NCBI GenBank assembly: GCA_028874215.1
Contig: JAPPLF010000072.1
Coordinates: 1-63,053, forward strand
Direction: 5' to 3'
Length of the DNA stretch: 63,053 nucleotides
From: Acidobacteriota bacterium
GTDB taxonomy: Bacteria; Acidobacteriota; UBA6911; RPQK01; JAJDTT01
Of this stretch, positions 1-63,053 are shown in pieces (the first letter of the stretch is position 1; the number at the start of each line of letters is the position of its first letter). The translations under genes and the position numbers were made by a program. The notes under the pieces are model-generated. The model saw only the letters and a program-made list of their open reading frames with translations. It ran no database searches and was not told the DNA's origin.

Positions 1-116
1 GGAGAAGTGAGCGACCCCCCTGTTTTCGTGCCTCGCACGTCACGCAAGCGCTGCCGGTGTTCCACTCCGTTGGACACCGGCGCGGCATGCGCGGGGGGGG
101 GGGGCGTTCACTTCTT
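1..116. repeat. Folded palindromic element upstream of the type I R-M operon
   Basis: Bases 3-20 (ending GAGCGACCCCCC) pair imperfectly with 98-116 (GGGGGG, then CG, then TTCACTTCTTC), giving an outer stem of about 18 bp. Inside are two hairpins: CGTGC/GCACG around a 3-nt loop at 27-39, and an 11/10-bp stem at 54-64/71-80 built on CCGGTGT and ACACCGG. The same plan, with different stem sequences, occurs at 33551-33650 and 55700-55799. The left edge may lie outside the window. The function is unknown; a MITE-like repeat or a structured RNA are both possible. Confidence 0.55.
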
Positions 117-348
117 CATTGATCCCTGCGGGAAGGCGCTAAAAACACCGATGGAGTGGGAACGTTCGGATTTGGAGAATACCACCACCTTATCGGAAAC
201 TTCAGATCGAGCCGTTCGCTTGGAAGTCCTTCAACGATGGGAGGCTTTCCGGTACTCTACAAGATAGTGCTGAGCGGTGCCTTGAATTACCCCGGCCGGA
301 GGTCATCGCTTAAAGTGCGAAAGAGGCGCTCAGTTAGAGGAGAAACCT

Positions 349-1956
349 TTGCGAAGAACCAGGACACACTCCAAGCCCAGGCGTCAAGGCGCAGCCAAGG
401 TGGGCTATGAGTCTCAGCTTTGGCAGATGGCTGACGCCCTGCGCGGCAGCATGGATGCAGCCGAGTACAAGCACGTCGTCCTGGGTCTGATCTTCCTCAA
501 GTATATCTCCGACGCCTTCCAGGAAGCCCACACTCGCCTCGAGGCTGAAGTCGGTACGGGGGCTGACCCAGAGGACCCGGACGAGTACCGGGCCCAGAAC
601 ATCTTCTGGGTGCCGGCCGAAGCGCGCTGGGTGAAGCTGAAGGCACAGGCCAAGCAACCCACCATCGGCCGGCTGGTGGACGATGCCATGGCCGGGATTG
701 AGCGCGACAATCCGGCGCTGAAGGGAGTGCTGCCCAAGGACTATGCTCGGCCAGCGCTGGACAAGACCCGCTTGGGCCTAATTATCGATCTGATCAGCAA
801 CATCCGGGTGGGCGATGAGGAGGCCCGATCCAAGGATGTGCTGGGGCGTGTCTACGAGTATTTTCTGTCGCAGTTCGCCAGCGCCGAAGGCAAGAAGGGG
901 GGCGAATTCTACACGCCGCGCTGCATCGTCAAGCTGCTGGTGGAGATGCTGGAGCCTTATCGGGGCCGGGTCTACGATCCCTGCTGCGGTTCCTCGGGGA
1001 TGTTCGTGCAGTCGGTGGAGTTCATCCGCGCCTACGCCACCGGCAATGGCAACGGCGGGCAACTTCCCAGGGGCGCCCGGGCCGACATCTCCATCTACGG
1101 CCAGGAATCTAACTACACCACTTGGCGACTCGCCAAGATGAATCTGGCTATCCGGGGCATCGAGGGTCAGATCGCCCATGGAGACACGTTTCATAACGAC
1201 CGCCACCCTGATCTGAAGGCCGACTATATCCTGGCCAATCCTCCGTTCAATGTTTCCGACTGGGGCGGTGCCCGCCTGCGAGAAGACCGGCGCTGGCAGT
1301 ACGGGGTGCCGCCGATCAGGAACGCCAACTTCGCCTGGGTGCAGCACATGGTCCACCATCTGGCCCCCGCCGGCGCGGCCGGGTTCGTGCTGGCCAACGG
1401 ATCGATGTCCTCCAACCAATCGGGCGAGGGAAAGATTCGCAAGAGCCTGATCGAAGCCGACCTGGTGGACTGCATGGTGGCCCTGCCGGGTCAGCTCTTC
1501 TACTCCACCCAGATCCCCGCTTGCCTCTGGTTTCTTGCCCGCGACCGGAAGGGCGGCAAGTTGCGCGACCGGCAGGGCGCGATCCTCTTCATCGACGCCC
1601 GCAAGCTGGGCCGCATGGTGGACCGAACCCATCGCGAGTTGACGGATGAAGACATTACTCGCATTTCCGAGACCTACCATGCCTGGCGCGACGGGGAGGA
1701 TATAGACGAATATGCCGACGTGCCGGGCTATTGCAAAAGCGCGACACTAGAGTTAGTACGCAAGCATGGCCACGTGCTCACTCCCGGCCGCTATGTGGGC
1801 GTGGAGCCGCAGCCGGAGGACCTGGAGCCGTTCGAGGAGAAGATGGGACGCCTCACCGCACAATGGCGGGAGCAGCAAGCCGAGGCAGCGAAACTGGACG
1901 CGAAGATTGAGGCCAACCTTGTGGCGCTAGGATTCGGCAATCGGGAGTCATCGTAA
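349..1956 (+). CDS. hsdM: Type I restriction-modification system methyltransferase subunit HsdM
   Basis: This is the N6-adenine methyltransferase subunit of a type I R-M complex; it joins HsdS for modification and HsdR for cleavage. The 535-residue length is normal. An N-terminal helical HsdM_N domain covers about residues 20-150. SAM-binding motif I is DPCCGSSGM at 210-218, and catalytic motif IV is NPPF at 297-300. The start is a TTG at 349, chosen because AGAGGAG at 336-342 is well spaced and no in-frame ATG lies near the conserved N-terminus. The stop codon overlaps the next gene's ATG, so the operon is tightly coupled. Family assignment is certain; the recognition site cannot be read from the sequence. 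Confidence 0.96.
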
Positions 1957-2384
1957 TGAAGCTCGATTATTCGTCTTTGGAACGTGCGGTTGCGCAATTA
2001 CAAAAGAGCTTTGACTATCTTCACTCCGATCTGGCGCGGAAGGATGCCGGATTGCGTGAGCAGTTTCGCGCAGCCACCATCCAGGCGTTCGAGTTCAGCT
2101 ACGAGTTGGCCATTAAGATGATCCGAAGACAACTTGCCCAGATCGTTGCCAATCCCGACGAATTGAAACAGATCGATTATGCTGACTTGATGCGCGACGC
2201 GGCGGACGCCGGCATCGTTCGCGACGTTTCAGCGTACTTGCGTTATCGGGAGATGCGCAACAAGACATCCCACACCTACAACGTGGACCGGGCGGAAAAG
2301 ACCGTCGCGGCAATGGACGAGTTCCTGCGCGACGTGCGGTTCCTCTTGAAGGAGCTGGAGAGGCGTAACCGTGCAGCCGATTGA
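1956..2384 (+). CDS. hepT: HepT-like HEPN toxin (HI0074-family nucleotidyltransferase substrate-binding protein)
   Basis: This is an all-helical HEPN protein of 142 residues, the usual size of the HI0074/HepT family. The motif RNKTSHTY at residues 101-108 gives R101-x4-H106-x-Y108. That is the R-x4-H-x-Y signature of HepT toxins, which are RNases; in the known HepT/MntA systems the Tyr is AMPylated by the partner MNT antitoxin. The partner here is the next gene, which overlaps by 14 bp and carries an intact MNT domain fused to HsdS. It starts on the last base of hsdM. Toxin activity is inferred from the intact motif; HEPN/MNT pairs inside type I R-M operons are known, the fused form less so. 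Confidence 0.85.
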   Translation: MKLDYSSLERAVAQLQKSFDYLHSDLARKDAGLREQFRAATIQAFEFSYELAIKMIRRQLAQIVANPDELKQIDYADLMRDAADAGIVRDVSAYLRYREMRNKTSHTYNVDRAEKTVAAMDEFLRDVRFLLKELERRNRAAD

Positions 2385-3957
2385 TGTCAGTCCCACCAAA
2401 TTGGAGACGGTGCGCGAAATCCTGGGACAGCACGTACCGGAGTTGGAGGTACGCGCCTTCGGCTCCCGTGTGGACTGGACGGCCAGGGAAACTTCCGATC
2501 TCGATCTTGTGCTAATGACCGACGCGCCAATGGACATTGGGAAAATGGTGGCGTTAAAGGCCGCCTTCACCAAATCCAACCTGCCCTTTCGCGTGGACAT
2601 TGTGGATTGGGCGAGCACGTCCGAGAGCTTTCGGAACGTGATCCAGCGGGAGTACGTGAAATTGCAGCTTTGGGTACGTTCCAAACAGGTAGGTGTTCCG
2701 AAGAAGCGGCGGGAGGTTGTGCTTAGCGAGATTGCCGAATTGGTAATGGGTCAATCACCCCCTGGCTCGACGTATAATGATGCCGGAGATGGGCTGCCGT
2801 TTTTCCAAGGGGTTAAGGACTTTAACTACCGCTATCCGACTCCAAGGGTGTTCTGTTCGGCACCGGCCCGGATCGCCCAGCCCGGTGAGATCCTGTTAAG
2901 TGTACGAGCTCCGATTGGTCGAGTGAATGTTGCGGATCGGGAATGTGCTACCGGTCGCGGTCTTGCCATAATAAGACCGCTTGTGCCATCAGACGCTCGC
3001 TATCTTGAGTTTGTCCTTCGGCACATGGAGTCAAATTGGGATGTGCTTGAAAGTGGCGGCTCCGTGTTCGGAAATGCTACAAAGCGAGATCTTCAGTCTC
3101 TGCCTCTTCCATGGCCAAGCGATGGCACCGAGCGTCAAGCAATCGCTCACATCCTGGGCACACTGGACGACAAGATCGAACTCAACCGGCGGATGAACGA
3201 GACGCTGGAGGCGATGGCGCGGACGCTATTCAAATCGTGGTTCGTGGATTTCGATCCCGTCCGCGATAAGATGGAAGGCCGCTGGCGGCGAGGAGAGACG
3301 CTGCCCGGCCTGCCTGCCCATCTCTACGATCTCTTCCCCGACCGGCTGGTAGACTCGGAGTTGGGGGAGATTCCAGAGGGATGGGAGGTGAAGACGCTGG
3401 GGGATTGCTTCGACTTAACAATGGGGCAATCTCCTCCTGGCAGCACCTATAACGAACTAGGTGAAGGTTTACCTTTTTTTCAGGGCAACGCCGACTTCGG
3501 ATCGCGGTATCCGAAGAAGAGAAGGCACTGCACTGCTCCAACTCGGCTTGCCCGTCCAGATGACACCCTTGTCAGCGTCAGGGCACCAGTTGGTGCGATA
3601 AATATGGCATGGGAACGTTGCTGCATTGGAAGGGGAGTCGGCGCTCTTAGACACAGATCCGGCTTGAGGTCATTCACCTATTATTCTATCTGGACACTGC
3701 AACCGGTACTAGCGGAGTATAAGCATACAGGCACAGTATTCGGCGCTATCAACAGAGAGCAGTTTGAGGCGCTAATGGTGATTGAGCCCCCACCGGATTT
3801 GATCAATTGCTTTGAAACCTATTCTCGGGAATGGGACGACCACATCCAGACAAATACATTGGAGTCCGGCGCCCTCGCCGCGCAAAGGGATGCGCTGTTG
3901 CCGAGACTAGTCTCGGGTAAGGTTAGAGTGGGTGAGGAACTCCAACATGCCGTATGA
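2371..3957 (+). CDS. hsdS: MNT nucleotidyltransferase (MntA-type antitoxin) fused to type I specificity subunit HsdS
   Basis: Two proteins appear joined in one 528-residue frame. Residues 1 to about 100 are an MNT-fold nucleotidyltransferase: G31-S32-R33, then D43-L-D45 and a third Asp near 76 (RVDIVDW). From about 115 the protein is HsdS. Target-recognition domain 1 opens with MGQSPPGSTYN; a central helical spacer follows (residues around 255-290, ERQAIAHIL...LNRRMNETLEAMARTLFKSWF); domain 2 again opens with MGQSPPGSTYN. The two recognition domains are clearly related, so the two half-sites may be similar. The start is a GTG overlapping hepT by 14 bp. No stop or frameshift separates the halves. 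The fusion suggests that HepT control depends on HsdS being present. Confidence 0.9.
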   Translation: MQPIDVSPTKLETVREILGQHVPELEVRAFGSRVDWTARETSDLDLVLMTDAPMDIGKMVALKAAFTKSNLPFRVDIVDWASTSESFRNVIQREYVKLQLWVRSKQVGVPKKRREVVLSEIAELVMGQSPPGSTYNDAGDGLPFFQGVKDFNYRYPTPRVFCSAPARIAQPGEILLSVRAPIGRVNVADRECATGRGLAIIRPLVPSDARYLEFVLRHMESNWDVLESGGSVFGNATKRDLQSLPLPWPSDGTERQAIAHILGTLDDKIELNRRMNETLEAMARTLFKSWFVDFDPVRDKMEGRWRRGETLPGLPAHLYDLFPDRLVDSELGEIPEGWEVKTLGDCFDLTMGQSPPGSTYNELGEGLPFFQGNADFGSRYPKKRRHCTAPTRLARPDDTLVSVRAPVGAINMAWERCCIGRGVGALRHRSGLRSFTYYSIWTLQPVLAEYKHTGTVFGAINREQFEALMVIEPPPDLINCFETYSREWDDHIQTNTLESGALAAQRDALLPRLVSGKVRVGEELQHAV

Positions 3958-5113
3958 AATCAACCTTGAAAATCCACCGGCTGGTTATGCCATAACGCCG
4001 GCACGCGCTGGTGAGTGTGTTAAATATTGTATTCGCGAATTTACATCCACGGAAGACGGACAACATTTCATTCAAAGGCTTGAAGGCGGTCCTAGCATCA
4101 TCCTGCAACGTTTGCCCACCGAGATTCGTCCGTCGAGTGTGGATAATATGTTGGTCATCTATGGTCGTGATGGGAAGGCTACTGTTTATGTGAATGAGCT
4201 AGAACTAAAGGCAGCGATTCGCGCTGCAAGGTCGGTGAAAGCCGGTGGTGTCGTGTTAAAGGACCATATTGCCGACGTAGAGTTGCTCGACCTTGGCGTA
4301 GAAGTACCCGACAATGCTGGTTTCCTTTTCATTTTTTCCATCGGCTGGCGGAAGGGACTCTTCTACGATTTAGGACCCCTAGGGCCAAATCGGGAGCCAC
4401 GCATATATGACATCGCAGCAATCCTAGGCCAAGCTTATTGTCAGGTTCTCTTCCAAGAAAGGTTCAGCATTTCGGATTTAGAGTGGGACCGTTTATTGAA
4501 GGCGAAGTGGTTTCCGTTCGTAGGCCTCACCAACAAAACCATCGAGGAATTGGTTAGCCATGTCCGGTCTGGGTGGGATCCGGACGAAAAGCTCGACGAT
4601 ATAGTCTCCGAAGTCAGGGGCCGCTCTGCGAAAATGTTGAACATTTGGCGTGAAAATCCCTCACTCGTGGAACATATCGAGATACTCGAACGTGCAGTCG
4701 AACGTTTTCAAAACGACGATCCTATGAGCTGTACGAGCTTGTTATTTCCTCGTATTGAAGGAATTCTACGCACCCATCACAATAGTCTTGGGGCTGCGAA
4801 TCAGCCTTCTCCGCAAAACCTTTCTGCATCAGCAGTAGCAACCGAAATAGATAGAGAAAAATGCCTGCTGTTACCCCACCGCTTTAACATCTACCTTGAC
4901 AGGGTTTATTTCGCGGATTTCGATCCATCCACACCGAACATCGAAGTTTCTCGGCATAGCGTGGGGCATGGCGTTGCCAGTGAATCCGAGTTCAACAGAA
5001 AATCAGCTGCCATTGGCATACTCATCGTCCACCAGTTGTCGTACTTCTTGCAAACCGGGAAAGGCGACAGACTCAAGATGTTGCGGAAAACAGACTCTAC
5101 CAAGACAAGATAA
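3947..5113 (+). CDS. Unknown protein with C-terminal HEPN-like R-x4-H motif, in the type I R-M operon
   Basis: I do not recognise the family. The protein is about 388 residues if it starts at the ATG at 3947, which is preceded by GTGAGG nine bases upstream; an in-frame GTG at 3932 would add five residues. It overlaps the end of hsdS. The N-terminal half is mixed alpha/beta. The C-terminal third is helical and contains SRHSVGHG (R336, H341), an R-x4-H pattern followed by Gly. This pattern is typical of HEPN RNases and of several abortive-infection and Apea-like HEPN proteins. A role as a second toxin or defence effector is inference. Codon use looks less GC-rich than hsdM and hsdR, suggesting a separate origin. 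Confidence 0.6.
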   Translation: MPYEINLENPPAGYAITPARAGECVKYCIREFTSTEDGQHFIQRLEGGPSIILQRLPTEIRPSSVDNMLVIYGRDGKATVYVNELELKAAIRAARSVKAGGVVLKDHIADVELLDLGVEVPDNAGFLFIFSIGWRKGLFYDLGPLGPNREPRIYDIAAILGQAYCQVLFQERFSISDLEWDRLLKAKWFPFVGLTNKTIEELVSHVRSGWDPDEKLDDIVSEVRGRSAKMLNIWRENPSLVEHIEILERAVERFQNDDPMSCTSLLFPRIEGILRTHHNSLGAANQPSPQNLSASAVATEIDREKCLLLPHRFNIYLDRVYFADFDPSTPNIEVSRHSVGHGVASESEFNRKSAAIGILIVHQLSYFLQTGKGDRLKMLRKTDSTKTR

Positions 5114-5125
5114 GGCAATGGTGTC

Positions 5126-5205
5126 ACCATTATTACCGAAGCCGACACTGAGCAAACTGGCCTCGGCTGGCTGGAGCGTTGGGCATGGTCCGCGCATCAT
5201 CCCTT
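5126..5205 (+). pseudogene. Decayed fragment of an hsdR 5' end
   Basis: Translation gives ITEADTEQ in one frame, then LASAGWSVGHGPRIIP in another. These match the start of the intact HsdR downstream (LTEADVEQ, then [16 protein letters not shown]). A short deletion and frameshift separate the two parts. The fragment lies about 440 bp upstream of the real hsdR start. It looks like the remains of a second, diverged hsdR start, with toxin-antitoxin debris now between it and the intact gene. Confidence 0.6.
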
Positions 5206-5257
5206 AACAACCGGAACGCAAAGTGTAAACTCTCGTCATACTGGGGGTGGACTGGCT

Positions 5258-5483
5258 CTGAACTGGCATGAGTACATATCCGTCGGTCCGAACATCTGTC
5301 ACGGCCAAGCCTGCATTACCGGCACCGTGTGATGCTCGCTGGCATCCTGGCCAATCTCGTCCCGTGGCTGACCACTGAGGAGATTGTCGAGACCTACCCG
5401 TCCGTTTCCGCCGATGCGGTCAAGGCGGCACTGCAATACGCGGTGGAGTTGGCCAGGGAGCGGATAACGCGTTTGGGTGCGTA
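5258..5483 (+). pseudogene. DUF433-family antitoxin, frameshifted
   Basis: DUF433 proteins are small antitoxins usually paired with a DUF5615 PIN-like toxin. Reading from 5261 gives NWHEYISVGPNICHGQACITGT, split here as NWHEYISVG and PNICHGQACITGT, then a stop at GTGTGA. One added C after ACC at about 5328 would restore GTRVML and the rest of the domain (TTEEIVETYPSVSADAVKAA, then ELARERITRLGA), ending at the TAG at 5481. No ATG, GTG or TTG is placed at the expected start. A one-base sequencing or assembly error could explain the frameshift but not the missing start. Confidence 0.7.
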
Positions 5484-5489
5484 GAGATT

Positions 5490-5565
5490 GGTCATGGTGG
5501 CTAGGTCAATCCCCAGAGGCCAGCTTTGGATTGTGGAATACGCACAGGTCCGAATCAGGCAGTAA
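5490..5565 (+). pseudogene. Possible C-terminal remnant of a DUF5615 PIN-like toxin
   Basis: The stretch translates as LWIVEYAQVRIRQ before a TAA. It resembles the usual C-terminus of DUF5615 toxins, where a hydrophobic strand is followed by an RVRIR-like end. It sits directly after the broken DUF433 antitoxin gene, the expected place for the toxin. The catalytic Asp-rich N-terminal part is absent. The match is short, so the call rests largely on context. Confidence 0.3.
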
Positions 5566-5568
5566 CTC

Positions 5569-8718
<3,150 letters not shown>

Positions 8719-8741
8719 ATGGCCGAAATCACATCAAGATC

Positions 8742-8838
8742 TGGGGGCAATATTGGGGGCAACTCAATATATAGATGAACTCAAATCCAATAATATCAGT
8801 TGTTTAACTTGTACGTATGGTTCCCGCCCTCTCCGCCA
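8742..8838. other. Possible island boundary: GGGGGCAA direct repeat and tRNA-Ser-like 3' scrap
   Basis: TGGGGGCAA occurs at 8742-8750 and again at 8754-8762. Short G-rich tandem sequences of this kind often sit near the edge of integrated islands. At 8823-8838 CCCGCCCTCTCCGCCA equals the usual 3' end of bacterial tRNA-Ser genes, including CCA, but no T-arm or tRNA body precedes it. Together they suggest the right boundary of an island carrying the type I R-M genes. No integrase or intact tRNA-Ser is in the window. The rest of 8719-8933 shows no gene. Confidence 0.3.
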
Positions 8839-8933
8839 GTTCGAACCGGCAGGTCACATCAGACCGCTGTGTGTAGAGCGTCATACTGCCGACACAGCTT
8901 GCCGCGCCACGTTTCCGACCCTGAGGAACGATA

Positions 8934-9176
8934 TCAGCCGACCCTCTTCAACCCTCTCGATCTCCCTCGCTCGCCCCTGAGCAATGAGACGATCTCCCGG
9001 GTAGAAATGTTCACCTTGATCGAGGGCACGTCCAAGGGTGACGTGGGGGTCCCCTCCGGCACGAGAGCATAGGTCCTCCCGTCTCTTCGACGTATGAACA
9101 CTTTTCCCGTTGAATCCGCCTCGTCCAATACGGTGGCAAGTTTCCGCCTGGCTTCCAAATAGGAATAGATCTCCAT
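8934..9176 (-). CDS. Phd-like antitoxin family protein, orphan
   Basis: This small protein of 80 residues starts at the ATG at 9176 (MEIYSYLEARRKLATVLDEA). The N-terminus matches the Phd/YefM fold, and the middle (VFIRRRDGRTYALVPE) has the basic strand typical of prevent-host-death proteins. An upstream in-frame start would add 30 residues that do not fit the family. It lies 64 bp downstream of a second Phd-like gene, and no PIN, RelE or Doc toxin gene follows it. The gene may serve a toxin elsewhere or be a leftover. The family call is fairly secure; the function is inferred. Confidence 0.7.
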   Translation of the reverse strand: MEIYSYLEARRKLATVLDEADSTGKVFIRRRDGRTYALVPEGTPTSPLDVPSIKVNISTREIVSLLRGERGRSRGLKRVG

Positions 9177-9240
9177 GTTGGTACTCCGAAACCATGACCT
9201 CGATTCCTGGTTCTTGCGCGTAAGGATGTGACTATCTACT

Positions 9241-9459
9241 TCAGGCATGTGCGTTCCACCGGACACTAGTCGACAGAATATCGCCCCGAATTTCGATCTT
9301 GTGTTTCAAGCTGCCGATCAGGTCCGCGCCATCCCGACCGTAGGGAAGAACCCGTGCAACCCGCTTGCCATGCCTGGTGACGATCGAGCCCTCCGCATCC
9401 AGCCGATCCAAAAGGTCCAAGCACTGCTCTTTGAACTTTGTGGTTCCAATTGTCTTCAT
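9241..9459 (-). CDS. Phd/YefM-type antitoxin, orphan
   Basis: This is a 72-residue protein with the classic Phd/YefM opening (MKTIGTTKFKEQCLDLLDRL) and the strand IVTRHGKRVARVLP. These proteins bind DNA as dimers and neutralise a co-transcribed toxin with their C-terminal tail. The usual next gene would be a PIN toxin; here it is another Phd-like gene. Two antitoxins in a row without a toxin is unusual. The start is clear, since the family N-terminus begins at this Met. Confidence 0.8.
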   Translation of the reverse strand: MKTIGTTKFKEQCLDLLDRLDAEGSIVTRHGKRVARVLPYGRDGADLIGSLKHKIEIRGDILSTSVRWNAHA

Positions 9460-9620
9460 CGTCCGAACCCCTATGGATCGGACATAACATATGAACAGTC
9501 ACCCGTATTGTCCACTTTGAAACTTGCCTTCCATGGCTCGAATCGCGGGGAATCTGCTAGACTGACGCTCGCCGGACGCCCCGGCCCTGGCCGGCGGCGT
9601 TTCTCCGGTCTTCCAGCCGT

Positions 9621-9693
9621 GGGCCGTTAGCTCAGTCGGTAGAGCATCTGCCTTTTAAGCAGAGGGTCGCTGGTTCGATCCCAGCACGGCCCA
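9621..9693 (+). tRNA. tRNA-Lys (anticodon TTT)
   Basis: A full cloverleaf can be drawn. The acceptor stem is GGGCCGT at 9621-9627 with ACGGCCC at 9686-9692. The D-arm is GCTC/GAGC. The anticodon stem is TCTGC/GCAGA with loop CTTTTAA (anticodon TTT at 9654-9656). The T-arm is GCTGG-TTCGATC-CCAGC, and A9693 is the discriminator base. CCA is not templated as a full CCA. It is flanked by antitoxin genes on one side and a hydrolase-like gene on the other, and no element is inserted in it. Confidence 0.97.
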
Positions 9694-9784
9694 CCCCCAT
9701 TTCCGAGAGAAGAAGAGGAAAGCTCTCCCGCTGGTCGGCGGGTCCGCGTTGGTGCTTGAGCCGGGGACAAGAGTGTCCTCTCTA

Positions 9785-10561
9785 CTATTCAAGAGTGGGA
9801 CTGACAGTCCCCCCTCCCAGGGCTTCGAGGATCAGAACCTCCACCCTGTTCCAGACCTCGGGATCGCGGTCCATTTTGGCGTGGGCGATTCGGGCCAGGG
9901 TCTTGTACCAGGGGAGATCGGACACGTCGATGGGACTGTCCGCGTAGTCGAAGCGGAAATTGCCGATAATCTCGGTGCGGCTCGGATCCACAGCCCGGAT
10001 CGGCGCCTCCCCGCGGATCAGGCGTCCGTTGTCCTGGTAGATGTTGGCCGCGGTTCGGACGTTGGGAGGGATCATGCCGTCCCCGCGGCCGACGCTGTCC
10101 ACCTGGACGGTGAGCAGGATCGGCACATTCAGCGCGTCGAGTTGGCGGGCGAACTTGACGACGGCGGCTCCTCCGAAGCTCTGTCCGTAAACCACGATAC
10201 GCGCCTGAAGGCGCTCGGCGGACTGGAGCCGGCCGTCGCGGTTCGCATCCAATGCGGCGCGGACCAGGCGAAGGGCCAAATCCCGCTTCCGGTTCTCGAC
10301 GGTCTCGATGTGTACTCCCGCAAGGCGTCGGTCACGTAGCCGCTGGGCGATGCGGCCCACGCCGACCTCGGTGTTTTTCCAGGAGTCGCGGCCGCCCATG
10401 AAACCCAGAATCAGGGTGGCGCCCTGCTTGATGGGAGTGGTTGTGGCGAAGTGGCCATACTGTTGGCCGGAGCGCAGGATGCAGGATGCTGCCGTGGCGG
10501 CGGCCAGGAACAGGATCAGGAAGAGCCGGAAAAGCAAGGACCGGGTCATGCGTGACATCAC
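9785..10561 (-). CDS. Exported alpha/beta-hydrolase-fold protein, function unknown
   Basis: The protein has 258 residues, beginning with a hydrophobic export segment (LLFRLFLILFLAAATAAS, then Cys) that could be a lipoprotein signal. The mature part has a nucleophile-elbow-like motif YGQSFGG around residue 125, as in serine hydrolases. The segment DANRDGRLQSAERL resembles a calcium-binding loop. I could not place the other triad residues with confidence. Its ATG overlaps the stop of the CNNM/CBS gene in an ATGA arrangement, so the two are co-transcribed. The hydrolase fold is likely; the substrate is unknown. Confidence 0.6.
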   Translation of the reverse strand: MMSRMTRSLLFRLFLILFLAAATAASCILRSGQQYGHFATTTPIKQGATLILGFMGGRDSWKNTEVGVGRIAQRLRDRRLAGVHIETVENRKRDLALRLVRAALDANRDGRLQSAERLQARIVVYGQSFGGAAVVKFARQLDALNVPILLTVQVDSVGRGDGMIPPNVRTAANIYQDNGRLIRGEAPIRAVDPSRTEIIGNFRFDYADSPIDVSDLPWYKTLARIAHAKMDRDPEVWNRVEVLILEALGGGTVSPTLE

Positions 10562-11796
10562 AGGTCCGGAGCCTTGGGCTTGATTTGAAGGCGGACTTGG
10601 GACGCCAGTCCCTGCTTGACCTCCAGCACGCGGGCCGTGACCTGTTCCAGCTCCAGCACGTCGCCTCTTGCGGGCAGGCGCCCCAGGTGGCTCACGATCA
10701 GGCCGGAGAGGGTGTCGACATGCGGAGCCTCCAGTTCCAGCTCCAGCTCCTGGTTGAGCCAGCCCAGAGAGATCTGACCCCGGACCCGGAATCGATCCTG
10801 GCCATCGGCCACAATGTCCGGCGCCTCCTGGTCGAACTCGTCCTGAACCGCTCCCACCAGTTCCTCCAGCACGTTCTCCAGGGTGATGACCCCCACCGCG
10901 GTCCCATGTTCGTCCACCACCAGGGCCATGTGGAGGCGTTCGGCCTGCATGCGCCGCAACAGCTTGCTCAAGGGCAGGGTTTCCGGGATCGCCGGGAAGG
11001 ATCGGGCCAGGGAGACCAGGTCCGGGCTCTGATCCCGGGGGACATTGAGGAGGTCTTTAACGTGGATCAGGCCCATGGCGTCATCCAGCGACGTCCGGCA
11101 AAGCGGATAGCGGGAGTGGCGCGTCTGCCGCGCCAGCGCCAGGGCTTCGTCCAGATGATCGTCCAATCTCAGAAAGGCGACCTCGCGGCGCGGCACCATG
11201 GCCTGTCGGCAGACCATCTCGTCGAAGCGGAAGACGGAGTTCAAAAGTTGCAGTTCGGTGGGGCTCAACTCTCCCGAACGGGCGCCCAACCGGATCATGG
11301 AGAGAATCTCTCCCTCGGTCGGCTGGCCCACCGGAGCCCGGCGGGTCAGCAGCCGGGTCAGCCCCTCCAGAGACCGGATGACCGGGTAGAAGAGCTTCTC
11401 CATGCCCGCCAACGGCCAGACGATGAAGGGCCAGAGCCGGCGCCAATGAACGGCGCCGTAGGTTTTGGGCAGGATTTCCGACAACAGCAGAATTCCCAGG
11501 GTCAGGCCCCCTGAAAAGACCGGGACCCAGGACACCCCCAGGACCTGGGCGGCGTACATTCCGGCGATGGTGGCGCCGCCCGTATTGGCGAGGGTGTTCA
11601 GGATCAGGATGGCCGAGGTGGGGCGGGCGATGGACGTCTTCATGGTCAGGAAGCGCCGCGCCAAGTGGCGTCTCCGGCCTTTGGCCCGGGCGGCCTCGAG
11701 GCTGGGGACCGTCGTCGAGTACAGAGTCGCCTCGAAGAGCGAGCACAATCCCGAAATAATCAGTGTGAGCGCGGCCACCGTGAGCAAGGTGCCCAT
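10558..11796 (-). CDS. CNNM/CorC-family membrane protein with CBS pair (HlyC/CorC family)
   Basis: This is an integral membrane protein of 412 residues. An N-terminal DUF21/CNNM domain has about four membrane segments (residues 1-150), with SEILPKTYG in the position of the conserved Pro-containing helix. Two CBS domains follow around 195-320 (RVEVAFLRL region, then ALVVDEHGTAVGVITLENVLEELVG). A CorC_HlyC transporter-associated domain lies at the C-terminus. Members are linked to magnesium or other cation export. The gene overlaps the downstream hydrolase-like gene by 4 bp. Family call is firm; the ion is not known. Confidence 0.9.
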   Translation of the reverse strand: MGTLLTVAALTLIISGLCSLFEATLYSTTVPSLEAARAKGRRRHLARRFLTMKTSIARPTSAILILNTLANTGGATIAGMYAAQVLGVSWVPVFSGGLTLGILLLSEILPKTYGAVHWRRLWPFIVWPLAGMEKLFYPVIRSLEGLTRLLTRRAPVGQPTEGEILSMIRLGARSGELSPTELQLLNSVFRFDEMVCRQAMVPRREVAFLRLDDHLDEALALARQTRHSRYPLCRTSLDDAMGLIHVKDLLNVPRDQSPDLVSLARSFPAIPETLPLSKLLRRMQAERLHMALVVDEHGTAVGVITLENVLEELVGAVQDEFDQEAPDIVADGQDRFRVRGQISLGWLNQELELELEAPHVDTLSGLIVSHLGRLPARGDVLELEQVTARVLEVKQGLASQVRLQIKPKAPDL

Positions 11797-11830
11797 GCCG
11801 TAACTCCTTTCTGCGGAGATGAATAGCCGG

Positions 11831-13306
11831 TCAGGAGAGGATCGGTTTCACCAAGTGGCCATGCACGTCGGTGAGCCTGAAGTCCCGGCCCTGGTACTTG
11901 TAGGTCAAGCGGGTGTGGTCGATTCCCAGGCAGTGAAGGATGGTGGCCTGGAGATCATGGACGTGGACCGGGTCCCGGGTGATGTTGTAGCTGAAGTCGT
12001 CGGTCTCTCCATGGACGATTCCCGGTTGGATGCCCCCTCCGGCTAACCAGATGGTGAAGCAACGGGGATGATGGTCCCGCCCGTAGTCGTCCTCGGTGAG
12101 ACGCCCCTGGGAGTAGACCGTTCGTCCGAACTCTCCTCCCCAGATCACCAGGGTGTCCTCCAGTAGCCCTCGTTCCTTGAGGTCCTGAACCAGGGCGGCC
12201 GACGGTTGGTCCGTATCGTAGCACTGGCCCCGGATCTGCTTGGGAAGGCGGTTGTGCTGATCCCAGCCCCGGTGAAAGAGTTGGATGAACCGTACGCCTC
12301 GCTCGGCCAGACGCCGCGCCAGCAGGCAGTTGGCCGCGAAGGTGCCCGGCTTCCGGGACTCGGGGCCGTACAGTTCGAAGATCCGCTCCGGCTCGTCCGA
12401 GAGATCGGTCAGATCCGGGACCGACGCCTGCATCCGGTAGGCCATCTCGTACTGAGAGATCCGCGTGTTGATCTCGGGGTCGTGGTACTCCCGGGCCTTG
12501 AGCTCGTTGAGGCGGCCCAGATCGTCCAGAAAACGCCGACGGCTGGCCCGATTCAAACCGGGTGGATTCGAAAGGTACAGGACCGGGTCTCCCACGGACC
12601 GGAACTTCACCCCCTGGTAGCGTGTCGGTAGGAAACCGCTGCCCCAGAGCCGGTCGTAAAGAGGCTGACCGCCGGGCGCACCCGTTCCCATGGAGACCAT
12701 GACCACGAATGACGGCAGGTCCTCGGTGTCGCTGCCCAGACCGTAGGAGATCCAGGAGCCGATGCTGGGCCGGCCGGCCAACTGGGCTCCGGTCTGGAAG
12801 AAGGTGACCGCCGGATCGTGATTGATGGCCTCCGTGTGCATCGATTTCACGAAACTGATGTCGTCGGCGATCCCGGCCGTATGCGGCATGAGTTCGCTGA
12901 CCCAAGCGCCTGACGGGCCGTGCTGGCCGAACTTGAACAGCGTGGGAGCCACCGGGAAGCTGGACTGGGTGGCCGTCATGCCGGTCAGGCGCTGCCCTTT
13001 GCGGATGGAGTCGGGAAGCTCCGTTCCTCGCAGGTCCTGCAGTCCCGGCTTGTAGTCGAAAAGCTCCATTTGCGACGGGGCCCCCGATTGAAACAGGTAG
13101 ATCACCCGTTTGGCGGTGGGGGCGTAATGGGGAAGGCCGGGCAACCCGCCGGTCGTGTCCCCGGAGGAGGAGGCCCTTCCCAGAACCGCAGCGCCCAGGT
13201 CACGGTTCAGGAGCGTCGCCAGAGCCGCCGTCCCGATGCCTGTGCTCCCGAGCCCGAAGAAGTGACGCCGGGTCAGGAGCAGACCCATTTCAGGTCGTGG
13301 ATCCAT
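11831..13306 (-). CDS. DUF1501 domain secreted protein (Tat signal)
   Basis: DUF1501 proteins have a sulfatase/alkaline-phosphatase-like fold. They are encoded next to DUF1549/DUF1553 genes in Planctomycetota, Verrucomicrobiota and Acidobacteriota. This copy has 491 residues. The N-terminus shows a Tat-like signal (TRRHFFGLG followed by a hydrophobic stretch). The family blocks [13 protein letters not shown] and [13 protein letters not shown] are present, as is the C-terminal FRLTDVHG. It begins 4 bp after the stop of the DUF1553 partner, so the two form an operon. The biochemical activity of the family is not established. Confidence 0.92.
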
Positions 13307-13309
13307 TTC

Positions 13310-16300
13310 TTATTCCTTGGAGATGGTCTCGTCCAGGTTCAGGATCAGGCTGGCCACTGTCGTGTATGAGGCCAGCTCCGCCAAGTCCAACTCCGGATTT
13401 CGGGCTCTCTCTCCCTGGCTCACCAGTTGGAGCGCCGCCTTTCGATCCTCTTCGTAATTTGACAGATGGTGGCGAAAGCTCTCCAGGAGGATCGCCTCTC
13501 TCCGGGCGTCGGGCCGCCGGCCCGTGGCCAGCCGGTAGGCGAATCCGATCCGTTCCTCGGGCGAGGCGCCCCCCTCCAGCATCATCCGCTGAGCCAGAAA
13601 GCGGGCGGCCTCCACGTAGGTCACGTCGTTCATCAGGTTCAAGGCCTGCAGCGGCGTGTTGGTCCGTGTCTCCAGCACCTCGCACGCCTCTCTGCCCGAC
13701 GAATCGAACGTGAGCATGAAGGGAGGAGCGATCGTCCGCTTCCAGTAGGTGTAGAGGCTTCTCCGATAGAGGTCCTCGCCTTCACTCTGGTTGTAGAACT
13801 GTCCGCTGGTGAGCTCTTCCCACAGCCCGTCCGGCTGATACGGCTTCACGGACGGACCTCCATTTCTTTCCACCATCAGGCCGGACAGGAACAAAGCCTG
13901 GTCCCGAATCACTTCGGCCGGCAGGCGGAAGCGCGGGCCCCGGGCCAGCAGGCGATTCTGGGGGTCCTGCGACCGGAGTTCCGGAGCGGACTGGGAAGAC
14001 TGCCGATAAGTGGCGCTCAAGACGATGGCCCGTTGGAACGCCTTCAGGTCCCAGCCTGAATCCATGAACTCGGTGGCCAGCCAGTCCAGCAGGAGGGGAT
14101 GGGTGGGCCACTCTCCCTGGGAGCCGAAATTCTCCGCCGTCCGGACCAGGCCCTGCCCAAAATACATCTGCCAGAAACGGTTGACGGTGACGCGGGACGT
14201 CAATGGGTTGGCCGGGTCCACCAGCCAGCGGGCGAATTCCAGCCGATTGGCGGGCGCGCCGTTCCCGAGTCCCGAGAACAGGGCGGGGACGGCGGGACCG
14301 ACCTTCTCCGTCGGGCTGTCGTAGGCTCCCCGGTCCAGGATGAAGGTCTCTCTGGGGTTGGTGCGCTCCTGCATCACCATGACGGTGGGAAAGCTCTGGA
14401 CCAGCCGCTTTCGATCGGCCGCCAAGTCCAGGACCCTCCGCCAACTGTCCCGCATTTCCACCGGTGCGTACTGGTCCAAAAAGCCGAGGCGCAGCTTTTC
14501 GATCTGCCCCGGAGTCCTTTCGCCCCGCGGGATCCTGGCGATCTGGTCCAAGCTCCGGCTGGTGGCAAGGACGGCGACGCGCTCCGGAGGAAGGACGCCG
14601 CGGTAGATTCGAACGTCGTCGATCTGACCCCGGAACCGTTCCTCGGGACCGGCCGCGCCGATCCGCAACGGATCCTTGACGTAGAAGTTCTGGTTCATGA
14701 AGTCCAGCAGGACCCGGATCGGCGCCGGCCTGCCGTCGATGTAGATCCGGATGCCCCCGGCCTGGAACGAGGCGTCGTAGGTCGCGGCCACATGGCGCCA
14801 TTCGCCGGGCTTCAGCGTCTCGACGGTCTCGACGCGCAGGGCGTCATCCAGCCAGCGCACGATCAGGTTCAACTGGAGCTTCCCGTCGCGCAAAAAGAGT
14901 CCGTAGCCGCGGGAGCCATGACCCTCTCCCTCGAACTCGGTCTGGGTCTTGGAGAGAATGGCGCCCTCGGTGGTCTCGGGCCGGACCCATGCCGCCAGGG
15001 TGAAGCGGTCGGTGACGCCGAAGGCGGCCACCGTGCCGGCGTCTACGTATCTCTTGTCGTCGAAGCTGGCCGCCGTCCCCATGGGACCCGGAACGAAGTG
15101 GGGCACTCCGTCCAGGAGACGGGCGACGGGCGGCTCTGCTCCCGGTGTCTCGGCCGTCAGGTGCCCGTCCAGGGAGTAGGCGACCTCCAGATCGTCGCGC
15201 AGAGTCCAGTTCACCAGGCTCGAGTTCGCGAGCGCTTCTTCCCACGATTTCTGGAGCCGGTCCAGTTCGGGTCCCTGCTCTTCGAATTTCTCTTTCGCCT
15301 CGGCCAGCTCCGCCTCCAACTCCTTCAACCGGCGCTGCTGAGCGTCCGTCGGCGCCTGGATGTAAGGGGGAGAGTTCCCGTACTTGAGCGCGCGCCCTTT
15401 CTCCGGGATGTTGTTGAAGTAGGCGAACATCTCGTAGAACTCGCGCTGCGAAAGCGGGTCGTACTTGTGATCGTGACACCGGGCGCAGCCCATGGTCAGC
15501 CCCAACCAGACGGTGGAGGTGGTTTCAACGCGATCCACCACGTATTCCACCCGGTATTCCTCGGGAATGATTCCGCCCTCGCCGTTGCCCCGGTGGTTGC
15601 GATTGAAGGCGCTGGCGATCCGCTGATCCAGTGTGGCGTCCGGCAGCATGTCGCCTGCGATCTGCTCGACGGTGAACTCGTCGAAGGGGAGGTTCCGGTT
15701 GAAGGCCTCGATCACCCAGTCGCGCCAGGGCCACATGGTGCGCTCGGCGTCGGTCTGGTAGCCGTTTGTGTCGGCGTAGCGGGCGGCGTCCAGCCAACGA
15801 ATGGCCATGCGCTCGCCGTAGCGGGTGGAGTGGAGCAACCGGTCGACCGCCCGCTCGTAGGCGCCGTCGGTGGGGTCTTCCAAAAAGCGGTCCATGGCTT
15901 CCGGCTCAGGTGGAAAGCCGGTCAGGTCCAGCGAGACCCGGCGAAGCAGCGTGGCCGGATCGGCCTCGGGAGACGGCTTCAACCCGGCCGCATCCAGACG
16001 GGCCAGAACGAATCGGTCGATGGGATTCCGGACCCAGTCCGGGTCGCTGACACTCGGCGGTTCCGGCCGTCCGGGGGGATGGAACGACCAGTGGCTCTGC
16101 CACTCGGCCCCCTGCTCGATCCAGCTTCGCAGCAGATCTCTTTCCTGATCCGAGAGGGTTTTCCCCGAGTAGCTGGGGGGCATTCGGGTGACGCTGTCCA
16201 CGGAATTCACCCGGCCGATGAGGCCGCTTCCTTCCGGGTCTCCGGGAACGATAGCGTAGCGCCCGCCCAGATCGGCCAGAGCGCCATCCCGCGTGTCCAG

Positions 16301-16492
16301 GCGCAAGGGACTCATGCGCTTGTTTTCGTCGGGCCCGTGACAGGCGAAGCACTTGTCAGAAAGTATCGGCCGGATGTCCCGGCTGAACTCGACCGTCGGA
16401 TCCGGACGCCTCGCGGTCGAGCCTTCCGCCGCGGAAGCCGAAACGATCGCCAAGGCTATGACAAGTGGAATTGCGGATCTGGTAAACGCCAT
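13310..16492 (-). CDS. PSCyt1/DUF1549/DUF1553 multidomain secreted protein with LamG-like insert
   Basis: This is a large exported protein of about 1060 residues; the start at 16492 (MAFTRSAIPLVIALAIVSAS) gives a clean signal peptide. Domains in order are a cytochrome-c-like PSCyt1 motif (CFACHG, a CxxCH haem site), DUF1549 (NPIDRFVLARL...), a second CHDHKYDP block, a LamG/concanavalin-like domain around 480-640 (FTLAAWVRPETTEGAILSK) and DUF1553 (RVTVNRFWQMYFGQGLV). The role is unknown; such proteins are proposed to act in polysaccharide or organic matter breakdown with DUF1501 partners. The LamG insert, absent from the second copy at 26316, may bind carbohydrate. Confidence 0.92.
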   Translation of the reverse strand: MAFTRSAIPLVIALAIVSASAAEGSTARRPDPTVEFSRDIRPILSDKCFACHGPDENKRMSPLRLDTRDGALADLGGRYAIVPGDPEGSGLIGRVNSVDSVTRMPPSYSGKTLSDQERDLLRSWIEQGAEWQSHWSFHPPGRPEPPSVSDPDWVRNPIDRFVLARLDAAGLKPSPEADPATLLRRVSLDLTGFPPEPEAMDRFLEDPTDGAYERAVDRLLHSTRYGERMAIRWLDAARYADTNGYQTDAERTMWPWRDWVIEAFNRNLPFDEFTVEQIAGDMLPDATLDQRIASAFNRNHRGNGEGGIIPEEYRVEYVVDRVETTSTVWLGLTMGCARCHDHKYDPLSQREFYEMFAYFNNIPEKGRALKYGNSPPYIQAPTDAQQRRLKELEAELAEAKEKFEEQGPELDRLQKSWEEALANSSLVNWTLRDDLEVAYSLDGHLTAETPGAEPPVARLLDGVPHFVPGPMGTAASFDDKRYVDAGTVAAFGVTDRFTLAAWVRPETTEGAILSKTQTEFEGEGHGSRGYGLFLRDGKLQLNLIVRWLDDALRVETVETLKPGEWRHVAATYDASFQAGGIRIYIDGRPAPIRVLLDFMNQNFYVKDPLRIGAAGPEERFRGQIDDVRIYRGVLPPERVAVLATSRSLDQIARIPRGERTPGQIEKLRLGFLDQYAPVEMRDSWRRVLDLAADRKRLVQSFPTVMVMQERTNPRETFILDRGAYDSPTEKVGPAVPALFSGLGNGAPANRLEFARWLVDPANPLTSRVTVNRFWQMYFGQGLVRTAENFGSQGEWPTHPLLLDWLATEFMDSGWDLKAFQRAIVLSATYRQSSQSAPELRSQDPQNRLLARGPRFRLPAEVIRDQALFLSGLMVERNGGPSVKPYQPDGLWEELTSGQFYNQSEGEDLYRRSLYTYWKRTIAPPFMLTFDSSGREACEVLETRTNTPLQALNLMNDVTYVEAARFLAQRMMLEGGASPEERIGFAYRLATGRRPDARREAILLESFRHHLSNYEEDRKAALQLVSQGERARNPELDLAELASYTTVASLILNLDETISKE

Positions 16493-16722
16493 CGTTTTAT
16501 CTGCCCGCGCCGAGCAACCGTGTGGATTCGCCACGCCCTCCTGGACGAATTAGTATCAAGAATACGCCCGCCGGGGCTTTTTTCGCAAGACCGGTATGCT
16601 AACCGATACTTCCGAAAAAGCCGCCGTGGTTCACGTTTCTGCGAAGCAAGACGTCACCCTGGGAGGGGGGAATTCTTGTCTCCGGACCGGAACCGCGGCT
16701 GACAAACCCCCGTTCCTGCCGC

Positions 16723-17985
16723 TCAGGGATAGATTCCCCGAAGCTGGGTGGCCCGGGCCACCCGCTGGATGGCCAGGACGTAGGCGGCCTGCCGGTGGTT
16801 GATCTGCGGGCCGTGAAGACTTTGGAGCCGGTCCAGCTCGGCCGAAACGTCGCGGTAGGCGGCCGTCATGACCCGCTTCAGTTCACGGTAGACCCTGTCC
16901 TCGTCCCAGAAAAAGGAGCCCAGGTCCTGCACCCATTCAAAGTACGACACGGTCACGCCGCCGGCATTGGCCAGCACGTCGGGGAGCACCGTCACGCCCC
17001 GGTCGTTCAGAATCTGATCCGCCTCGGGAGTCGTGGGGCCGTTGGCGGCCTCGACCACGATGCGGGCCTGAATCCGGTCGGCGTTGGCCTCGGTGATCTG
17101 GTCCTCGACGGCCGCCGGAATCAATATGTCGCAGGGTTGTTCCAGGAGCTGCTTCGGATCCACCCGGTCCCCGTCCGGATATTCGGCCGCCGTCGTATTT
17201 TTCTCTTTGAGCCGCATCAGCCGGGCCACGTCCAGCCCGTTCGAGTTGTAGACGCCTCCGCGGGAGTCGCAAACCGCCACGATCCGGGCGCCGGCCCGGG
17301 CGAAGAGGGAAGCGGCGAAGCTGCCGGCGTTTCCGAATCCCTGAATGGCAACGGTCTTGCCCTCCAGCGTCTCCCCGCGCTCCTTGAGCGCTTCTTCGGC
17401 GACGTAGAGGCATCCCCGCGACGTGGCGTCCAGACGTCCCAGGGAGCCGCCGATCTCGATGGGCTTGCCCGTGACCACGCCCGTGTCCGAGAAACCGCTC
17501 CGCATGGAGAGCGTGTCCATGAACCAGGCCATGATCTGGGGATTGGTGTTGACGTCGGGAGCCGGAATGTCCTTCTCCCGGCCCACGATGATGGAGATTT
17601 CGGAAGCATACCGGCGGGTCAGGTTCTCCAACTCTCCCAGGCTCATGTTGTGCGGGTCGCAGATGACGCCCCCCTTGGCCCCGCCGTACGGAATCCGCAC
17701 CACGGCGGTCTTCCACGTCATCCACATGGCCAGGGCCCTCACCTCGTCGAGGGTCACCTCGGGTGAGAAACGAATGCCGCCCTTGGTGGGTCCCCGGGCC
17801 TGATTGTGCTGAACCCGGTAGCCTTCGAAGACCCGGATGGAACCGTCGTCCATGCAGACCGGAAACCGGACGGTCAGGTCGCGGTTGCAATGGCTCAGAA
17901 TCTCCTTCAGATCGTCGTCCAGATCGGTCAGCTCGGCCGCTTCGAAGAATTGCTGACGCGCCACATCCCAGATGGTTCTTTCCAT
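16723..17985 (-). CDS. Glu/Leu/Phe/Val dehydrogenase (glutamate dehydrogenase type)
   Basis: This enzyme performs oxidative deamination of an amino acid with NAD(P), most likely glutamate, in the cytoplasm. It has 420 residues from MERTIWDV (start at 17985, preceded by GGAGGC-like bases). PTKGGIRF and WKTAVVRIPYGGAKGGV carry the substrate and catalytic lysines. AIQGFGNAGSFAA is the Rossmann dinucleotide motif. N-x-PTTPEAD near the C-terminal part fits the family. It is a single-gene unit between the DUF1553 operon and the hydroxyacid dehydrogenase. Leucine dehydrogenase is an alternative, but the length and motif set fit glutamate better. Confidence 0.93.
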   Translation of the reverse strand: MERTIWDVARQQFFEAAELTDLDDDLKEILSHCNRDLTVRFPVCMDDGSIRVFEGYRVQHNQARGPTKGGIRFSPEVTLDEVRALAMWMTWKTAVVRIPYGGAKGGVICDPHNMSLGELENLTRRYASEISIIVGREKDIPAPDVNTNPQIMAWFMDTLSMRSGFSDTGVVTGKPIEIGGSLGRLDATSRGCLYVAEEALKERGETLEGKTVAIQGFGNAGSFAASLFARAGARIVAVCDSRGGVYNSNGLDVARLMRLKEKNTTAAEYPDGDRVDPKQLLEQPCDILIPAAVEDQITEANADRIQARIVVEAANGPTTPEADQILNDRGVTVLPDVLANAGGVTVSYFEWVQDLGSFFWDEDRVYRELKRVMTAAYRDVSAELDRLQSLHGPQINHRQAAYVLAIQRVARATQLRGIYP

Positions 17986-18216
17986 GGTGCTCCGTTGCCT
18001 CCTGTTCCGGTCTGGATCTCTCACCGCGTCGTTGAGCGTTTCACGAGACAGTTCTCATCGTCAGGCTTTTCAATTCATTCTATTGAAGTTTCCCAAACTC
18101 TGGCGGTGCCGGTCGGGTCTTCGCAGGAGTGCGCATCCAGAAACCGTGCGTTCCCGGTTTCGATCGGGAGCGCGCCGCGCAGCGGGATCAACTCGCCCGC
18201 GGTTGAGGCACGCCGA

Positions 18217-19230
18217 CTACGAGGCGATGGTGGCTCGGAGACTGGACCGGCCAAGAACGTCCGGATTCACGACCCAGTCCGGGACCTTGCCCGACAGGAC
18301 GTCGGCGACTTGCCGGGCCGCCGTGGTCTGCAACTCCAGGAGCGACTCCTGGGAATAGAAAGAGGCGTGGGGAGTGATGATGACCTTGGGATGGAGCACC
18401 ACCGGGTCGTCCGGGTCCGGCGGTTCCTGGGGGAGCACGTCCAATCCGGCGCCTGCGATCTCACCCGCATCGAGCGCCTCCACCAACGCGGCCGTGTCCA
18501 CCACGGCTCCCCTGGAGGTATTGATGAGGAAGGCCTCGGGACGCATCCGCCGAAAGGCGTCGCGGTTGAAGAGGTGGTGCGTCTCGTCGTTGAGCGGGAC
18601 ATGGATGGAGATGTAGTCGCTGACCTCCATCAGGCGGTCCAGCTTCATCGGCTCCGCGCCCTGCTCCCGTACCGTGGCGTCGTCCAGGTAGGGGTCGAAG
18701 GCCGCGATCTTGAGACCCAAGCCCCGGGCCTTGCGTCCCAGCGTGCGTCCGATCTTGCCGAATCCGACTATTCCCAAAGTCCGTCCGCGGATCCGGAAGA
18801 TGGGCCGGCCCGGCGCCATTCCGTAGCGGCCTGCCTTGGCCTCCCGGTCGAAGAGGACGACCTTGCGGGCCGAGGCCAGAAGCAACGCCAGCGCCTGGTC
18901 GGTGACCTCTTCCAGGCAATAGGCGGGAACGTTGGTCACGATGACGCCTTGCTCCGTGGCGAACGGGATGTCGATGTTGTCCAGCCCGATCCCGTAGCGG
19001 GCGATGATCCGGCAGCGCGCGGCCTCCCGGATCGTCCGCGTCGACACCGCCTTCCAGCAGGTCAGGATGGCGTCGGCCCGGGGGGCCATCTCCACCAACT
19101 CGTCCTCTTCGCCGGTCGAAGCCACCATCAGAGAGGCTCCGATCCGCCCCAGGATCTCCTTTTCCGGATCGAGCGTCGGCCAGGCATAGTCCGTGACCAG
19201 GACACGCGGTCCCTGTCGTCCCTCGCTCAT
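18217..19230 (-). CDS. D-2-hydroxyacid dehydrogenase (C-terminal-binding-protein-like family)
   Basis: This is a 337-residue NAD-dependent dehydrogenase. The start at 19230 (MSEGRQGPRVLVTDY) overlaps the TlpA-like gene's stop in ATGA; longer upstream reading is that gene's other frame. YGIGLDNID carries the substrate-binding Arg context, and GIVGFGKIGRTLG is the dinucleotide loop. INTSRGAVVD follows, and ITPHASFYS holds the catalytic His. Such enzymes reduce 2-keto acids or oxidise D-2-hydroxyacids; C-terminal-binding-protein-like members are common. Exact substrate unknown. It is co-transcribed with a thioredoxin-like gene. Confidence 0.92.
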   Translation of the reverse strand: MSEGRQGPRVLVTDYAWPTLDPEKEILGRIGASLMVASTGEEDELVEMAPRADAILTCWKAVSTRTIREAARCRIIARYGIGLDNIDIPFATEQGVIVTNVPAYCLEEVTDQALALLLASARKVVLFDREAKAGRYGMAPGRPIFRIRGRTLGIVGFGKIGRTLGRKARGLGLKIAAFDPYLDDATVREQGAEPMKLDRLMEVSDYISIHVPLNDETHHLFNRDAFRRMRPEAFLINTSRGAVVDTAALVEALDAGEIAGAGLDVLPQEPPDPDDPVVLHPKVIITPHASFYSQESLLELQTTAARQVADVLSGKVPDWVVNPDVLGRSSLRATIAS

Positions 19231-19844
19231 GTGCTGTCTCCTTCGACGGCTTTCTTCTCCAGCAGCCCGTTCAAAAAGCGGATGGCCGATTCGTCGTCCC
19301 ACCGGGCGCTTCCCACGTGGCGAAACACGATCCGGCCCTCCCGGTCCAGAATGAAGGTGGCCGGAATCCCACGACTCTCGAAGACGGAGGGCTTTTCGTC
19401 GCTCGAGACATACATGGGCAGTTCCCACCCCTTCTCCTGGACGAACGGCTCGACCACGTCCGGCGGCTCGTCGGAGACCAGGAGAAACTTCACGTCCTCC
19501 TGCTGAAACTGTTCGTAGAGGCGCTGGATGCTGGGCATTTCGACCACGCACGGGCCGCACCACGTGGCCCAGAGATTGACGAAAAGCACCTTTCCCTCGA
19601 ATGCGGCCAACGACGTCTCCTCCCCCTCCAGACCCTGGAGCTTCCACTCGAAGTCGGCGAGCGATCTCTCAACGGGTAACGGCGGCGGGGCCAGGCCTCC
19701 CGCTCGATCCCCCAAGTCGTCCAGGTCGCCCATCCGGTGTTTGACCTGGAGCATCATCAAAACGCCGGCGGCTGCGATCAGTGCCACCGTGAGTCCCACA
19801 CCTGCCGCCAGACCAACGAAGAAGTGCCGGTTGAAGAAACTCAT
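19227..19844 (-). CDS. TlpA/ResA-family membrane-anchored thioredoxin
   Basis: This is a 205-residue protein with one N-terminal membrane anchor (residues 8-32) and a periplasmic thioredoxin fold. The active site is WATWCGPC, followed by a family-typical VVEMPSIQRLYEQF helix. The cis-Pro region is FESRGIPATFIL. These proteins reduce disulfides in cytochrome maturation or in envelope proteins. The start at MSFFNRHFF (19844) gives a clean anchor, with a strong AGGAGG-like sequence upstream (reverse strand). It shares an ATGA overlap with the downstream dehydrogenase. Redox fold certain; client protein unknown. Confidence 0.92.
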   Translation of the reverse strand: MSFFNRHFFVGLAAGVGLTVALIAAAGVLMMLQVKHRMGDLDDLGDRAGGLAPPPLPVERSLADFEWKLQGLEGEETSLAAFEGKVLFVNLWATWCGPCVVEMPSIQRLYEQFQQEDVKFLLVSDEPPDVVEPFVQEKGWELPMYVSSDEKPSVFESRGIPATFILDREGRIVFRHVGSARWDDESAIRFLNGLLEKKAVEGDST

Positions 19845-19892
19845 CAGCTTCCTCCTTTTCCGGTCAGCATAACAAATGCCCATGGGAGCGGA

Positions 19893-19960
19893 GCGGCGAC
19901 TTTCTTGTCGCCGCAAGCGGCGGCTTTCCTGCCGCCGGGAGAGGCGACTTCTTAGTCGCC
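19893..19960. repeat. Three tandem short hairpins with conserved loop and covarying stems
   Basis: Three hairpins lie head to tail. Stem GCGGCGAC/GTCGCCGC encloses loop TTTCTT at 19893-19914. Stem GGCGGC/GCCGCC encloses TTTCCT at 19919-19936. Stem GGCGAC/GTCGCC encloses TTCTTA at 19943-19960. The stems differ but stay complementary, while the loop is nearly constant. Relatives occur at 26095-26194, 32045-32059, 41995-42007 and 53822-53837. They lie between genes, near gene ends, and could act as terminators or as REP-like mobile repeats. Confidence 0.75.
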
Positions 19961-20026
19961 GAACTCTTAAGTGCGCAACCGGCGAGCACCCGACGAGACA
20001 GTCACCCATCACAACAGGATGCCCGT

Positions 20027-20764
20027 TTACACCATCGGGCTCCGCCACAGCGACCGTCCCACGAAAAACGGTCCCATCTGCTGCATGAACTCCGAGGTCT
20101 GCCGCGTCCGGCGCATTCGCTGGACCAAATGGGAGAGCGGATGCAGTTCCTTGCCCACCAGGCCGATGACGAACTCGTTGTCGTTGGTGTCGATCCCGTG
20201 GCAGGCCAGCCGGATGTCGTGGGCGAGATCCTGTTGTCCGTAGAGCCGGCCGACCCCGCCGTGTTCCCGCAGTATGCTCTGCTGCACGTTCTGCGGCTGG
20301 GCATTGAAGGCGCCGGTGCGGCGCAGGGGATACCAGATGGCCCATGGCCAATCCGGATTCAGGGCCGTGCGTTGAGGACGTCCGACGAGCCAGTCCTCGA
20401 CGTCGGGCTCGTATCCGCTGGCGTAGCTCCTTCCCAGCATGGTGAACTCGGGCCGCAGCGTGAGGGAGCCGAAGGACCCGGAGTTGAGGAATGGACGCAC
20501 CGCGGTGACGAAGTCGGCCGGATCCTCGGACATGGTCAGGAGTCCAACCCCTTGAGGGTGATTCAGATCCAGATAAAGCACGGCGGGCCTCAGGCCGCTC
20601 GCCTTGAGCTGTTCGATCAGGGGTCGCGTATCGCGGCAGCCGCTGAAAACGTGAAGCTGCATGAAGAGCCGCCGGTCGGTCGCATGCTCGTTTCCGTCCC
20701 GGTCGCGGCCGTGCTCCAGGACGTCGATCCGATGTTGTGGTTTCTGAGTGTCCATGAGCGCCAT
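20027..20764 (-). CDS. Chlorite dismutase / coproheme decarboxylase (ChdC-HemQ) family protein
   Basis: This is a heme-binding ferredoxin-like-fold protein of 245 residues. Key family blocks are W-x-YPLRRTG (Tyr near 145, matching the catalytic Tyr of coproheme decarboxylase), EHGGVGRLYG, and RLACHGIDTNDNEFVIG with H189 as the likely proximal heme ligand. The C-terminus QQMGPFFVG is typical. Family members either decarboxylate coproheme in heme synthesis or degrade chlorite; the sequence style fits the heme-synthesis or uncharacterised branch better. I used the ATG at 20764; MDTQ at 20755 is possible. No heme gene lies beside it in the window. Confidence 0.85.
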   Translation of the reverse strand: MALMDTQKPQHRIDVLEHGRDRDGNEHATDRRLFMQLHVFSGCRDTRPLIEQLKASGLRPAVLYLDLNHPQGVGLLTMSEDPADFVTAVRPFLNSGSFGSLTLRPEFTMLGRSYASGYEPDVEDWLVGRPQRTALNPDWPWAIWYPLRRTGAFNAQPQNVQQSILREHGGVGRLYGQQDLAHDIRLACHGIDTNDNEFVIGLVGKELHPLSHLVQRMRRTRQTSEFMQQMGPFFVGRSLWRSPMV

Positions 20765-20815
20765 TCTACTCGATCGGCGAATGCACACCGATCCCGAGTC
20801 CCGGAACGAAAGAGC

Positions 20816-21220
20816 CTAGACTCCAAGTGTTGAGAGAAACCGGGGAGCGTTGACGATCTTGGTGCCGCGGTGTTCTCCGAGGGGCAACAGATGCCGCCGG
20901 TCACCCGTTACGAGAAAATCGGCAGCGGATTCGACCGCGCACGCCAGGATCTGGTTGTCGGCTTCGTTATTCACGATTACGTTTGGCAACTGTCGGGGCT
21001 CAATGATGGTTGCCGAATCGCCTAACATTGCAATCGCGCGGTCCGAAACTGTCTCCTTCCAACCGAACTTCCGCACCAATACTCCACGAACCTCATCCAA
21101 AATCAACGGGGAGAGGACCAATGCATACCGCCCTCGGCGGGCCAGATCGAGAACGAGACGCTCGTTTCCAGGAAAGTTCAGGCCGGAGACAATGACGTTG
21201 GTGTCCAGAACGACCCTCAT
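20816..21220 (-). CDS. PIN-domain RNase toxin (VapC-like)
   Basis: This is a 134-residue PIN protein. The first acidic residue is in MRVVLDTNVIVSGL (D6), NEADNQILACA carries the central acidic cluster, and FLVTGDRRHLL gives the last Asp. This set is expected for magnesium-dependent RNase activity. Its ATG overlaps the stop of the preceding ribbon-helix-helix gene (ATGA), the usual toxin-antitoxin layout with the antitoxin first. It belongs to the putative PIN family with the LDTNVIVSGL opening. The target RNA is unknown. Confidence 0.88.
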   Translation of the reverse strand: MRVVLDTNVIVSGLNFPGNERLVLDLARRGRYALVLSPLILDEVRGVLVRKFGWKETVSDRAIAMLGDSATIIEPRQLPNVIVNNEADNQILACAVESAADFLVTGDRRHLLPLGEHRGTKIVNAPRFLSTLGV

Positions 21221-21474
21221 GAGCGAGAAGCGGCTGTCTCGGCCCGAAACTCCTCAACCAGGAGCCCCACATCCTCTGGACCGATGCCCTTCTCCCTCGT
21301 CCGCCGTTCACCATACTGGAGCAACTGCCTCCATTCGCACTCCTCGATGTACCGGAGCAGTGCCGTTCGCAGAAGTGCGCTCCTGGTGCGGCCTTCCTGC
21401 TTCAAGATCTCGTCGACCCTGTCCGCCAACTCGGGCGGCAGCGAGAACGTAATGGTCCTGCTGGTTCTGGCCAT
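21217..21474 (-). CDS. Ribbon-helix-helix antitoxin (CopG-like)
   Basis: An 85-residue protein. The N-terminal strand TITFSLPPELADRVDEILKQ and the helix turn TRSALLRTAL form a ribbon-helix-helix DNA-binding domain. The C-terminal half (EDVGLLVEEFRAE) is suited to binding the PIN toxin, whose gene overlaps by 4 bp. It is expected to repress its own promoter with the toxin. The start is set by the RHH N-terminus. Confidence 0.88.
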   Translation of the reverse strand: MARTSRTITFSLPPELADRVDEILKQEGRTRSALLRTALLRYIEECEWRQLLQYGERRTREKGIGPEDVGLLVEEFRAETAASRS

Positions 21475-21556
21475 ATTGCCTCTAGCTGTGTGTTATCGAG
21501 TCTTACTCAAGTCTCCCATCCGACTTGGACGATTGTCAAAGTTCTCAGACTCCAGT

Positions 21557-22846
21557 CTACGCCATCGTCTCGTCCAACCTCCGGGCCCGGTCGACCTGCG
21601 CAGGCCGAACCAGCGGGAGCAGGAGGATGGGCACGATGATCATCAGGCCCGAGACCAGGAACGAGTGCTCGTAGGAAAAGACCTCGCGGACCGGTCCGGC
21701 CATCCAGTTCCCGATGACGTGACCCACGTTGGAGAGGGTCATGTAGGTGGTGAAGATGGTGGCTGCTGAACGGGTCCAGGTGATCCGCATGGAGAAAGAA
21801 AGGAAACTGACGCCGACCACCGCCCAAAGCGCCGGCGCTGCAATCAGGTAGAGGATCGTGAACCACGAGTCGGACCAGAGTCCGGGCAGGGCCCCGAAGA
21901 GCAAAGCCAGGAGAGCCGAGGCTCCCAAGCTGACACCCATGACGCGGCGGCGCCCGAAGCGGTCGGCCAGGAACCCGGCACCGATGGCTCCCAGGAATTC
22001 GGGAACCACAGCGTAGGATGAGACCAGGGAGACATCCACGAAGCTCCATCCCAACTGTTGCGTGTAGAGGGCCTTGGAAACGATCTCCGTCACGCCAAAG
22101 CCGATGGTCTTGACGAGCGCGAGGAGGGCGAAAACGTACATGGAGCTCAGGGCGAAGCCGTAACGCATGTCCCGAAGGACCTCCATGGGACTGCGGACGC
22201 TGGGAGCCTTCACGTCTTCGGAAGCTTGGCCCCGGCTCCAGGGAAAGCGCTTTTCCCCCGACCTCTCCAGCAGCAGCAGGGGCAGCAGCATGATGACCAC
22301 CATGAAGGCGAACTGCACCAGGACCGCAGCCGGGATCCCCCAGTGGCTCATCACCACGGCCATGAGACCGGCGCCGACCCCCTTGCCCACCAGCTTGGAA
22401 CCCCACATCAAGCCGTTGACCTGCCCATATTCGTTCCGGGGCAGGATGTCCACTGCCAAGGCATCGGTGGCGACGTCCTGCAGCGAGGCGAAGCAGTTGT
22501 GTATGAAGAACATCCAACCCAGGAACTGAAGGTCGCCCTCCAGGTTGCCCATGAGGAGCAGCCCCAGCATGGTGACGCCCATCATCAGTTCCGCACCGAT
22601 GATCCAGGGGCGGCGCCGGCCCATGGAGCGGATGGTCACGGTGTCGATTAGCGGCGCCCAGACCAGCTTGAAGGTCCAGGGGACCAGGACGATGGCGGCC
22701 AGTTCACCGGCCCGAGCCTCGTTGACGCCTTGGGCGGTCAGGTACGAGATCAGGGCGATGGTCATGAACCCCCAGGGGAGCCCCTGGGCGGCATAGAGGC
22801 CGCATAAGGTTGCGATACGTTGCCAGCGGCTGTCGGCCATGGACAT
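21557..22846 (-). CDS. MFS transporter, AmpG-like
   Basis: This is a 429-residue polytopic membrane protein with about 12 hydrophobic segments. The opening LYAAQGLPWGFMTIALISYL and the block LQDVATDALAVDILP are characteristic of the AmpG/PAT-MFS group, which imports muropeptides or acetyl-CoA. The loop after TM2 reads VWAPLIDTVTIRSMGRRRPW, as in that family. It starts on a base shared with the stop of the next MFS gene (TGATG), so both are translated together. Substrate is not predictable; muropeptide uptake is one possibility. Confidence 0.88.
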   Translation of the reverse strand: MSMADSRWQRIATLCGLYAAQGLPWGFMTIALISYLTAQGVNEARAGELAAIVLVPWTFKLVWAPLIDTVTIRSMGRRRPWIIGAELMMGVTMLGLLLMGNLEGDLQFLGWMFFIHNCFASLQDVATDALAVDILPRNEYGQVNGLMWGSKLVGKGVGAGLMAVVMSHWGIPAAVLVQFAFMVVIMLLPLLLLERSGEKRFPWSRGQASEDVKAPSVRSPMEVLRDMRYGFALSSMYVFALLALVKTIGFGVTEIVSKALYTQQLGWSFVDVSLVSSYAVVPEFLGAIGAGFLADRFGRRRVMGVSLGASALLALLFGALPGLWSDSWFTILYLIAAPALWAVVGVSFLSFSMRITWTRSAATIFTTYMTLSNVGHVIGNWMAGPVREVFSYEHSFLVSGLMIIVPILLLPLVRPAQVDRARRLDETMA

Positions 22847-24093
22847 CAGCGATGGTTCTCCTTCGGCTTCAGGATCGAATAGTGAGCAATCAACAACAAC
22901 ACGGCGCCGGTCAGTCCGATGCAGCCTCCCACGTAAAAGGGAAGGGACGAGGAAAAATCAGGACTGTCAGGCGACTGCAGGTTCCTCATCACCGTGGCGA
23001 ACAGAGTGGAGGCGAGCCCGCTCAGGGTGGTGGAGAACCCGATGGCTGGACCTCGCAACTCGATGGGCATGTGCTCGGTGATGTAGCCGGTCTGAGACCA
23101 GCGCATGAGTTGCCTCAGAAACTCGAACAGTGCGGTGAACAACACTACCCCGTAGACGTTGGGGGACAGACCGATGCCCAGGCTACTGGCGGCATACGCT
23201 CCCAGCACCGCCGCGGCCATGAGGGCGCCGGCCTTCTTCCCGGCGATGAGGATGATGAAAAGCCCGCCCAGGAACTGCATGCCGTAGCCGGCGGTGAGGA
23301 GCGTGGACCAGCCCTGGTCCACGGCGCCCACCTTCAGCGCGATTTCCTCGGCTTCGGCCCGGTACGGCAGGTAGATGTTGACGGTCTGGAATACGGGTCC
23401 GCCCATGAGGCTCAGGGGAATGACCATGGCCAGATACCGGGGCATGCGCAACAGGGAGAAATTGGTTTTCCAGTCTTCCTCCACGAGCTGGCGCCGAACC
23501 GGCCCCGCGTGTCTCGCCACGGTCCGGATCAGCAGGGCGCCTGCAACGCACAGGGCCGTATGAAACCAGAGTGTGGGAACGAAGTCTCCGGGAGATGGGT
23601 TCCCGTTGGACGTCCACGTCAGAATCGCCGCGCCCAAAGGGGCTCCCAGGAAGCTGCCTCCGCCGAGGGCAATCATCAGCAGGGCGTTGGCCCATCCCCG
23701 CTTGCCCGTAGCCGCGGTCTGGACGAAGGCCATGGCCCCGACCCATTGTGCGGCGGCCGTGATCCCGTACAGCAGTCCCGCAAAGGGGACCACCCAGTAG
23801 CCCGGAATGAAGATCAGCAGCAGACCCAGCCCGGCAAACCCGGCGACGCCGCTGGACCAGACGTCGCGCTCGTCGACTCGGGACGCCAGCAGGCCGGAGA
23901 GGGTGGAGCCTGCGATGAAGGCGACCAGCCAGTAGAAGCTGAAGGTTTCGTAGGCGTCCCTGGGATATTCGAGGGCGCTGAAATACAGCGGCGTGCTGTA
24001 GCGGATGAGCGCGTGGGACAGGTAGGTGGACAGCGCGATGCCGAACACCAGACCGAGTCGCGGAGTGCCTGCCCTGGCGTCGCCTGACTGCAT
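22846..24093 (-). CDS. MFS transporter
   Basis: This is a 415-residue membrane protein with about 12 hydrophobic segments and an MFS-like central basic loop near residue 215 (RRQLVEEDWKTNF). It shares little obvious sequence with the neighbouring AmpG-like carrier. The AG-rich end overlaps that carrier's start by one base, forming a two-carrier operon. No specific family motif lets me name a substrate. The start is the ATG at 24093; it is the first gene of this unit. Confidence 0.8.
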   Translation of the reverse strand: MQSGDARAGTPRLGLVFGIALSTYLSHALIRYSTPLYFSALEYPRDAYETFSFYWLVAFIAGSTLSGLLASRVDERDVWSSGVAGFAGLGLLLIFIPGYWVVPFAGLLYGITAAAQWVGAMAFVQTAATGKRGWANALLMIALGGGSFLGAPLGAAILTWTSNGNPSPGDFVPTLWFHTALCVAGALLIRTVARHAGPVRRQLVEEDWKTNFSLLRMPRYLAMVIPLSLMGGPVFQTVNIYLPYRAEAEEIALKVGAVDQGWSTLLTAGYGMQFLGGLFIILIAGKKAGALMAAAVLGAYAASSLGIGLSPNVYGVVLFTALFEFLRQLMRWSQTGYITEHMPIELRGPAIGFSTTLSGLASTLFATVMRNLQSPDSPDFSSSLPFYVGGCIGLTGAVLLLIAHYSILKPKENHR

Positions 24094-24194
24094 CGCTCAG
24101 CTCACGACACCGAGTAGAAAGACAGGCCTCCCGGTACCGCCATCGGTGTGGCTGGCAGCGCCACGATTGTAGCCATGGACGCCCATCGTACCCA

Positions 24195-25952
24195 TCAGAT
24201 TCGTGCCTGGTAAGTGTAAAGCCGGAAATAACGGCCCTGCTGCCGGATCAACTCCTCGTGGCCGCCCCGTTCCACGATCTCGCCCGCCTCCACCACCAGG
24301 ATCTGATGTGCTTGGCGAATGGTGCTGAGACGATGGGCGATGACGAAGGTGGTGCGTCCCCGCAACAGTCCGGCCAGGCTCTGTTGGATATAGAGTTCGC
24401 TTTCGGTGTCCAGATTGGAGGTGGCTTCGTCCAGGATCAGAATCCTGGGATCGGCCAAGAGGGCCCGGGCGATGGAGACCCGCTGGCGCTGGCCTCCCGA
24501 GAGCTTCACGCCCCGCTCTCCGATGAGGGTCTCGAGTCCCTGGTCGAATTGGTCGGTGAACTCCTTGACATGGGAGGCCCGCACGGCTTCCAGCAGCTCC
24601 TCCTCGCTGGCTTGGGGCCGGCCGAAGAGGATGTTCTCGCGGATGGTTCCCTCGTACAGGAAGTCGTCCTGAAGCACGACTCCCAGCCGGGACCGGTACG
24701 ATTGCAGAGTCACCGTGGACAGGTCGCGGCCGTCAACCAGGACCCGGCCCTGGTCCGGCTTCAGGAAGGAGGCCGCCAGGCCGGCCAGCGTCGTCTTCCC
24801 CGATCCCGAGCTTCCCACCAACGCCGTCACGCTTCCGGCGGGAGCGTCGAAGCTCACTTCCTTCAACACCGGGTTCCCCGGCTCGTAGGAGAAGGTTACG
24901 TCTTGGAAGACGACATGGCCTTCCACCTCGTCCAGGACCACGGTCCGGCCCGGGTCGTCGTCTTCCCGGGCCGTGGTCAGGATTTCTTCGCTCCGGTCGA
25001 GACCGGCGAAGGCCTCGGTGATCTGGCTGCCGATGTTGCCCATCTGGACGATGGGTGCGATGAGGAATCCCAGGAAGAGGGTGAAGGAGACGAAGTCCCC
25101 CACCGTCATCTCGCCCTCCAGAATCATGGAGCTCCCCAGGCCCATGATCCCCACGCTGGCCAGTCCCAGAAGGAGCGTCGACGCGCTGGTGACCAGGCTG
25201 GTGGCGGTGAGGGACTTCCTGACGTTTTTGAAGATCCTCGCCACCCCCTTTTCGAAGACGCGGATCTCCTGGCGCTCGGCGCTGAACCCCTTGATGACCC
25301 GGATGCCGCCCAGGGATTCGGCGAGCCGGCCGGTGACGTCGGCGTTGATCTTGCCCCGCTCGCGGAAGATGGGCCGGATGTAACCGAAGGCCTTCAGCGA
25401 GATCAGTCCCAGGATGGTGAGGGGGACCAGGGTGTAAAGCGTCATCAGGACGCTGATCCTGAAGAGGAAGAAGAGGGAGCCGATGGCGGTCAGGACTCCG
25501 CCGAAGAGGTGGACGAGTCCCGTGCCGACCAGGTTCCGGACGCCCTCCACATCGGTCATGATCCGGGAGACCAGCTCGCCCGACTTGGTGTTGTCGAAGA
25601 ACCGGATGGGGAGATTGATGATGTGGCGCTGGACCTGCGCCCGGAGCAGGGAAATCAGGTGCTGCGCCTCCACGCTCAGGAGCTTGGTGAGGAAGAAGGC
25701 GCTGAAGGCCTGAACCGCGATGGCCACCGTCACACCGGCCAGCAGCAGACGGAGCAACTCGACATCCCCTTTGCCGATCACGTCGTCGACGAGGAACTTG
25801 CTGGCGGCGGGCAGGGCGAGACCCGACAGCCGGTTCAGCAGGATCAGGGCCAGACCCAGCAGGAGCAGCTTGCGGCGCGGCCAGATGATCTTCCTGAAGG
25901 CGTAGCGGACGGTGGCGAGAGAAGGCTTCTTCCTGCTCTTTCGCGATCGCAT
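24195..25952 (-). CDS. ABC exporter, fused permease-ATPase (MsbA/LmrA type)
   Basis: This 585-residue half-transporter is expected to work as a homodimer. Six membrane segments cover about residues 30-310. The nucleotide-binding domain then shows Walker A GSSGSGKT, signature LSGGQRQR, Walker B ILILDEATS and the switch His in IAHRLST. The layout matches lipid A or multidrug exporters. The start at 25952 (MRSRKSRKKPS) avoids an implausible upstream extension. It is monocistronic, with a hairpin cluster upstream. MsbA function is possible, but sequence alone cannot exclude drug or peptide export. Confidence 0.92.
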   Translation of the reverse strand: MRSRKSRKKPSLATVRYAFRKIIWPRRKLLLLGLALILLNRLSGLALPAASKFLVDDVIGKGDVELLRLLLAGVTVAIAVQAFSAFFLTKLLSVEAQHLISLLRAQVQRHIINLPIRFFDNTKSGELVSRIMTDVEGVRNLVGTGLVHLFGGVLTAIGSLFFLFRISVLMTLYTLVPLTILGLISLKAFGYIRPIFRERGKINADVTGRLAESLGGIRVIKGFSAERQEIRVFEKGVARIFKNVRKSLTATSLVTSASTLLLGLASVGIMGLGSSMILEGEMTVGDFVSFTLFLGFLIAPIVQMGNIGSQITEAFAGLDRSEEILTTAREDDDPGRTVVLDEVEGHVVFQDVTFSYEPGNPVLKEVSFDAPAGSVTALVGSSGSGKTTLAGLAASFLKPDQGRVLVDGRDLSTVTLQSYRSRLGVVLQDDFLYEGTIRENILFGRPQASEEELLEAVRASHVKEFTDQFDQGLETLIGERGVKLSGGQRQRVSIARALLADPRILILDEATSNLDTESELYIQQSLAGLLRGRTTFVIAHRLSTIRQAHQILVVEAGEIVERGGHEELIRQQGRYFRLYTYQARI

Positions 25953-26094
25953 AGAGAATCCGGCGGGAGAGACGGGGCACATCCCCGGGAAGCGGCCTCA
26001 TTCTTACCGATTCGGGAAAGCTTTTCCAGGAGAGGGCTGGAGCGGAAGTTGCCCAACCGCCGAACTCGGAAAGGACAATTTTCCACCGAAGAAC

Positions 26095-26194
26095 GGGCGA
26101 TCGGAAATCGCCCCTCCTATGGGGCGGCGGTTTCCTAACCGCCGGACTCCAGGATGACAATCCCCCACCCAGGAACGGGCGATCGGAAATCGCC
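26095..26194. repeat. Hairpin cluster of the TTTC-loop family
   Basis: The 363-bp gap before the DUF1553 gene holds three clear hairpins. GGGCGAT/ATCGCCC encloses CGGAA at 26095-26113. GGCGGT/ACCGCC encloses TTCCTA at 26126-26143. GGCGAT/ATCGCC encloses CGGAA at 26178-26194. The first and third are in reverse orientation, since their complement reads TTCCG. A weaker one may lie near 26068-26085. Stems differ and loops are kept, as at 19893-19960. No gene is seen in the rest of the gap. Confidence 0.7.
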
Positions 26195-26315
26195 TCTCCG
26201 GGCGCCACCACAGCCGCCTCCCACAGTGGTCATTGCTCGGCTTGTGCGGCTGAATTTCTCAGACGCTCAATGTTAGAATCAAATAGCCTGCATCCTCATG
26301 TTCGTGGAGGACTCG

Positions 26316-29300
26316 ATGGAGTTTGGAAACTGGAAAATTCCGGCGCCGTGGCTGCTCGCGGTGCTCCTTTCCCAGCCTCTCCTCGCCGGTTCGGCGGACG
26401 ACGGCGAGTATTTCGAAAAGAAGATCCGGCCGCTCCTGGCCGAACACTGCTACGCCTGTCACTCCAGCACCAGCCAGCCGGTCATGGGCGGGCTGATCCT
26501 GGACCAGGAAGAGGGCTTTCGCAAGGGAGGCAGCCGCGGGTCTCCCGTGGTCGCGGGCGATCCCGGGTCGAGCCTGCTGATTCGCGCCGTCACCCACCAG
26601 GATGACAAGCTGCGCATGCCCCTGGCGGGCCGGCTGGCGGATCGGGAGATCGCCCTGCTCACGGATTGGGTGCGGATGGGCGCCCCCTGGGGGATGACCG
26701 CCGACCCGGACCAGACAGCCTCCAAGACGGAAGGCTTCTGGGCCTTCGAGCCTCCGGCGGAACCCTCTCGGCCACAAGTCCGGGACGTCGATTGGGTCCG
26801 TTCTCCCATCGACCGATTCATCCTGGCCCGGTTGGAAGCCGAAGGGCTGGAGCCGGCGCCGGCGGCGGACCGGCGGACCCTCATCCGGCGGGCCACCTTC
26901 GACCTGACCGGCCTCCCCCCCACCATCGAGGAGATCCGGGATTTCCTCCAGGACCGCTCGCCGGGAGCCTACTCCCGGTTGATCGAGCGTCTCCTGTCCT
27001 CGCCCCGCTACGGAGAGCGTTGGGGCCGCCACTGGTTGGACGTGGCCCGCTACGCCGATTCCAACGGGCTGGACGAAAACATGGCGTATACGACGGCCTT
27101 CCGCTACCGGGACTACGTGGTCCAGGCCCTCAACCGGGACAAGCCCTACGATCAGTTCGTGCGGGAGCAGTTGGCCGGAGATCTCCTGCCCGAAACGGGT
27201 GATCTGGAAACCACGCTGGAGCGCTGGACGGCCACCGGATTCCTCTCCCTGGGTCCCAAGATGCTGGCGGAAGACGACCCCGTGAAGATGCGGATGGACA
27301 TCATCGACGAGCAGCTCGATACCAGCTTTCGGGCGTTCCTGGGGCTGACCGTTGGCTGCGCCCGTTGCCACGACCACAAGTTCGATCCCGTCTCGATTCG
27401 GGACTACTACTCGCTGGCAGGAATCTTCAGAAGCTCCAAGACCATGGAACACCACGACGTTGTGGCCGAGTGGCATGAGCATGTCCTGGCTCCGGCACAC
27501 GACCGCCTCCAACTGCGGCAGCAGCGGGAGAAGATCGAGGCCAAGACCAAGGCCATCGAATCGGTGACCAGGCGGGAGAACAAGAAGCTGGTCGAGGAGG
27601 GCCGCACCCGGGTGGGCGCCTACCTGCTGGCCGCCCAGGAGTTGGCGGAGTATCGGAAGATCCGCCTCAAGAGCGTGTTCGAAGGACGGAATCCCGAAGG
27701 GGAACCCCTGGCCGTGCGGAAGGCGGGGAGCTGGGAGCGGGGAAACGTCGAGCGGGAGTTGAAGAAGGGAAAGACGAATATCCCCGAAGCCGAGGGTTCC
27801 GACGCGCCTCCCGACGCCTATTTTGCCGAGTACGACATCCGGACCCCCGCAGCCGGCCCCTACCAGTTGGAGTTTCTGGAAGCCGAGACCGGCGCCGGCA
27901 CTGCGGATATCCACATCAACGGCACCCTGGTCAAGCAGGGGATCGAGGCCATCGAGAACCGGACCGCCTCACCCGACTCGGGGGGTTGGATGGTGGCCGG
28001 AATCTTCGACCTCAAGGCCGGACCCAACACGTTGCGCCTGCAGCACAAGACCCGCTTTCCCTATTTCGAGAAGCTGCTGTTGACCCCCAGCCCCCTTCCG
28101 GAAGGCGCCCCGATCCCCAGGACCCTGGTCCAGGTGGCCCATCGGGACGGCCTGAACCCCGTCTTTCTGTACCAGTGGATCGATCGCCTCCGCCGGAGCC
28201 GCGGTGCGCCCTATTCGGTGCTTTATGCCTGGCACGCCCGGGCCGACGGAAAATCGCGGGAGGGGTGGCAGTCACCGGCGGCGAGGCTCTTCCAGGATTT
28301 TGAGGCGACCGATCTGGCGGAGCTGGCCGCCCACTATCAGAAGCAGTTCCGTCTGGCGGAGGAGGCCTGGCGGGCGCTGGTGAGGGAGCGGGAAGTCGTC
28401 ACCAGGAAGTTCAGCACGGTCCGCGCCGACGACGAGATCGAAGAGACCAAGCTGGAGGATCCGGCCCTGGAGGCCATGAGAGCGATCCTCTACGAGAAAT
28501 GGGGGCCCTTCCGGCCGCCCGAGAAGACCACCGAGTACTTTCCCGAGGGCGCTCTCCGGGAGTTGGACGCCCTGGAAGCGGAACGGAAGAAGCTGGAGGA
28601 AGGCAAACCCGATCTTCCCACGGCCATGGGAATCACCGAAGGACAGCAGATCGACGACTTGGCCATCCATCTGCGCGGCAGCCATTGGGACCTGGGTGAG
28701 AAGGTGCCGCGAGGATTTCCGGGACTGGGCCGCAAGTCGCTGGAACGGCTTCGGGACCCGGCAAGCAGCGGACGGCTGGAACTGGCGGATTGGATCACCC
28801 GCGGCGACAATCCTTTGGCGGCTCGCGTCATGGTCAACCGGATCTGGCGCTGGCACATGGGCCGGGGGCTGGTGGCCTCCACCGACAACTTTGGCCGGCT
28901 GGGCGACGCACCCACTCACCCAGATTTGCTCAACTGGCTGGCGATCCGATTCGTGGAAGGGAATTGGTCCCTGAAACGGATGCATCGTCTCATCATGCTT
29001 TCCGCCACCTATCGGATGAGCACCCGGTATTCCGCCCAAGGGTCGGAAACGGATCCTGAGAATCGACTGCTTTGGCGGATGAACCGGCGCCAGTTGGAAG
29101 CCGAGGCGATTCGCGACTCCATCCTGGCCGTTTCCGCCTACCTGGACCTGAAGCCGGGAGGATCGTTGTTGGGCCAGAGCGGCCGGGAGTATATCCGGCC
29201 CGGAACCCGTTACGACTGGAATCGAAGGTCGATCTATCTTCCGGTGGTGCGCAGTTCCATGTACGATTTCCTGCGGGCCTTCGATTTCGCCGATCCGTCG

Positions 29301-29633
29301 GTGACGGACGGGGACCGCGGCGCCAGCGTGGTGGCGCCGCAGGCCTTGTTCCTGATGAACGATTCTCTGGTGCTGGAGAACTCGCGGCGGATGGCCACCG
29401 GACTCCTGGCCAGGGAAGACCTGGACGAGGCCGCACGGGTCCGCGTGGCCTACGAGCGTGCGTTGGGCCGCCTGCCCAACCAGGAGGAGTCGCGCCGCGC
29501 CCTGGAATTCGTGTCCCGCATGGATGCGGGCTGGCGAGACCGGGTCGAAGAGCCCGGCGAACGCCGCCTCCGGTCCTGGCAGGGATTCTGCCAGGCGCTG
29601 ATGGCGTCGAGTGAATTCGCGTATCTGAATTAG
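26316..29633 (+). CDS. PSCyt1/DUF1549/DUF1553 multidomain secreted protein
   Basis: This exported protein has 1105 residues. The start at 26316 is chosen because GGAGG lies 5 bp upstream and it gives a normal signal peptide (WLLAVLLSQPLLAGS). PSCyt1 has the CxxCH site in AEHCYACHS. DUF1549 follows with SPIDRFILARLEAEGL and LDVARYADSNG. A second CHDHKFDP site and a helical, Glu/Lys-rich middle come next, then a beta-rich segment near 510-590 that may bind carbohydrate. DUF1553 closes it (RVMVNRIWRWHMGRGLV, YRMSTRYS). A DUF1501 gene follows 11 bp later, mirroring the pair at 11.8-16.5 kb. Confidence 0.93.
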   Translation: MEFGNWKIPAPWLLAVLLSQPLLAGSADDGEYFEKKIRPLLAEHCYACHSSTSQPVMGGLILDQEEGFRKGGSRGSPVVAGDPGSSLLIRAVTHQDDKLRMPLAGRLADREIALLTDWVRMGAPWGMTADPDQTASKTEGFWAFEPPAEPSRPQVRDVDWVRSPIDRFILARLEAEGLEPAPAADRRTLIRRATFDLTGLPPTIEEIRDFLQDRSPGAYSRLIERLLSSPRYGERWGRHWLDVARYADSNGLDENMAYTTAFRYRDYVVQALNRDKPYDQFVREQLAGDLLPETGDLETTLERWTATGFLSLGPKMLAEDDPVKMRMDIIDEQLDTSFRAFLGLTVGCARCHDHKFDPVSIRDYYSLAGIFRSSKTMEHHDVVAEWHEHVLAPAHDRLQLRQQREKIEAKTKAIESVTRRENKKLVEEGRTRVGAYLLAAQELAEYRKIRLKSVFEGRNPEGEPLAVRKAGSWERGNVERELKKGKTNIPEAEGSDAPPDAYFAEYDIRTPAAGPYQLEFLEAETGAGTADIHINGTLVKQGIEAIENRTASPDSGGWMVAGIFDLKAGPNTLRLQHKTRFPYFEKLLLTPSPLPEGAPIPRTLVQVAHRDGLNPVFLYQWIDRLRRSRGAPYSVLYAWHARADGKSREGWQSPAARLFQDFEATDLAELAAHYQKQFRLAEEAWRALVREREVVTRKFSTVRADDEIEETKLEDPALEAMRAILYEKWGPFRPPEKTTEYFPEGALRELDALEAERKKLEEGKPDLPTAMGITEGQQIDDLAIHLRGSHWDLGEKVPRGFPGLGRKSLERLRDPASSGRLELADWITRGDNPLAARVMVNRIWRWHMGRGLVASTDNFGRLGDAPTHPDLLNWLAIRFVEGNWSLKRMHRLIMLSATYRMSTRYSAQGSETDPENRLLWRMNRRQLEAEAIRDSILAVSAYLDLKPGGSLLGQSGREYIRPGTRYDWNRRSIYLPVVRSSMYDFLRAFDFADPSVTDGDRGASVVAPQALFLMNDSLVLENSRRMATGLLAREDLDEAARVRVAYERALGRLPNQEESRRALEFVSRMDAGWRDRVEEPGERRLRSWQGFCQALMASSEFAYLN

Positions 29634-29644
29634 AGGTTCGTGCT

Positions 29645-31075
29645 ATGGACTCACATTGGAATAGTCTGTTGGGGAACCGGGTTTCGCGCCGGGAGATGCT
29701 ACGGGCCAGCAGTTGCGGCTTCGGCTCCCTGGCCCTGGCGGGCCTCCTGGCCGAGGAGGGCGTGGCCGCGGTTGCTGGGGACTCCGCCAATCCGCTGGCC
29801 CAGAGGGCGCCCCATTTCACGCCGCGGGCCAAGCGGATCATCTTCCTCTTCATGCACGGCGGCCCCTCCCAGGTCGATACCTTCGACTACAAGCCCCTGC
29901 TCCAGCGGGACCACGGCAAGCCGTTTCCGTTCCAGCGTCCCCGGGTGGTCTCCAGCGAGACCTTCAACCTGCTCAAGTCCCCCTGGGCGTTCAAGCGGCA
30001 TGGCGAGAGCGGCCAGTGGGTCAGCGAGCTCTTTCCCAACGTGGCCGAGTTCGTGGACGACCTCTGCTTCATCAAGTCCATGCACGCCTCCAACTCCCGT
30101 CACGGGGCGGCCCTGTTGGAGTTGCACACCGGCAGCGACACCTTCGTCCGGCCCAGCATCGGTTCCTGGCTCACCTACGGCCTGGGAAGCGAGAACCAGG
30201 ACATGCCGGGATTCATCACCATCTGCCCCACTCAAGGGCACGGAGGAGCCAACAACTACGGATCGGCCTTTCTGCCCGCTCCCTACGCCGGCACCGCCGT
30301 CGGCACCAGCCGAATCGAGGCCAAAAACGCCAAGATCCCCTTCATCACCAACGAACAGGTGCCCCGGGACATCCAGCGCATGCACCTGGATTTCATCCGG
30401 GAGATGAATCAGCACCAGTTGGCCCAAACGGGTCCCGACCGGAATCTGGAAGGCCGGATCCAGGCCTTCGAATTGGCGTTCCGGATGCAGGCCCAGGCAC
30501 CCGGGTTGCAGGATCTCTCGCGGGAATCCGAGGCCACGCGGAAGCTTTACGGCCTGGACGACCGGATGACCGAGGATTTCGGCCGCCAGTGCCTGATGGC
30601 CCGCCGTCTGGCCGAGGCCGGCGTCCGCTTCGTCCAGGTGAGTCACAGCTACAAGTGGGATCAGCACCGGCGGCTGCGCCGGGACCACACCCAGAACGCC
30701 CGGGAAGTGGACAAGCCCATCGCCGGCCTGCTCCGGGACCTCAAGGGAAGAGGCTTGTTGCAGGACACGCTGGTCCTCTGGGGTGGCGAGTTCGGACGCA
30801 CCCCGGTGGCCCAGGGCTCCGACGGACGGGACCACAACCCCCAGGGGTTCACCATGTGGATGGCCGGCGGCGGCGTGAAGCCCGGCTTCTCCTACGGCGC
30901 CACCGACGACTACGGCTACTACTCGGTGGAAAACAAGGTGCACATCCACGACCTGCACGCCACGATCCTGCACCTCATGGGGCTGGACCATACCCGGCTG
31001 ACCTACCGCTACGCGGGACGGGATTTCCGGCTCACCGACATCCACGGCAACGTGATTACGGACATCATGGCCTGA
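29645..31075 (+). CDS. DUF1501 domain secreted protein (Tat signal)
   Basis: This is a 476-residue partner of the preceding DUF1553 protein, with AGAGG 8 bp before its ATG. The N-terminus SRREMLRASS followed by a hydrophobic stretch is a Tat signal. Family blocks include [28 protein letters not shown] and the end block [16 protein letters not shown]. The sulfatase-like fold is known for the family, but the substrate is not. It differs clearly from the copy at 11831-13306, so the two pairs are old paralogues and not a recent duplication. Confidence 0.93.
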   Translation: MDSHWNSLLGNRVSRREMLRASSCGFGSLALAGLLAEEGVAAVAGDSANPLAQRAPHFTPRAKRIIFLFMHGGPSQVDTFDYKPLLQRDHGKPFPFQRPRVVSSETFNLLKSPWAFKRHGESGQWVSELFPNVAEFVDDLCFIKSMHASNSRHGAALLELHTGSDTFVRPSIGSWLTYGLGSENQDMPGFITICPTQGHGGANNYGSAFLPAPYAGTAVGTSRIEAKNAKIPFITNEQVPRDIQRMHLDFIREMNQHQLAQTGPDRNLEGRIQAFELAFRMQAQAPGLQDLSRESEATRKLYGLDDRMTEDFGRQCLMARRLAEAGVRFVQVSHSYKWDQHRRLRRDHTQNAREVDKPIAGLLRDLKGRGLLQDTLVLWGGEFGRTPVAQGSDGRDHNPQGFTMWMAGGGVKPGFSYGATDDYGYYSVENKVHIHDLHATILHLMGLDHTRLTYRYAGRDFRLTDIHGNVITDIMA

Positions 31076-31142
31076 GTTTCCGGTAGCTCCGGCATCCGCG
31101 CCGATCACCACGCAAGAAATTTCCAGCACCGAAAGGACCCAA

Positions 31143-32030
31143 ATGAGCAGTTTCAGAGGGCTCTATCCGGCCGTCATCACTCCCATGGACCGGGACGACC
31201 GGCTCAACGAAGAGGCTTTTCGGCAGGTCCTGGAATTCAACATCCGGGCCGGAGTCCACGGTTTCTGGGTGGCCGGCGGCAGCGGTGAGAGCGTGCTGCT
31301 CCAGCCCGGCGAGAACCGGCGGGTCGCCGAGATCGCCGCGGATCAGTGCCGCGGCCGCGCAAGGACCATCATGCACGTGGGCGCGGCGACCACGTCGGCC
31401 GCCGCCGGCATGGCCAAACAGGCCGCCCGCGCCGGCGTCGACGCCGTCTGCGCCTTGCCCGGTTCCTTCTACGGGGCGGGCGCGGACGAATCCATCGGCT
31501 ACTACAAGGCCATCGGCGCGGCCGCCGGCCTGCCCCTGTTCGTCTACAACCTGCCCGACGCCACCGGCCTGGAGTTCACGCCCGATCTGATGAAGAGGCT
31601 CCAGGACGAGGTGCCTCAACTGGCCGGTCTCAAGCATTCGGCGGCCAATTTCAAGAACGTCTGGATCTTCGCCCGCATGGGCCTGGCCTGCTTCAAGGGT
31701 TTCAGCTGCCTGATGTTGCCGGCCCTGGTCGAGGGAGCCGTGGGGTGTGTGGACGGACCGCCCGGCGTGGCTCCCGAAGCCTTCCTTCAAGTCTGGGACG
31801 CGTATCAGGAAGGGGACTGGACGCGGGCCCGGAGGGCGCAGGACACGGCCACGGAGATCTTCGGCCTGTTCGACGGGGAGTACGGCCCCTACGTCGCGGT
31901 CCTCAAGGAGCTCATGGGAAGGCGTCTCGGAATCGACTGCGGAGTCCCGCGGCCTCCGGGAATGCCGTTGACCCGAGAGCAGGCGGACCGTGTCTGGAAC
32001 CGGTTCCGGGAGCTGATGCCTGAGGCCTGA
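31143..32030 (+). CDS. Dihydrodipicolinate synthase / N-acetylneuraminate lyase family aldolase
   Basis: This is a class I aldolase of 295 residues with a TIM-barrel fold. K164 in AGLKHSA is the Schiff-base lysine, Y135 in VYNLPD is the catalytic tyrosine, and GSGES at 46-50 stands for the GTTGE loop. Members act on pyruvate plus an aldehyde; the position beside DUF1501/DUF1553 genes suggests a catabolic sugar-acid role more than lysine synthesis, but this is inference. AGGACC-like bases precede the ATG. The element junction repeat begins within 15 bp of its stop codon. Confidence 0.9.
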   Translation: MSSFRGLYPAVITPMDRDDRLNEEAFRQVLEFNIRAGVHGFWVAGGSGESVLLQPGENRRVAEIAADQCRGRARTIMHVGAATTSAAAGMAKQAARAGVDAVCALPGSFYGAGADESIGYYKAIGAAAGLPLFVYNLPDATGLEFTPDLMKRLQDEVPQLAGLKHSAANFKNVWIFARMGLACFKGFSCLMLPALVEGAVGCVDGPPGVAPEAFLQVWDAYQEGDWTRARRAQDTATEIFGLFDGEYGPYVAVLKELMGRRLGIDCGVPRPPGMPLTREQADRVWNRFRELMPEA

Positions 32031-32042
32031 GCACCCAGGGAG

Positions 32043-32184
32043 GGGGGACTTTCAGTCCCGACTGCTCCAAAGTCAATAACTACCGAAGGTTAACGTTTTC
32101 AATGTATTACCGGGTTCTTCGCCGAATCGGTAAAGTAGTTGACTCCCAACATTCGACGTCCTGAACAGGCAACAAACAGGCAGC
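32043..32184 (+). repeat. Left junction repeat of element copy 1 (shared with 53819-53962)
   Basis: About 140 bp here match 53819-53962 at roughly 92% by eye. The stretch opens with a hairpin (GGGAC/GTCCC around TTTCA at 32045-32059) and continues through GGTTAACGTTTTCAATG. It then contains an imperfect hairpin (ACCGGGTTC with GAATCGGT) and ends with AACAGGCAACAAACAGGCA at 32164-32182. The last 19 bp recur in the integrase 3' end at 41880-41898. It lies directly after the aldolase gene. I interpret the 19-mer as an attL-like site; the left part is probably the chromosomal target. Confidence 0.6.
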
Positions 32185-32300
32185 ATAATCAGCCCCCGAC
32201 AGCCGACACAACCTTCCTCGTTTCCGATCTGCCCTTCCGGACAGACTCGCATAATCCCTTTTTTCGGAGGCTATACCCCGCGTCTCTGCCGCCCTGGGTC

Positions 32301-32567
32301 TTACCTAGAAGTATTCACTCGATTGACCACGTGCACTTTTAACCTGGGTCCCAGGCGCGGGTGATCAACCTGGATCATCTCTTCAAGAGCCGGGATCCGA
32401 ACAAAGCACGGTCGATCTGGTGACCCGCACGGCTCAGACTGCGCCCGGGCGACTGGTTCCACCGAACATGCCCCTTGGCCCGCCAGCATTGCGAGCGATA
32501 GCGCAATCACTCCAAACACCACGCGGCTGTACCAATCAACCAACATTACTTTGTGTCTCGATACCAT
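32301..32567 (-). CDS. Small secreted protein of unknown function
   Basis: An 88-residue reading frame starts at 32567, with AGGAGGAACC directly before the ATG. The N-terminus has a basic segment and a strong hydrophobic stretch (VVFGVIALSLAMLAGQGA) ending at Cys, so it is either a signal peptide or a lipoprotein. The mature part is short and has three further Cys or Pro-rich turns (CGSPDRPCFVR). I know no family. It is present only in copy 1 of the element, not copy 2. The good ribosome site and signal support a real gene. Confidence 0.5.
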   Translation of the reverse strand: MVSRHKVMLVDWYSRVVFGVIALSLAMLAGQGACSVEPVARAQSEPCGSPDRPCFVRIPALEEMIQVDHPRLGPRLKVHVVNRVNTSR

Positions 32568-33335
32568 GGTTCCTCCTATCCCTTTCGTCTGTCCCGTTTC
32601 GCGAAGCGGTTGAATCACCCAAGCTGAAGATTGTGTTCATCACTACCTTGGATGCGTGCCAAAGCGAGATATCTCAGCACTCTACTCGTTCCATGGGTGA
32701 GTCCACGTCAGCCGACCGTTGAAGTCTCCGGGTATTCCCACTACTGAGTACAACGGCTGAAATCGGGATCGGTCACACTCTTTTTGACGGCAGCGGCTTC
32801 GGGCATGATTTGAGGGGCAGACTAGAGCGGGCATCGAGGCGCTGGGAAATCAGCGTGACGGCACGGTTCAATGCCAGGTCTTCAGGAGTTCGATTTGGAG
32901 CTTCGATTTCCGAAGTCGAGCCTGCCGACGTGGTGACGCACCCGACAGGCCCTGAGCCAACTCGTCCTATGCCGGAGGAGGAGCCAGCCTGCAAGTCATT
33001 TTGCTTCGCCAGTCCCTGGGGTTCAACCCAGCAAAGGATCCCGTATCCGAGTTGGGATTTCCAGACGGTGGATTATCGCGTCCTACACTTCGCCCACTAG
33101 CACCTCGTTTGCGGCCGTCGGATGGCCCGTTTCCGATCGAGTGTTCTCCTTGCTCGGCCTATTCGATGAGCCTGACCCGCGACAAGCCCGCCTGTGCCTC
33201 AGACCTGTAGCCACGCTCACGGGGAAGGCAAGGGCTCTCGACTCATACCGTGGGGTGACGGCCGCACTGGAGAGGACGGTCGAGTTGCAACCAGCGGTGT
33301 AAGGTCGCTCCTTCCAGGTCGTGATTGACGGTGAA
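32568..33335. other. Intergenic left arm of element copy 1, no gene recognised
   Basis: Nothing in this 770-bp stretch supports a gene. The reading frames are short, lack ribosome sites and show no familiar motif. It has no counterpart at the matching place in copy 2, so the arm was acquired separately or has decayed. It may hold remnants of an older insertion. Confidence 0.4.
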
Positions 33336-33545
33336 CGCACTCGGCAGTCGCAAAGGCTGATGGAGGGCCGTTTCGTTTGTGCGAAAAGAGGGTCTCGCGC
33401 CCGATCCGGGATGTGAATGGGACAAGGGGGGTGGATTCACAAAAAGCGGTCCCGGTGATTCACAAATGCGCTGTCCCCGATCTGTTTTCCTTTCAGTCAG
33501 TTACGGACCCATGCCCCCAGGTCCGCGTGGCCGATCGGGGAGATC
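33336..33545 (+). repeat. Diverged repeat arm, related to 55486-55694
   Basis: This segment matches 55486-55694 with many substitutions and small gaps. Conserved pieces are GGCAGTCGCAAAGG, GTGGATTCACAAAAAGCGGT, CCCGGTGA with TTCACAAATGC, and CCTTTCAGTCAGTT. The near-duplicate words GGTGGATTCACAAA and GGTGATTCACAAA, 23 bp apart, resemble the end structure of a transposable element. The relation changes abruptly to complete identity at 33546. No coding potential is evident. Confidence 0.6.
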
Positions 33546-33550
33546 GGAGG

Positions 33551-33650
33551 TGGACGGGAGCGACCCCCCCTTTTTGCTGCCCGGTGCGGGCGCGGGGGTG
33601 TTGCGCAATTCACATTGCTCAACACCCCCTGGGGGGGTCGCTCCCGTCCA
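33551..33650. repeat. 100-nt folded palindrome upstream of the type IIG gene, copy 1
   Basis: A perfect 20-bp inverted repeat (TGGACGGGAGCGACCCCCCC at 33551-33570, complement at 33631-33650) encloses two hairpins. The first is GCCCG/CGGGC around GTG at 33579-33591. The second is GGGGGTGTTG with CAACACCCCC, continued by GCAAT/ATTGC around TCAC, at 33594-33629. The result is a three-way-junction shape. It lies 315 bp upstream of the restriction gene. It could be a MITE-like element, a processing site or a structured RNA; no flanking target duplication is visible. Confidence 0.8.
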
Positions 33651-33965
33651 AAATATCCCTGGCGGGAAGGCAATTCGTACACCCTATGAAGTGGCCGTAT
33701 ACGGTTCTCATTCTGGCTGATTCGTCGGCAATGATCTGGCGGACCAAATGCGAATCATTCCCTGGGCCTGGATCCCGTACTGGATCTGATCTCCTCTCAC
33801 GATTCGCCCGTGCATGCCGGGCACCAGGCTTGGTCCGACTTGGCTTCAGGCATTGCCCTCGCGCTTACCAAGTCGCTTTCGGTGTCCGTGTGGCGCAGGC
33901 CGCGCCTGTGCCGGTGAACTAGACCATGGATTATCGGCACAGGCATGGTGGCGTAATGTGCAAGA

Positions 33966-36900
33966 ATGAACGCGATGAGCATTGCCGGTCCATTCCAAGG
34001 AAGTCTCTTCGCCCATGATTTCCTTCAAGATTCAGTCATTCATCTAGATGACTGGCGGGACATCTCTCCCATTGAACTTGGCACCTTCGAAGCCTTTGTG
34101 CGGGAGGTTTTCGACGCCTTTCCAAGTGCCAGTTTACCCAATGAAAGCCAGACGGAAGACGATCTGATCTGGCCTATCCTGGTGCATCTCGGCTGGACCG
34201 CGAGCCTGCGGCAGCAAAACCTCTCCGCTCACGGTCGGGCGGACGTGCCCGACGGCCTGCTGTTCCCGGACGCTGAGGCGAAGGCCCGAGCCAACAGCTT
34301 TGCCGAAGAATGGAAGCGCTATGAGTTCGGAGTCGCAGTGGTCGAGTCGAAGCGCTGGCGGCGGCCGATTGATCGCCGTTCCGGGCGACGGGGGGAGGAA
34401 ACAGCGCCGTCGACCCAGATGCTCCGCTATCTTCGTCGTGTGGACGACTTGACCACCGGCAGGCTCCGCTGGGGCATTCTCACGAACGGTGCCCGGTGGC
34501 GGCTCTACTATCAGGGAGCCCGTTCCGTCTCGGAACAGTTTTTTGAGATGAATCTAGCGGCGCTTCTCGGACTCCCCGGCTACAGCGACGGGCCATTATC
34601 CATCACAAGAGATGATCGCCGCCACTGGCTGAAGGTGTTCATGCTCGTCTTCCGGCGCGAAGCCTTCCTTTCGGGAACGACCGACCCGCGCACGTTCCAT
34701 CAGCGAGCCATTGAGGAAGGCCGGTTTTACGAGGAACGCGTCGCCGCCAGCCTTTCTGCTCTAGTTTTCGACCAAGTCTTCCCCGAACTTGCCCGTGCCA
34801 TCGCAGCCAACACGCCCGAGTCATCATTGCCGGACGTGCGCGAGGCCGCCCTGGTTCTCCTCTATCGTCTCCTGTTCATCTTCTACGCCGAGGATCGTGA
34901 CCTTTTACCTGTACGCAATACGAGTTACGACGACTACGCGCTACGTGAGAAGGTGCGCGGTGATGTCGGGCGACGCAAAGATCGTGGTGATGTCTTCTCC
35001 GCACAAGCCGCCCGGTACTGGTCGGCCGTTGACGACCTTTGCCGGGCCATCGATCAAGGAGACGAGTCCATCGGCCTACCACCCTACAACGGCGGGCTTT
35101 TCGACCGGCCACGCGTGCCACTGCTCAACAACATTCGGCTCAGCGATGAAGTAATGGCCAATGTCATTGACGCGCTTTCATTTGAGCAAACCCCCAATGG
35201 CCGCCGCTACATCAATTATCGCGATCTCGGCGTTCAGCAGCTTGGCACGATCTACGAACGCTTGATCGAACAGGAGATCGTTCGCGCCGGCCGTGAGATT
35301 GTCGTTCGCCCGAACGTCTTTGCACGGAAGGGATCTGGCAGCTATTACACGCCCGACGATCTGGTCGGCCTGATCATCAAGGAAACGGTAGAACCACTAG
35401 TCCAGTCTCGGATGGACGCCTTCGCTGCTAAGATTTCCGATCTCTCCACGAGTCATCTGCCTGAAGACCGCAAGATAGGTCAATTGAAGCGCGTCGATCC
35501 GGCCGAGAAGCTGCTCGACCTGAAAATCTGCGATCCCGCCATGGGTTCAGGACATTTTCTGGTCAACTTGGTGGATCACCTCGCTGATCGAGTGATCTCT
35601 GCCATGGCCGAGGCGGAAGCCTTGATTGACGATTACATCTCGCCGTTGACCGAGAGGATCGACGTGATCCGAAACACGATCATAGGCAACGCCGAGGACC
35701 GAGGTTGGACCATCGATGCGCAACAACTCGACGACCGGCATATCGTCCGACGCATGGTTCTCAAGCGCTGCGTCTACGGCGTCGACAAGAACCCCATGGC
35801 CGTCGAACTGGCCAAGGTCGCGCTCTGGCTACACACGTTCACAGTCGGGGCACCGTTGAGTTTCTTGGATCATCACCTTCGTTGCGGCGATAGTTTGTTC
35901 GGTTCATGGGTCCGTGTCGGCATCGACAAGGCGAAGGAGCAAGGCGGCCCACTTTTTTTGAAAGGGCCACTACAACGGGCCACACGGGCTGCGGCTCCCA
36001 TGCAGATTATCGAGGGACTGACCGATGCCGAGATTGCGGAAGCCCACCGTTCTGCGGAAGTGTTCGCTGAAATCGAGGCGATGACGACGCCATTAGATGC
36101 GTTCCTGTCTCTGGTCCTTGCCTTCGATTGGCTTCATATCCGTAATCGCGACGACAAGAATGCGCTTTTTGCATACTTCACCGGAATCTTCGGGGACCCT
36201 GTGGACATTGCCTCGGGCACAGTCAAAGTCTCAACGGAGATAGAGGGCAGTGAGCGATTTTCCGAACTGCTTGACAAAGCAAAGCAGATTCACAGTGAAG
36301 AACACTTTTTCAATTGGCAGGTGACTTTCCCCGGTGTGTGGTCGGAGTGGGAAGCCGCCGAGCTGCATGGCGGATTCGACGCGGTGATCGGCAATCCACC
36401 CTGGGAGCGAATGAAGTTGCAGCAAGTTGAGTGGTTCGCTGCCCGCCACCCTGAGATCGCACACGCGCAGCGGGCCGCTGACCGAAAGCGCATGATCGCC
36501 GCGTTGCGCGATGCAGGGGACCCGCTTGCCTCAGAGTTTGAACGTGCGAGCGAGCGGGCCGAGTCCGCTGTCCGGATTGCGCGGACGAGCGGCGATTATC
36601 CGTATCTTTCTCGTGGCGATGTGAACACCTACTCTCTGTTCGTGGAGCGGGCGATGACGCTCGTCGCACCCGGTGGCATGGTGGGGCTACTGACCCCAAT
36701 CGGTATTGCGACGGACAAAACTTCGGCACCGTTCTTCGCTAAACGGATTCGCACTCGTTCCGTGAAGGTGTTCTTCGCTTTCGAGAACCGGCGTGGATGG
36801 CTTTTCCCAGATATTCATCATGAGGAACAGCCGTCGGTATTTGTGTTCGCAGAGTCCCAGCACCATTTCTCTGACTTTGATTTCTGTGTCCGCATCTCGT

Positions 36901-38045
36901 CGTGGGAACAATTCAACGACTCCAATCGACGTTTTCGCGTATCCGCGAATCTCTTGCGACGGGTCAATCCAAACACCGGAACCGTACCGATCTTCCGGTT
37001 CCGCCGTGACGCCGAACTGACCTCGGCGATCTACAGCCGCCTGCCGATCCTCGTTGATCGGTCAACGGGCGGGGAAGTTAAGGCATGGCCGGTGAAATAC
37101 AAGACGATGTTCCACATGACCAGCGACTCCGGCCTGTTCCGCACCCGCAAGGAGCTCGATGAGACGGAGGGTGCATGGCACCTGGGAGCTAACCGCTTCG
37201 CCAGTCCTTCCGGTGACTGGATGCCCCTCTACGAAGGCAAGATGATCCAGATTCACAACCACCGCTATGCGGGCGTTCGCATCAATCCCAATAGCATCAG
37301 CAGTCAAGGGGTGGCCGTAAGAGCAGGTCTGGCGGACCTCCAAGATCCCGCGTTCGTACCGCATCCGAGGTATTGGGTCAATGCGACCCATATTTCCGAA
37401 GTCGATCGTGGAAACTGGCGGATCGGTTTCAACCACATCTGCAATACGAACAACGCACGAAGCCTTATTGCGTGCGTTGTCCCAGACGCTGGATTTGGCA
37501 ATTCGTTACCGATCCTCTCTTTTGCGGATGGAATGACTGAATTTGATCTCGCTCTGTTGGTCGCGAACCTCTGTGCGCTCGTTTGCGATTATGTCGCTAG
37601 GCAGAAGATCCAATCACGGAACCTGAACAAATACATCCTGGAGCAACTCCCACTCGTCCCGCCTGACCGTTACGAGGCCGTCCGCTTCGGCCCCAAAACG
37701 GCCAGGGAGATTGTCCGAGCGGCCGTTCTTGAGTTGACCTACACTTCTCATGAAATGGCGCCCTTCGCGTGCGATATGGGTTACGTTGACGAGGCGGGAG
37801 TCGTAAAGCCACCCTTCATCTGGAACGAAGAGCGTCGTCTGATCCTGCGCTCCAAGCTCGACGCTGTGTTCTTCCATCTATACGGCGTCACGAACCGCGA
37901 CGATGTCCGCCATATCTACTCGACCTTTCCCGTCGTGAAACGTCGGGAAACAAGAGTCCACGGCTGCTACTACTCCCGTGATGTTTGCCTTGCCTGGATG
38001 AACGCGCTAAGCGCCGGCGCGCCAGATGCGGAGATCAATCTGTGA
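33966..38045 (+). CDS. Type IIG restriction-modification enzyme, Eco57I class (copy 1)
   Basis: This 1359-residue protein combines nuclease, methyltransferase and target recognition. An N-terminal PD-(D/E)xK-like region has D93 in ADVPDG and E127-S-K129 in VVESKRW. A helical linker spans about 200-440. The N6-adenine methyltransferase shows motif X-like YYTP at 460-463, motif I DPAMGSGHF at 523-531 and motif IV NPPW at 810-813. The C-terminal 400 residues are the likely target-recognition domain. No separate methyltransferase or specificity gene is needed. No strong ribosome site precedes the ATG at 33966; the ATG at 33975 is possible. PglX of BREX has a similar core, but no BREX partners are present. 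Confidence 0.9.
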   Translation: MNAMSIAGPFQGSLFAHDFLQDSVIHLDDWRDISPIELGTFEAFVREVFDAFPSASLPNESQTEDDLIWPILVHLGWTASLRQQNLSAHGRADVPDGLLFPDAEAKARANSFAEEWKRYEFGVAVVESKRWRRPIDRRSGRRGEETAPSTQMLRYLRRVDDLTTGRLRWGILTNGARWRLYYQGARSVSEQFFEMNLAALLGLPGYSDGPLSITRDDRRHWLKVFMLVFRREAFLSGTTDPRTFHQRAIEEGRFYEERVAASLSALVFDQVFPELARAIAANTPESSLPDVREAALVLLYRLLFIFYAEDRDLLPVRNTSYDDYALREKVRGDVGRRKDRGDVFSAQAARYWSAVDDLCRAIDQGDESIGLPPYNGGLFDRPRVPLLNNIRLSDEVMANVIDALSFEQTPNGRRYINYRDLGVQQLGTIYERLIEQEIVRAGREIVVRPNVFARKGSGSYYTPDDLVGLIIKETVEPLVQSRMDAFAAKISDLSTSHLPEDRKIGQLKRVDPAEKLLDLKICDPAMGSGHFLVNLVDHLADRVISAMAEAEALIDDYISPLTERIDVIRNTIIGNAEDRGWTIDAQQLDDRHIVRRMVLKRCVYGVDKNPMAVELAKVALWLHTFTVGAPLSFLDHHLRCGDSLFGSWVRVGIDKAKEQGGPLFLKGPLQRATRAAAPMQIIEGLTDAEIAEAHRSAEVFAEIEAMTTPLDAFLSLVLAFDWLHIRNRDDKNALFAYFTGIFGDPVDIASGTVKVSTEIEGSERFSELLDKAKQIHSEEHFFNWQVTFPGVWSEWEAAELHGGFDAVIGNPPWERMKLQQVEWFAARHPEIAHAQRAADRKRMIAALRDAGDPLASEFERASERAESAVRIARTSGDYPYLSRGDVNTYSLFVERAMTLVAPGGMVGLLTPIGIATDKTSAPFFAKRIRTRSVKVFFAFENRRGWLFPDIHHEEQPSVFVFAESQHHFSDFDFCVRISSWEQFNDSNRRFRVSANLLRRVNPNTGTVPIFRFRRDAELTSAIYSRLPILVDRSTGGEVKAWPVKYKTMFHMTSDSGLFRTRKELDETEGAWHLGANRFASPSGDWMPLYEGKMIQIHNHRYAGVRINPNSISSQGVAVRAGLADLQDPAFVPHPRYWVNATHISEVDRGNWRIGFNHICNTNNARSLIACVVPDAGFGNSLPILSFADGMTEFDLALLVANLCALVCDYVARQKIQSRNLNKYILEQLPLVPPDRYEAVRFGPKTAREIVRAAVLELTYTSHEMAPFACDMGYVDEAGVVKPPFIWNEERRLILRSKLDAVFFHLYGVTNRDDVRHIYSTFPVVKRRETRVHGCYYSRDVCLAWMNALSAGAPDAEINL

Positions 38046-38391
38046 AGGCGTATCTCTGTTCTGCGTGGGAGGTGTGTGGCTACTTCAGGGCGTAGGCTGA
38101 TTTGCTCAAGCGGTGCGGCGAGAAGCTCTCAATGTGCTCGATTCACAGCTTTGGGGGTTGTGATTGTTCCAACGCAACGACTCCTACAACGCCTCCATCT
38201 CAGCCAGCGCCACTCGCAGGCATGCACTGGTGCTGGGGACAAGGGAATCGGGACTGTCGGTACAGTCGATCTGAGCCCGAGCCAACATGACAGGACGGGC
38301 TAGTAGTATGAGTTGCTCAATGAGTTCAGTTTGACTTGGCTGAATGGGCCAGGGCGAAAGAGGGCGGGACATACTTAAATGGATTGTTCAG
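38046..38391. other. Intergenic stretch between type IIG and DUF5131 genes
   Basis: About 345 bp without a supported gene. Short frames exist on both strands, among them a 62-residue one on the minus strand at 38184-38372, but none has a ribosome site or a motif I know. The same sequence is repeated at 60195-60540. It probably contains the promoter of the DUF5131-TcmP pair; I could not pick out clear -35 and -10 boxes. Confidence 0.4.
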
Positions 38392-39117
38392 ATGGCGAGC
38401 AAATCCGCAATCGAATGGACTGATGCAACTTGGAACCCGGTAACCGGCTGCACTAAAGTCTCTCGCGGTTGCGACAATTGTTATGCTGAGCGCCTTTCCG
38501 AGCGGTTCCGCGGCACACCCGGGCATCCATTTGAGAGCGGGTTTGATCTTACGCTTCGCCCAGAGCGCCTTTCCCAACCGCTTTCGTGGAAACGACCGAG
38601 AAGGATCTTCGTCAATTCGATGAGCGACCTGTTTCACAACAGAATTCCAACAAAGTTCATCGATCGTGTTTTTGAGACGATGGAGTCTGCTGACCAGCAT
38701 GTGTATCAGGTGCTCACGAAGCGAAGCTCACTGATGAAGAATTACCTGCTACAAAGGTACGATGGCAGCGCGACGCCGCGCCATATCTGGTGCGGAGTGT
38801 CCGTTGAAGATCACAAGGCAACCGCCAGGATTCAACACCTTAAGACGGCTCCGATCACCATTCGTTTTCTTTCCATCGAACCGCTTCTCGGCCCTGTGGG
38901 AGAGATTGATCTGCAAGGGATTTCCTGGGTCATCGTCGGCGGGGAGAGCGGCCCGAAGGCACGCCCCATGGAACTACGCTGGGTCCTTGATATCAGGGAT
39001 ATGTGCAAACAAAGTGGAGTTGACTTTTTCTTCAAACAATGGGGGGGGCGTACGCCGAAGGCGGGCGGACGCAAGCTTGAGGGCATTGAGCATAACGCCA
39101 TGCCTGGTTACCCTTGA
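38392..39117 (+). CDS. Phage Gp37/Gp68-family three-Cys protein (DUF5131), copy 1
   Basis: This 241-residue protein starts at ATG 38392 (MASKSAIEWTDATWNPVTGC). Three cysteines, C20-x6-C27-x2-C30 (GC...RGCDNCYA), form the family's three-Cys motif, which looks like a radical-SAM-type cluster site. Other blocks are VNSMSDLFH, VLTKRS, WCGVSVED and IVGGESGPKARPM. The family is common in phages and mobile elements. Its biochemical role is unknown to me. Its regular partner, TcmP, follows 15 bp later, so the two form one unit. The upstream in-frame ATG at 38344 does not fit the family start. Confidence 0.9.
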   Translation: MASKSAIEWTDATWNPVTGCTKVSRGCDNCYAERLSERFRGTPGHPFESGFDLTLRPERLSQPLSWKRPRRIFVNSMSDLFHNRIPTKFIDRVFETMESADQHVYQVLTKRSSLMKNYLLQRYDGSATPRHIWCGVSVEDHKATARIQHLKTAPITIRFLSIEPLLGPVGEIDLQGISWVIVGGESGPKARPMELRWVLDIRDMCKQSGVDFFFKQWGGRTPKAGGRKLEGIEHNAMPGYP

Positions 39118-39132
39118 CGGAGACGCGAGACC

Positions 39133-40383
39133 GTGAATTTCAGTTGGCATCCTGACGAATCCCCACCTCTGATCGAGGCACACAGCAAGGCAAAGCTCGA
39201 TGTTTTGCGCAGCTACCTGCACGCCTATCTCGATAGGCTGAACATCAATCCTCATCGCGAAGAATTCAAACTCGATCTTGTTGATGGTTTTGCCGGAGGG
39301 GGTACGTTTCTGGACGGCAAAGAGGTAGTTTCGGGATCCCCATTGATCATGCTTGAGGAATCCGAAAAAGCAAAAGGGAGACTGAATCGACGCCGTACTA
39401 ATCCTCTGCGTTTCGACTTCGGGTACTACTTTGTCGATAAGGAGGCCGCCCATATAGGTCATCTCAAGAAAGTTCTGGATGAACGCGGTTACCAAGTTGA
39501 TGGGGAACGGATTGTCGTTATTAACAAACGATTCGAGGAAGTGCTTGACGATATCATCGCGAAAATTCGCCGCCGACAACCTCGCGCCGGACGCTCAATT
39601 TTTCTTCTTGACCAGACCGGATTCGCACAGGTCGCGCTGGAACTCGTAGCTCGGATTTTTCGTGAACTGCCGGCTGCGGAGGTCATACTTACGTTTGCCA
39701 CAGATGCGCTCGTCAACCATCTTGCGGAAACACGGTCGCAGATCAAGGCAGTCGCTCCGATCGATTTGTCGGAAGCACAAATACGCGAGTTGATCGAGTA
39801 CCGGGATGGAGATGGCGGTCGAGCCCTTATTCAGAGAACGTTGCGTAATCATATTCGCACCGGGACGAGAGCGACCTATGATACTCCATTCTTCATCCGA
39901 CCTCGTCGGTCACGCCGTGCCTTGTGGTTCCTCCATCTGTCGAGACATCCTACTGCGCGCGATGTCATGATTCAGCGGCATTGGGAGATTTCAAATACCT
40001 TCGAACACTACGGTCCCGGCGATTTCGGGATGCTGGGATGGGAAGGATTGCACTCCAAGACACTGCCCCTATTCCATTTTACAGGGCATGACGCCGAGCA
40101 GATGCGGTCGGAACTTTTGAATTCCCTGCCGGAGAAACTGTTCGGTTTGGTATCCGAAACCCCGATCACCGTTGACACGATGCGGCATATGCTTGCAAAC
40201 AAGACAGCCGCTCGATTCTCGGATCTTGACGAGGCGGTCCTCCAACTTTTCCGGGAAAGAGAACTTAGAATTTTGGATCCCGATGGCAAAGTGCGCTCCC
40301 ATACTCTGAGACGTCTTCGGCCTTCCGATCAGATTGCACTTCCCAATACGCTGTTGCTTCCCGGAATTTCCCGCCGCCGTTAA
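39133..40383 (+). CDS. tcmP: Three-Cys-motif partner protein TcmP, copy 1
   Basis: TcmP proteins are named for occurring next to three-Cys (Gp37/Gp68) proteins, as here, 15 bp apart. The 416-residue protein starts at a GTG (39133) after GGAGACG-like bases. The N-terminus has a nucleotide- or SAM-binding-like motif LDLVDGFAGGGTF at 48-60. Further blocks are YFVDKEAAHIGHL, FLLDQTGF and LTFATDALVNHL. The order of these strands resembles an amino-group DNA methyltransferase, but no NPPY/DPPY motif is visible. Function is unproven; a role with DUF5131 in nucleic-acid modification is a reasonable inference. Confidence 0.88.
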   Translation: MNFSWHPDESPPLIEAHSKAKLDVLRSYLHAYLDRLNINPHREEFKLDLVDGFAGGGTFLDGKEVVSGSPLIMLEESEKAKGRLNRRRTNPLRFDFGYYFVDKEAAHIGHLKKVLDERGYQVDGERIVVINKRFEEVLDDIIAKIRRRQPRAGRSIFLLDQTGFAQVALELVARIFRELPAAEVILTFATDALVNHLAETRSQIKAVAPIDLSEAQIRELIEYRDGDGGRALIQRTLRNHIRTGTRATYDTPFFIRPRRSRRALWFLHLSRHPTARDVMIQRHWEISNTFEHYGPGDFGMLGWEGLHSKTLPLFHFTGHDAEQMRSELLNSLPEKLFGLVSETPITVDTMRHMLANKTAARFSDLDEAVLQLFRERELRILDPDGKVRSHTLRRLRPSDQIALPNTLLLPGISRRR

Positions 40384-40491
40384 GGTTTTGCAGACAGGCA
40401 ATTGGAGTTTCCAATAAGCATGAAGGGATTCCCCGAGGAAATCTAAGGCGCCGCTCCGCGGTCTCAGAGACCTACCTCCATTTATTTGTGA

Positions 40492-40722
40492 TCACAGTTC
40501 CCCTGTCATCCACTTGACTTTCCCGATTACCTCGTCCTCGCCCCATGTCTCGGGCTCCCAAGCCGGGTGATCGCTGACCAGCAGCCAGTTGCCTGAATCG
40601 TCGATCACGGATCGCTTGACGACCAAGCCATCGCTCTTGCGAACCACATAGAAATGTCCTCGCAGCCGTCGCCTCCGGTTGTGGTCGACCGGGGTCACGC
40701 AGCCTTCCGGCAAGGCCATCGG
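40492..40722 (-). pseudogene. C-terminal remnant of an S24-family (LexA/phage-repressor-like) peptidase, copy 1
   Basis: The last 75 residues of the frame match the end of S24 peptidases: a VDHNRRRRLRGHFYVVRKSDGL stretch (VDHNRRR, then GHFYVV), then GLVVKRSV with the catalytic Lys context, WLLVSDHPAWEP and EVIGKVKWM. The helix-turn-helix and the catalytic GDSM segment are missing, and the sequence upstream is unrelated. It lies tail-to-tail with TcmP and diverges from the integrase. It looks like the broken repressor of an ancestral prophage-like element. Confidence 0.65.
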
Positions 40723-40837
40723 CACATTTCGCAAACTGGCCGATCTGATCATCATTACGGCCAGAGTCGATTCTCTGGAACCGTGGTACGATTCTTCCCA
40801 CGGCGAAGAACCCGGATCCAGAAAGGAGGAGATGCAT

Positions 40838-41923
40838 ATGGGCATCTATAAGGTGAAGGATCGCCGGGGGAGACGACGTTTCGTCGTCAGCAAGTACTGG
40901 CCGCATGGATCCGGTCGGCTCCGAATGTACGCCCCCAACTACCGGAGCGCACAGGCGCTTCAAACACGAATCGAGTCCAGCATCCTGGACGGCACATGGA
41001 AGCAGCTCAAGGAGGAGCTCGCCGGCGGGAACCGTACCGTCTGGACGGTCCGGAGCTTCTACGAGCGATTTTTCGAGGAGTATTGCAAACCTCGCATGCG
41101 CTCCCGGCGTCGCTATGCGCTCTCGTTCAAGAGCCTCAACGCCATGCTGGGGAACATTCCCCTGAAGGAGTTCCGCCGCAAGGACCTGTACCGCTACGTC
41201 GCCAAGAGGAAGAAGCAAGTGCAGCCGGCCACGGTGAACCGCGACATTGCCGCCATCAGCAAGCTGTTTTCCTACGCGCTGGAGTGCGGAGAGGTGGACA
41301 CGCACCCGCTGGTGAGATTCCCCAAACTCAAAGAACCCAGGAAGGTCTTCCGGCCCTTGACGGTTCAACAGTTCCGCGACCTGGTCGAGGCGATGGACAA
41401 CCCTTACCTGCAAGCCATGGTTGCGGTGATCGGCGAGACGGGGATTCGGAAAGGCGAAGCGTTGTCGCTCACCTGGAAACGGGTGGACCTATCCCGGAGG
41501 CTGCTATGGGTGGAATTCACCAAGGACGACGAGCCGAGGGAGATTCCGCTCTCGAAGTACGCTGCTGGATACCTGGCCAGGCTTCCACGTTACCTGAACA
41601 CCTCATACGTCTTTGTCAACAGCAGAACAGGGACAAGATGGGTGAATCCGGACAAGCCGCTACATCGAGCCGCCGAGAGGGTGGGTTTGAAGGTCGGTTT
41701 TCACGATCTGAGGCGATTCCGGTGCAGCCATTGGCTGATGCAGGGGGTGGACGTGAGGACGGTGCAGAAGTTGATGGGGCACTCGGCCATCAGCACGACG
41801 ATGCGCTACGCAGGGTACGTCAGTTCTCATGCGCTTGCCAGCATACGGGAGGCACAGGCTAACGAAGACTCACAATCGCAACAGGCAACAAACAGGCAAC
41901 GGGTAATAAACAAGGTGGAATGA
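40838..41923 (+). CDS. int: Tyrosine recombinase / phage-type integrase, copy 1
   Basis: This 361-residue enzyme starts at ATG 40838, with AAAGGAGG at 40822-40829 spaced 8 bp; the ATG at 40832 is too close. An N-terminal arm-binding and core-binding region (residues 1-165) precedes the catalytic domain. R204 (GETGIRKGEAL), H289-D-L-R292, H315 (LMGHSAIS) and nucleophile Y324 (TTMRYAGY) are all present, so it should be active. The final residues QQATNRQ (348-354) are encoded by the 19-bp sequence that recurs at the element's left end. Its 3' end therefore overlaps the proposed attachment site. Confidence 0.95.
   Translation: MGIYKVKDRRGRRRFVVSKYWPHGSGRLRMYAPNYRSAQALQTRIESSILDGTWKQLKEELAGGNRTVWTVRSFYERFFEEYCKPRMRSRRRYALSFKSLNAMLGNIPLKEFRRKDLYRYVAKRKKQVQPATVNRDIAAISKLFSYALECGEVDTHPLVRFPKLKEPRKVFRPLTVQQFRDLVEAMDNPYLQAMVAVIGETGIRKGEALSLTWKRVDLSRRLLWVEFTKDDEPREIPLSKYAAGYLARLPRYLNTSYVFVNSRTGTRWVNPDKPLHRAAERVGLKVGFHDLRRFRCSHWLMQGVDVRTVQKLMGHSAISTTMRYAGYVSSHALASIREAQANEDSQSQQATNRQRVINKVE
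41880..41898 (+). other. Putative attR core of element copy 1
   Basis: AACAGGCAACAAACAGGCA equals the sequences at 32164-32182 and 53942-53960. It contains two copies of AACAGGCA, a layout suited to recombinase binding. It lies inside the integrase 3' end and encodes QQATNRQ. At the left sites the same frame reads EQATNRQ. I infer a crossover site; the exact strand-exchange point is unknown. Confidence 0.5.
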
Positions 41924-41970
41924 TTCGAGGGGAAAGTTGGGACAACCTGTTGAAAATAAAGGATCTAGTT

Positions 41971-42007
41971 CGTAGCTCATCTGGACAGAGCAACGGACTT
42001 TCAGTCC
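41971..42007 (+). other. tRNA-Arg(TCT)-like 5' half merged with a TTTC hairpin
   Basis: TAGCTCATCTGGACAGAGCA then ACGGACTT reads like the D-arm and 5' anticodon stem of a bacterial tRNA-Arg(TCT). After that the tRNA pattern stops: no matching 3' anticodon stem, T-arm or acceptor follows. The same bases form a hairpin, GGAC/GTCC around TTTCA, at 41995-42007, of the family seen elsewhere here. It sits 48 bp beyond the integrase stop. It is either a broken tRNA at an insertion point or chance resemblance. Confidence 0.3.
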
Positions 42008-42025
42008 TATCCGAGACCGGAGGGC

Positions 42026-42147
42026 CGCCGAGCGCGTCGGATCAGCGGATTGGATCGGTCTGCGGCCTTGAACTTCGCGGGCCAGGGAACTCGCCCCGTC
42101 GTCCATCCGTCGGAAGTTCTGCCCGAGCAGGTCTGTGGGCCGGCCCG
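42026..42147 (+). repeat. Diverged inverted repeat, partner at 55186-55310
   Basis: About 120 bp here match the reverse complement of 55186-55310 at roughly 80% by eye. Shared blocks include GAGCGCGTCGGATC, GGCCAGGGA then CTCGCCCCGTC, CATCCGTCGG, TTCTGCCCGA and CAGGTCTGTG. Neither copy is within a gene. The matching segments look like the end of an old mobile element. The remainder of 41924-42315 holds no gene I can support. Confidence 0.65.
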
Positions 42148-42315
42148 CGGCCTCGATTTGGTCTTGGACCGGGTTGACGGGCGGTCCGGAGTTGATTCAT
42201 GCCCACGAGAGACACAGAGGAATTTCGATGTCTTCCCATTCCGGAGGACGCCCGTGAACTCAGCTGAGGGGCGTAGGTGGGAGTTTCGTCGGCTCCGGCC
42301 GTGCCCGACACAGCG

Positions 42316-45300
42316 TCATTGAATTGGCACCACCGGAAGCGTCGTGAAGATCCGGCGGCCGACGTCCATCTCCAGAGCCACTCCGGTGAACCTCAGGCCC
42401 TCGGGAGCGGCACAACGAACCGATCCCAGGAAGTCGGAAGTATCGGCCTCCTTGAACATTTCGTCGATGAACCGGGCCGTCTGTGCGTTGGCTTCCAACT
42501 TGATCGGGGTTTCGGCTCGTTCGTGGCCATTCCGCGTCAATTTGCAGGTCACCGTCAGGGTTTCCGTTTCCAGGTTTCGGATCGCCACCCCGGTGTTGAT
42601 TCCGTCCGCTTGGCGGCGGGCCGGGAACACGGCCGCCGTGAGCGGCTGGCTTGCCCCCACTCCGGCCACGCCCAACTCCGGGTGGTCGAAGCGCAGGACC
42701 CCGCCGATGGGGCCGTCGGAGACCACCCGCACCGATCCGACCTTCAGCTCCCCTTCTCCCGTGGTGGTGAGCGTCCGCTCCCCCAGGGGCCTGAGCGTCC
42801 GCCCGAAGGTCAAGGCGCCGTCTTCGCTCACTTCCAGATCCCCCCTCACATCGACCACCGCGGCCGGGGCGATGAGACCTCCCTCCTGGTCATAGAAATA
42901 GATGGCGGGTCGAACCGGCCCCGCGGCCACGTTCACCAACACCAGGTCGGAGGCAATGGAGGACCCGTTGGCGAAGTGGGCGAAATGCAACTGCGTGTCC
43001 TCCTGGGTCCGCACGGGAGACACGGGCACGACCGGCAAGGTGGTGAAGATGCGGTTTTGGAAATCCATCTCCAAGGCCACACCGGCGAACGATGCCCCAG
43101 CGGGCGCCCGGCAGCGCACCGAGCCCACGAAGTCGGACGTGTCGATGTCCGGAAACAGCTCGTTGATGAACCGGGCCGCCTGCCCGTTGACCGCCAGCGG
43201 GATCTGCGCCTCCATCCGCACGTTACCCTCTTGCAGCAGTTGGCAGCGCACCGTGATGGCGTGCTCTCCCAGGTTGCGGACCGCCGCGCCGGTGTTGATC
43301 CCGCCGGCCTGACGGCGAGCGGGGAAGATGGCGTCGTTGACGGGTTGGCCCGCTCCCACTCCGGCCACGCCGGCGGTGGCGTCGTTGAAGCGCAGGATCC
43401 CGCCGATCCGCCCGTCCGAAATCACCCGCACCGATCCCGTCACCAGTTCGTTTCGTCCCCGGGTGGAGAGCGTCCACTCGCCGGAAGGCTCGATCGCCGT
43501 CGTGACGCCGCCGTCCACGGTCGCTTCCACGTCGCCCCGCACGTCCACCACCGACTCGGGAGCGATGAGGTCGCCCTTCGGACTGTAGAAGTAGACGGCC
43601 GGGTGGATCACCGAGGTGTCCACGTTCACCAGAACCAGGTCGGAGGTGGTGGATTGGCCCTGCCAGACCCCGTCGGCAAAGTGTGGGAATTCCTGAGTGA
43701 TCCGGGGACCCACACGGGTGGTGATCCGGGAGCGTCCGCCCGTTATGTGAAACCAGTACTCGATCACCTTGTCGCGGTAGTCTCGGTGCAGACGGAGCAG
43801 CTCGGGCTCAGGCTTCCGCCCCGGCTCCAGCAAATAGACGAATCCCGCGTTGAAGTCCTTTTGCGCGGTCGCCGCCGACGGCTCTCGCGGACCCTCGGCC
43901 GCAATGACCTGATCGATCGCCACGATTTCCTTGTCGGCATGATACGTTCCCAGATACCGCCCGCTCCATCCCGCCCTGTCGTTCCCGGGTGCCGGCTCCA
44001 GGTTGCGCAACACGTACAAGTCCGGTACCTCAGAGGCCTCCGCCAGACCCATGGCGTAGAGATCGAGCCACGACAGTCCTGAAGCGCCCCCGAAGTCGGT
44101 TATGGCCGTAAAGGTTCCGTTGCCGTTGTCGCGCCAGAACCCTCCCCCTTCTCCTCCCATCATCAATGAATGCGCTTTTTCCCCGCCCCAGGGATACGCG
44201 GCCGGAGCATGAAGCTCACCCCGCCAGTGGCATCGGCAGCCATCGGCCAAGGAATCGGCGAACAAACGTCCGCGCATCCCGTTGCTCTCGACATATGAAA
44301 GATATGCGGTCCACGAGTGTGTCAATTCGTGCGCGAACCAAGTCAGATCGCCCTTGAAGTTTCCGTTTCTCCAGTCGTGGCTGCGGCCTCCTGCTTGCTC
44401 GATCCAGACGGCTTTTCCGAAGTGGCCCAGAAGGCGCCCGTCGCCGCACGGTGCTTCCCCCCAGGTATGCTCGCGCCCAATTCCCCTTATGCCGTTGTAG
44501 TAGTTCTGCCACTGGGTATTGTTCACTTGGGAATCGACGCGGAACTCGTTATGGAAGATCAACAGGTCGAACCGGTCGCCCAGGTTCTCGGTAATGCGGC
44601 AGGCGATCACCGCCATGTCCGGCAGGTCCCGATAATGGAAGACCTCCCTCTGCGTCCGGGAAGACCCGTGATCAGGTTCCGACAAATCGGCGGGCGCCAT
44701 GGTGGGCAGGCGCAAGGACACCGGAGTGGTGCCATCCCCCCTCACAAACGAGCGGTTGTCATCGTACTCGTGGGCGCCCGCCCAGACCGACGCGGAAAGT
44801 CCCTGGAGATCGCCGATGTCGGCCACCAGTTCGATTCGATTCGCCCTGTCGCCCGGGCGGGACTTGCCGCCCCAGACGCTGTTGTCGCCGCCGATCTCGA
44901 TCTTCCAGACGAGATCTATGTCCGACGAGTCCTGCGAGTACGGCGGCTCGGTGTCGAAGAACAGCCGATAGTTGTAGAAACCCGTGGTCGGCTCGGGAAT
45001 GGGGTCTCTGGTAGTGAATTCTAGAATCACAGTGTCAGCTTCGGTCTCGTACAGCGCCACCTCCAACAGATCGAGGTGGCCGGGAAGGCCAGGGTCGGTG
45101 GCATCTGCGACAGACGCGATCAGGTCGCCCTTTTCGACCACGTCTGAGAACAGGCCGACGACGCCGTCGCGGACCGTGATGCGGCCGTAGTTGAACTGGA
45201 TGGCGCCATCGGCGTACAGGATCGTCTGGAAGCGTTCCGCGTGGTCAGGAACGTCTAGTCGGAAGGCGTCGTACTCGGACGCGAACCAGGTGACCACGAC

Positions 45301-45951
45301 GCGATCCGGAAAGCGCGCCACGAACTGGGATGCAAGAGGATCGAGCCCATAAAGCCCTCCAAACGCCGGCTTATACAGTGCGCTGATCGTCGGGGTGGTG
45401 GCGAGCCGCGCTGCCGATTCGGTCATCGGGGAAAACCACGCCGCGAAATGTTTCGAGTGCTCGAGCGGTGCGCCGAAGGCAAGCAGGCCGTGCTTGCTCA
45501 TGAAGACCGAATTCCACCGGCGACCAGAGTAGTCGAACTCGAAGTCCCCGAACTCGACTTCGACGCCATCCCGGAACTTTTCCCACTTGAGGGTTACTTC
45601 GGCACCGAGGGTTTCCTCCCATTCCAGGCTTCGGACGTCACGCGAGTACCCGCCCCGTCCGTCTGGAGTGAAGACGAGCGTCATCCCATTCAGGTCGAAA
45701 TGGTTGGCCGGCTGGGTGTCTTCGGGCTGGAGTTCGACGAGAATCCGATTGTCCGCCGTCGTCGAAATGCCGTTGACCGCGCTCGGCCGTGTGTGAGACG
45801 CGAGAGCTCCGGAACCCGACAGGAGCGCCAAGGCGAAAATGTAACGGCCAGAGGTCACAATCAGCTGCTTCAACAATGTGCTCCAGTTTGAGTCTTGCCT
45901 CTTTTCTCGGGACCCCGAACCGGCAGGATGTTCGGGCCGGGAAGCGGGCAT
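42316..45951 (-). CDS. Large secreted putative zinc metalloprotease with two C-terminal beta repeats
   Basis: The frame codes for 1211 residues. A signal-like stretch (YIFALALLSGSGALAS) sits near residue 40, so the true start may be an internal TTG close to residue 25. The N-terminal third is beta-rich, with blocks such as MSKHGLLAFG and IQFNYGRITV. The centre has HELTHSWTAYL around 560, an HExxH zinc site, with DSLADG about 25 residues later. The C-terminus has two copies of a beta domain of about 200 residues, each opening F-x-HFA-x-G and ending IFTTLPVVP. The protease call rests on HExxH only; the third zinc ligand is not certain. Confidence 0.7.
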   Translation of the reverse strand: MPASRPEHPAGSGSREKRQDSNWSTLLKQLIVTSGRYIFALALLSGSGALASHTRPSAVNGISTTADNRILVELQPEDTQPANHFDLNGMTLVFTPDGRGGYSRDVRSLEWEETLGAEVTLKWEKFRDGVEVEFGDFEFDYSGRRWNSVFMSKHGLLAFGAPLEHSKHFAAWFSPMTESAARLATTPTISALYKPAFGGLYGLDPLASQFVARFPDRVVVTWFASEYDAFRLDVPDHAERFQTILYADGAIQFNYGRITVRDGVVGLFSDVVEKGDLIASVADATDPGLPGHLDLLEVALYETEADTVILEFTTRDPIPEPTTGFYNYRLFFDTEPPYSQDSSDIDLVWKIEIGGDNSVWGGKSRPGDRANRIELVADIGDLQGLSASVWAGAHEYDDNRSFVRGDGTTPVSLRLPTMAPADLSEPDHGSSRTQREVFHYRDLPDMAVIACRITENLGDRFDLLIFHNEFRVDSQVNNTQWQNYYNGIRGIGREHTWGEAPCGDGRLLGHFGKAVWIEQAGGRSHDWRNGNFKGDLTWFAHELTHSWTAYLSYVESNGMRGRLFADSLADGCRCHWRGELHAPAAYPWGGEKAHSLMMGGEGGGFWRDNGNGTFTAITDFGGASGLSWLDLYAMGLAEASEVPDLYVLRNLEPAPGNDRAGWSGRYLGTYHADKEIVAIDQVIAAEGPREPSAATAQKDFNAGFVYLLEPGRKPEPELLRLHRDYRDKVIEYWFHITGGRSRITTRVGPRITQEFPHFADGVWQGQSTTSDLVLVNVDTSVIHPAVYFYSPKGDLIAPESVVDVRGDVEATVDGGVTTAIEPSGEWTLSTRGRNELVTGSVRVISDGRIGGILRFNDATAGVAGVGAGQPVNDAIFPARRQAGGINTGAAVRNLGEHAITVRCQLLQEGNVRMEAQIPLAVNGQAARFINELFPDIDTSDFVGSVRCRAPAGASFAGVALEMDFQNRIFTTLPVVPVSPVRTQEDTQLHFAHFANGSSIASDLVLVNVAAGPVRPAIYFYDQEGGLIAPAAVVDVRGDLEVSEDGALTFGRTLRPLGERTLTTTGEGELKVGSVRVVSDGPIGGVLRFDHPELGVAGVGASQPLTAAVFPARRQADGINTGVAIRNLETETLTVTCKLTRNGHERAETPIKLEANAQTARFIDEMFKEADTSDFLGSVRCAAPEGLRFTGVALEMDVGRRIFTTLPVVPIQ

Positions 45952-45970
45952 CGCTCACGAGCATTTCAGA

Positions 45971-46384
45971 TCATGGGGCGATCCTTCGCATTGCCCCGAT
46001 CCGGTCGAAATCTCTGTCGTAGCTAACCAGCTCAGTGATCCCCCGTTGCTCCATATGGCATACGGTCAACGCGTCCTCGAAGTCTAGAAAGGGTGAGGAG
46101 GCATAGAGATCGAGCGCACGCAGATAGACTTTTTTTTGTGGGAGCTTCAGCCCTCGGAGGGTCAGTATCGGCAAGAGCCGGGCTCTGATCTCCTCGTGGC
46201 TAAGGCGATATGGAGCACGATGCGAAGATAGTACGTAGACGACCTCAGTAACGATGGCTTCACAGACAAAAAGTTCCTCTCGCCCTTGTTTGACTTGCTG
46301 AAAGAGGCGATAGCAGGCTTCGGCCTTGACCTCGTCATCACGAGTCAGGTAGCGCAGGATGACGTTTGTGTCCAAGAACTTCAT
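45971..46384 (-). CDS. PIN-domain toxin (VapC-like)
   Basis: This 137-residue PIN RNase opens with MKFLDTNVILRYL (D5). Acidic E-x-V (AIVTEVVYVL), FEDALTVCHM (central Asp) and LVSYDRDFDRI complete the usual acidic set. The gene overlaps the upstream AbrB-type antitoxin by 4 bp (ATGA). It differs clearly from the PIN toxin at 20816-21220. The ends of the metalloprotease gene and this gene are 19 bp apart, in the same direction, but they are probably separate units. Confidence 0.88.
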   Translation of the reverse strand: MKFLDTNVILRYLTRDDEVKAEACYRLFQQVKQGREELFVCEAIVTEVVYVLSSHRAPYRLSHEEIRARLLPILTLRGLKLPQKKVYLRALDLYASSPFLDFEDALTVCHMEQRGITELVSYDRDFDRIGAMRRIAP

Positions 46385-46647
46385 GTGTTTTCCAACGCCA
46401 GTCCGGTCTTCTCAGCTTTGGAATCCTTGGCCGCCTGGGTGATTCTCTCGAAGTCTTCGGGTCGGCCTGAAGGCTTCACAGACCCGTAGGCCGACTCCAG
46501 GCTGAAGGGAACCGGCTCTAGACGCACTTCGCCCTTTTCAATGGTGAATGCGACTTTGTCCCTGGGTTTCACACCCAACATTCGCCGCACTTCTGCGGGA
46601 ATGGTGACTTGGCCACGCTGTGTAATTGTTGTCGTGATCTGCTTCAT
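46381..46647 (-). CDS. SpoVT-AbrB-type antitoxin (MazE/VapB-like)
   Basis: An 88-residue protein starting at 46647 (MKQITTTITQRGQVTIPAEV). The swapped-hairpin AbrB DNA-binding domain fills residues 1-45 (RGQVTIPAEVRRMLGV, KPRDKVAFTIE). The tail (PSGRPEDFERITQAA) is the likely toxin-binding part. It precedes and overlaps the PIN toxin gene. Ten extra residues from an upstream start do not fit the family. Confidence 0.88.
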   Translation of the reverse strand: MKQITTTITQRGQVTIPAEVRRMLGVKPRDKVAFTIEKGEVRLEPVPFSLESAYGSVKPSGRPEDFERITQAAKDSKAEKTGLALENT

Positions 46648-46914
46648 ATGTTCTCTCAATGGGAAATCACTATTCAATGAATTTATAAAATATCATTGAT
46701 ACACGCTAGAGTCCAGGAGCCAGCAGACATGGTTCCCGTACAAGTGTGAAATTGGTGTGCACTTGGTCCCAAGAACTCGCGAACCACCCCGCTCGCGCAG
46801 GATCTCCACCGGACGTAGAAAATCTCTCGCAGCGTTGTTGCGCAACAGGACAAAACACGTCGGCAGCTGAAACGCGACGGTGGATTTGATTGCGACTCCG
46901 CAGCGTTTCCGATT

Positions 46915-48480
46915 CTACTTGAATTGAAACGAGAACAGGCTCGAGTTCCGGATCCAGAATCGAAGCTGGACGGGGCGGCCCTCCAGTGAGCTCACGTCGC
47001 TGTTGCCCTGCCAACTGGCCTGGACGGCTCCCCGGACGGCCATGGGGTCCGACTCCTTCAACGAGAAGCCGGGCAGCGGCCGGGTCTGGTGGTCCAGGAT
47101 CTCCACCTTGATCTGGGGAATCCCGGCCCCGTCGTTGTGCCGGGCGGCCTCCATGTTGACGTGCAGGCCCGAGCCTTCGAAGCTGAAGGTCTGGGTGAGC
47201 AGAATTCCGGGCTTGAGCTTTCCCGCGTCGATGGAGACGAATCCGTCCTCCGGCAGGGTCGCCAGGCCGGGCGCCCGCAGCGGCGCCTCACCCTCGGCCT
47301 CCTGCTTCAGATAGAGCTGTTCGGGCCCCCGCCAGTTGGCGCCCGTGTAGTAAATCCAGATCTTCCCCCCCTGCATGATCGGCGCCTGGGAGTAGACGCT
47401 GACCGAGTCGAAGCTCCCCTCGGGGCCGGGACGGACCAGGGGCTCCCGGAATTTCCGTTCGTAGTTCACGCCGTCACGGCTGAAGGCCAGCGTCGGGTAA
47501 TGGAGCGTCCGCGTGGTTCGAAAGATCCACGGGGTGGCGATGTAGGTGCCCTCGTAGGCCACCACCGGAAAGAGATAGAACTCGGCGTCCGGGTAGTCCT
47601 CATCGTCCGGTAGGAGGATGTTCTGGGGGAGACTCCAATTCCTGAAGTCGGGGCTTTCGGACCGTCCCACGGTCCTGATGCCGGTGGGGCACCTGCGGTG
47701 CAGGCAGTTCTCGATGTGGGCGGCGTAGACCCTCCGGATCGGGTCCCATCCCATGTAGTGGGTGGGGCCCCAGCGGCCCGGCTCCGGCGTCGTGTCCATC
47801 ACCGGATTGGTCGGCTCGGGGGTCCAGTTGAATCCGTCCGGGGAATAGTAGACGTGCAACTGCATGCCGGGCGGGTCCGTGGTGCGGGTCATTGCTATCG
47901 ACTTGTACCGCTTGGCGGGATCGGTCTCGTTGGGGTCTTCGAAAGTCGGCGCCCGGCTGTCGGCCGGCAGCAGGTTGTTGTTGCGGCTGCCGTCGAACTC
48001 CACCTTGCCCAGGTTCGGCTTCACCCAGTGGACTCCGTCCCTGGAGGTGGCGTAACAGAGCCTGTATTTGTAATTGTGGTAGATCCCCACGTAACGGTAG
48101 GGAGCTTCAACCCGCTCCCAGACGGCGCCGGTGTCGGTCCAGTGGTATTCGGAGAGCTGCCCGCCCGGTTCCGCGCGCCATTCGCCGCTGGTGGAATACC
48201 ACATCTTGAAGAGCTTCTCCTCGGGGTCGTAAATGACCTTGCCCACGGGCGTGAGATGTCCCTCCCAGGGCCGGTCCGGGCGGAGAACCGGGTTGCTCGG
48301 CTCCTTGGCCGCAGTGTTGAGCACCTGCTTGGCATCGCTCAGGCTCTGGATCATGTAGTCGTCGATGAACAACTGCTTGCGATTGCCGATCTCCAACAGG
48401 CTCGGAACGTCGGAAGCGGCGGCGGTGATGGTGGACAGTACGATGACGCAGAGCGTTCGCGTCCAGAAATGGGTTTTCAT
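46915..48480 (-). CDS. Secreted glycoside-hydrolase-like beta-propeller protein
   Basis: A 521-residue exported protein from MKTHFWTRTLCVIVLSTI (start 48480, preceded by GGAGCCC). The opening IGNRKQLFIDDYMI and repeated blocks such as MWYSTS, YATSRDGVHWVKP, VYYSPDGFNWTPEP and AFSRDGVNYE recall five-bladed propeller hydrolases of the GH32/GH43/GH130 type. The C-terminal 120 residues are beta-rich. Such genes are common in polysaccharide-degrading gut and marine bacteria. I cannot assign the catalytic acids with confidence, so the enzymatic activity is inferred. Confidence 0.7.
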   Translation of the reverse strand: MKTHFWTRTLCVIVLSTITAAASDVPSLLEIGNRKQLFIDDYMIQSLSDAKQVLNTAAKEPSNPVLRPDRPWEGHLTPVGKVIYDPEEKLFKMWYSTSGEWRAEPGGQLSEYHWTDTGAVWERVEAPYRYVGIYHNYKYRLCYATSRDGVHWVKPNLGKVEFDGSRNNNLLPADSRAPTFEDPNETDPAKRYKSIAMTRTTDPPGMQLHVYYSPDGFNWTPEPTNPVMDTTPEPGRWGPTHYMGWDPIRRVYAAHIENCLHRRCPTGIRTVGRSESPDFRNWSLPQNILLPDDEDYPDAEFYLFPVVAYEGTYIATPWIFRTTRTLHYPTLAFSRDGVNYERKFREPLVRPGPEGSFDSVSVYSQAPIMQGGKIWIYYTGANWRGPEQLYLKQEAEGEAPLRAPGLATLPEDGFVSIDAGKLKPGILLTQTFSFEGSGLHVNMEAARHNDGAGIPQIKVEILDHQTRPLPGFSLKESDPMAVRGAVQASWQGNSDVSSLEGRPVQLRFWIRNSSLFSFQFK

Positions 48481-48644
48481 GGGCTCCTCTGTGGATAGGA
48501 TCGAAGGGGTGACATTCTTGTTCGGGAACACCGAAAAGTACCACACAGGTGTTGGCCGTTCACGTCCGGCAGGTGGAGCAGTCTGCGGGTTTGGCTCCGG
48601 GCCTGCAGCGCTGCCTATAACTGCAGGGGGACGTCAACTCGGAT

Positions 48645-49073
48645 TCAGGCGACTCTGTCTTCGACAACCAGATAGCGCCCAACGATCCGAAGCGCTCTCT
48701 CGACTTGGTTGATATGGGATCGATGATCCAGGTTCAGGAGTTTTCGGACGGCAGCCTCGCTCACACCCAAGCGCTTGGCAAGCGCAACCTTGGTGATACC
48801 CTTCTGGCGCATGCACCTGTAGAGGGCCAGCTTGGCGGCCACGACGGGCGGGACGGCGATCATTTCTTGCCCGTTGGCGGCTGTGCCCGGCGCTGGAATC
48901 TCCCACCGTTCCTGAACGTATCCCGCCAAGGCTGTCGCCAGAGCATCCTCAGCCATGGCCAAGGCTTCAGTCCGGTCGTTTCCGCCAGTCAGTGCCTCAG
49001 GAACGTCCGGAAAGGAAACGGAAAATCCTCCCTCTTCTTCGGGGACCAAGACACAAGGGTAGGCGTATCGCAT
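48645..49073 (-). CDS. hicB: HicB-family antitoxin
   Basis: This 142-residue antitoxin has the HicB fold at residues 1-60 (YAYPCVLVPEEEGGFSVSFPD, then ALAMAEDALATAL). The C-terminal helix-turn-helix (ITKVALAKRLGVSEAAVRKLL) is a Cro/CI-like DNA-binding domain, which lets HicB repress its own operon. It begins one base after the HicA stop, the usual toxin-first order for this pair. All fold elements seem intact. Confidence 0.9.
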   Translation of the reverse strand: MRYAYPCVLVPEEEGGFSVSFPDVPEALTGGNDRTEALAMAEDALATALAGYVQERWEIPAPGTAANGQEMIAVPPVVAAKLALYRCMRQKGITKVALAKRLGVSEAAVRKLLNLDHRSHINQVERALRIVGRYLVVEDRVA

Positions 49074-49074
49074 C

Positions 49075-49281
49075 TCAGAAGTTCTCCTTGCAGATCTTCA
49101 ACTGTTTCAACATTCCGAGAAGGGCTCCCCGCGGCAATTCACCCCGCTTCACCGTGGTGAGATGCTCGCCGATCCATAAGCGGGCGTAGCTGCCCTTGCC
49201 GCGACTGGGCTCCAATCGGTAATCCTGGCCGGTTCGTCTCGCATAGCGCCTCGCGCGACGGATGAACTCAAGTCCAGTCAT
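49075..49281 (-). CDS. hicA: HicA-family toxin, active-site His replaced
   Basis: The 68-residue protein has the HicA double-stranded-RNA-binding-like fold, with GLEFIRRARRYARRTG as helix 1 and a C-terminal LLGMLKQLKICKENF. HicA mRNA interferases use a conserved His in a G-S-H motif; here the motif reads GKGSYARLW, with Tyr in that place. The upstream gene order and HicB partner are normal. Either this is an inactive toxin or Tyr substitutes. It has ATG 49281 as its start. The family call is good; the activity is uncertain. Confidence 0.82.
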   Translation of the reverse strand: MTGLEFIRRARRYARRTGQDYRLEPSRGKGSYARLWIGEHLTTVKRGELPRGALLGMLKQLKICKENF

Positions 49282-49549
49282 GGTCTATTTTCGTACCGAA
49301 AGGTACGAAGTTCAATACGCAGTTCCCTGTCTCGTGCCGGCTGCCATAGTCCTGAATCGAATGCGCAAACGTGCGCGAGACAATGGACAACGAGGTGAGA
49401 ACCGTGAGGACATGACCTTCGGAGTGCCTCTTCTTCTTAAGAACGTAGCCAGGGGCGAAAACCATGGCGGATTTTTCTTCACGGTGACTACGGCGTAGAA
49501 TTCCAGACTTCTACTACCAGTTCGGAAATCACCTGTTTGAGGGGCGGTC

Positions 49550-50302
49550 GTGAATCGGCTCGAGACTGAACTCCAGCGGCGAAGCCAGGCACAGCGGGCC
49601 GCCAACCGGAGCACCAGGGAGAACTGGCGCTCCTTCACTCGGCACCGGAACCGGGTCATGGAACTGTTGGGCGAGGAGAGCCGGCGTCAGGGCAAGGTGG
49701 CGATTTTGGGAGCAGGGAACTGCAATGACCTGGACCTGGTCCAGTTGGCGTCCGAGTGCGGCGAGGTCCATCTCTTCGACCTGGACCGGGAGGCCATGGA
49801 GGGCGCGCTACTCCGCCAGGGAGTGCCGGAGCGGTCCAACATCCATCTTCGGGACGACCTGGATCTCTCCGGCCTCTCCGATTCGGAGCATGCCACAGGG
49901 CCGGAACCGGCGGGCGACTTCGACCTGGTGGTCTCCACCTGTGTCGTGAGCCAGCTCCTGGAGACGGTGAGCCGCGTCCTGCCACCCGGGCTCCACCGCG
50001 ACCGGATCATGTTGCAGGTCCGGGACGCCCATGTTCGCCTGATGACCGGCCTGACGGCTCCCGGCGGGACCGGGATCGTGGTGACGGACATGGCCGAGGC
50101 CGATTCTGACCCCGATTCGCCCTCACCGCCGGAGACGGCACGAAAAGGCAGTCACTTTCTCGGTCTGGATCCAAAAGGGATTCGGCAAGCACTCGGGGCG
50201 GTTCGGAATCTGAAGCAGTCGGAGCCGTGGACCTGGCAGTTGGACCCGGTCCGGCGCTACCTGGTGCAGGCCGTCCGATTCACCAAGTCCGCGCGCGGTT
50301 GA
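49550..50302 (+). CDS. SAM-dependent methyltransferase-like protein, function unknown
   Basis: The 250-residue cytoplasmic protein starts at a GTG after TTTGAGGGGCGG. The N-terminal helices (QRRSQAQRAANRSTRENW) precede a Rossmann-like core. VAILGAGNCNDLDL at about 50-63 is motif I; LFDLDREAM about 25 residues on is the acidic ribose-binding loop. FDLVVSTCVVSQLL is the post-core strand. This pattern fits class I methyltransferases. I know no closer relative and no substrate. It stands alone between the HicAB pair and a sialidase-like gene. Confidence 0.65.
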   Translation: MNRLETELQRRSQAQRAANRSTRENWRSFTRHRNRVMELLGEESRRQGKVAILGAGNCNDLDLVQLASECGEVHLFDLDREAMEGALLRQGVPERSNIHLRDDLDLSGLSDSEHATGPEPAGDFDLVVSTCVVSQLLETVSRVLPPGLHRDRIMLQVRDAHVRLMTGLTAPGGTGIVVTDMAEADSDPDSPSPPETARKGSHFLGLDPKGIRQALGAVRNLKQSEPWTWQLDPVRRYLVQAVRFTKSARG

Positions 50303-50322
50303 AGTTCCGTTACCGCGGCTTC

Positions 50323-51375
50323 CTACCAGTCGACCCTGAGCCGGGTCCAGCGCACCCCGAACCGGCCCCCTTCCTGGGACCAGTGAGTGGCCAGAAAGTC
50401 GCCGTCCTGGAGGCGGATGGCCGTGGGGAACCCGAACTGGAAGCCGCCGTACTCCTCGACACCGCGGCCGGTCGGCCCTTCCTGGCGGGTTCCCGGGTCG
50501 TACATCAGACCCTCGTAGTGAATCTCCCATCCTTCGGGAGAGAAGGTGACCAGGTTCATGACGATTCCCTGGTCCCCGTACCGCCGGTTGTAGAGGACCA
50601 TCAGCCGGTCACCGCCCAAGGGGATCGGCGTCATGGTCTGGCCCCGGATGCCGGTGCTGCGGGGAGCGCTCCAGGTGAGGCCGTCGTCCCGCGAGAGCAC
50701 GTAGGAGTCCTCCTGGTCGACCACGTCCCCCAGGGTCACGGTCCAGCAGGTGGCGATCAGCAGGCCGTCATCCGCCTGAGCCAGCTTCTGCTCCAGGTAA
50801 CCCAGCTTCCCCTCCGGGTCTTCGAACACGACGGCATGGCGCGGCCACGTTTCTCCGCCGTCGTCGGAAACGGCCGCCAGGACCTGCTTGCCCAGCGTGT
50901 CCGCCGAAACCAGGGTGGCGGCCGGCGCCAGCAGGCGCCCGGACCGCAGCGGGAGGATGCCGTGGGAGATCTCCAACTTCCTGTGCCCCTGCATGGGGAT
51001 GGTGCGGCGAGCGGACCAGGTCCGTCCTCCGTCAGTGGAGCGGAGAAACACGGCCTCGTTTTCCGAATCGCCGAACACCTTGGTGGCCCGGGCGTGGTGT
51101 CGGGATCCGTAGGCGTAGACGGTCCGGCCGTCGGAGGAAAGGCTCAGCTTCAGCGCGTTGGTGGAACCTCCGACCCGGGGGAGGAGCGTTCCTTCCACCT
51201 TCCAGGTTTCCCCTCCGTCTGTGGACCGGGCCCAATCCGAACCGCCGGTGACGTGAGCGCCGCCTCCCACGTTGAAGGAGCAGAGGATGTCTCCGCCGGG
51301 CAGTTGGACGGCCTGGGGAAACGCCGACTCACGCTCGTCGATCCGTCCCGTACCCAGAATCTCGATGGTTGCCAT
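50323..51375 (-). CDS. BNR/Asp-box sialidase-like protein
   Basis: The 350-residue protein is a six-bladed propeller with four Asp-box repeats (STDGGETW, STDGGRTW, SDDGGETW, SRDDGLTW). Asp boxes mark sialidases and related exo-glycosidases, but many uncharacterised family members lack enzyme activity. No signal peptide is visible at the chosen ATG. It lies 16 bp after the Gfo/Idh/MocA gene and is probably in one operon with it, pointing to sugar use. The exact substrate is unknown. Confidence 0.82.
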   Translation of the reverse strand: MATIEILGTGRIDERESAFPQAVQLPGGDILCSFNVGGGAHVTGGSDWARSTDGGETWKVEGTLLPRVGGSTNALKLSLSSDGRTVYAYGSRHHARATKVFGDSENEAVFLRSTDGGRTWSARRTIPMQGHRKLEISHGILPLRSGRLLAPAATLVSADTLGKQVLAAVSDDGGETWPRHAVVFEDPEGKLGYLEQKLAQADDGLLIATCWTVTLGDVVDQEDSYVLSRDDGLTWSAPRSTGIRGQTMTPIPLGGDRLMVLYNRRYGDQGIVMNLVTFSPEGWEIHYEGLMYDPGTRQEGPTGRGVEEYGGFQFGFPTAIRLQDGDFLATHWSQEGGRFGVRWTRLRVDW

Positions 51376-51391
51376 ATCGGACTCGTCGGCG

Positions 51392-52720
51392 TCAGCCGGC
51401 CTGAATCGTCCGCTTGACGGGATCGAAGGTCATGCGCCGGCCGCTCCAATAGGAATCGGTGGACATGATGCAGGCGACGGAATGACCGTAACCGGCCTCC
51501 ACCGGACAGTGCAGCCGCTTGCTGTCCCGGGCGCGAATGGCGTCCAGCCAGTTGGCGACGTGGCTCCTTTCGCCCGGCGCATCGGGAATGGGGACCTGGT
51601 CCTCGATCTTGCCGTCCGCCTCCACTCCCCGGCCCGAGAAGTGCCAGGGAACGTTGGGGTTGGCGCTGGGCTCGGCCCGGCCCTCGCTCCAGTCTTTCCT
51701 GTTGGTGGAGCCGCCGGCCTCGAAGCTGCCCAGTGTGCCGTGCACCTGCGTCGCCTTGCCGTATCCGTTGATCAGGTTGGTGGAGTAGACCATGAGGAAT
51801 TTACGGCCGTCCTTTTCATACTCCAGCGAGACTTCGATGGTGTCGGCGTTCTCCCGCCAGTCCTTCCAGGCGTAGATGCCGCCGTGGGCCACCGCGTTCA
51901 GGGGGTAGGAAGTGCCGGTGAGCATGTGGGCCATGTCGATGCCGTGGGTCATCCACTGGTCGATGATGCCGCTGGAGAAGTCCTTCCAGAGGCGGAAGCA
52001 GCGGAACACCCTGGGATCGAAGGGGCGGTGCGGCTTGCCCATGAGCCAGGTGTTCCAGTCCACGTCGCTCTCCCTGATCTTGGCCAATTGCTCGTCCGAC
52101 TTGGCCCAGCGGTAGGCGCTGTACCAGCTCCAGTGGAGGTCGACCTTGACCACGTCACCGATGATCCCGTCGGCGATCATCTTGGCCGCCTGCCGGTACT
52201 TGGGAGAACTCCGCCGCTGGGTGCCGATCTGAACGATGCTGCCCGATTCCTTCACCGCGTCCAGCGCCGCGTTGGTCTCCGACAGGACGTTGCCCATGGG
52301 CTTCTCGCAATAGGCGTCCTTACCCGCCTTGGCGGCCATTTCCAGGATCTGGGCGTGAGCGTGATCCGGAGTGGCGATGATGAGAGCATCGATTTCCGGG
52401 TCGTTCACGATCTGTTCGTGGTGCTTGTAGACCTTGGGGGACGACCCTTGCCTTTCCTCGGTCAGCGCCTTCGCTTGGTCCCGGGCGTCGTTCCAGACAT
52501 CGCAAACCGCCGTGAGGCGGGCGTTGAAACGCTGGTTATGATCGAAAAACTCCCTCATGATGCCCCGGCCGCGGCCGCCGGGACCGGCGATGCCGACCCG
52601 GATCTGGCCGTTCACGTCACGGGACTTGGCGATGGCGGGAAATCCGGCCAGTGCGAGTCCGGCTCCGGCTCCGGCCGAACGGGACAGGAAGGAACGCCTG
52701 TTGATGGAAGATTGACTCAT
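51392..52720 (-). CDS. Gfo/Idh/MocA-family oxidoreductase with Tat signal
   Basis: The 442-residue NAD(P)-dependent enzyme begins with a Tat signal (INRRSFLSRSAGAG followed by a hydrophobic run), so it is exported folded. The Rossmann loop is VGIAGPGGRGRG; CEKPMGNVL carries the catalytic Lys-Pro motif common to the family. The C-terminal half is the larger beta-sheet substrate domain (HWSWYSAYRW, DQWMTHGIDMAHML). Such exported members probably act on sugars or sugar acids. It precedes the sialidase-like gene by 16 bp. Confidence 0.92.
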   Translation of the reverse strand: MSQSSINRRSFLSRSAGAGAGLALAGFPAIAKSRDVNGQIRVGIAGPGGRGRGIMREFFDHNQRFNARLTAVCDVWNDARDQAKALTEERQGSSPKVYKHHEQIVNDPEIDALIIATPDHAHAQILEMAAKAGKDAYCEKPMGNVLSETNAALDAVKESGSIVQIGTQRRSSPKYRQAAKMIADGIIGDVVKVDLHWSWYSAYRWAKSDEQLAKIRESDVDWNTWLMGKPHRPFDPRVFRCFRLWKDFSSGIIDQWMTHGIDMAHMLTGTSYPLNAVAHGGIYAWKDWRENADTIEVSLEYEKDGRKFLMVYSTNLINGYGKATQVHGTLGSFEAGGSTNRKDWSEGRAEPSANPNVPWHFSGRGVEADGKIEDQVPIPDAPGERSHVANWLDAIRARDSKRLHCPVEAGYGHSVACIMSTDSYWSGRRMTFDPVKRTIQAG

Positions 52721-52856
52721 GGCTCATACTCCGTCAGGTTTGATCGGCGGGTTCCGGTTGTCGGAACCGATTGGACAATGGTAGCGAAGCGGTGGGACCG
52801 CGACAAGGCGGATACGGCCCCTAAACGTAAACACTGACTAAGGATAGGAACCCCCC

Positions 52857-53816
52857 ATGGCTCAGAAGAGATTCCTGATTACAGCCCCTGTGGAAGAAGT
52901 CGTGATCGAGTTGCTGGAGGGCCATGCGCCGACGGTGACGTCGCCCGCCACCGACCAGAAGACGTTGTCAGGCCTGCTCTCGGGAACCATCGGGATCGTC
53001 GCCCGGGGCGAGGCCCGGATCACCCCCGAGCTGGTGGAGGCCGCGCCCGATCTCCAGGTCGTGGGCAGGACCGGCGTCGGGTACGACAACGTGGACGTTC
53101 CGGCTCTGACCCGCCGGTCGATTCCCCTGATCATCGCCCCGGTGGGTGGATTCTCCGTGGCCGAAGGGGCGCTGGGCATGCTGCTCTGCCTGATCAAGAA
53201 CATGCGCGCCATGGACTCGGCGGTCCGCGAAGGCAACTGGGACATCCGTTACGACGGCCTGGTCGGGGACGTGGCCGGCCATACGGTGGGCATCGCCGGG
53301 ATGGGACGGATCGGTTCCTACCTGGCCAGGCTGCTTCAGCCCTTCGAAGTGACGGTCCTGGGCTACGATCCTTACGTGGACGCCGGTCGAATGGCCGAGA
53401 TCGGGGTCCGCAAGGTTGAGTTGAAGGAACTGCTGGCCCGGTCCGACTACGTCTCCTTTCACATGCTTCTGAATGACGAGACCCGGGGCATGATCGACCG
53501 GGACGCGGTCGCCGGCATGAAGCGGGGGGCGGTTCTGCTGAACCTGGCCCGCGGCGGAATCACCGACGGCCTCGATACCCTGGCCGACGCCCTGGACGAT
53601 GGGCAACTGAGCTACGTGGGACTGGACGTTTTTCCCACCGAACCTCCCGATGTCTCCCACCGGATCTTCAAACATCCCCGGTGCCTCTTCGCGCCCCACT
53701 CCCTGGGCATGAGCGAACTGGCCATGGACCGGGTCGGCCGTTCCATGGCCAACGACATGCTGGCCGTGTTGGAGGGGAAACGACCCCAGCACTGCGTCAA
53801 TCCTGAAGTCTTCTAG
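52857..53816 (+). CDS. D-2-hydroxyacid dehydrogenase (phosphoglycerate-dehydrogenase-like)
   Basis: The 319-residue NAD-dependent enzyme has RTGVGYDNVD (substrate Arg context), the dinucleotide loop GIAGMGRIGSYL, LNLARGGITD and APHSLGMSE with the catalytic His. It is the second such enzyme in the window; the one at 18217 is of another subfamily. The ATG at 52857 follows GGAACCCCCC, a weak ribosome site. The second element copy begins right after its stop. Its substrate cannot be told from sequence. Confidence 0.92.
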   Translation: MAQKRFLITAPVEEVVIELLEGHAPTVTSPATDQKTLSGLLSGTIGIVARGEARITPELVEAAPDLQVVGRTGVGYDNVDVPALTRRSIPLIIAPVGGFSVAEGALGMLLCLIKNMRAMDSAVREGNWDIRYDGLVGDVAGHTVGIAGMGRIGSYLARLLQPFEVTVLGYDPYVDAGRMAEIGVRKVELKELLARSDYVSFHMLLNDETRGMIDRDAVAGMKRGAVLLNLARGGITDGLDTLADALDDGQLSYVGLDVFPTEPPDVSHRIFKHPRCLFAPHSLGMSELAMDRVGRSMANDMLAVLEGKRPQHCVNPEVF

Positions 53817-53818
53817 GA

Positions 53819-53962
53819 GTGGGGGTTTTCCTATCCCGACTGCTCCATAGTCAAAAACTACCAAAGGTTAACGTTTTCAATGGATTACCGGGTTCTTCGC
53901 CGAATCGGTAAAGTGGTTGACTCCCAGCGTTTGACATCCTGAACAGGCAACAAACAGGCAGC
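53819..53962 (+). repeat. Left junction repeat of element copy 2 (shared with 32043-32184)
   Basis: This is the counterpart of 32043-32184, with about ten differences in the last 124 bp. Its hairpin (GGGGT/ATCCC around TTTCCT at 53822-53837) has a different stem from the partner's but the same loop type. It ends in the 19-bp sequence AACAGGCAACAAACAGGCA at 53942-53960. It starts 3 bp after the dehydrogenase stop. I read the 19-mer as the attL-like end of the second element. Confidence 0.6.
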
Positions 53963-54160
53963 CGAATCGGTTCCTGAACGCCGACAATCTCTTCTCTTTC
54001 CCCTTGTTCCTCAGGTTCGAAACACATTATGGTTGCGCTGTGTTGATCTTTGGACAGCAACGCACGGCAACGCTTTAACCCTGACAAATTTGTTGCCCAT
54101 TGACAACGGTTTCCCCGCCTTCACTCACCTTCATCACAAGGTGATCCTTGGAAACAATAT

Positions 54161-54721
54161 CTAGTTGCCGGTCTTCGATTCCGGTCGTCCAGGACCACCC
54201 TGGCTCCATTCTCCTCTTTGCGATGGAGGGATCTCGTAAACGCCTCCCATCTTTGAGCCCATGAAGAACGGGATGGAGACGCCGACGGGAAGGGCAATTC
54301 CGAATAGAACCTGGGCACTGGGAGCGAAGTCGTCACTCAGGAAACCTGAGCAAAGCGCCAATCCCAGGCCCAGGGCGACCCATCCGGCCCACCGCTTGCC
54401 GAAGACACGCTTGACCAGCACCTTGCGGATGTCCGGTCGCTGGAACGTCTGCGACGTCCCATCCTTGGACACAATCGTCATGGACCGAGAGGACGCTCCG
54501 TAAAACTGACCCGTGTACTTGGCAGGACCGGTATCAAGAGTATTGTCCTCATACAGTTCCACCCGCGTGATCGCGTTGTCACGGATGTTCTCCACCTTGT
54601 CCCAATCCGGCATGTTCCGGGCAACGCAGCCCGGCAGGACCACCAGGAGCAGCAAGGGGACCAATCCCGCTGCCATCGTTTTCCGGAACCGCCTGTTGCG
54701 CATGCCTTTAAGGATTCTCAT
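54161..54721 (-). CDS. Putative lipoprotein with C-terminal membrane hairpin, unknown function
   Basis: This 186-residue protein starts at ATG 54721, with GGAGG eight bases upstream; the GTG at 54730 is the alternative. A basic N-terminus and a hydrophobic run (LVPLLLLVVLPGC) end in a lipobox with Cys at residue 32. The mature part has a small beta-rich domain (ITRVELYEDN, SMTIVSKDG), then two hydrophobic segments around 110-155. I know no family. It is found only in copy 2 of the element or its target flank. Confidence 0.65.
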   Translation of the reverse strand: MRILKGMRNRRFRKTMAAGLVPLLLLVVLPGCVARNMPDWDKVENIRDNAITRVELYEDNTLDTGPAKYTGQFYGASSRSMTIVSKDGTSQTFQRPDIRKVLVKRVFGKRWAGWVALGLGLALCSGFLSDDFAPSAQVLFGIALPVGVSIPFFMGSKMGGVYEIPPSQRGEWSQGGPGRPESKTGN

Positions 54722-55485
54722 GATGCCCACCTCCCAGTAGTGATCAGACTCGCATCATGAAATGTGAATTTTTCTCCGCAATCAGCTCACTGGGTAGGTT
54801 CAGATGGAGTGAACTTAGGAAAGGTCTGAACAACCCCATGGTCCTCTAGCGGAGAGCCTCACCTCTTTCCTCGCCTCGGCGGGAGATGACTCCGGCTGAG
54901 TGACCTGGCAAGAATGGTGCCGTCTGGCCGTCGGCTGCCCGTGAGAAGCGACTTCCCTCGGCCCGGATGAGCGTCAAGGTCACGGTCTCGCGGTACGCAA
55001 CGGCGTGGAACATCACGCCCGCCACAGAGCCATCGGCAACAATCAGGCCAGAGGCGATCAGGCTCATGTCTCATGATTGCCGTTGTGGCCGTAATCTCCG
55101 GGAGCGGTTCCCGGTTTCCCAGGACGGCGTCTGGCCTTCACTAGAGTCGGATTCGTCCGTTCCTTTGCTCAGCTCGATCTCTATAGCGGACCGGCTCACA
55201 GACCTGTTCGGGCAGAAGCGCCGACGGATGGGTGACGGGGCGAGGTCCCTGGCCGGCGAAGGTCAAGACCTGGAGACCGATCCATCCATTGATCCGACGC
55301 GCTCGGTGCGGGGAATCTCGGGAGCCTGGTCACCCGAACCGATCCCGGCGTCCATGAGCTTCGAGCGGACCTGCGTCGGACGGCGAGACTATCGGGTCGG
55401 GCTTGATCTCCTCCCCTCAAATAGGTCCACCCCGAAAGTGAGTAATGCCGTCTAATAGACGGCGGGAGGGTCGCCGAGACAGTTC
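54722..55485. other. Intergenic arm of element copy 2, including an inverted repeat
   Basis: No gene is well supported. A 73-residue minus-strand frame at 54846-55067 (MSLIASGLIVADGSVAGVMF...) lacks a good ribosome site and a known motif. The part at 55186-55310 is the reverse complement relative of 42026-42147 (about 80% by eye). The rest is unlike the left arm of copy 1. Confidence 0.4.
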
Positions 55486-55694
55486 CGCACTTGGCAGTCG
55501 CAAAGGGTTACGGCGACTCGCTTCAGCTGTGCGTAAAGGGGGTCTGGTGGCCGATCCGGAATGTGAATGGGACAAAGGGGGTGGATTCACAAAAAGCGGT
55601 CCCGGTGACTCACAAATGCACTCTCCCCGATCTTTTTTCCTTTCAGTCAGTTGCGGCCCCATTTCCGGCCACCGGGTGGCCGCACGGGGAAAAT
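55486..55694 (+). repeat. Diverged repeat arm, related to 33336-33545
   Basis: This is the partner of 33336-33545. The blocks GGCAGTCGCAAAGG, GTGGATTCACAAAAAGCGGT, TCACAAATGC and CCTTTCAGTCAGTT are shared, the rest has many substitutions and small gaps. The sharp transition to complete identity at 55695 means the last exchange or duplication stopped here. Confidence 0.6.
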
Positions 55695-55699
55695 GGAGG

Positions 55700-55799
55700 T
55701 GGACGGGAGCGACCCCCCCTTTTTGCTGCCCGGTGCGGGCGCGGGGGTGTTGCGCAATTCACATTGCTCAACACCCCCTGGGGGGGTCGCTCCCGTCCA
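55700..55799. repeat. 100-nt folded palindrome upstream of the type IIG gene, copy 2
   Basis: Same sequence as 33551-33650: a perfect 20-bp outer inverted repeat with two inner hairpins. It lies 315 bp upstream of the second type IIG gene, just inside the left edge of the identical block. Confidence 0.8.
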
Positions 55800-56114
55800 A
55801 AATATCCCTGGCGGGAAGGCAATTCGTACACCCTATGAAGTGGCCGTATACGGTTCTCATTCTGGCTGATTCGTCGGCAATGATCTGGCGGACCAAATGC
55901 GAATCATTCCCTGGGCCTGGATCCCGTACTGGATCTGATCTCCTCTCACGATTCGCCCGTGCATGCCGGGCACCAGGCTTGGTCCGACTTGGCTTCAGGC
56001 ATTGCCCTCGCGCTTACCAAGTCGCTTTCGGTGTCCGTGTGGCGCAGGCCGCGCCTGTGCCGGTGAACTAGACCATGGATTATCGGCACAGGCATGGTGG
56101 CGTAATGTGCAAGA

Positions 56115-59100
56115 ATGAACGCGATGAGCATTGCCGGTCCATTCCAAGGAAGTCTCTTCGCCCATGATTTCCTTCAAGATTCAGTCATTCATCTAGATGA
56201 CTGGCGGGACATCTCTCCCATTGAACTTGGCACCTTCGAAGCCTTTGTGCGGGAGGTTTTCGACGCCTTTCCAAGTGCCAGTTTACCCAATGAAAGCCAG
56301 ACGGAAGACGATCTGATCTGGCCTATCCTGGTGCATCTCGGCTGGACCGCGAGCCTGCGGCAGCAAAACCTCTCCGCTCACGGTCGGGCGGACGTGCCCG
56401 ACGGCCTGCTGTTCCCGGACGCTGAGGCGAAGGCCCGAGCCAACAGCTTTGCCGAAGAATGGAAGCGCTATGAGTTCGGAGTCGCAGTGGTCGAGTCGAA
56501 GCGCTGGCGGCGGCCGATTGATCGCCGTTCCGGGCGACGGGGGGAGGAAACAGCGCCGTCGACCCAGATGCTCCGCTATCTTCGTCGTGTGGACGACTTG
56601 ACCACCGGCAGGCTCCGCTGGGGCATTCTCACGAACGGTGCCCGGTGGCGGCTCTACTATCAGGGAGCCCGTTCCGTCTCGGAACAGTTTTTTGAGATGA
56701 ATCTAGCGGCGCTTCTCGGACTCCCCGGCTACAGCGACGGGCCATTATCCATCACAAGAGATGATCGCCGCCACTGGCTGAAGGTGTTCATGCTCGTCTT
56801 CCGGCGCGAAGCCTTCCTTTCGGGAACGACCGACCCGCGCACGTTCCATCAGCGAGCCATTGAGGAAGGCCGGTTTTACGAGGAACGCGTCGCCGCCAGC
56901 CTTTCTGCTCTAGTTTTCGACCAAGTCTTCCCCGAACTTGCCCGTGCCATCGCAGCCAACACGCCCGAGTCATCATTGCCGGACGTGCGCGAGGCCGCCC
57001 TGGTTCTCCTCTATCGTCTCCTGTTCATCTTCTACGCCGAGGATCGTGACCTTTTACCTGTACGCAATACGAGTTACGACGACTACGCGCTACGTGAGAA
57101 GGTGCGCGGTGATGTCGGGCGACGCAAAGATCGTGGTGATGTCTTCTCCGCACAAGCCGCCCGGTACTGGTCGGCCGTTGACGACCTTTGCCGGGCCATC
57201 GATCAAGGAGACGAGTCCATCGGCCTACCACCCTACAACGGCGGGCTTTTCGACCGGCCACGCGTGCCACTGCTCAACAACATTCGGCTCAGCGATGAAG
57301 TAATGGCCAATGTCATTGACGCGCTTTCATTTGAGCAAACCCCCAATGGCCGCCGCTACATCAATTATCGCGATCTCGGCGTTCAGCAGCTTGGCACGAT
57401 CTACGAACGCTTGATCGAACAGGAGATCGTTCGCGCCGGCCGTGAGATTGTCGTTCGCCCGAACGTCTTTGCACGGAAGGGATCTGGCAGCTATTACACG
57501 CCCGACGATCTGGTCGGCCTGATCATCAAGGAAACGGTAGAACCACTAGTCCAGTCTCGGATGGACGCCTTCGCTGCTAAGATTTCCGATCTCTCCACGA
57601 GTCATCTGCCTGAAGACCGCAAGATAGGTCAATTGAAGCGCGTCGATCCGGCCGAGAAGCTGCTCGACCTGAAAATCTGCGATCCCGCCATGGGTTCAGG
57701 ACATTTTCTGGTCAACTTGGTGGATCACCTCGCTGATCGAGTGATCTCTGCCATGGCCGAGGCGGAAGCCTTGATTGACGATTACATCTCGCCGTTGACC
57801 GAGAGGATCGACGTGATCCGAAACACGATCATAGGCAACGCCGAGGACCGAGGTTGGACCATCGATGCGCAACAACTCGACGACCGGCATATCGTCCGAC
57901 GCATGGTTCTCAAGCGCTGCGTCTACGGCGTCGACAAGAACCCCATGGCCGTCGAACTGGCCAAGGTCGCGCTCTGGCTACACACGTTCACAGTCGGGGC
58001 ACCGTTGAGTTTCTTGGATCATCACCTTCGTTGCGGCGATAGTTTGTTCGGTTCATGGGTCCGTGTCGGCATCGACAAGGCGAAGGAGCAAGGCGGCCCA
58101 CTTTTTTTGAAAGGGCCACTACAACGGGCCACACGGGCTGCGGCTCCCATGCAGATTATCGAGGGACTGACCGATGCCGAGATTGCGGAAGCCCACCGTT
58201 CTGCGGAAGTGTTCGCTGAAATCGAGGCGATGACGACGCCATTAGATGCGTTCCTGTCTCTGGTCCTTGCCTTCGATTGGCTTCATATCCGTAATCGCGA
58301 CGACAAGAATGCGCTTTTTGCATACTTCACCGGAATCTTCGGGGACCCTGTGGACATTGCCTCGGGCACAGTCAAAGTCTCAACGGAGATAGAGGGCAGT
58401 GAGCGATTTTCCGAACTGCTTGACAAAGCAAAGCAGATTCACAGTGAAGAACACTTTTTCAATTGGCAGGTGACTTTCCCCGGTGTGTGGTCGGAGTGGG
58501 AAGCCGCCGAGCTGCATGGCGGATTCGACGCGGTGATCGGCAATCCACCCTGGGAGCGAATGAAGTTGCAGCAAGTTGAGTGGTTCGCTGCCCGCCACCC
58601 TGAGATCGCACACGCGCAGCGGGCCGCTGACCGAAAGCGCATGATCGCCGCGTTGCGCGATGCAGGGGACCCGCTTGCCTCAGAGTTTGAACGTGCGAGC
58701 GAGCGGGCCGAGTCCGCTGTCCGGATTGCGCGGACGAGCGGCGATTATCCGTATCTTTCTCGTGGCGATGTGAACACCTACTCTCTGTTCGTGGAGCGGG
58801 CGATGACGCTCGTCGCACCCGGTGGCATGGTGGGGCTACTGACCCCAATCGGTATTGCGACGGACAAAACTTCGGCACCGTTCTTCGCTAAACGGATTCG
58901 CACTCGTTCCGTGAAGGTGTTCTTCGCTTTCGAGAACCGGCGTGGATGGCTTTTCCCAGATATTCATCATGAGGAACAGCCGTCGGTATTTGTGTTCGCA
59001 GAGTCCCAGCACCATTTCTCTGACTTTGATTTCTGTGTCCGCATCTCGTCGTGGGAACAATTCAACGACTCCAATCGACGTTTTCGCGTATCCGCGAATC

Positions 59101-60194
59101 TCTTGCGACGGGTCAATCCAAACACCGGAACCGTACCGATCTTCCGGTTCCGCCGTGACGCCGAACTGACCTCGGCGATCTACAGCCGCCTGCCGATCCT
59201 CGTTGATCGGTCAACGGGCGGGGAAGTTAAGGCATGGCCGGTGAAATACAAGACGATGTTCCACATGACCAGCGACTCCGGCCTGTTCCGCACCCGCAAG
59301 GAGCTCGATGAGACGGAGGGTGCATGGCACCTGGGAGCTAACCGCTTCGCCAGTCCTTCCGGTGACTGGATGCCCCTCTACGAAGGCAAGATGATCCAGA
59401 TTCACAACCACCGCTATGCGGGCGTTCGCATCAATCCCAATAGCATCAGCAGTCAAGGGGTGGCCGTAAGAGCAGGTCTGGCGGACCTCCAAGATCCCGC
59501 GTTCGTACCGCATCCGAGGTATTGGGTCAATGCGACCCATATTTCCGAAGTCGATCGTGGAAACTGGCGGATCGGTTTCAACCACATCTGCAATACGAAC
59601 AACGCACGAAGCCTTATTGCGTGCGTTGTCCCAGACGCTGGATTTGGCAATTCGTTACCGATCCTCTCTTTTGCGGATGGAATGACTGAATTTGATCTCG
59701 CTCTGTTGGTCGCGAACCTCTGTGCGCTCGTTTGCGATTATGTCGCTAGGCAGAAGATCCAATCACGGAACCTGAACAAATACATCCTGGAGCAACTCCC
59801 ACTCGTCCCGCCTGACCGTTACGAGGCCGTCCGCTTCGGCCCCAAAACGGCCAGGGAGATTGTCCGAGCGGCCGTTCTTGAGTTGACCTACACTTCTCAT
59901 GAAATGGCGCCCTTCGCGTGCGATATGGGTTACGTTGACGAGGCGGGAGTCGTAAAGCCACCCTTCATCTGGAACGAAGAGCGTCGTCTGATCCTGCGCT
60001 CCAAGCTCGACGCTGTGTTCTTCCATCTATACGGCGTCACGAACCGCGACGATGTCCGCCATATCTACTCGACCTTTCCCGTCGTGAAACGTCGGGAAAC
60101 AAGAGTCCACGGCTGCTACTACTCCCGTGATGTTTGCCTTGCCTGGATGAACGCGCTAAGCGCCGGCGCGCCAGATGCGGAGATCAATCTGTGA
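56115..60194 (+). CDS. Type IIG restriction-modification enzyme, Eco57I class (copy 2)
   Basis: The translation is identical to the 1359-residue protein at 33966-38045, with the same intact nuclease (E127-S-K129), motif I (DPAMGSGHF) and motif IV (NPPW) residues. Two identical restriction-methyltransferases have the same target site, so one is redundant for defence; loss of one copy would be harmless. Lack of any difference argues against long independent residence. Confidence 0.9.
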   Translation: MNAMSIAGPFQGSLFAHDFLQDSVIHLDDWRDISPIELGTFEAFVREVFDAFPSASLPNESQTEDDLIWPILVHLGWTASLRQQNLSAHGRADVPDGLLFPDAEAKARANSFAEEWKRYEFGVAVVESKRWRRPIDRRSGRRGEETAPSTQMLRYLRRVDDLTTGRLRWGILTNGARWRLYYQGARSVSEQFFEMNLAALLGLPGYSDGPLSITRDDRRHWLKVFMLVFRREAFLSGTTDPRTFHQRAIEEGRFYEERVAASLSALVFDQVFPELARAIAANTPESSLPDVREAALVLLYRLLFIFYAEDRDLLPVRNTSYDDYALREKVRGDVGRRKDRGDVFSAQAARYWSAVDDLCRAIDQGDESIGLPPYNGGLFDRPRVPLLNNIRLSDEVMANVIDALSFEQTPNGRRYINYRDLGVQQLGTIYERLIEQEIVRAGREIVVRPNVFARKGSGSYYTPDDLVGLIIKETVEPLVQSRMDAFAAKISDLSTSHLPEDRKIGQLKRVDPAEKLLDLKICDPAMGSGHFLVNLVDHLADRVISAMAEAEALIDDYISPLTERIDVIRNTIIGNAEDRGWTIDAQQLDDRHIVRRMVLKRCVYGVDKNPMAVELAKVALWLHTFTVGAPLSFLDHHLRCGDSLFGSWVRVGIDKAKEQGGPLFLKGPLQRATRAAAPMQIIEGLTDAEIAEAHRSAEVFAEIEAMTTPLDAFLSLVLAFDWLHIRNRDDKNALFAYFTGIFGDPVDIASGTVKVSTEIEGSERFSELLDKAKQIHSEEHFFNWQVTFPGVWSEWEAAELHGGFDAVIGNPPWERMKLQQVEWFAARHPEIAHAQRAADRKRMIAALRDAGDPLASEFERASERAESAVRIARTSGDYPYLSRGDVNTYSLFVERAMTLVAPGGMVGLLTPIGIATDKTSAPFFAKRIRTRSVKVFFAFENRRGWLFPDIHHEEQPSVFVFAESQHHFSDFDFCVRISSWEQFNDSNRRFRVSANLLRRVNPNTGTVPIFRFRRDAELTSAIYSRLPILVDRSTGGEVKAWPVKYKTMFHMTSDSGLFRTRKELDETEGAWHLGANRFASPSGDWMPLYEGKMIQIHNHRYAGVRINPNSISSQGVAVRAGLADLQDPAFVPHPRYWVNATHISEVDRGNWRIGFNHICNTNNARSLIACVVPDAGFGNSLPILSFADGMTEFDLALLVANLCALVCDYVARQKIQSRNLNKYILEQLPLVPPDRYEAVRFGPKTAREIVRAAVLELTYTSHEMAPFACDMGYVDEAGVVKPPFIWNEERRLILRSKLDAVFFHLYGVTNRDDVRHIYSTFPVVKRRETRVHGCYYSRDVCLAWMNALSAGAPDAEINL

Positions 60195-60540
60195 AGGCGT
60201 ATCTCTGTTCTGCGTGGGAGGTGTGTGGCTACTTCAGGGCGTAGGCTGATTTGCTCAAGCGGTGCGGCGAGAAGCTCTCAATGTGCTCGATTCACAGCTT
60301 TGGGGGTTGTGATTGTTCCAACGCAACGACTCCTACAACGCCTCCATCTCAGCCAGCGCCACTCGCAGGCATGCACTGGTGCTGGGGACAAGGGAATCGG
60401 GACTGTCGGTACAGTCGATCTGAGCCCGAGCCAACATGACAGGACGGGCTAGTAGTATGAGTTGCTCAATGAGTTCAGTTTGACTTGGCTGAATGGGCCA
60501 GGGCGAAAGAGGGCGGGACATACTTAAATGGATTGTTCAG
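60195..60540. other. Intergenic stretch between type IIG and DUF5131 genes, copy 2
   Basis: Identical to 38046-38391. No supported gene. Likely holds the promoter of the DUF5131-TcmP pair, but I see no clear promoter boxes. Confidence 0.4.
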
Positions 60541-61266
60541 ATGGCGAGCAAATCCGCAATCGAATGGACTGATGCAACTTGGAACCCGGTAACCGGCTGC
60601 ACTAAAGTCTCTCGCGGTTGCGACAATTGTTATGCTGAGCGCCTTTCCGAGCGGTTCCGCGGCACACCCGGGCATCCATTTGAGAGCGGGTTTGATCTTA
60701 CGCTTCGCCCAGAGCGCCTTTCCCAACCGCTTTCGTGGAAACGACCGAGAAGGATCTTCGTCAATTCGATGAGCGACCTGTTTCACAACAGAATTCCAAC
60801 AAAGTTCATCGATCGTGTTTTTGAGACGATGGAGTCTGCTGACCAGCATGTGTATCAGGTGCTCACGAAGCGAAGCTCACTGATGAAGAATTACCTGCTA
60901 CAAAGGTACGATGGCAGCGCGACGCCGCGCCATATCTGGTGCGGAGTGTCCGTTGAAGATCACAAGGCAACCGCCAGGATTCAACACCTTAAGACGGCTC
61001 CGATCACCATTCGTTTTCTTTCCATCGAACCGCTTCTCGGCCCTGTGGGAGAGATTGATCTGCAAGGGATTTCCTGGGTCATCGTCGGCGGGGAGAGCGG
61101 CCCGAAGGCACGCCCCATGGAACTACGCTGGGTCCTTGATATCAGGGATATGTGCAAACAAAGTGGAGTTGACTTTTTCTTCAAACAATGGGGGGGGCGT
61201 ACGCCGAAGGCGGGCGGACGCAAGCTTGAGGGCATTGAGCATAACGCCATGCCTGGTTACCCTTGA
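60541..61266 (+). CDS. Phage Gp37/Gp68-family three-Cys protein (DUF5131), copy 2
   Basis: Identical in translation to the protein at 38392-39117, with C20, C27 and C30 kept. It is followed 15 bp later by the second TcmP gene. The start was chosen at ATG 60541 as for copy 1. Function unknown; see copy 1 for the motif list. Confidence 0.9.
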   Translation: MASKSAIEWTDATWNPVTGCTKVSRGCDNCYAERLSERFRGTPGHPFESGFDLTLRPERLSQPLSWKRPRRIFVNSMSDLFHNRIPTKFIDRVFETMESADQHVYQVLTKRSSLMKNYLLQRYDGSATPRHIWCGVSVEDHKATARIQHLKTAPITIRFLSIEPLLGPVGEIDLQGISWVIVGGESGPKARPMELRWVLDIRDMCKQSGVDFFFKQWGGRTPKAGGRKLEGIEHNAMPGYP

Positions 61267-61281
61267 CGGAGACGCGAGACC

Positions 61282-62532
61282 GTGAATTTCAGTTGGCATC
61301 CTGACGAATCCCCACCTCTGATCGAGGCACACAGCAAGGCAAAGCTCGATGTTTTGCGCAGCTACCTGCACGCCTATCTCGATAGGCTGAACATCAATCC
61401 TCATCGCGAAGAATTCAAACTCGATCTTGTTGATGGTTTTGCCGGAGGGGGTACGTTTCTGGACGGCAAAGAGGTAGTTTCGGGATCCCCATTGATCATG
61501 CTTGAGGAATCCGAAAAAGCAAAAGGGAGACTGAATCGACGCCGTACTAATCCTCTGCGTTTCGACTTCGGGTACTACTTTGTCGATAAGGAGGCCGCCC
61601 ATATAGGTCATCTCAAGAAAGTTCTGGATGAACGCGGTTACCAAGTTGATGGGGAACGGATTGTCGTTATTAACAAACGATTCGAGGAAGTGCTTGACGA
61701 TATCATCGCGAAAATTCGCCGCCGACAACCTCGCGCCGGACGCTCAATTTTTCTTCTTGACCAGACCGGATTCGCACAGGTCGCGCTGGAACTCGTAGCT
61801 CGGATTTTTCGTGAACTGCCGGCTGCGGAGGTCATACTTACGTTTGCCACAGATGCGCTCGTCAACCATCTTGCGGAAACACGGTCGCAGATCAAGGCAG
61901 TCGCTCCGATCGATTTGTCGGAAGCACAAATACGCGAGTTGATCGAGTACCGGGATGGAGATGGCGGTCGAGCCCTTATTCAGAGAACGTTGCGTAATCA
62001 TATTCGCACCGGGACGAGAGCGACCTATGATACTCCATTCTTCATCCGACCTCGTCGGTCACGCCGTGCCTTGTGGTTCCTCCATCTGTCGAGACATCCT
62101 ACTGCGCGCGATGTCATGATTCAGCGGCATTGGGAGATTTCAAATACCTTCGAACACTACGGTCCCGGCGATTTCGGGATGCTGGGATGGGAAGGATTGC
62201 ACTCCAAGACACTGCCCCTATTCCATTTTACAGGGCATGACGCCGAGCAGATGCGGTCGGAACTTTTGAATTCCCTGCCGGAGAAACTGTTCGGTTTGGT
62301 ATCCGAAACCCCGATCACCGTTGACACGATGCGGCATATGCTTGCAAACAAGACAGCCGCTCGATTCTCGGATCTTGACGAGGCGGTCCTCCAACTTTTC
62401 CGGGAAAGAGAACTTAGAATTTTGGATCCCGATGGCAAAGTGCGCTCCCATACTCTGAGACGTCTTCGGCCTTCCGATCAGATTGCACTTCCCAATACGC
62501 TGTTGCTTCCCGGAATTTCCCGCCGCCGTTAA
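61282..62532 (+). CDS. tcmP: Three-Cys-motif partner protein TcmP, copy 2
   Basis: Identical in translation to 39133-40383 (416 residues, GTG start). The LDLVDGFAGGGTF motif is intact. The complete conservation of both DUF5131 and TcmP across copies means neither shows decay, unlike the neighbouring S24 remnant, which is equally broken in both copies. Confidence 0.88.
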   Translation: MNFSWHPDESPPLIEAHSKAKLDVLRSYLHAYLDRLNINPHREEFKLDLVDGFAGGGTFLDGKEVVSGSPLIMLEESEKAKGRLNRRRTNPLRFDFGYYFVDKEAAHIGHLKKVLDERGYQVDGERIVVINKRFEEVLDDIIAKIRRRQPRAGRSIFLLDQTGFAQVALELVARIFRELPAAEVILTFATDALVNHLAETRSQIKAVAPIDLSEAQIRELIEYRDGDGGRALIQRTLRNHIRTGTRATYDTPFFIRPRRSRRALWFLHLSRHPTARDVMIQRHWEISNTFEHYGPGDFGMLGWEGLHSKTLPLFHFTGHDAEQMRSELLNSLPEKLFGLVSETPITVDTMRHMLANKTAARFSDLDEAVLQLFRERELRILDPDGKVRSHTLRRLRPSDQIALPNTLLLPGISRRR

Positions 62533-62640
62533 GGTTTTGCAGACAGGCAATTGGAGTTTCCAATAAGCATGAAGGGATTCCCCGAGGAAATCTAAGGCGC
62601 CGCTCCGCGGTCTCAGAGACCTACCTCCATTTATTTGTGA

Positions 62641-62871
62641 TCACAGTTCCCCTGTCATCCACTTGACTTTCCCGATTACCTCGTCCTCGCCCCATGTCTC
62701 GGGCTCCCAAGCCGGGTGATCGCTGACCAGCAGCCAGTTGCCTGAATCGTCGATCACGGATCGCTTGACGACCAAGCCATCGCTCTTGCGAACCACATAG
62801 AAATGTCCTCGCAGCCGTCGCCTCCGGTTGTGGTCGACCGGGGTCACGCAGCCTTCCGGCAAGGCCATCGG
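62641..62871 (-). pseudogene. C-terminal remnant of an S24-family peptidase, copy 2
   Basis: Same remnant as at 40492-40722: the final S24 segment with GLVVKRSV and WLLVSDHPAWEP, lacking the DNA-binding domain and catalytic Ser. Because the truncation is identical in both copies, it happened before the duplication. Confidence 0.65.
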
Positions 62872-62986
62872 CACATTTCGCAAACTGGCCGATCTGATCA
62901 TCATTACGGCCAGAGTCGATTCTCTGGAACCGTGGTACGATTCTTCCCACGGCGAAGAACCCGGATCCAGAAAGGAGGAGATGCAT

Positions 62987-63053
62987 ATGGGCATCTATAA
63001 GGTGAAGGATCGCCGGGGGAGACGACGTTTCGTCGTCAGCAAGTACTGGCCGC
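62987..63053 (+). CDS. int: Tyrosine recombinase, copy 2 (5' end only)
   Basis: The first 22 codons of the integrase, from the same ATG with AAAGGAGG 8 bp upstream, are present before the window ends. They are identical to those of copy 1 (MGIYKVKDRRGRRRFVVS). The catalytic part would lie beyond the edge. The gene is cut by the window, not by a mutation. Confidence 0.85.
   Translation, partial: MGIYKVKDRRGRRRFVVSKYWP

Follow-up and report, generated by a model that had tools for sequence, protein, structure and literature searches.

What is the folded palindrome that stands upstream of the restriction genes in the window, the 63,053-nucleotide stretch of an Acidobacteriota bacterium that was analysed here (assembly GCA_028874215.1, contig JAPPLF010000072.1), and what would it do there? 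The original prediction had placed such palindromes at 1-116, 33551-33650 and 55700-55799, and all three were found. The proposed plan, an outer stem around two hairpins, was reproduced in each of them with DNA folding energies, and z-scores against dinucleotide shuffles were -5.4, -11.6 and -11.1, respectively. The branched plan as scored in this test also arose in 32% of the shuffles; it is the energy z-scores that carry weight. The distance to the restriction genes, predicted to be 230-320 bp, was 264-296 bp, and a search of the whole window confirmed that it holds no further GAGCGACCC..GGGTCGCTC pair.

The first copy (1-136, forward strand; R1 match C72:3-136, E = 1.1e-9) has lost its left part at the contig start. 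It keeps the hairpin core and the right end ATCCCTGCGGGAAGGC, with a degenerate right arm (GGGGGGGGGGGGCGTTCAC), and has intact siblings at C80:1318 and C86:43231. Its right-hand cargo is hsdM, the methyltransferase gene of a type I restriction-modification (R-M) system (400-1956, forward strand; PF02384 at C72:829-1818, E = 2.4e-105). The core of the second copy, comprising outer stem, two hairpins and right end, occupies 33548-33671 (forward strand; R1 E = 3.5e-33), and the cargo to its right is a type IIG restriction-methyltransferase gene (33966-38045, forward strand; PF07669 Eco57I, E = 4e-18). The tyrosine integrase of this island (40679-41923, forward strand; PF00589) is followed by a decayed tRNA-Arg piece (41971-42007, forward strand), an attachment-site remnant similar to the intact tRNA-Arg(TCT) that follows a related integrase at C96. 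The third copy (55697-55820, forward strand; R1 E = 3.5e-33) and its type IIG gene (56115-60194, forward strand) duplicate the second, as 33336-40904 and 55486-63053 are 99.5% identical across 7,571 bp. Each of the three restriction loci does have its palindrome, but the second and third copies lie in this one 7.57-kb duplication, which includes the type IIG island, so that the window copies represent two independent events, and the independence of three loci was dropped on finding it. The second copy of the duplication reaches the contig end, where a real second island and an assembly effect are both possible. A 121-bp inverted repeat (86%) has one arm after the integrase and tRNA remnant (42028-42148) and the other about 400 bp before the third copy (55186-55306). 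A separate repeat family with a GGGACTnnCAGTCCC palindrome is present at gene 3' ends (9797-9822, 32034-32059, 32056-32225 and 53834-54001), its direct copies being 87% alike.

Unit boundaries were determined from 33 copies in this genome, anchored on the outer-stem arms. The palindrome is real, but the conserved unit is longer than had been proposed, about 270 bp, with about 150 bp added on the left and about 20 bp on the right. It starts near (T)CCGGGAGTGT and continues with the short repeats M1 (inverted), M2 and M3 and a GC-rich stretch; then come the outer stem GGACGGGAGCGACCCCCC, hairpin 1, hairpin 2 with a fourth copy of the short motif (M4) in its loop, and the right arm; the unit closes with ATCC(C)TGnCGGGAAGGC, its right end. 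Most copies have the extra C in the right end, ATCC(C)TG, and in the 57 aligned copies the inverted repeats are followed by a conserved core, ATCC(C)TGnCGG. The unit corresponds to 33398-33671 for the second window copy and to C96:10705-10985 for C96. In the second window copy, sequence and motif concordance placed M1 (GTGAAT) at 33413-33418 on the reverse strand, and M2, M3 and M4 (all ATTCAC) at 33435-33440, 33458-33463 and 33608-33613 on the forward strand. On the same strand are the left arm (33551-33570) and the right arm (33631-33650), which are complementary at 20 of 20 positions, a perfect pairing shared by the outer stem of the third copy, and the conserved right end TATCCCTGGCGGGAAGGC (33654-33671), a putative nick region delimited by alignments and flank clusters.

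Copies in this genome fall into four subtypes by their motif: A (CTTACA), B (ATTCAC), C (GTGCAC) and D (GTGTTCC). The first window copy belongs to subtype D and the second to subtype B. The type of the left repeats agreed with that of the loop in 23 of 26 typable copies, the other three being chimaeras. Among 55 copies from all genomes, the loop motif was commoner in its own left half than in those of others (2.7 versus 2.2 sites; permutation p = 5e-5, an optimistic value given the relatedness, and hence non-independence, of copies). C-G, A-U, U-A and G-C all occur as the outermost stem pair, with both sides changed in 12 sequences, and pairing has therefore been kept while the sequence changed. 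Selection on structure, which the original prediction had suggested, agrees with this covariation of outer-stem positions and with hairpins that change in sequence and keep their plan. The RNAalifold consensus recovered the outer stem only; because the hairpins are too variable in length and sequence for it, their conservation rests on single-sequence folds.

A covariance model built from 57 copies, for which the palindrome also yields weaker reverse-strand matches, found about 34 full copies in the 5.7-Mb genome in addition to pieces at contig ends, giving a family of about 40 copies. In this draft assembly contig breaks are frequent at the element, and gene calls came from a simple codon-usage caller. 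Strong matches were obtained in 3 of 30 relatives, all of the same genus, along with one marginal match in the same order, and the element was present in 5 genomes among 149 drawn from the phylum. Its distribution in the phylum is patchy. An exact-pattern scan of GTDB genomes retrieved 30 loci in metagenome-assembled genomes (MAGs) labelled as Gemmatimonadetes/Gemmatimonadota, Acidobacteria, Aminicenantes, Nitrospirales and Gammaproteobacteria; these labels are as deposited, and single contigs may be mis-binned. At these loci the plan is kept and the hairpins have diverged. The pattern scan of viral contigs gave no match to the element, nor did blastn against phage and plasmid records, which included 72,556 known plasmids. 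At C24 (L021:12150-17310), four elements are found within 5 kb, with single genes between them (a YfiO-like lipoprotein, an HU protein and an unknown protein of 256 aa), an arrangement that resembles a cassette array between two integrases.

We then looked at the genes to the left of the element. At C96, genes for TrbC/VirB2, VirB4, TrbI, TrbL and VirB8 are followed by a gene for a 314-aa member of a family of proteins of about 311 aa, then by the element, and then by genes for VirD4, VirB11 and ArdC. A 71-kb contig of G129, a genome from another family of the same phylum, has the order VirB8, a 327-aa homologue (46%), element, VirD4 and VirB11. The element thus sits, as a non-coding site, at the same spot in two T4SS operons from different families, and the T4SS context rests on these two cases. 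At 12 loci in MAGs of Gemmatimonadota, 161-176 bp separate the element from the end of a preceding same-strand gene for the ~311-aa protein, or for its 3' part; these homologues share 45-97% identity with one another, and at L051 this gene is preceded by that for VirB8. Isolated copies in the present genome have decayed 3' pieces of the ~311-aa gene 160-190 bp before them, some with stop codons. They include the window copy at 33548: the decayed 3' end of the gene, which would have encoded a candidate relaxase or oriT-binding protein, lies at 33213-33374 (forward strand; profile A3 E = 1.5e-4; tblastn 3e-7), contains one internal TAA, and precedes the core by 189 bp in the tblastn analysis. 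At C86 (L038:9667-11619), a ~311-aa homologue and an ArdC anti-restriction protein are fused in one open frame, and C82:32293-33189 is a long open frame like this fusion. In the second common arrangement on the left, a P4-like integrase gene ends about 250 bp from the element.

Three further observations concern this neighbourhood. At C95 (L101:3298-4248), a complete ~311-aa homologue, 42% identical to that of C96, lies among housekeeping-like genes with no element downstream. A second uncharacterised gene, for a protein of about 290 aa, follows an ardC-like gene in two conjugative elements (L045:15636-16517 and L107:3245-4120), and is another candidate for a relaxase or regulator. The conjugative element at C96 also carries an apparent CRISPR-Cas region (C96:18363-28000; L045/L082), with a Cas2-like gene of 99 aa (L082:7087-7383) and repeat-like open frames, as judged by eye.

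The right side of the element carries the cargo. Of ten distinct restriction loci, our own count from profile matches, six lie within 5 kb of an element against 0.42 expected (p about 1e-6). The ten include C35, which has a weak element only, and the uncertain C80:232947, both scored as not near. The predicted link to R-M genes is thus borne out as an enrichment, which does not show that the element acts on these genes. It is not exclusive, as the majority of copies have non-defence genes as neighbours. The covariance-model search of the genome and relatives, proposed with the original prediction as a check, accordingly gave a divided answer: R-M genes are enriched near the copies, but most of the ~34 full copies are not beside such genes. 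In addition to hsdM and the type IIG gene of the window, R-M and defence cargo to the right comprises a SacI endonuclease with a C5 methyltransferase (C24), N4/N6 and C5 methyltransferases (C55), MmeI (C86), HsdR (C108), an AAA/NsnB-like protein (C94) and a type II methyltransferase-like protein (C30). Elsewhere, such cargo includes an OLD-like protein accompanied by HsdM (L075), a TIR-like protein (L053) and HEC-07 (L068). Blast clustering sorted the flanks into four or more left types and four or more right types, which are joined in many combinations; whole-region MAFFT alignment was uninformative past the element. Right flanks diverge at or just after ATCC(C)TGnCGG. On the right side of elements, 88-aa genes are repeatedly found at a distance of a few hundred bp; the one at L021:14896-15159 encodes HU (PF00216), and those at L028:7398-7661 and L027:10237-10500 belong to the same family by blast clustering or length only.

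Sequence searches with the ~311-aa family gave no match to Pfam (E 0.1) or NCBIfam profiles, those of relaxases included, and no sequence match in the PDB; tblastn with the 314-aa protein against the PLSDB plasmids found none either. The full structural model (pLDDT 66, modest confidence) has an N-terminal winged helix, matched at a Z of about 6.5, and a C-terminal alpha/beta domain. All structural matches were below Z 8 and thus below the trustworthy range, including SdaI for the full model (Z 7.0) and, for the C-terminal part alone (pLDDT 78), the closest match, nickase N.BspD6I (Z 5.9, 117 residues, 3.7 A). R.BspD6I2, FokI and SduA were lower C-terminal matches, mixed with unrelated folds, and Foldseek alone gave no match below E 0.001. 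SdaI, N.BspD6I, R.BspD6I2, FokI and SduA are PD-(D/E)XK nucleases, a fold that the C-terminal model weakly resembles.

This likeness can be set beside the MOBC modules, such as those with TraX of pAD1 and MobC of CloDF13. MOBC relaxases belong to the PD-(D/E)XK superfamily, and pAD1 TraX combines an N-terminal winged helix with an active site of restriction-endonuclease type and binds repeats far from the nick (PMC12857230). By analogy with this architecture, the modelled fold suggests that the ~311-aa protein may work like a MOBC relaxase. It differs, however, in that its similarity is one of weak fold only; since the Replic_Relax/MOBC profile (PF13814) did not match the ~311-aa genes, nor did any other relaxase profile, the protein cannot be classed as a MOBC relaxase. 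An accessory role beside a different relaxase is just as possible for it. The G129 contig has a separate PF03432 relaxase frame 33 kb from the element, behind a MobC-like frame of its own, and no PF03432 relaxase was found at C96.

In view of these observations, the element is likely to represent an undescribed family of oriT, the origin of conjugative transfer at which a plasmid-like element is cut for passage to another cell, and to have been hijacked by integrase and restriction islands that a conjugative element would mobilise. Its native place would be between the ~311-aa gene and virD4, the coupling-protein gene, in transfer operons carried by integrative conjugative elements or by plasmids. 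Binding of the short repeats and of the branched hairpin would fall to the ~311-aa protein; the nick, at the conserved right end ATCC(C)TGnCGG, would be made either by this protein or by a relaxase that partners it. Restriction genes or ardC, on the strand to the right of the element, would then be the first to enter the recipient. Many islands appear to have kept or captured the cis-site alone, often next to what is left of the 3' end of the ~311-aa gene, and to combine it with an integrase and with cargo such as R-M genes; a resident conjugative element would mobilise them in trans, and recombination between copies would swap flanks at the element and build arrays. The right end ATCC(C)TG presumably resembles the RP4/VirD2 nick consensus, a similarity that we regard as a lead only. 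A literature search with the right-end string did not return that consensus. Several observations speak against an oriT: the copies within 5 kb at C24 exceed what one oriT would need, the ~311-aa homologue at C95 has no element, the ~311-aa family matches no relaxase profile and has structural matches below Z 8 only, most copies have an extra C relative to the presumed nick consensus, and G129 carries its separate PF03432 relaxase frame.

Whether the element instead is the attachment site of P4-like integrases, beside which islands pile up as in integron arrays, can be judged from the integrases themselves. Five P4-like integrase genes (C24a, C93, C38, C10 and C103) end about 250 bp before a same-orientation element or at a contig break, an arrangement also seen in other MAGs, and both the shuffled flanks and the same-strand arrays would fit such a site. 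For members of the same clade at C80, C74 and C44, however, the neighbouring element is of subtype D, has the opposite orientation and turns its right side to them, so that either orientation occurs within one clade, and position and orientation relative to the integrase are not fixed. Element-bearing islands use at least three integrase types, and those that can be placed lie at tRNA-Arg or tRNA-Leu. The clade of C72, C30, C88, C68 and C96 ends at tRNA-Arg or lookalike pieces, most clearly in C72 and C30; the C96 integrase ends 40 bp before the intact tRNA-Arg(TCT), and that of C86 ends near tRNA-Leu. The element is therefore not a common attachment site of the islands, and we judge this explanation quite improbable. 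The idea of an integron-like array of cassettes, in which the integrase would act on the element, was dropped in view of the tRNA genes after other integrases and the variable orientation to the P4-like clade. One cis-site is common to islands with different integrases and to T4SS operons, within which the element also lies, and a transfer origin thus fits better than an attachment site.

Other functions of a folded element fit parts of the evidence. In a single-strand DNA promoter of the Frpo/ssi type, a long hairpin in the entering strand lets the RNA polymerase of the recipient transcribe leading-region genes early. Such promoters are known from leading regions (PMC11541004), and the strong hairpins, the presence of several copies on one strand ahead of the genes of a single island (C24, C48), and the ardC and R-M genes to the right are as expected of a leading-region hairpin upstream of defence-related genes. 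We nevertheless hold this explanation improbable, since it accounts neither for the conserved right end nor for the short repeats beyond the hairpin, and the element occupies one fixed place in two T4SS operons, between the ~311-aa gene and virD4, as expected of an oriT. A MITE was among the guesses of the original prediction. Perfect 20-bp inverted repeats and about 34 dispersed intergenic copies would suit such a non-autonomous transposon of MITE or REP type, spreading by itself; it is disfavoured, and very unlikely in our view, as conserved sequence runs about 150 bp past one inverted repeat and 20 bp past the other, and the left neighbours are recurrent genes or remnants at a fixed distance. 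The least credible explanation is the guess of a regulatory RNA, or a terminator, acting in cis on the downstream gene: despite a strong, covarying fold 160-590 bp before genes, an Rfam scan of four loci gave no relevant match that passed the gathering score, the genes downstream are of unrelated kinds and lie on either strand, and conservation tracks mobile modules and not one gene type. The third guess, a recombination target that gathers defence cargo, came closest, although a conjugative oriT on defence islands is better supported.

An origin of transfer with this plan has a precedent in the oriT of pWBG749 from Staphylococcus plasmids, in which accessory repeats lie upstream, branched hairpins follow and a conserved core comes last, with subtypes defined by the recognition repeat (PMC4652767). 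Copies of that oriT occur on non-conjugative plasmids without mobilisation genes, some beside a pseudogene of smpO, which encodes the specificity protein, and recombination takes place at the core (PMC4652767). The present element shares the plan, the subtypes by repeat, the copies without mobilisation genes, the pseudogene beside copies and, apparently, the recombination at the core. It differs in that sequence and hosts are unrelated, and in that an unassigned ~311-aa family is found in place of the MOBP relaxase and RHH-like accessory protein (PMC4652767). At the level of whole islands, integrative mobilizable elements with an origin and no relaxase are a recognised class, iOriT (PMC11389934), and the islands described here likewise combine an integrase, a presumed cis-acting origin and cargo without transfer genes. 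What sets them apart is an undescribed origin family with about 34 copies in one genome, often next to R-M systems.

A bolder proposal, which we put forward tentatively and regard as possible but rather doubtful, is that the ~311-aa protein is the founder of a new nuclease-fold relaxase family, and that R-M and other defence islands use its oriT as a common boarding pass, of which they have made many copies in each genome and which they exchange across phyla. Through the ArdC fusion at C86, and the one presumed at C82, protection would then reach the recipient along with the incoming DNA. Were the ~311-aa protein a relaxase, it would represent a new enzyme family for conjugation. Both this protein and the element are absent from the 72,556 known plasmids, and present collections therefore cover little of this system. 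Restriction and other defence islands often show no transfer genes that would account for their movement. The element as an oriT would explain how restriction systems and other genes ride between unrelated bacteria. A short, searchable cis-site that ties such islands to conjugation would make their movement testable in phyla with few cultured members, and would allow mobile islands to be found by sequence.
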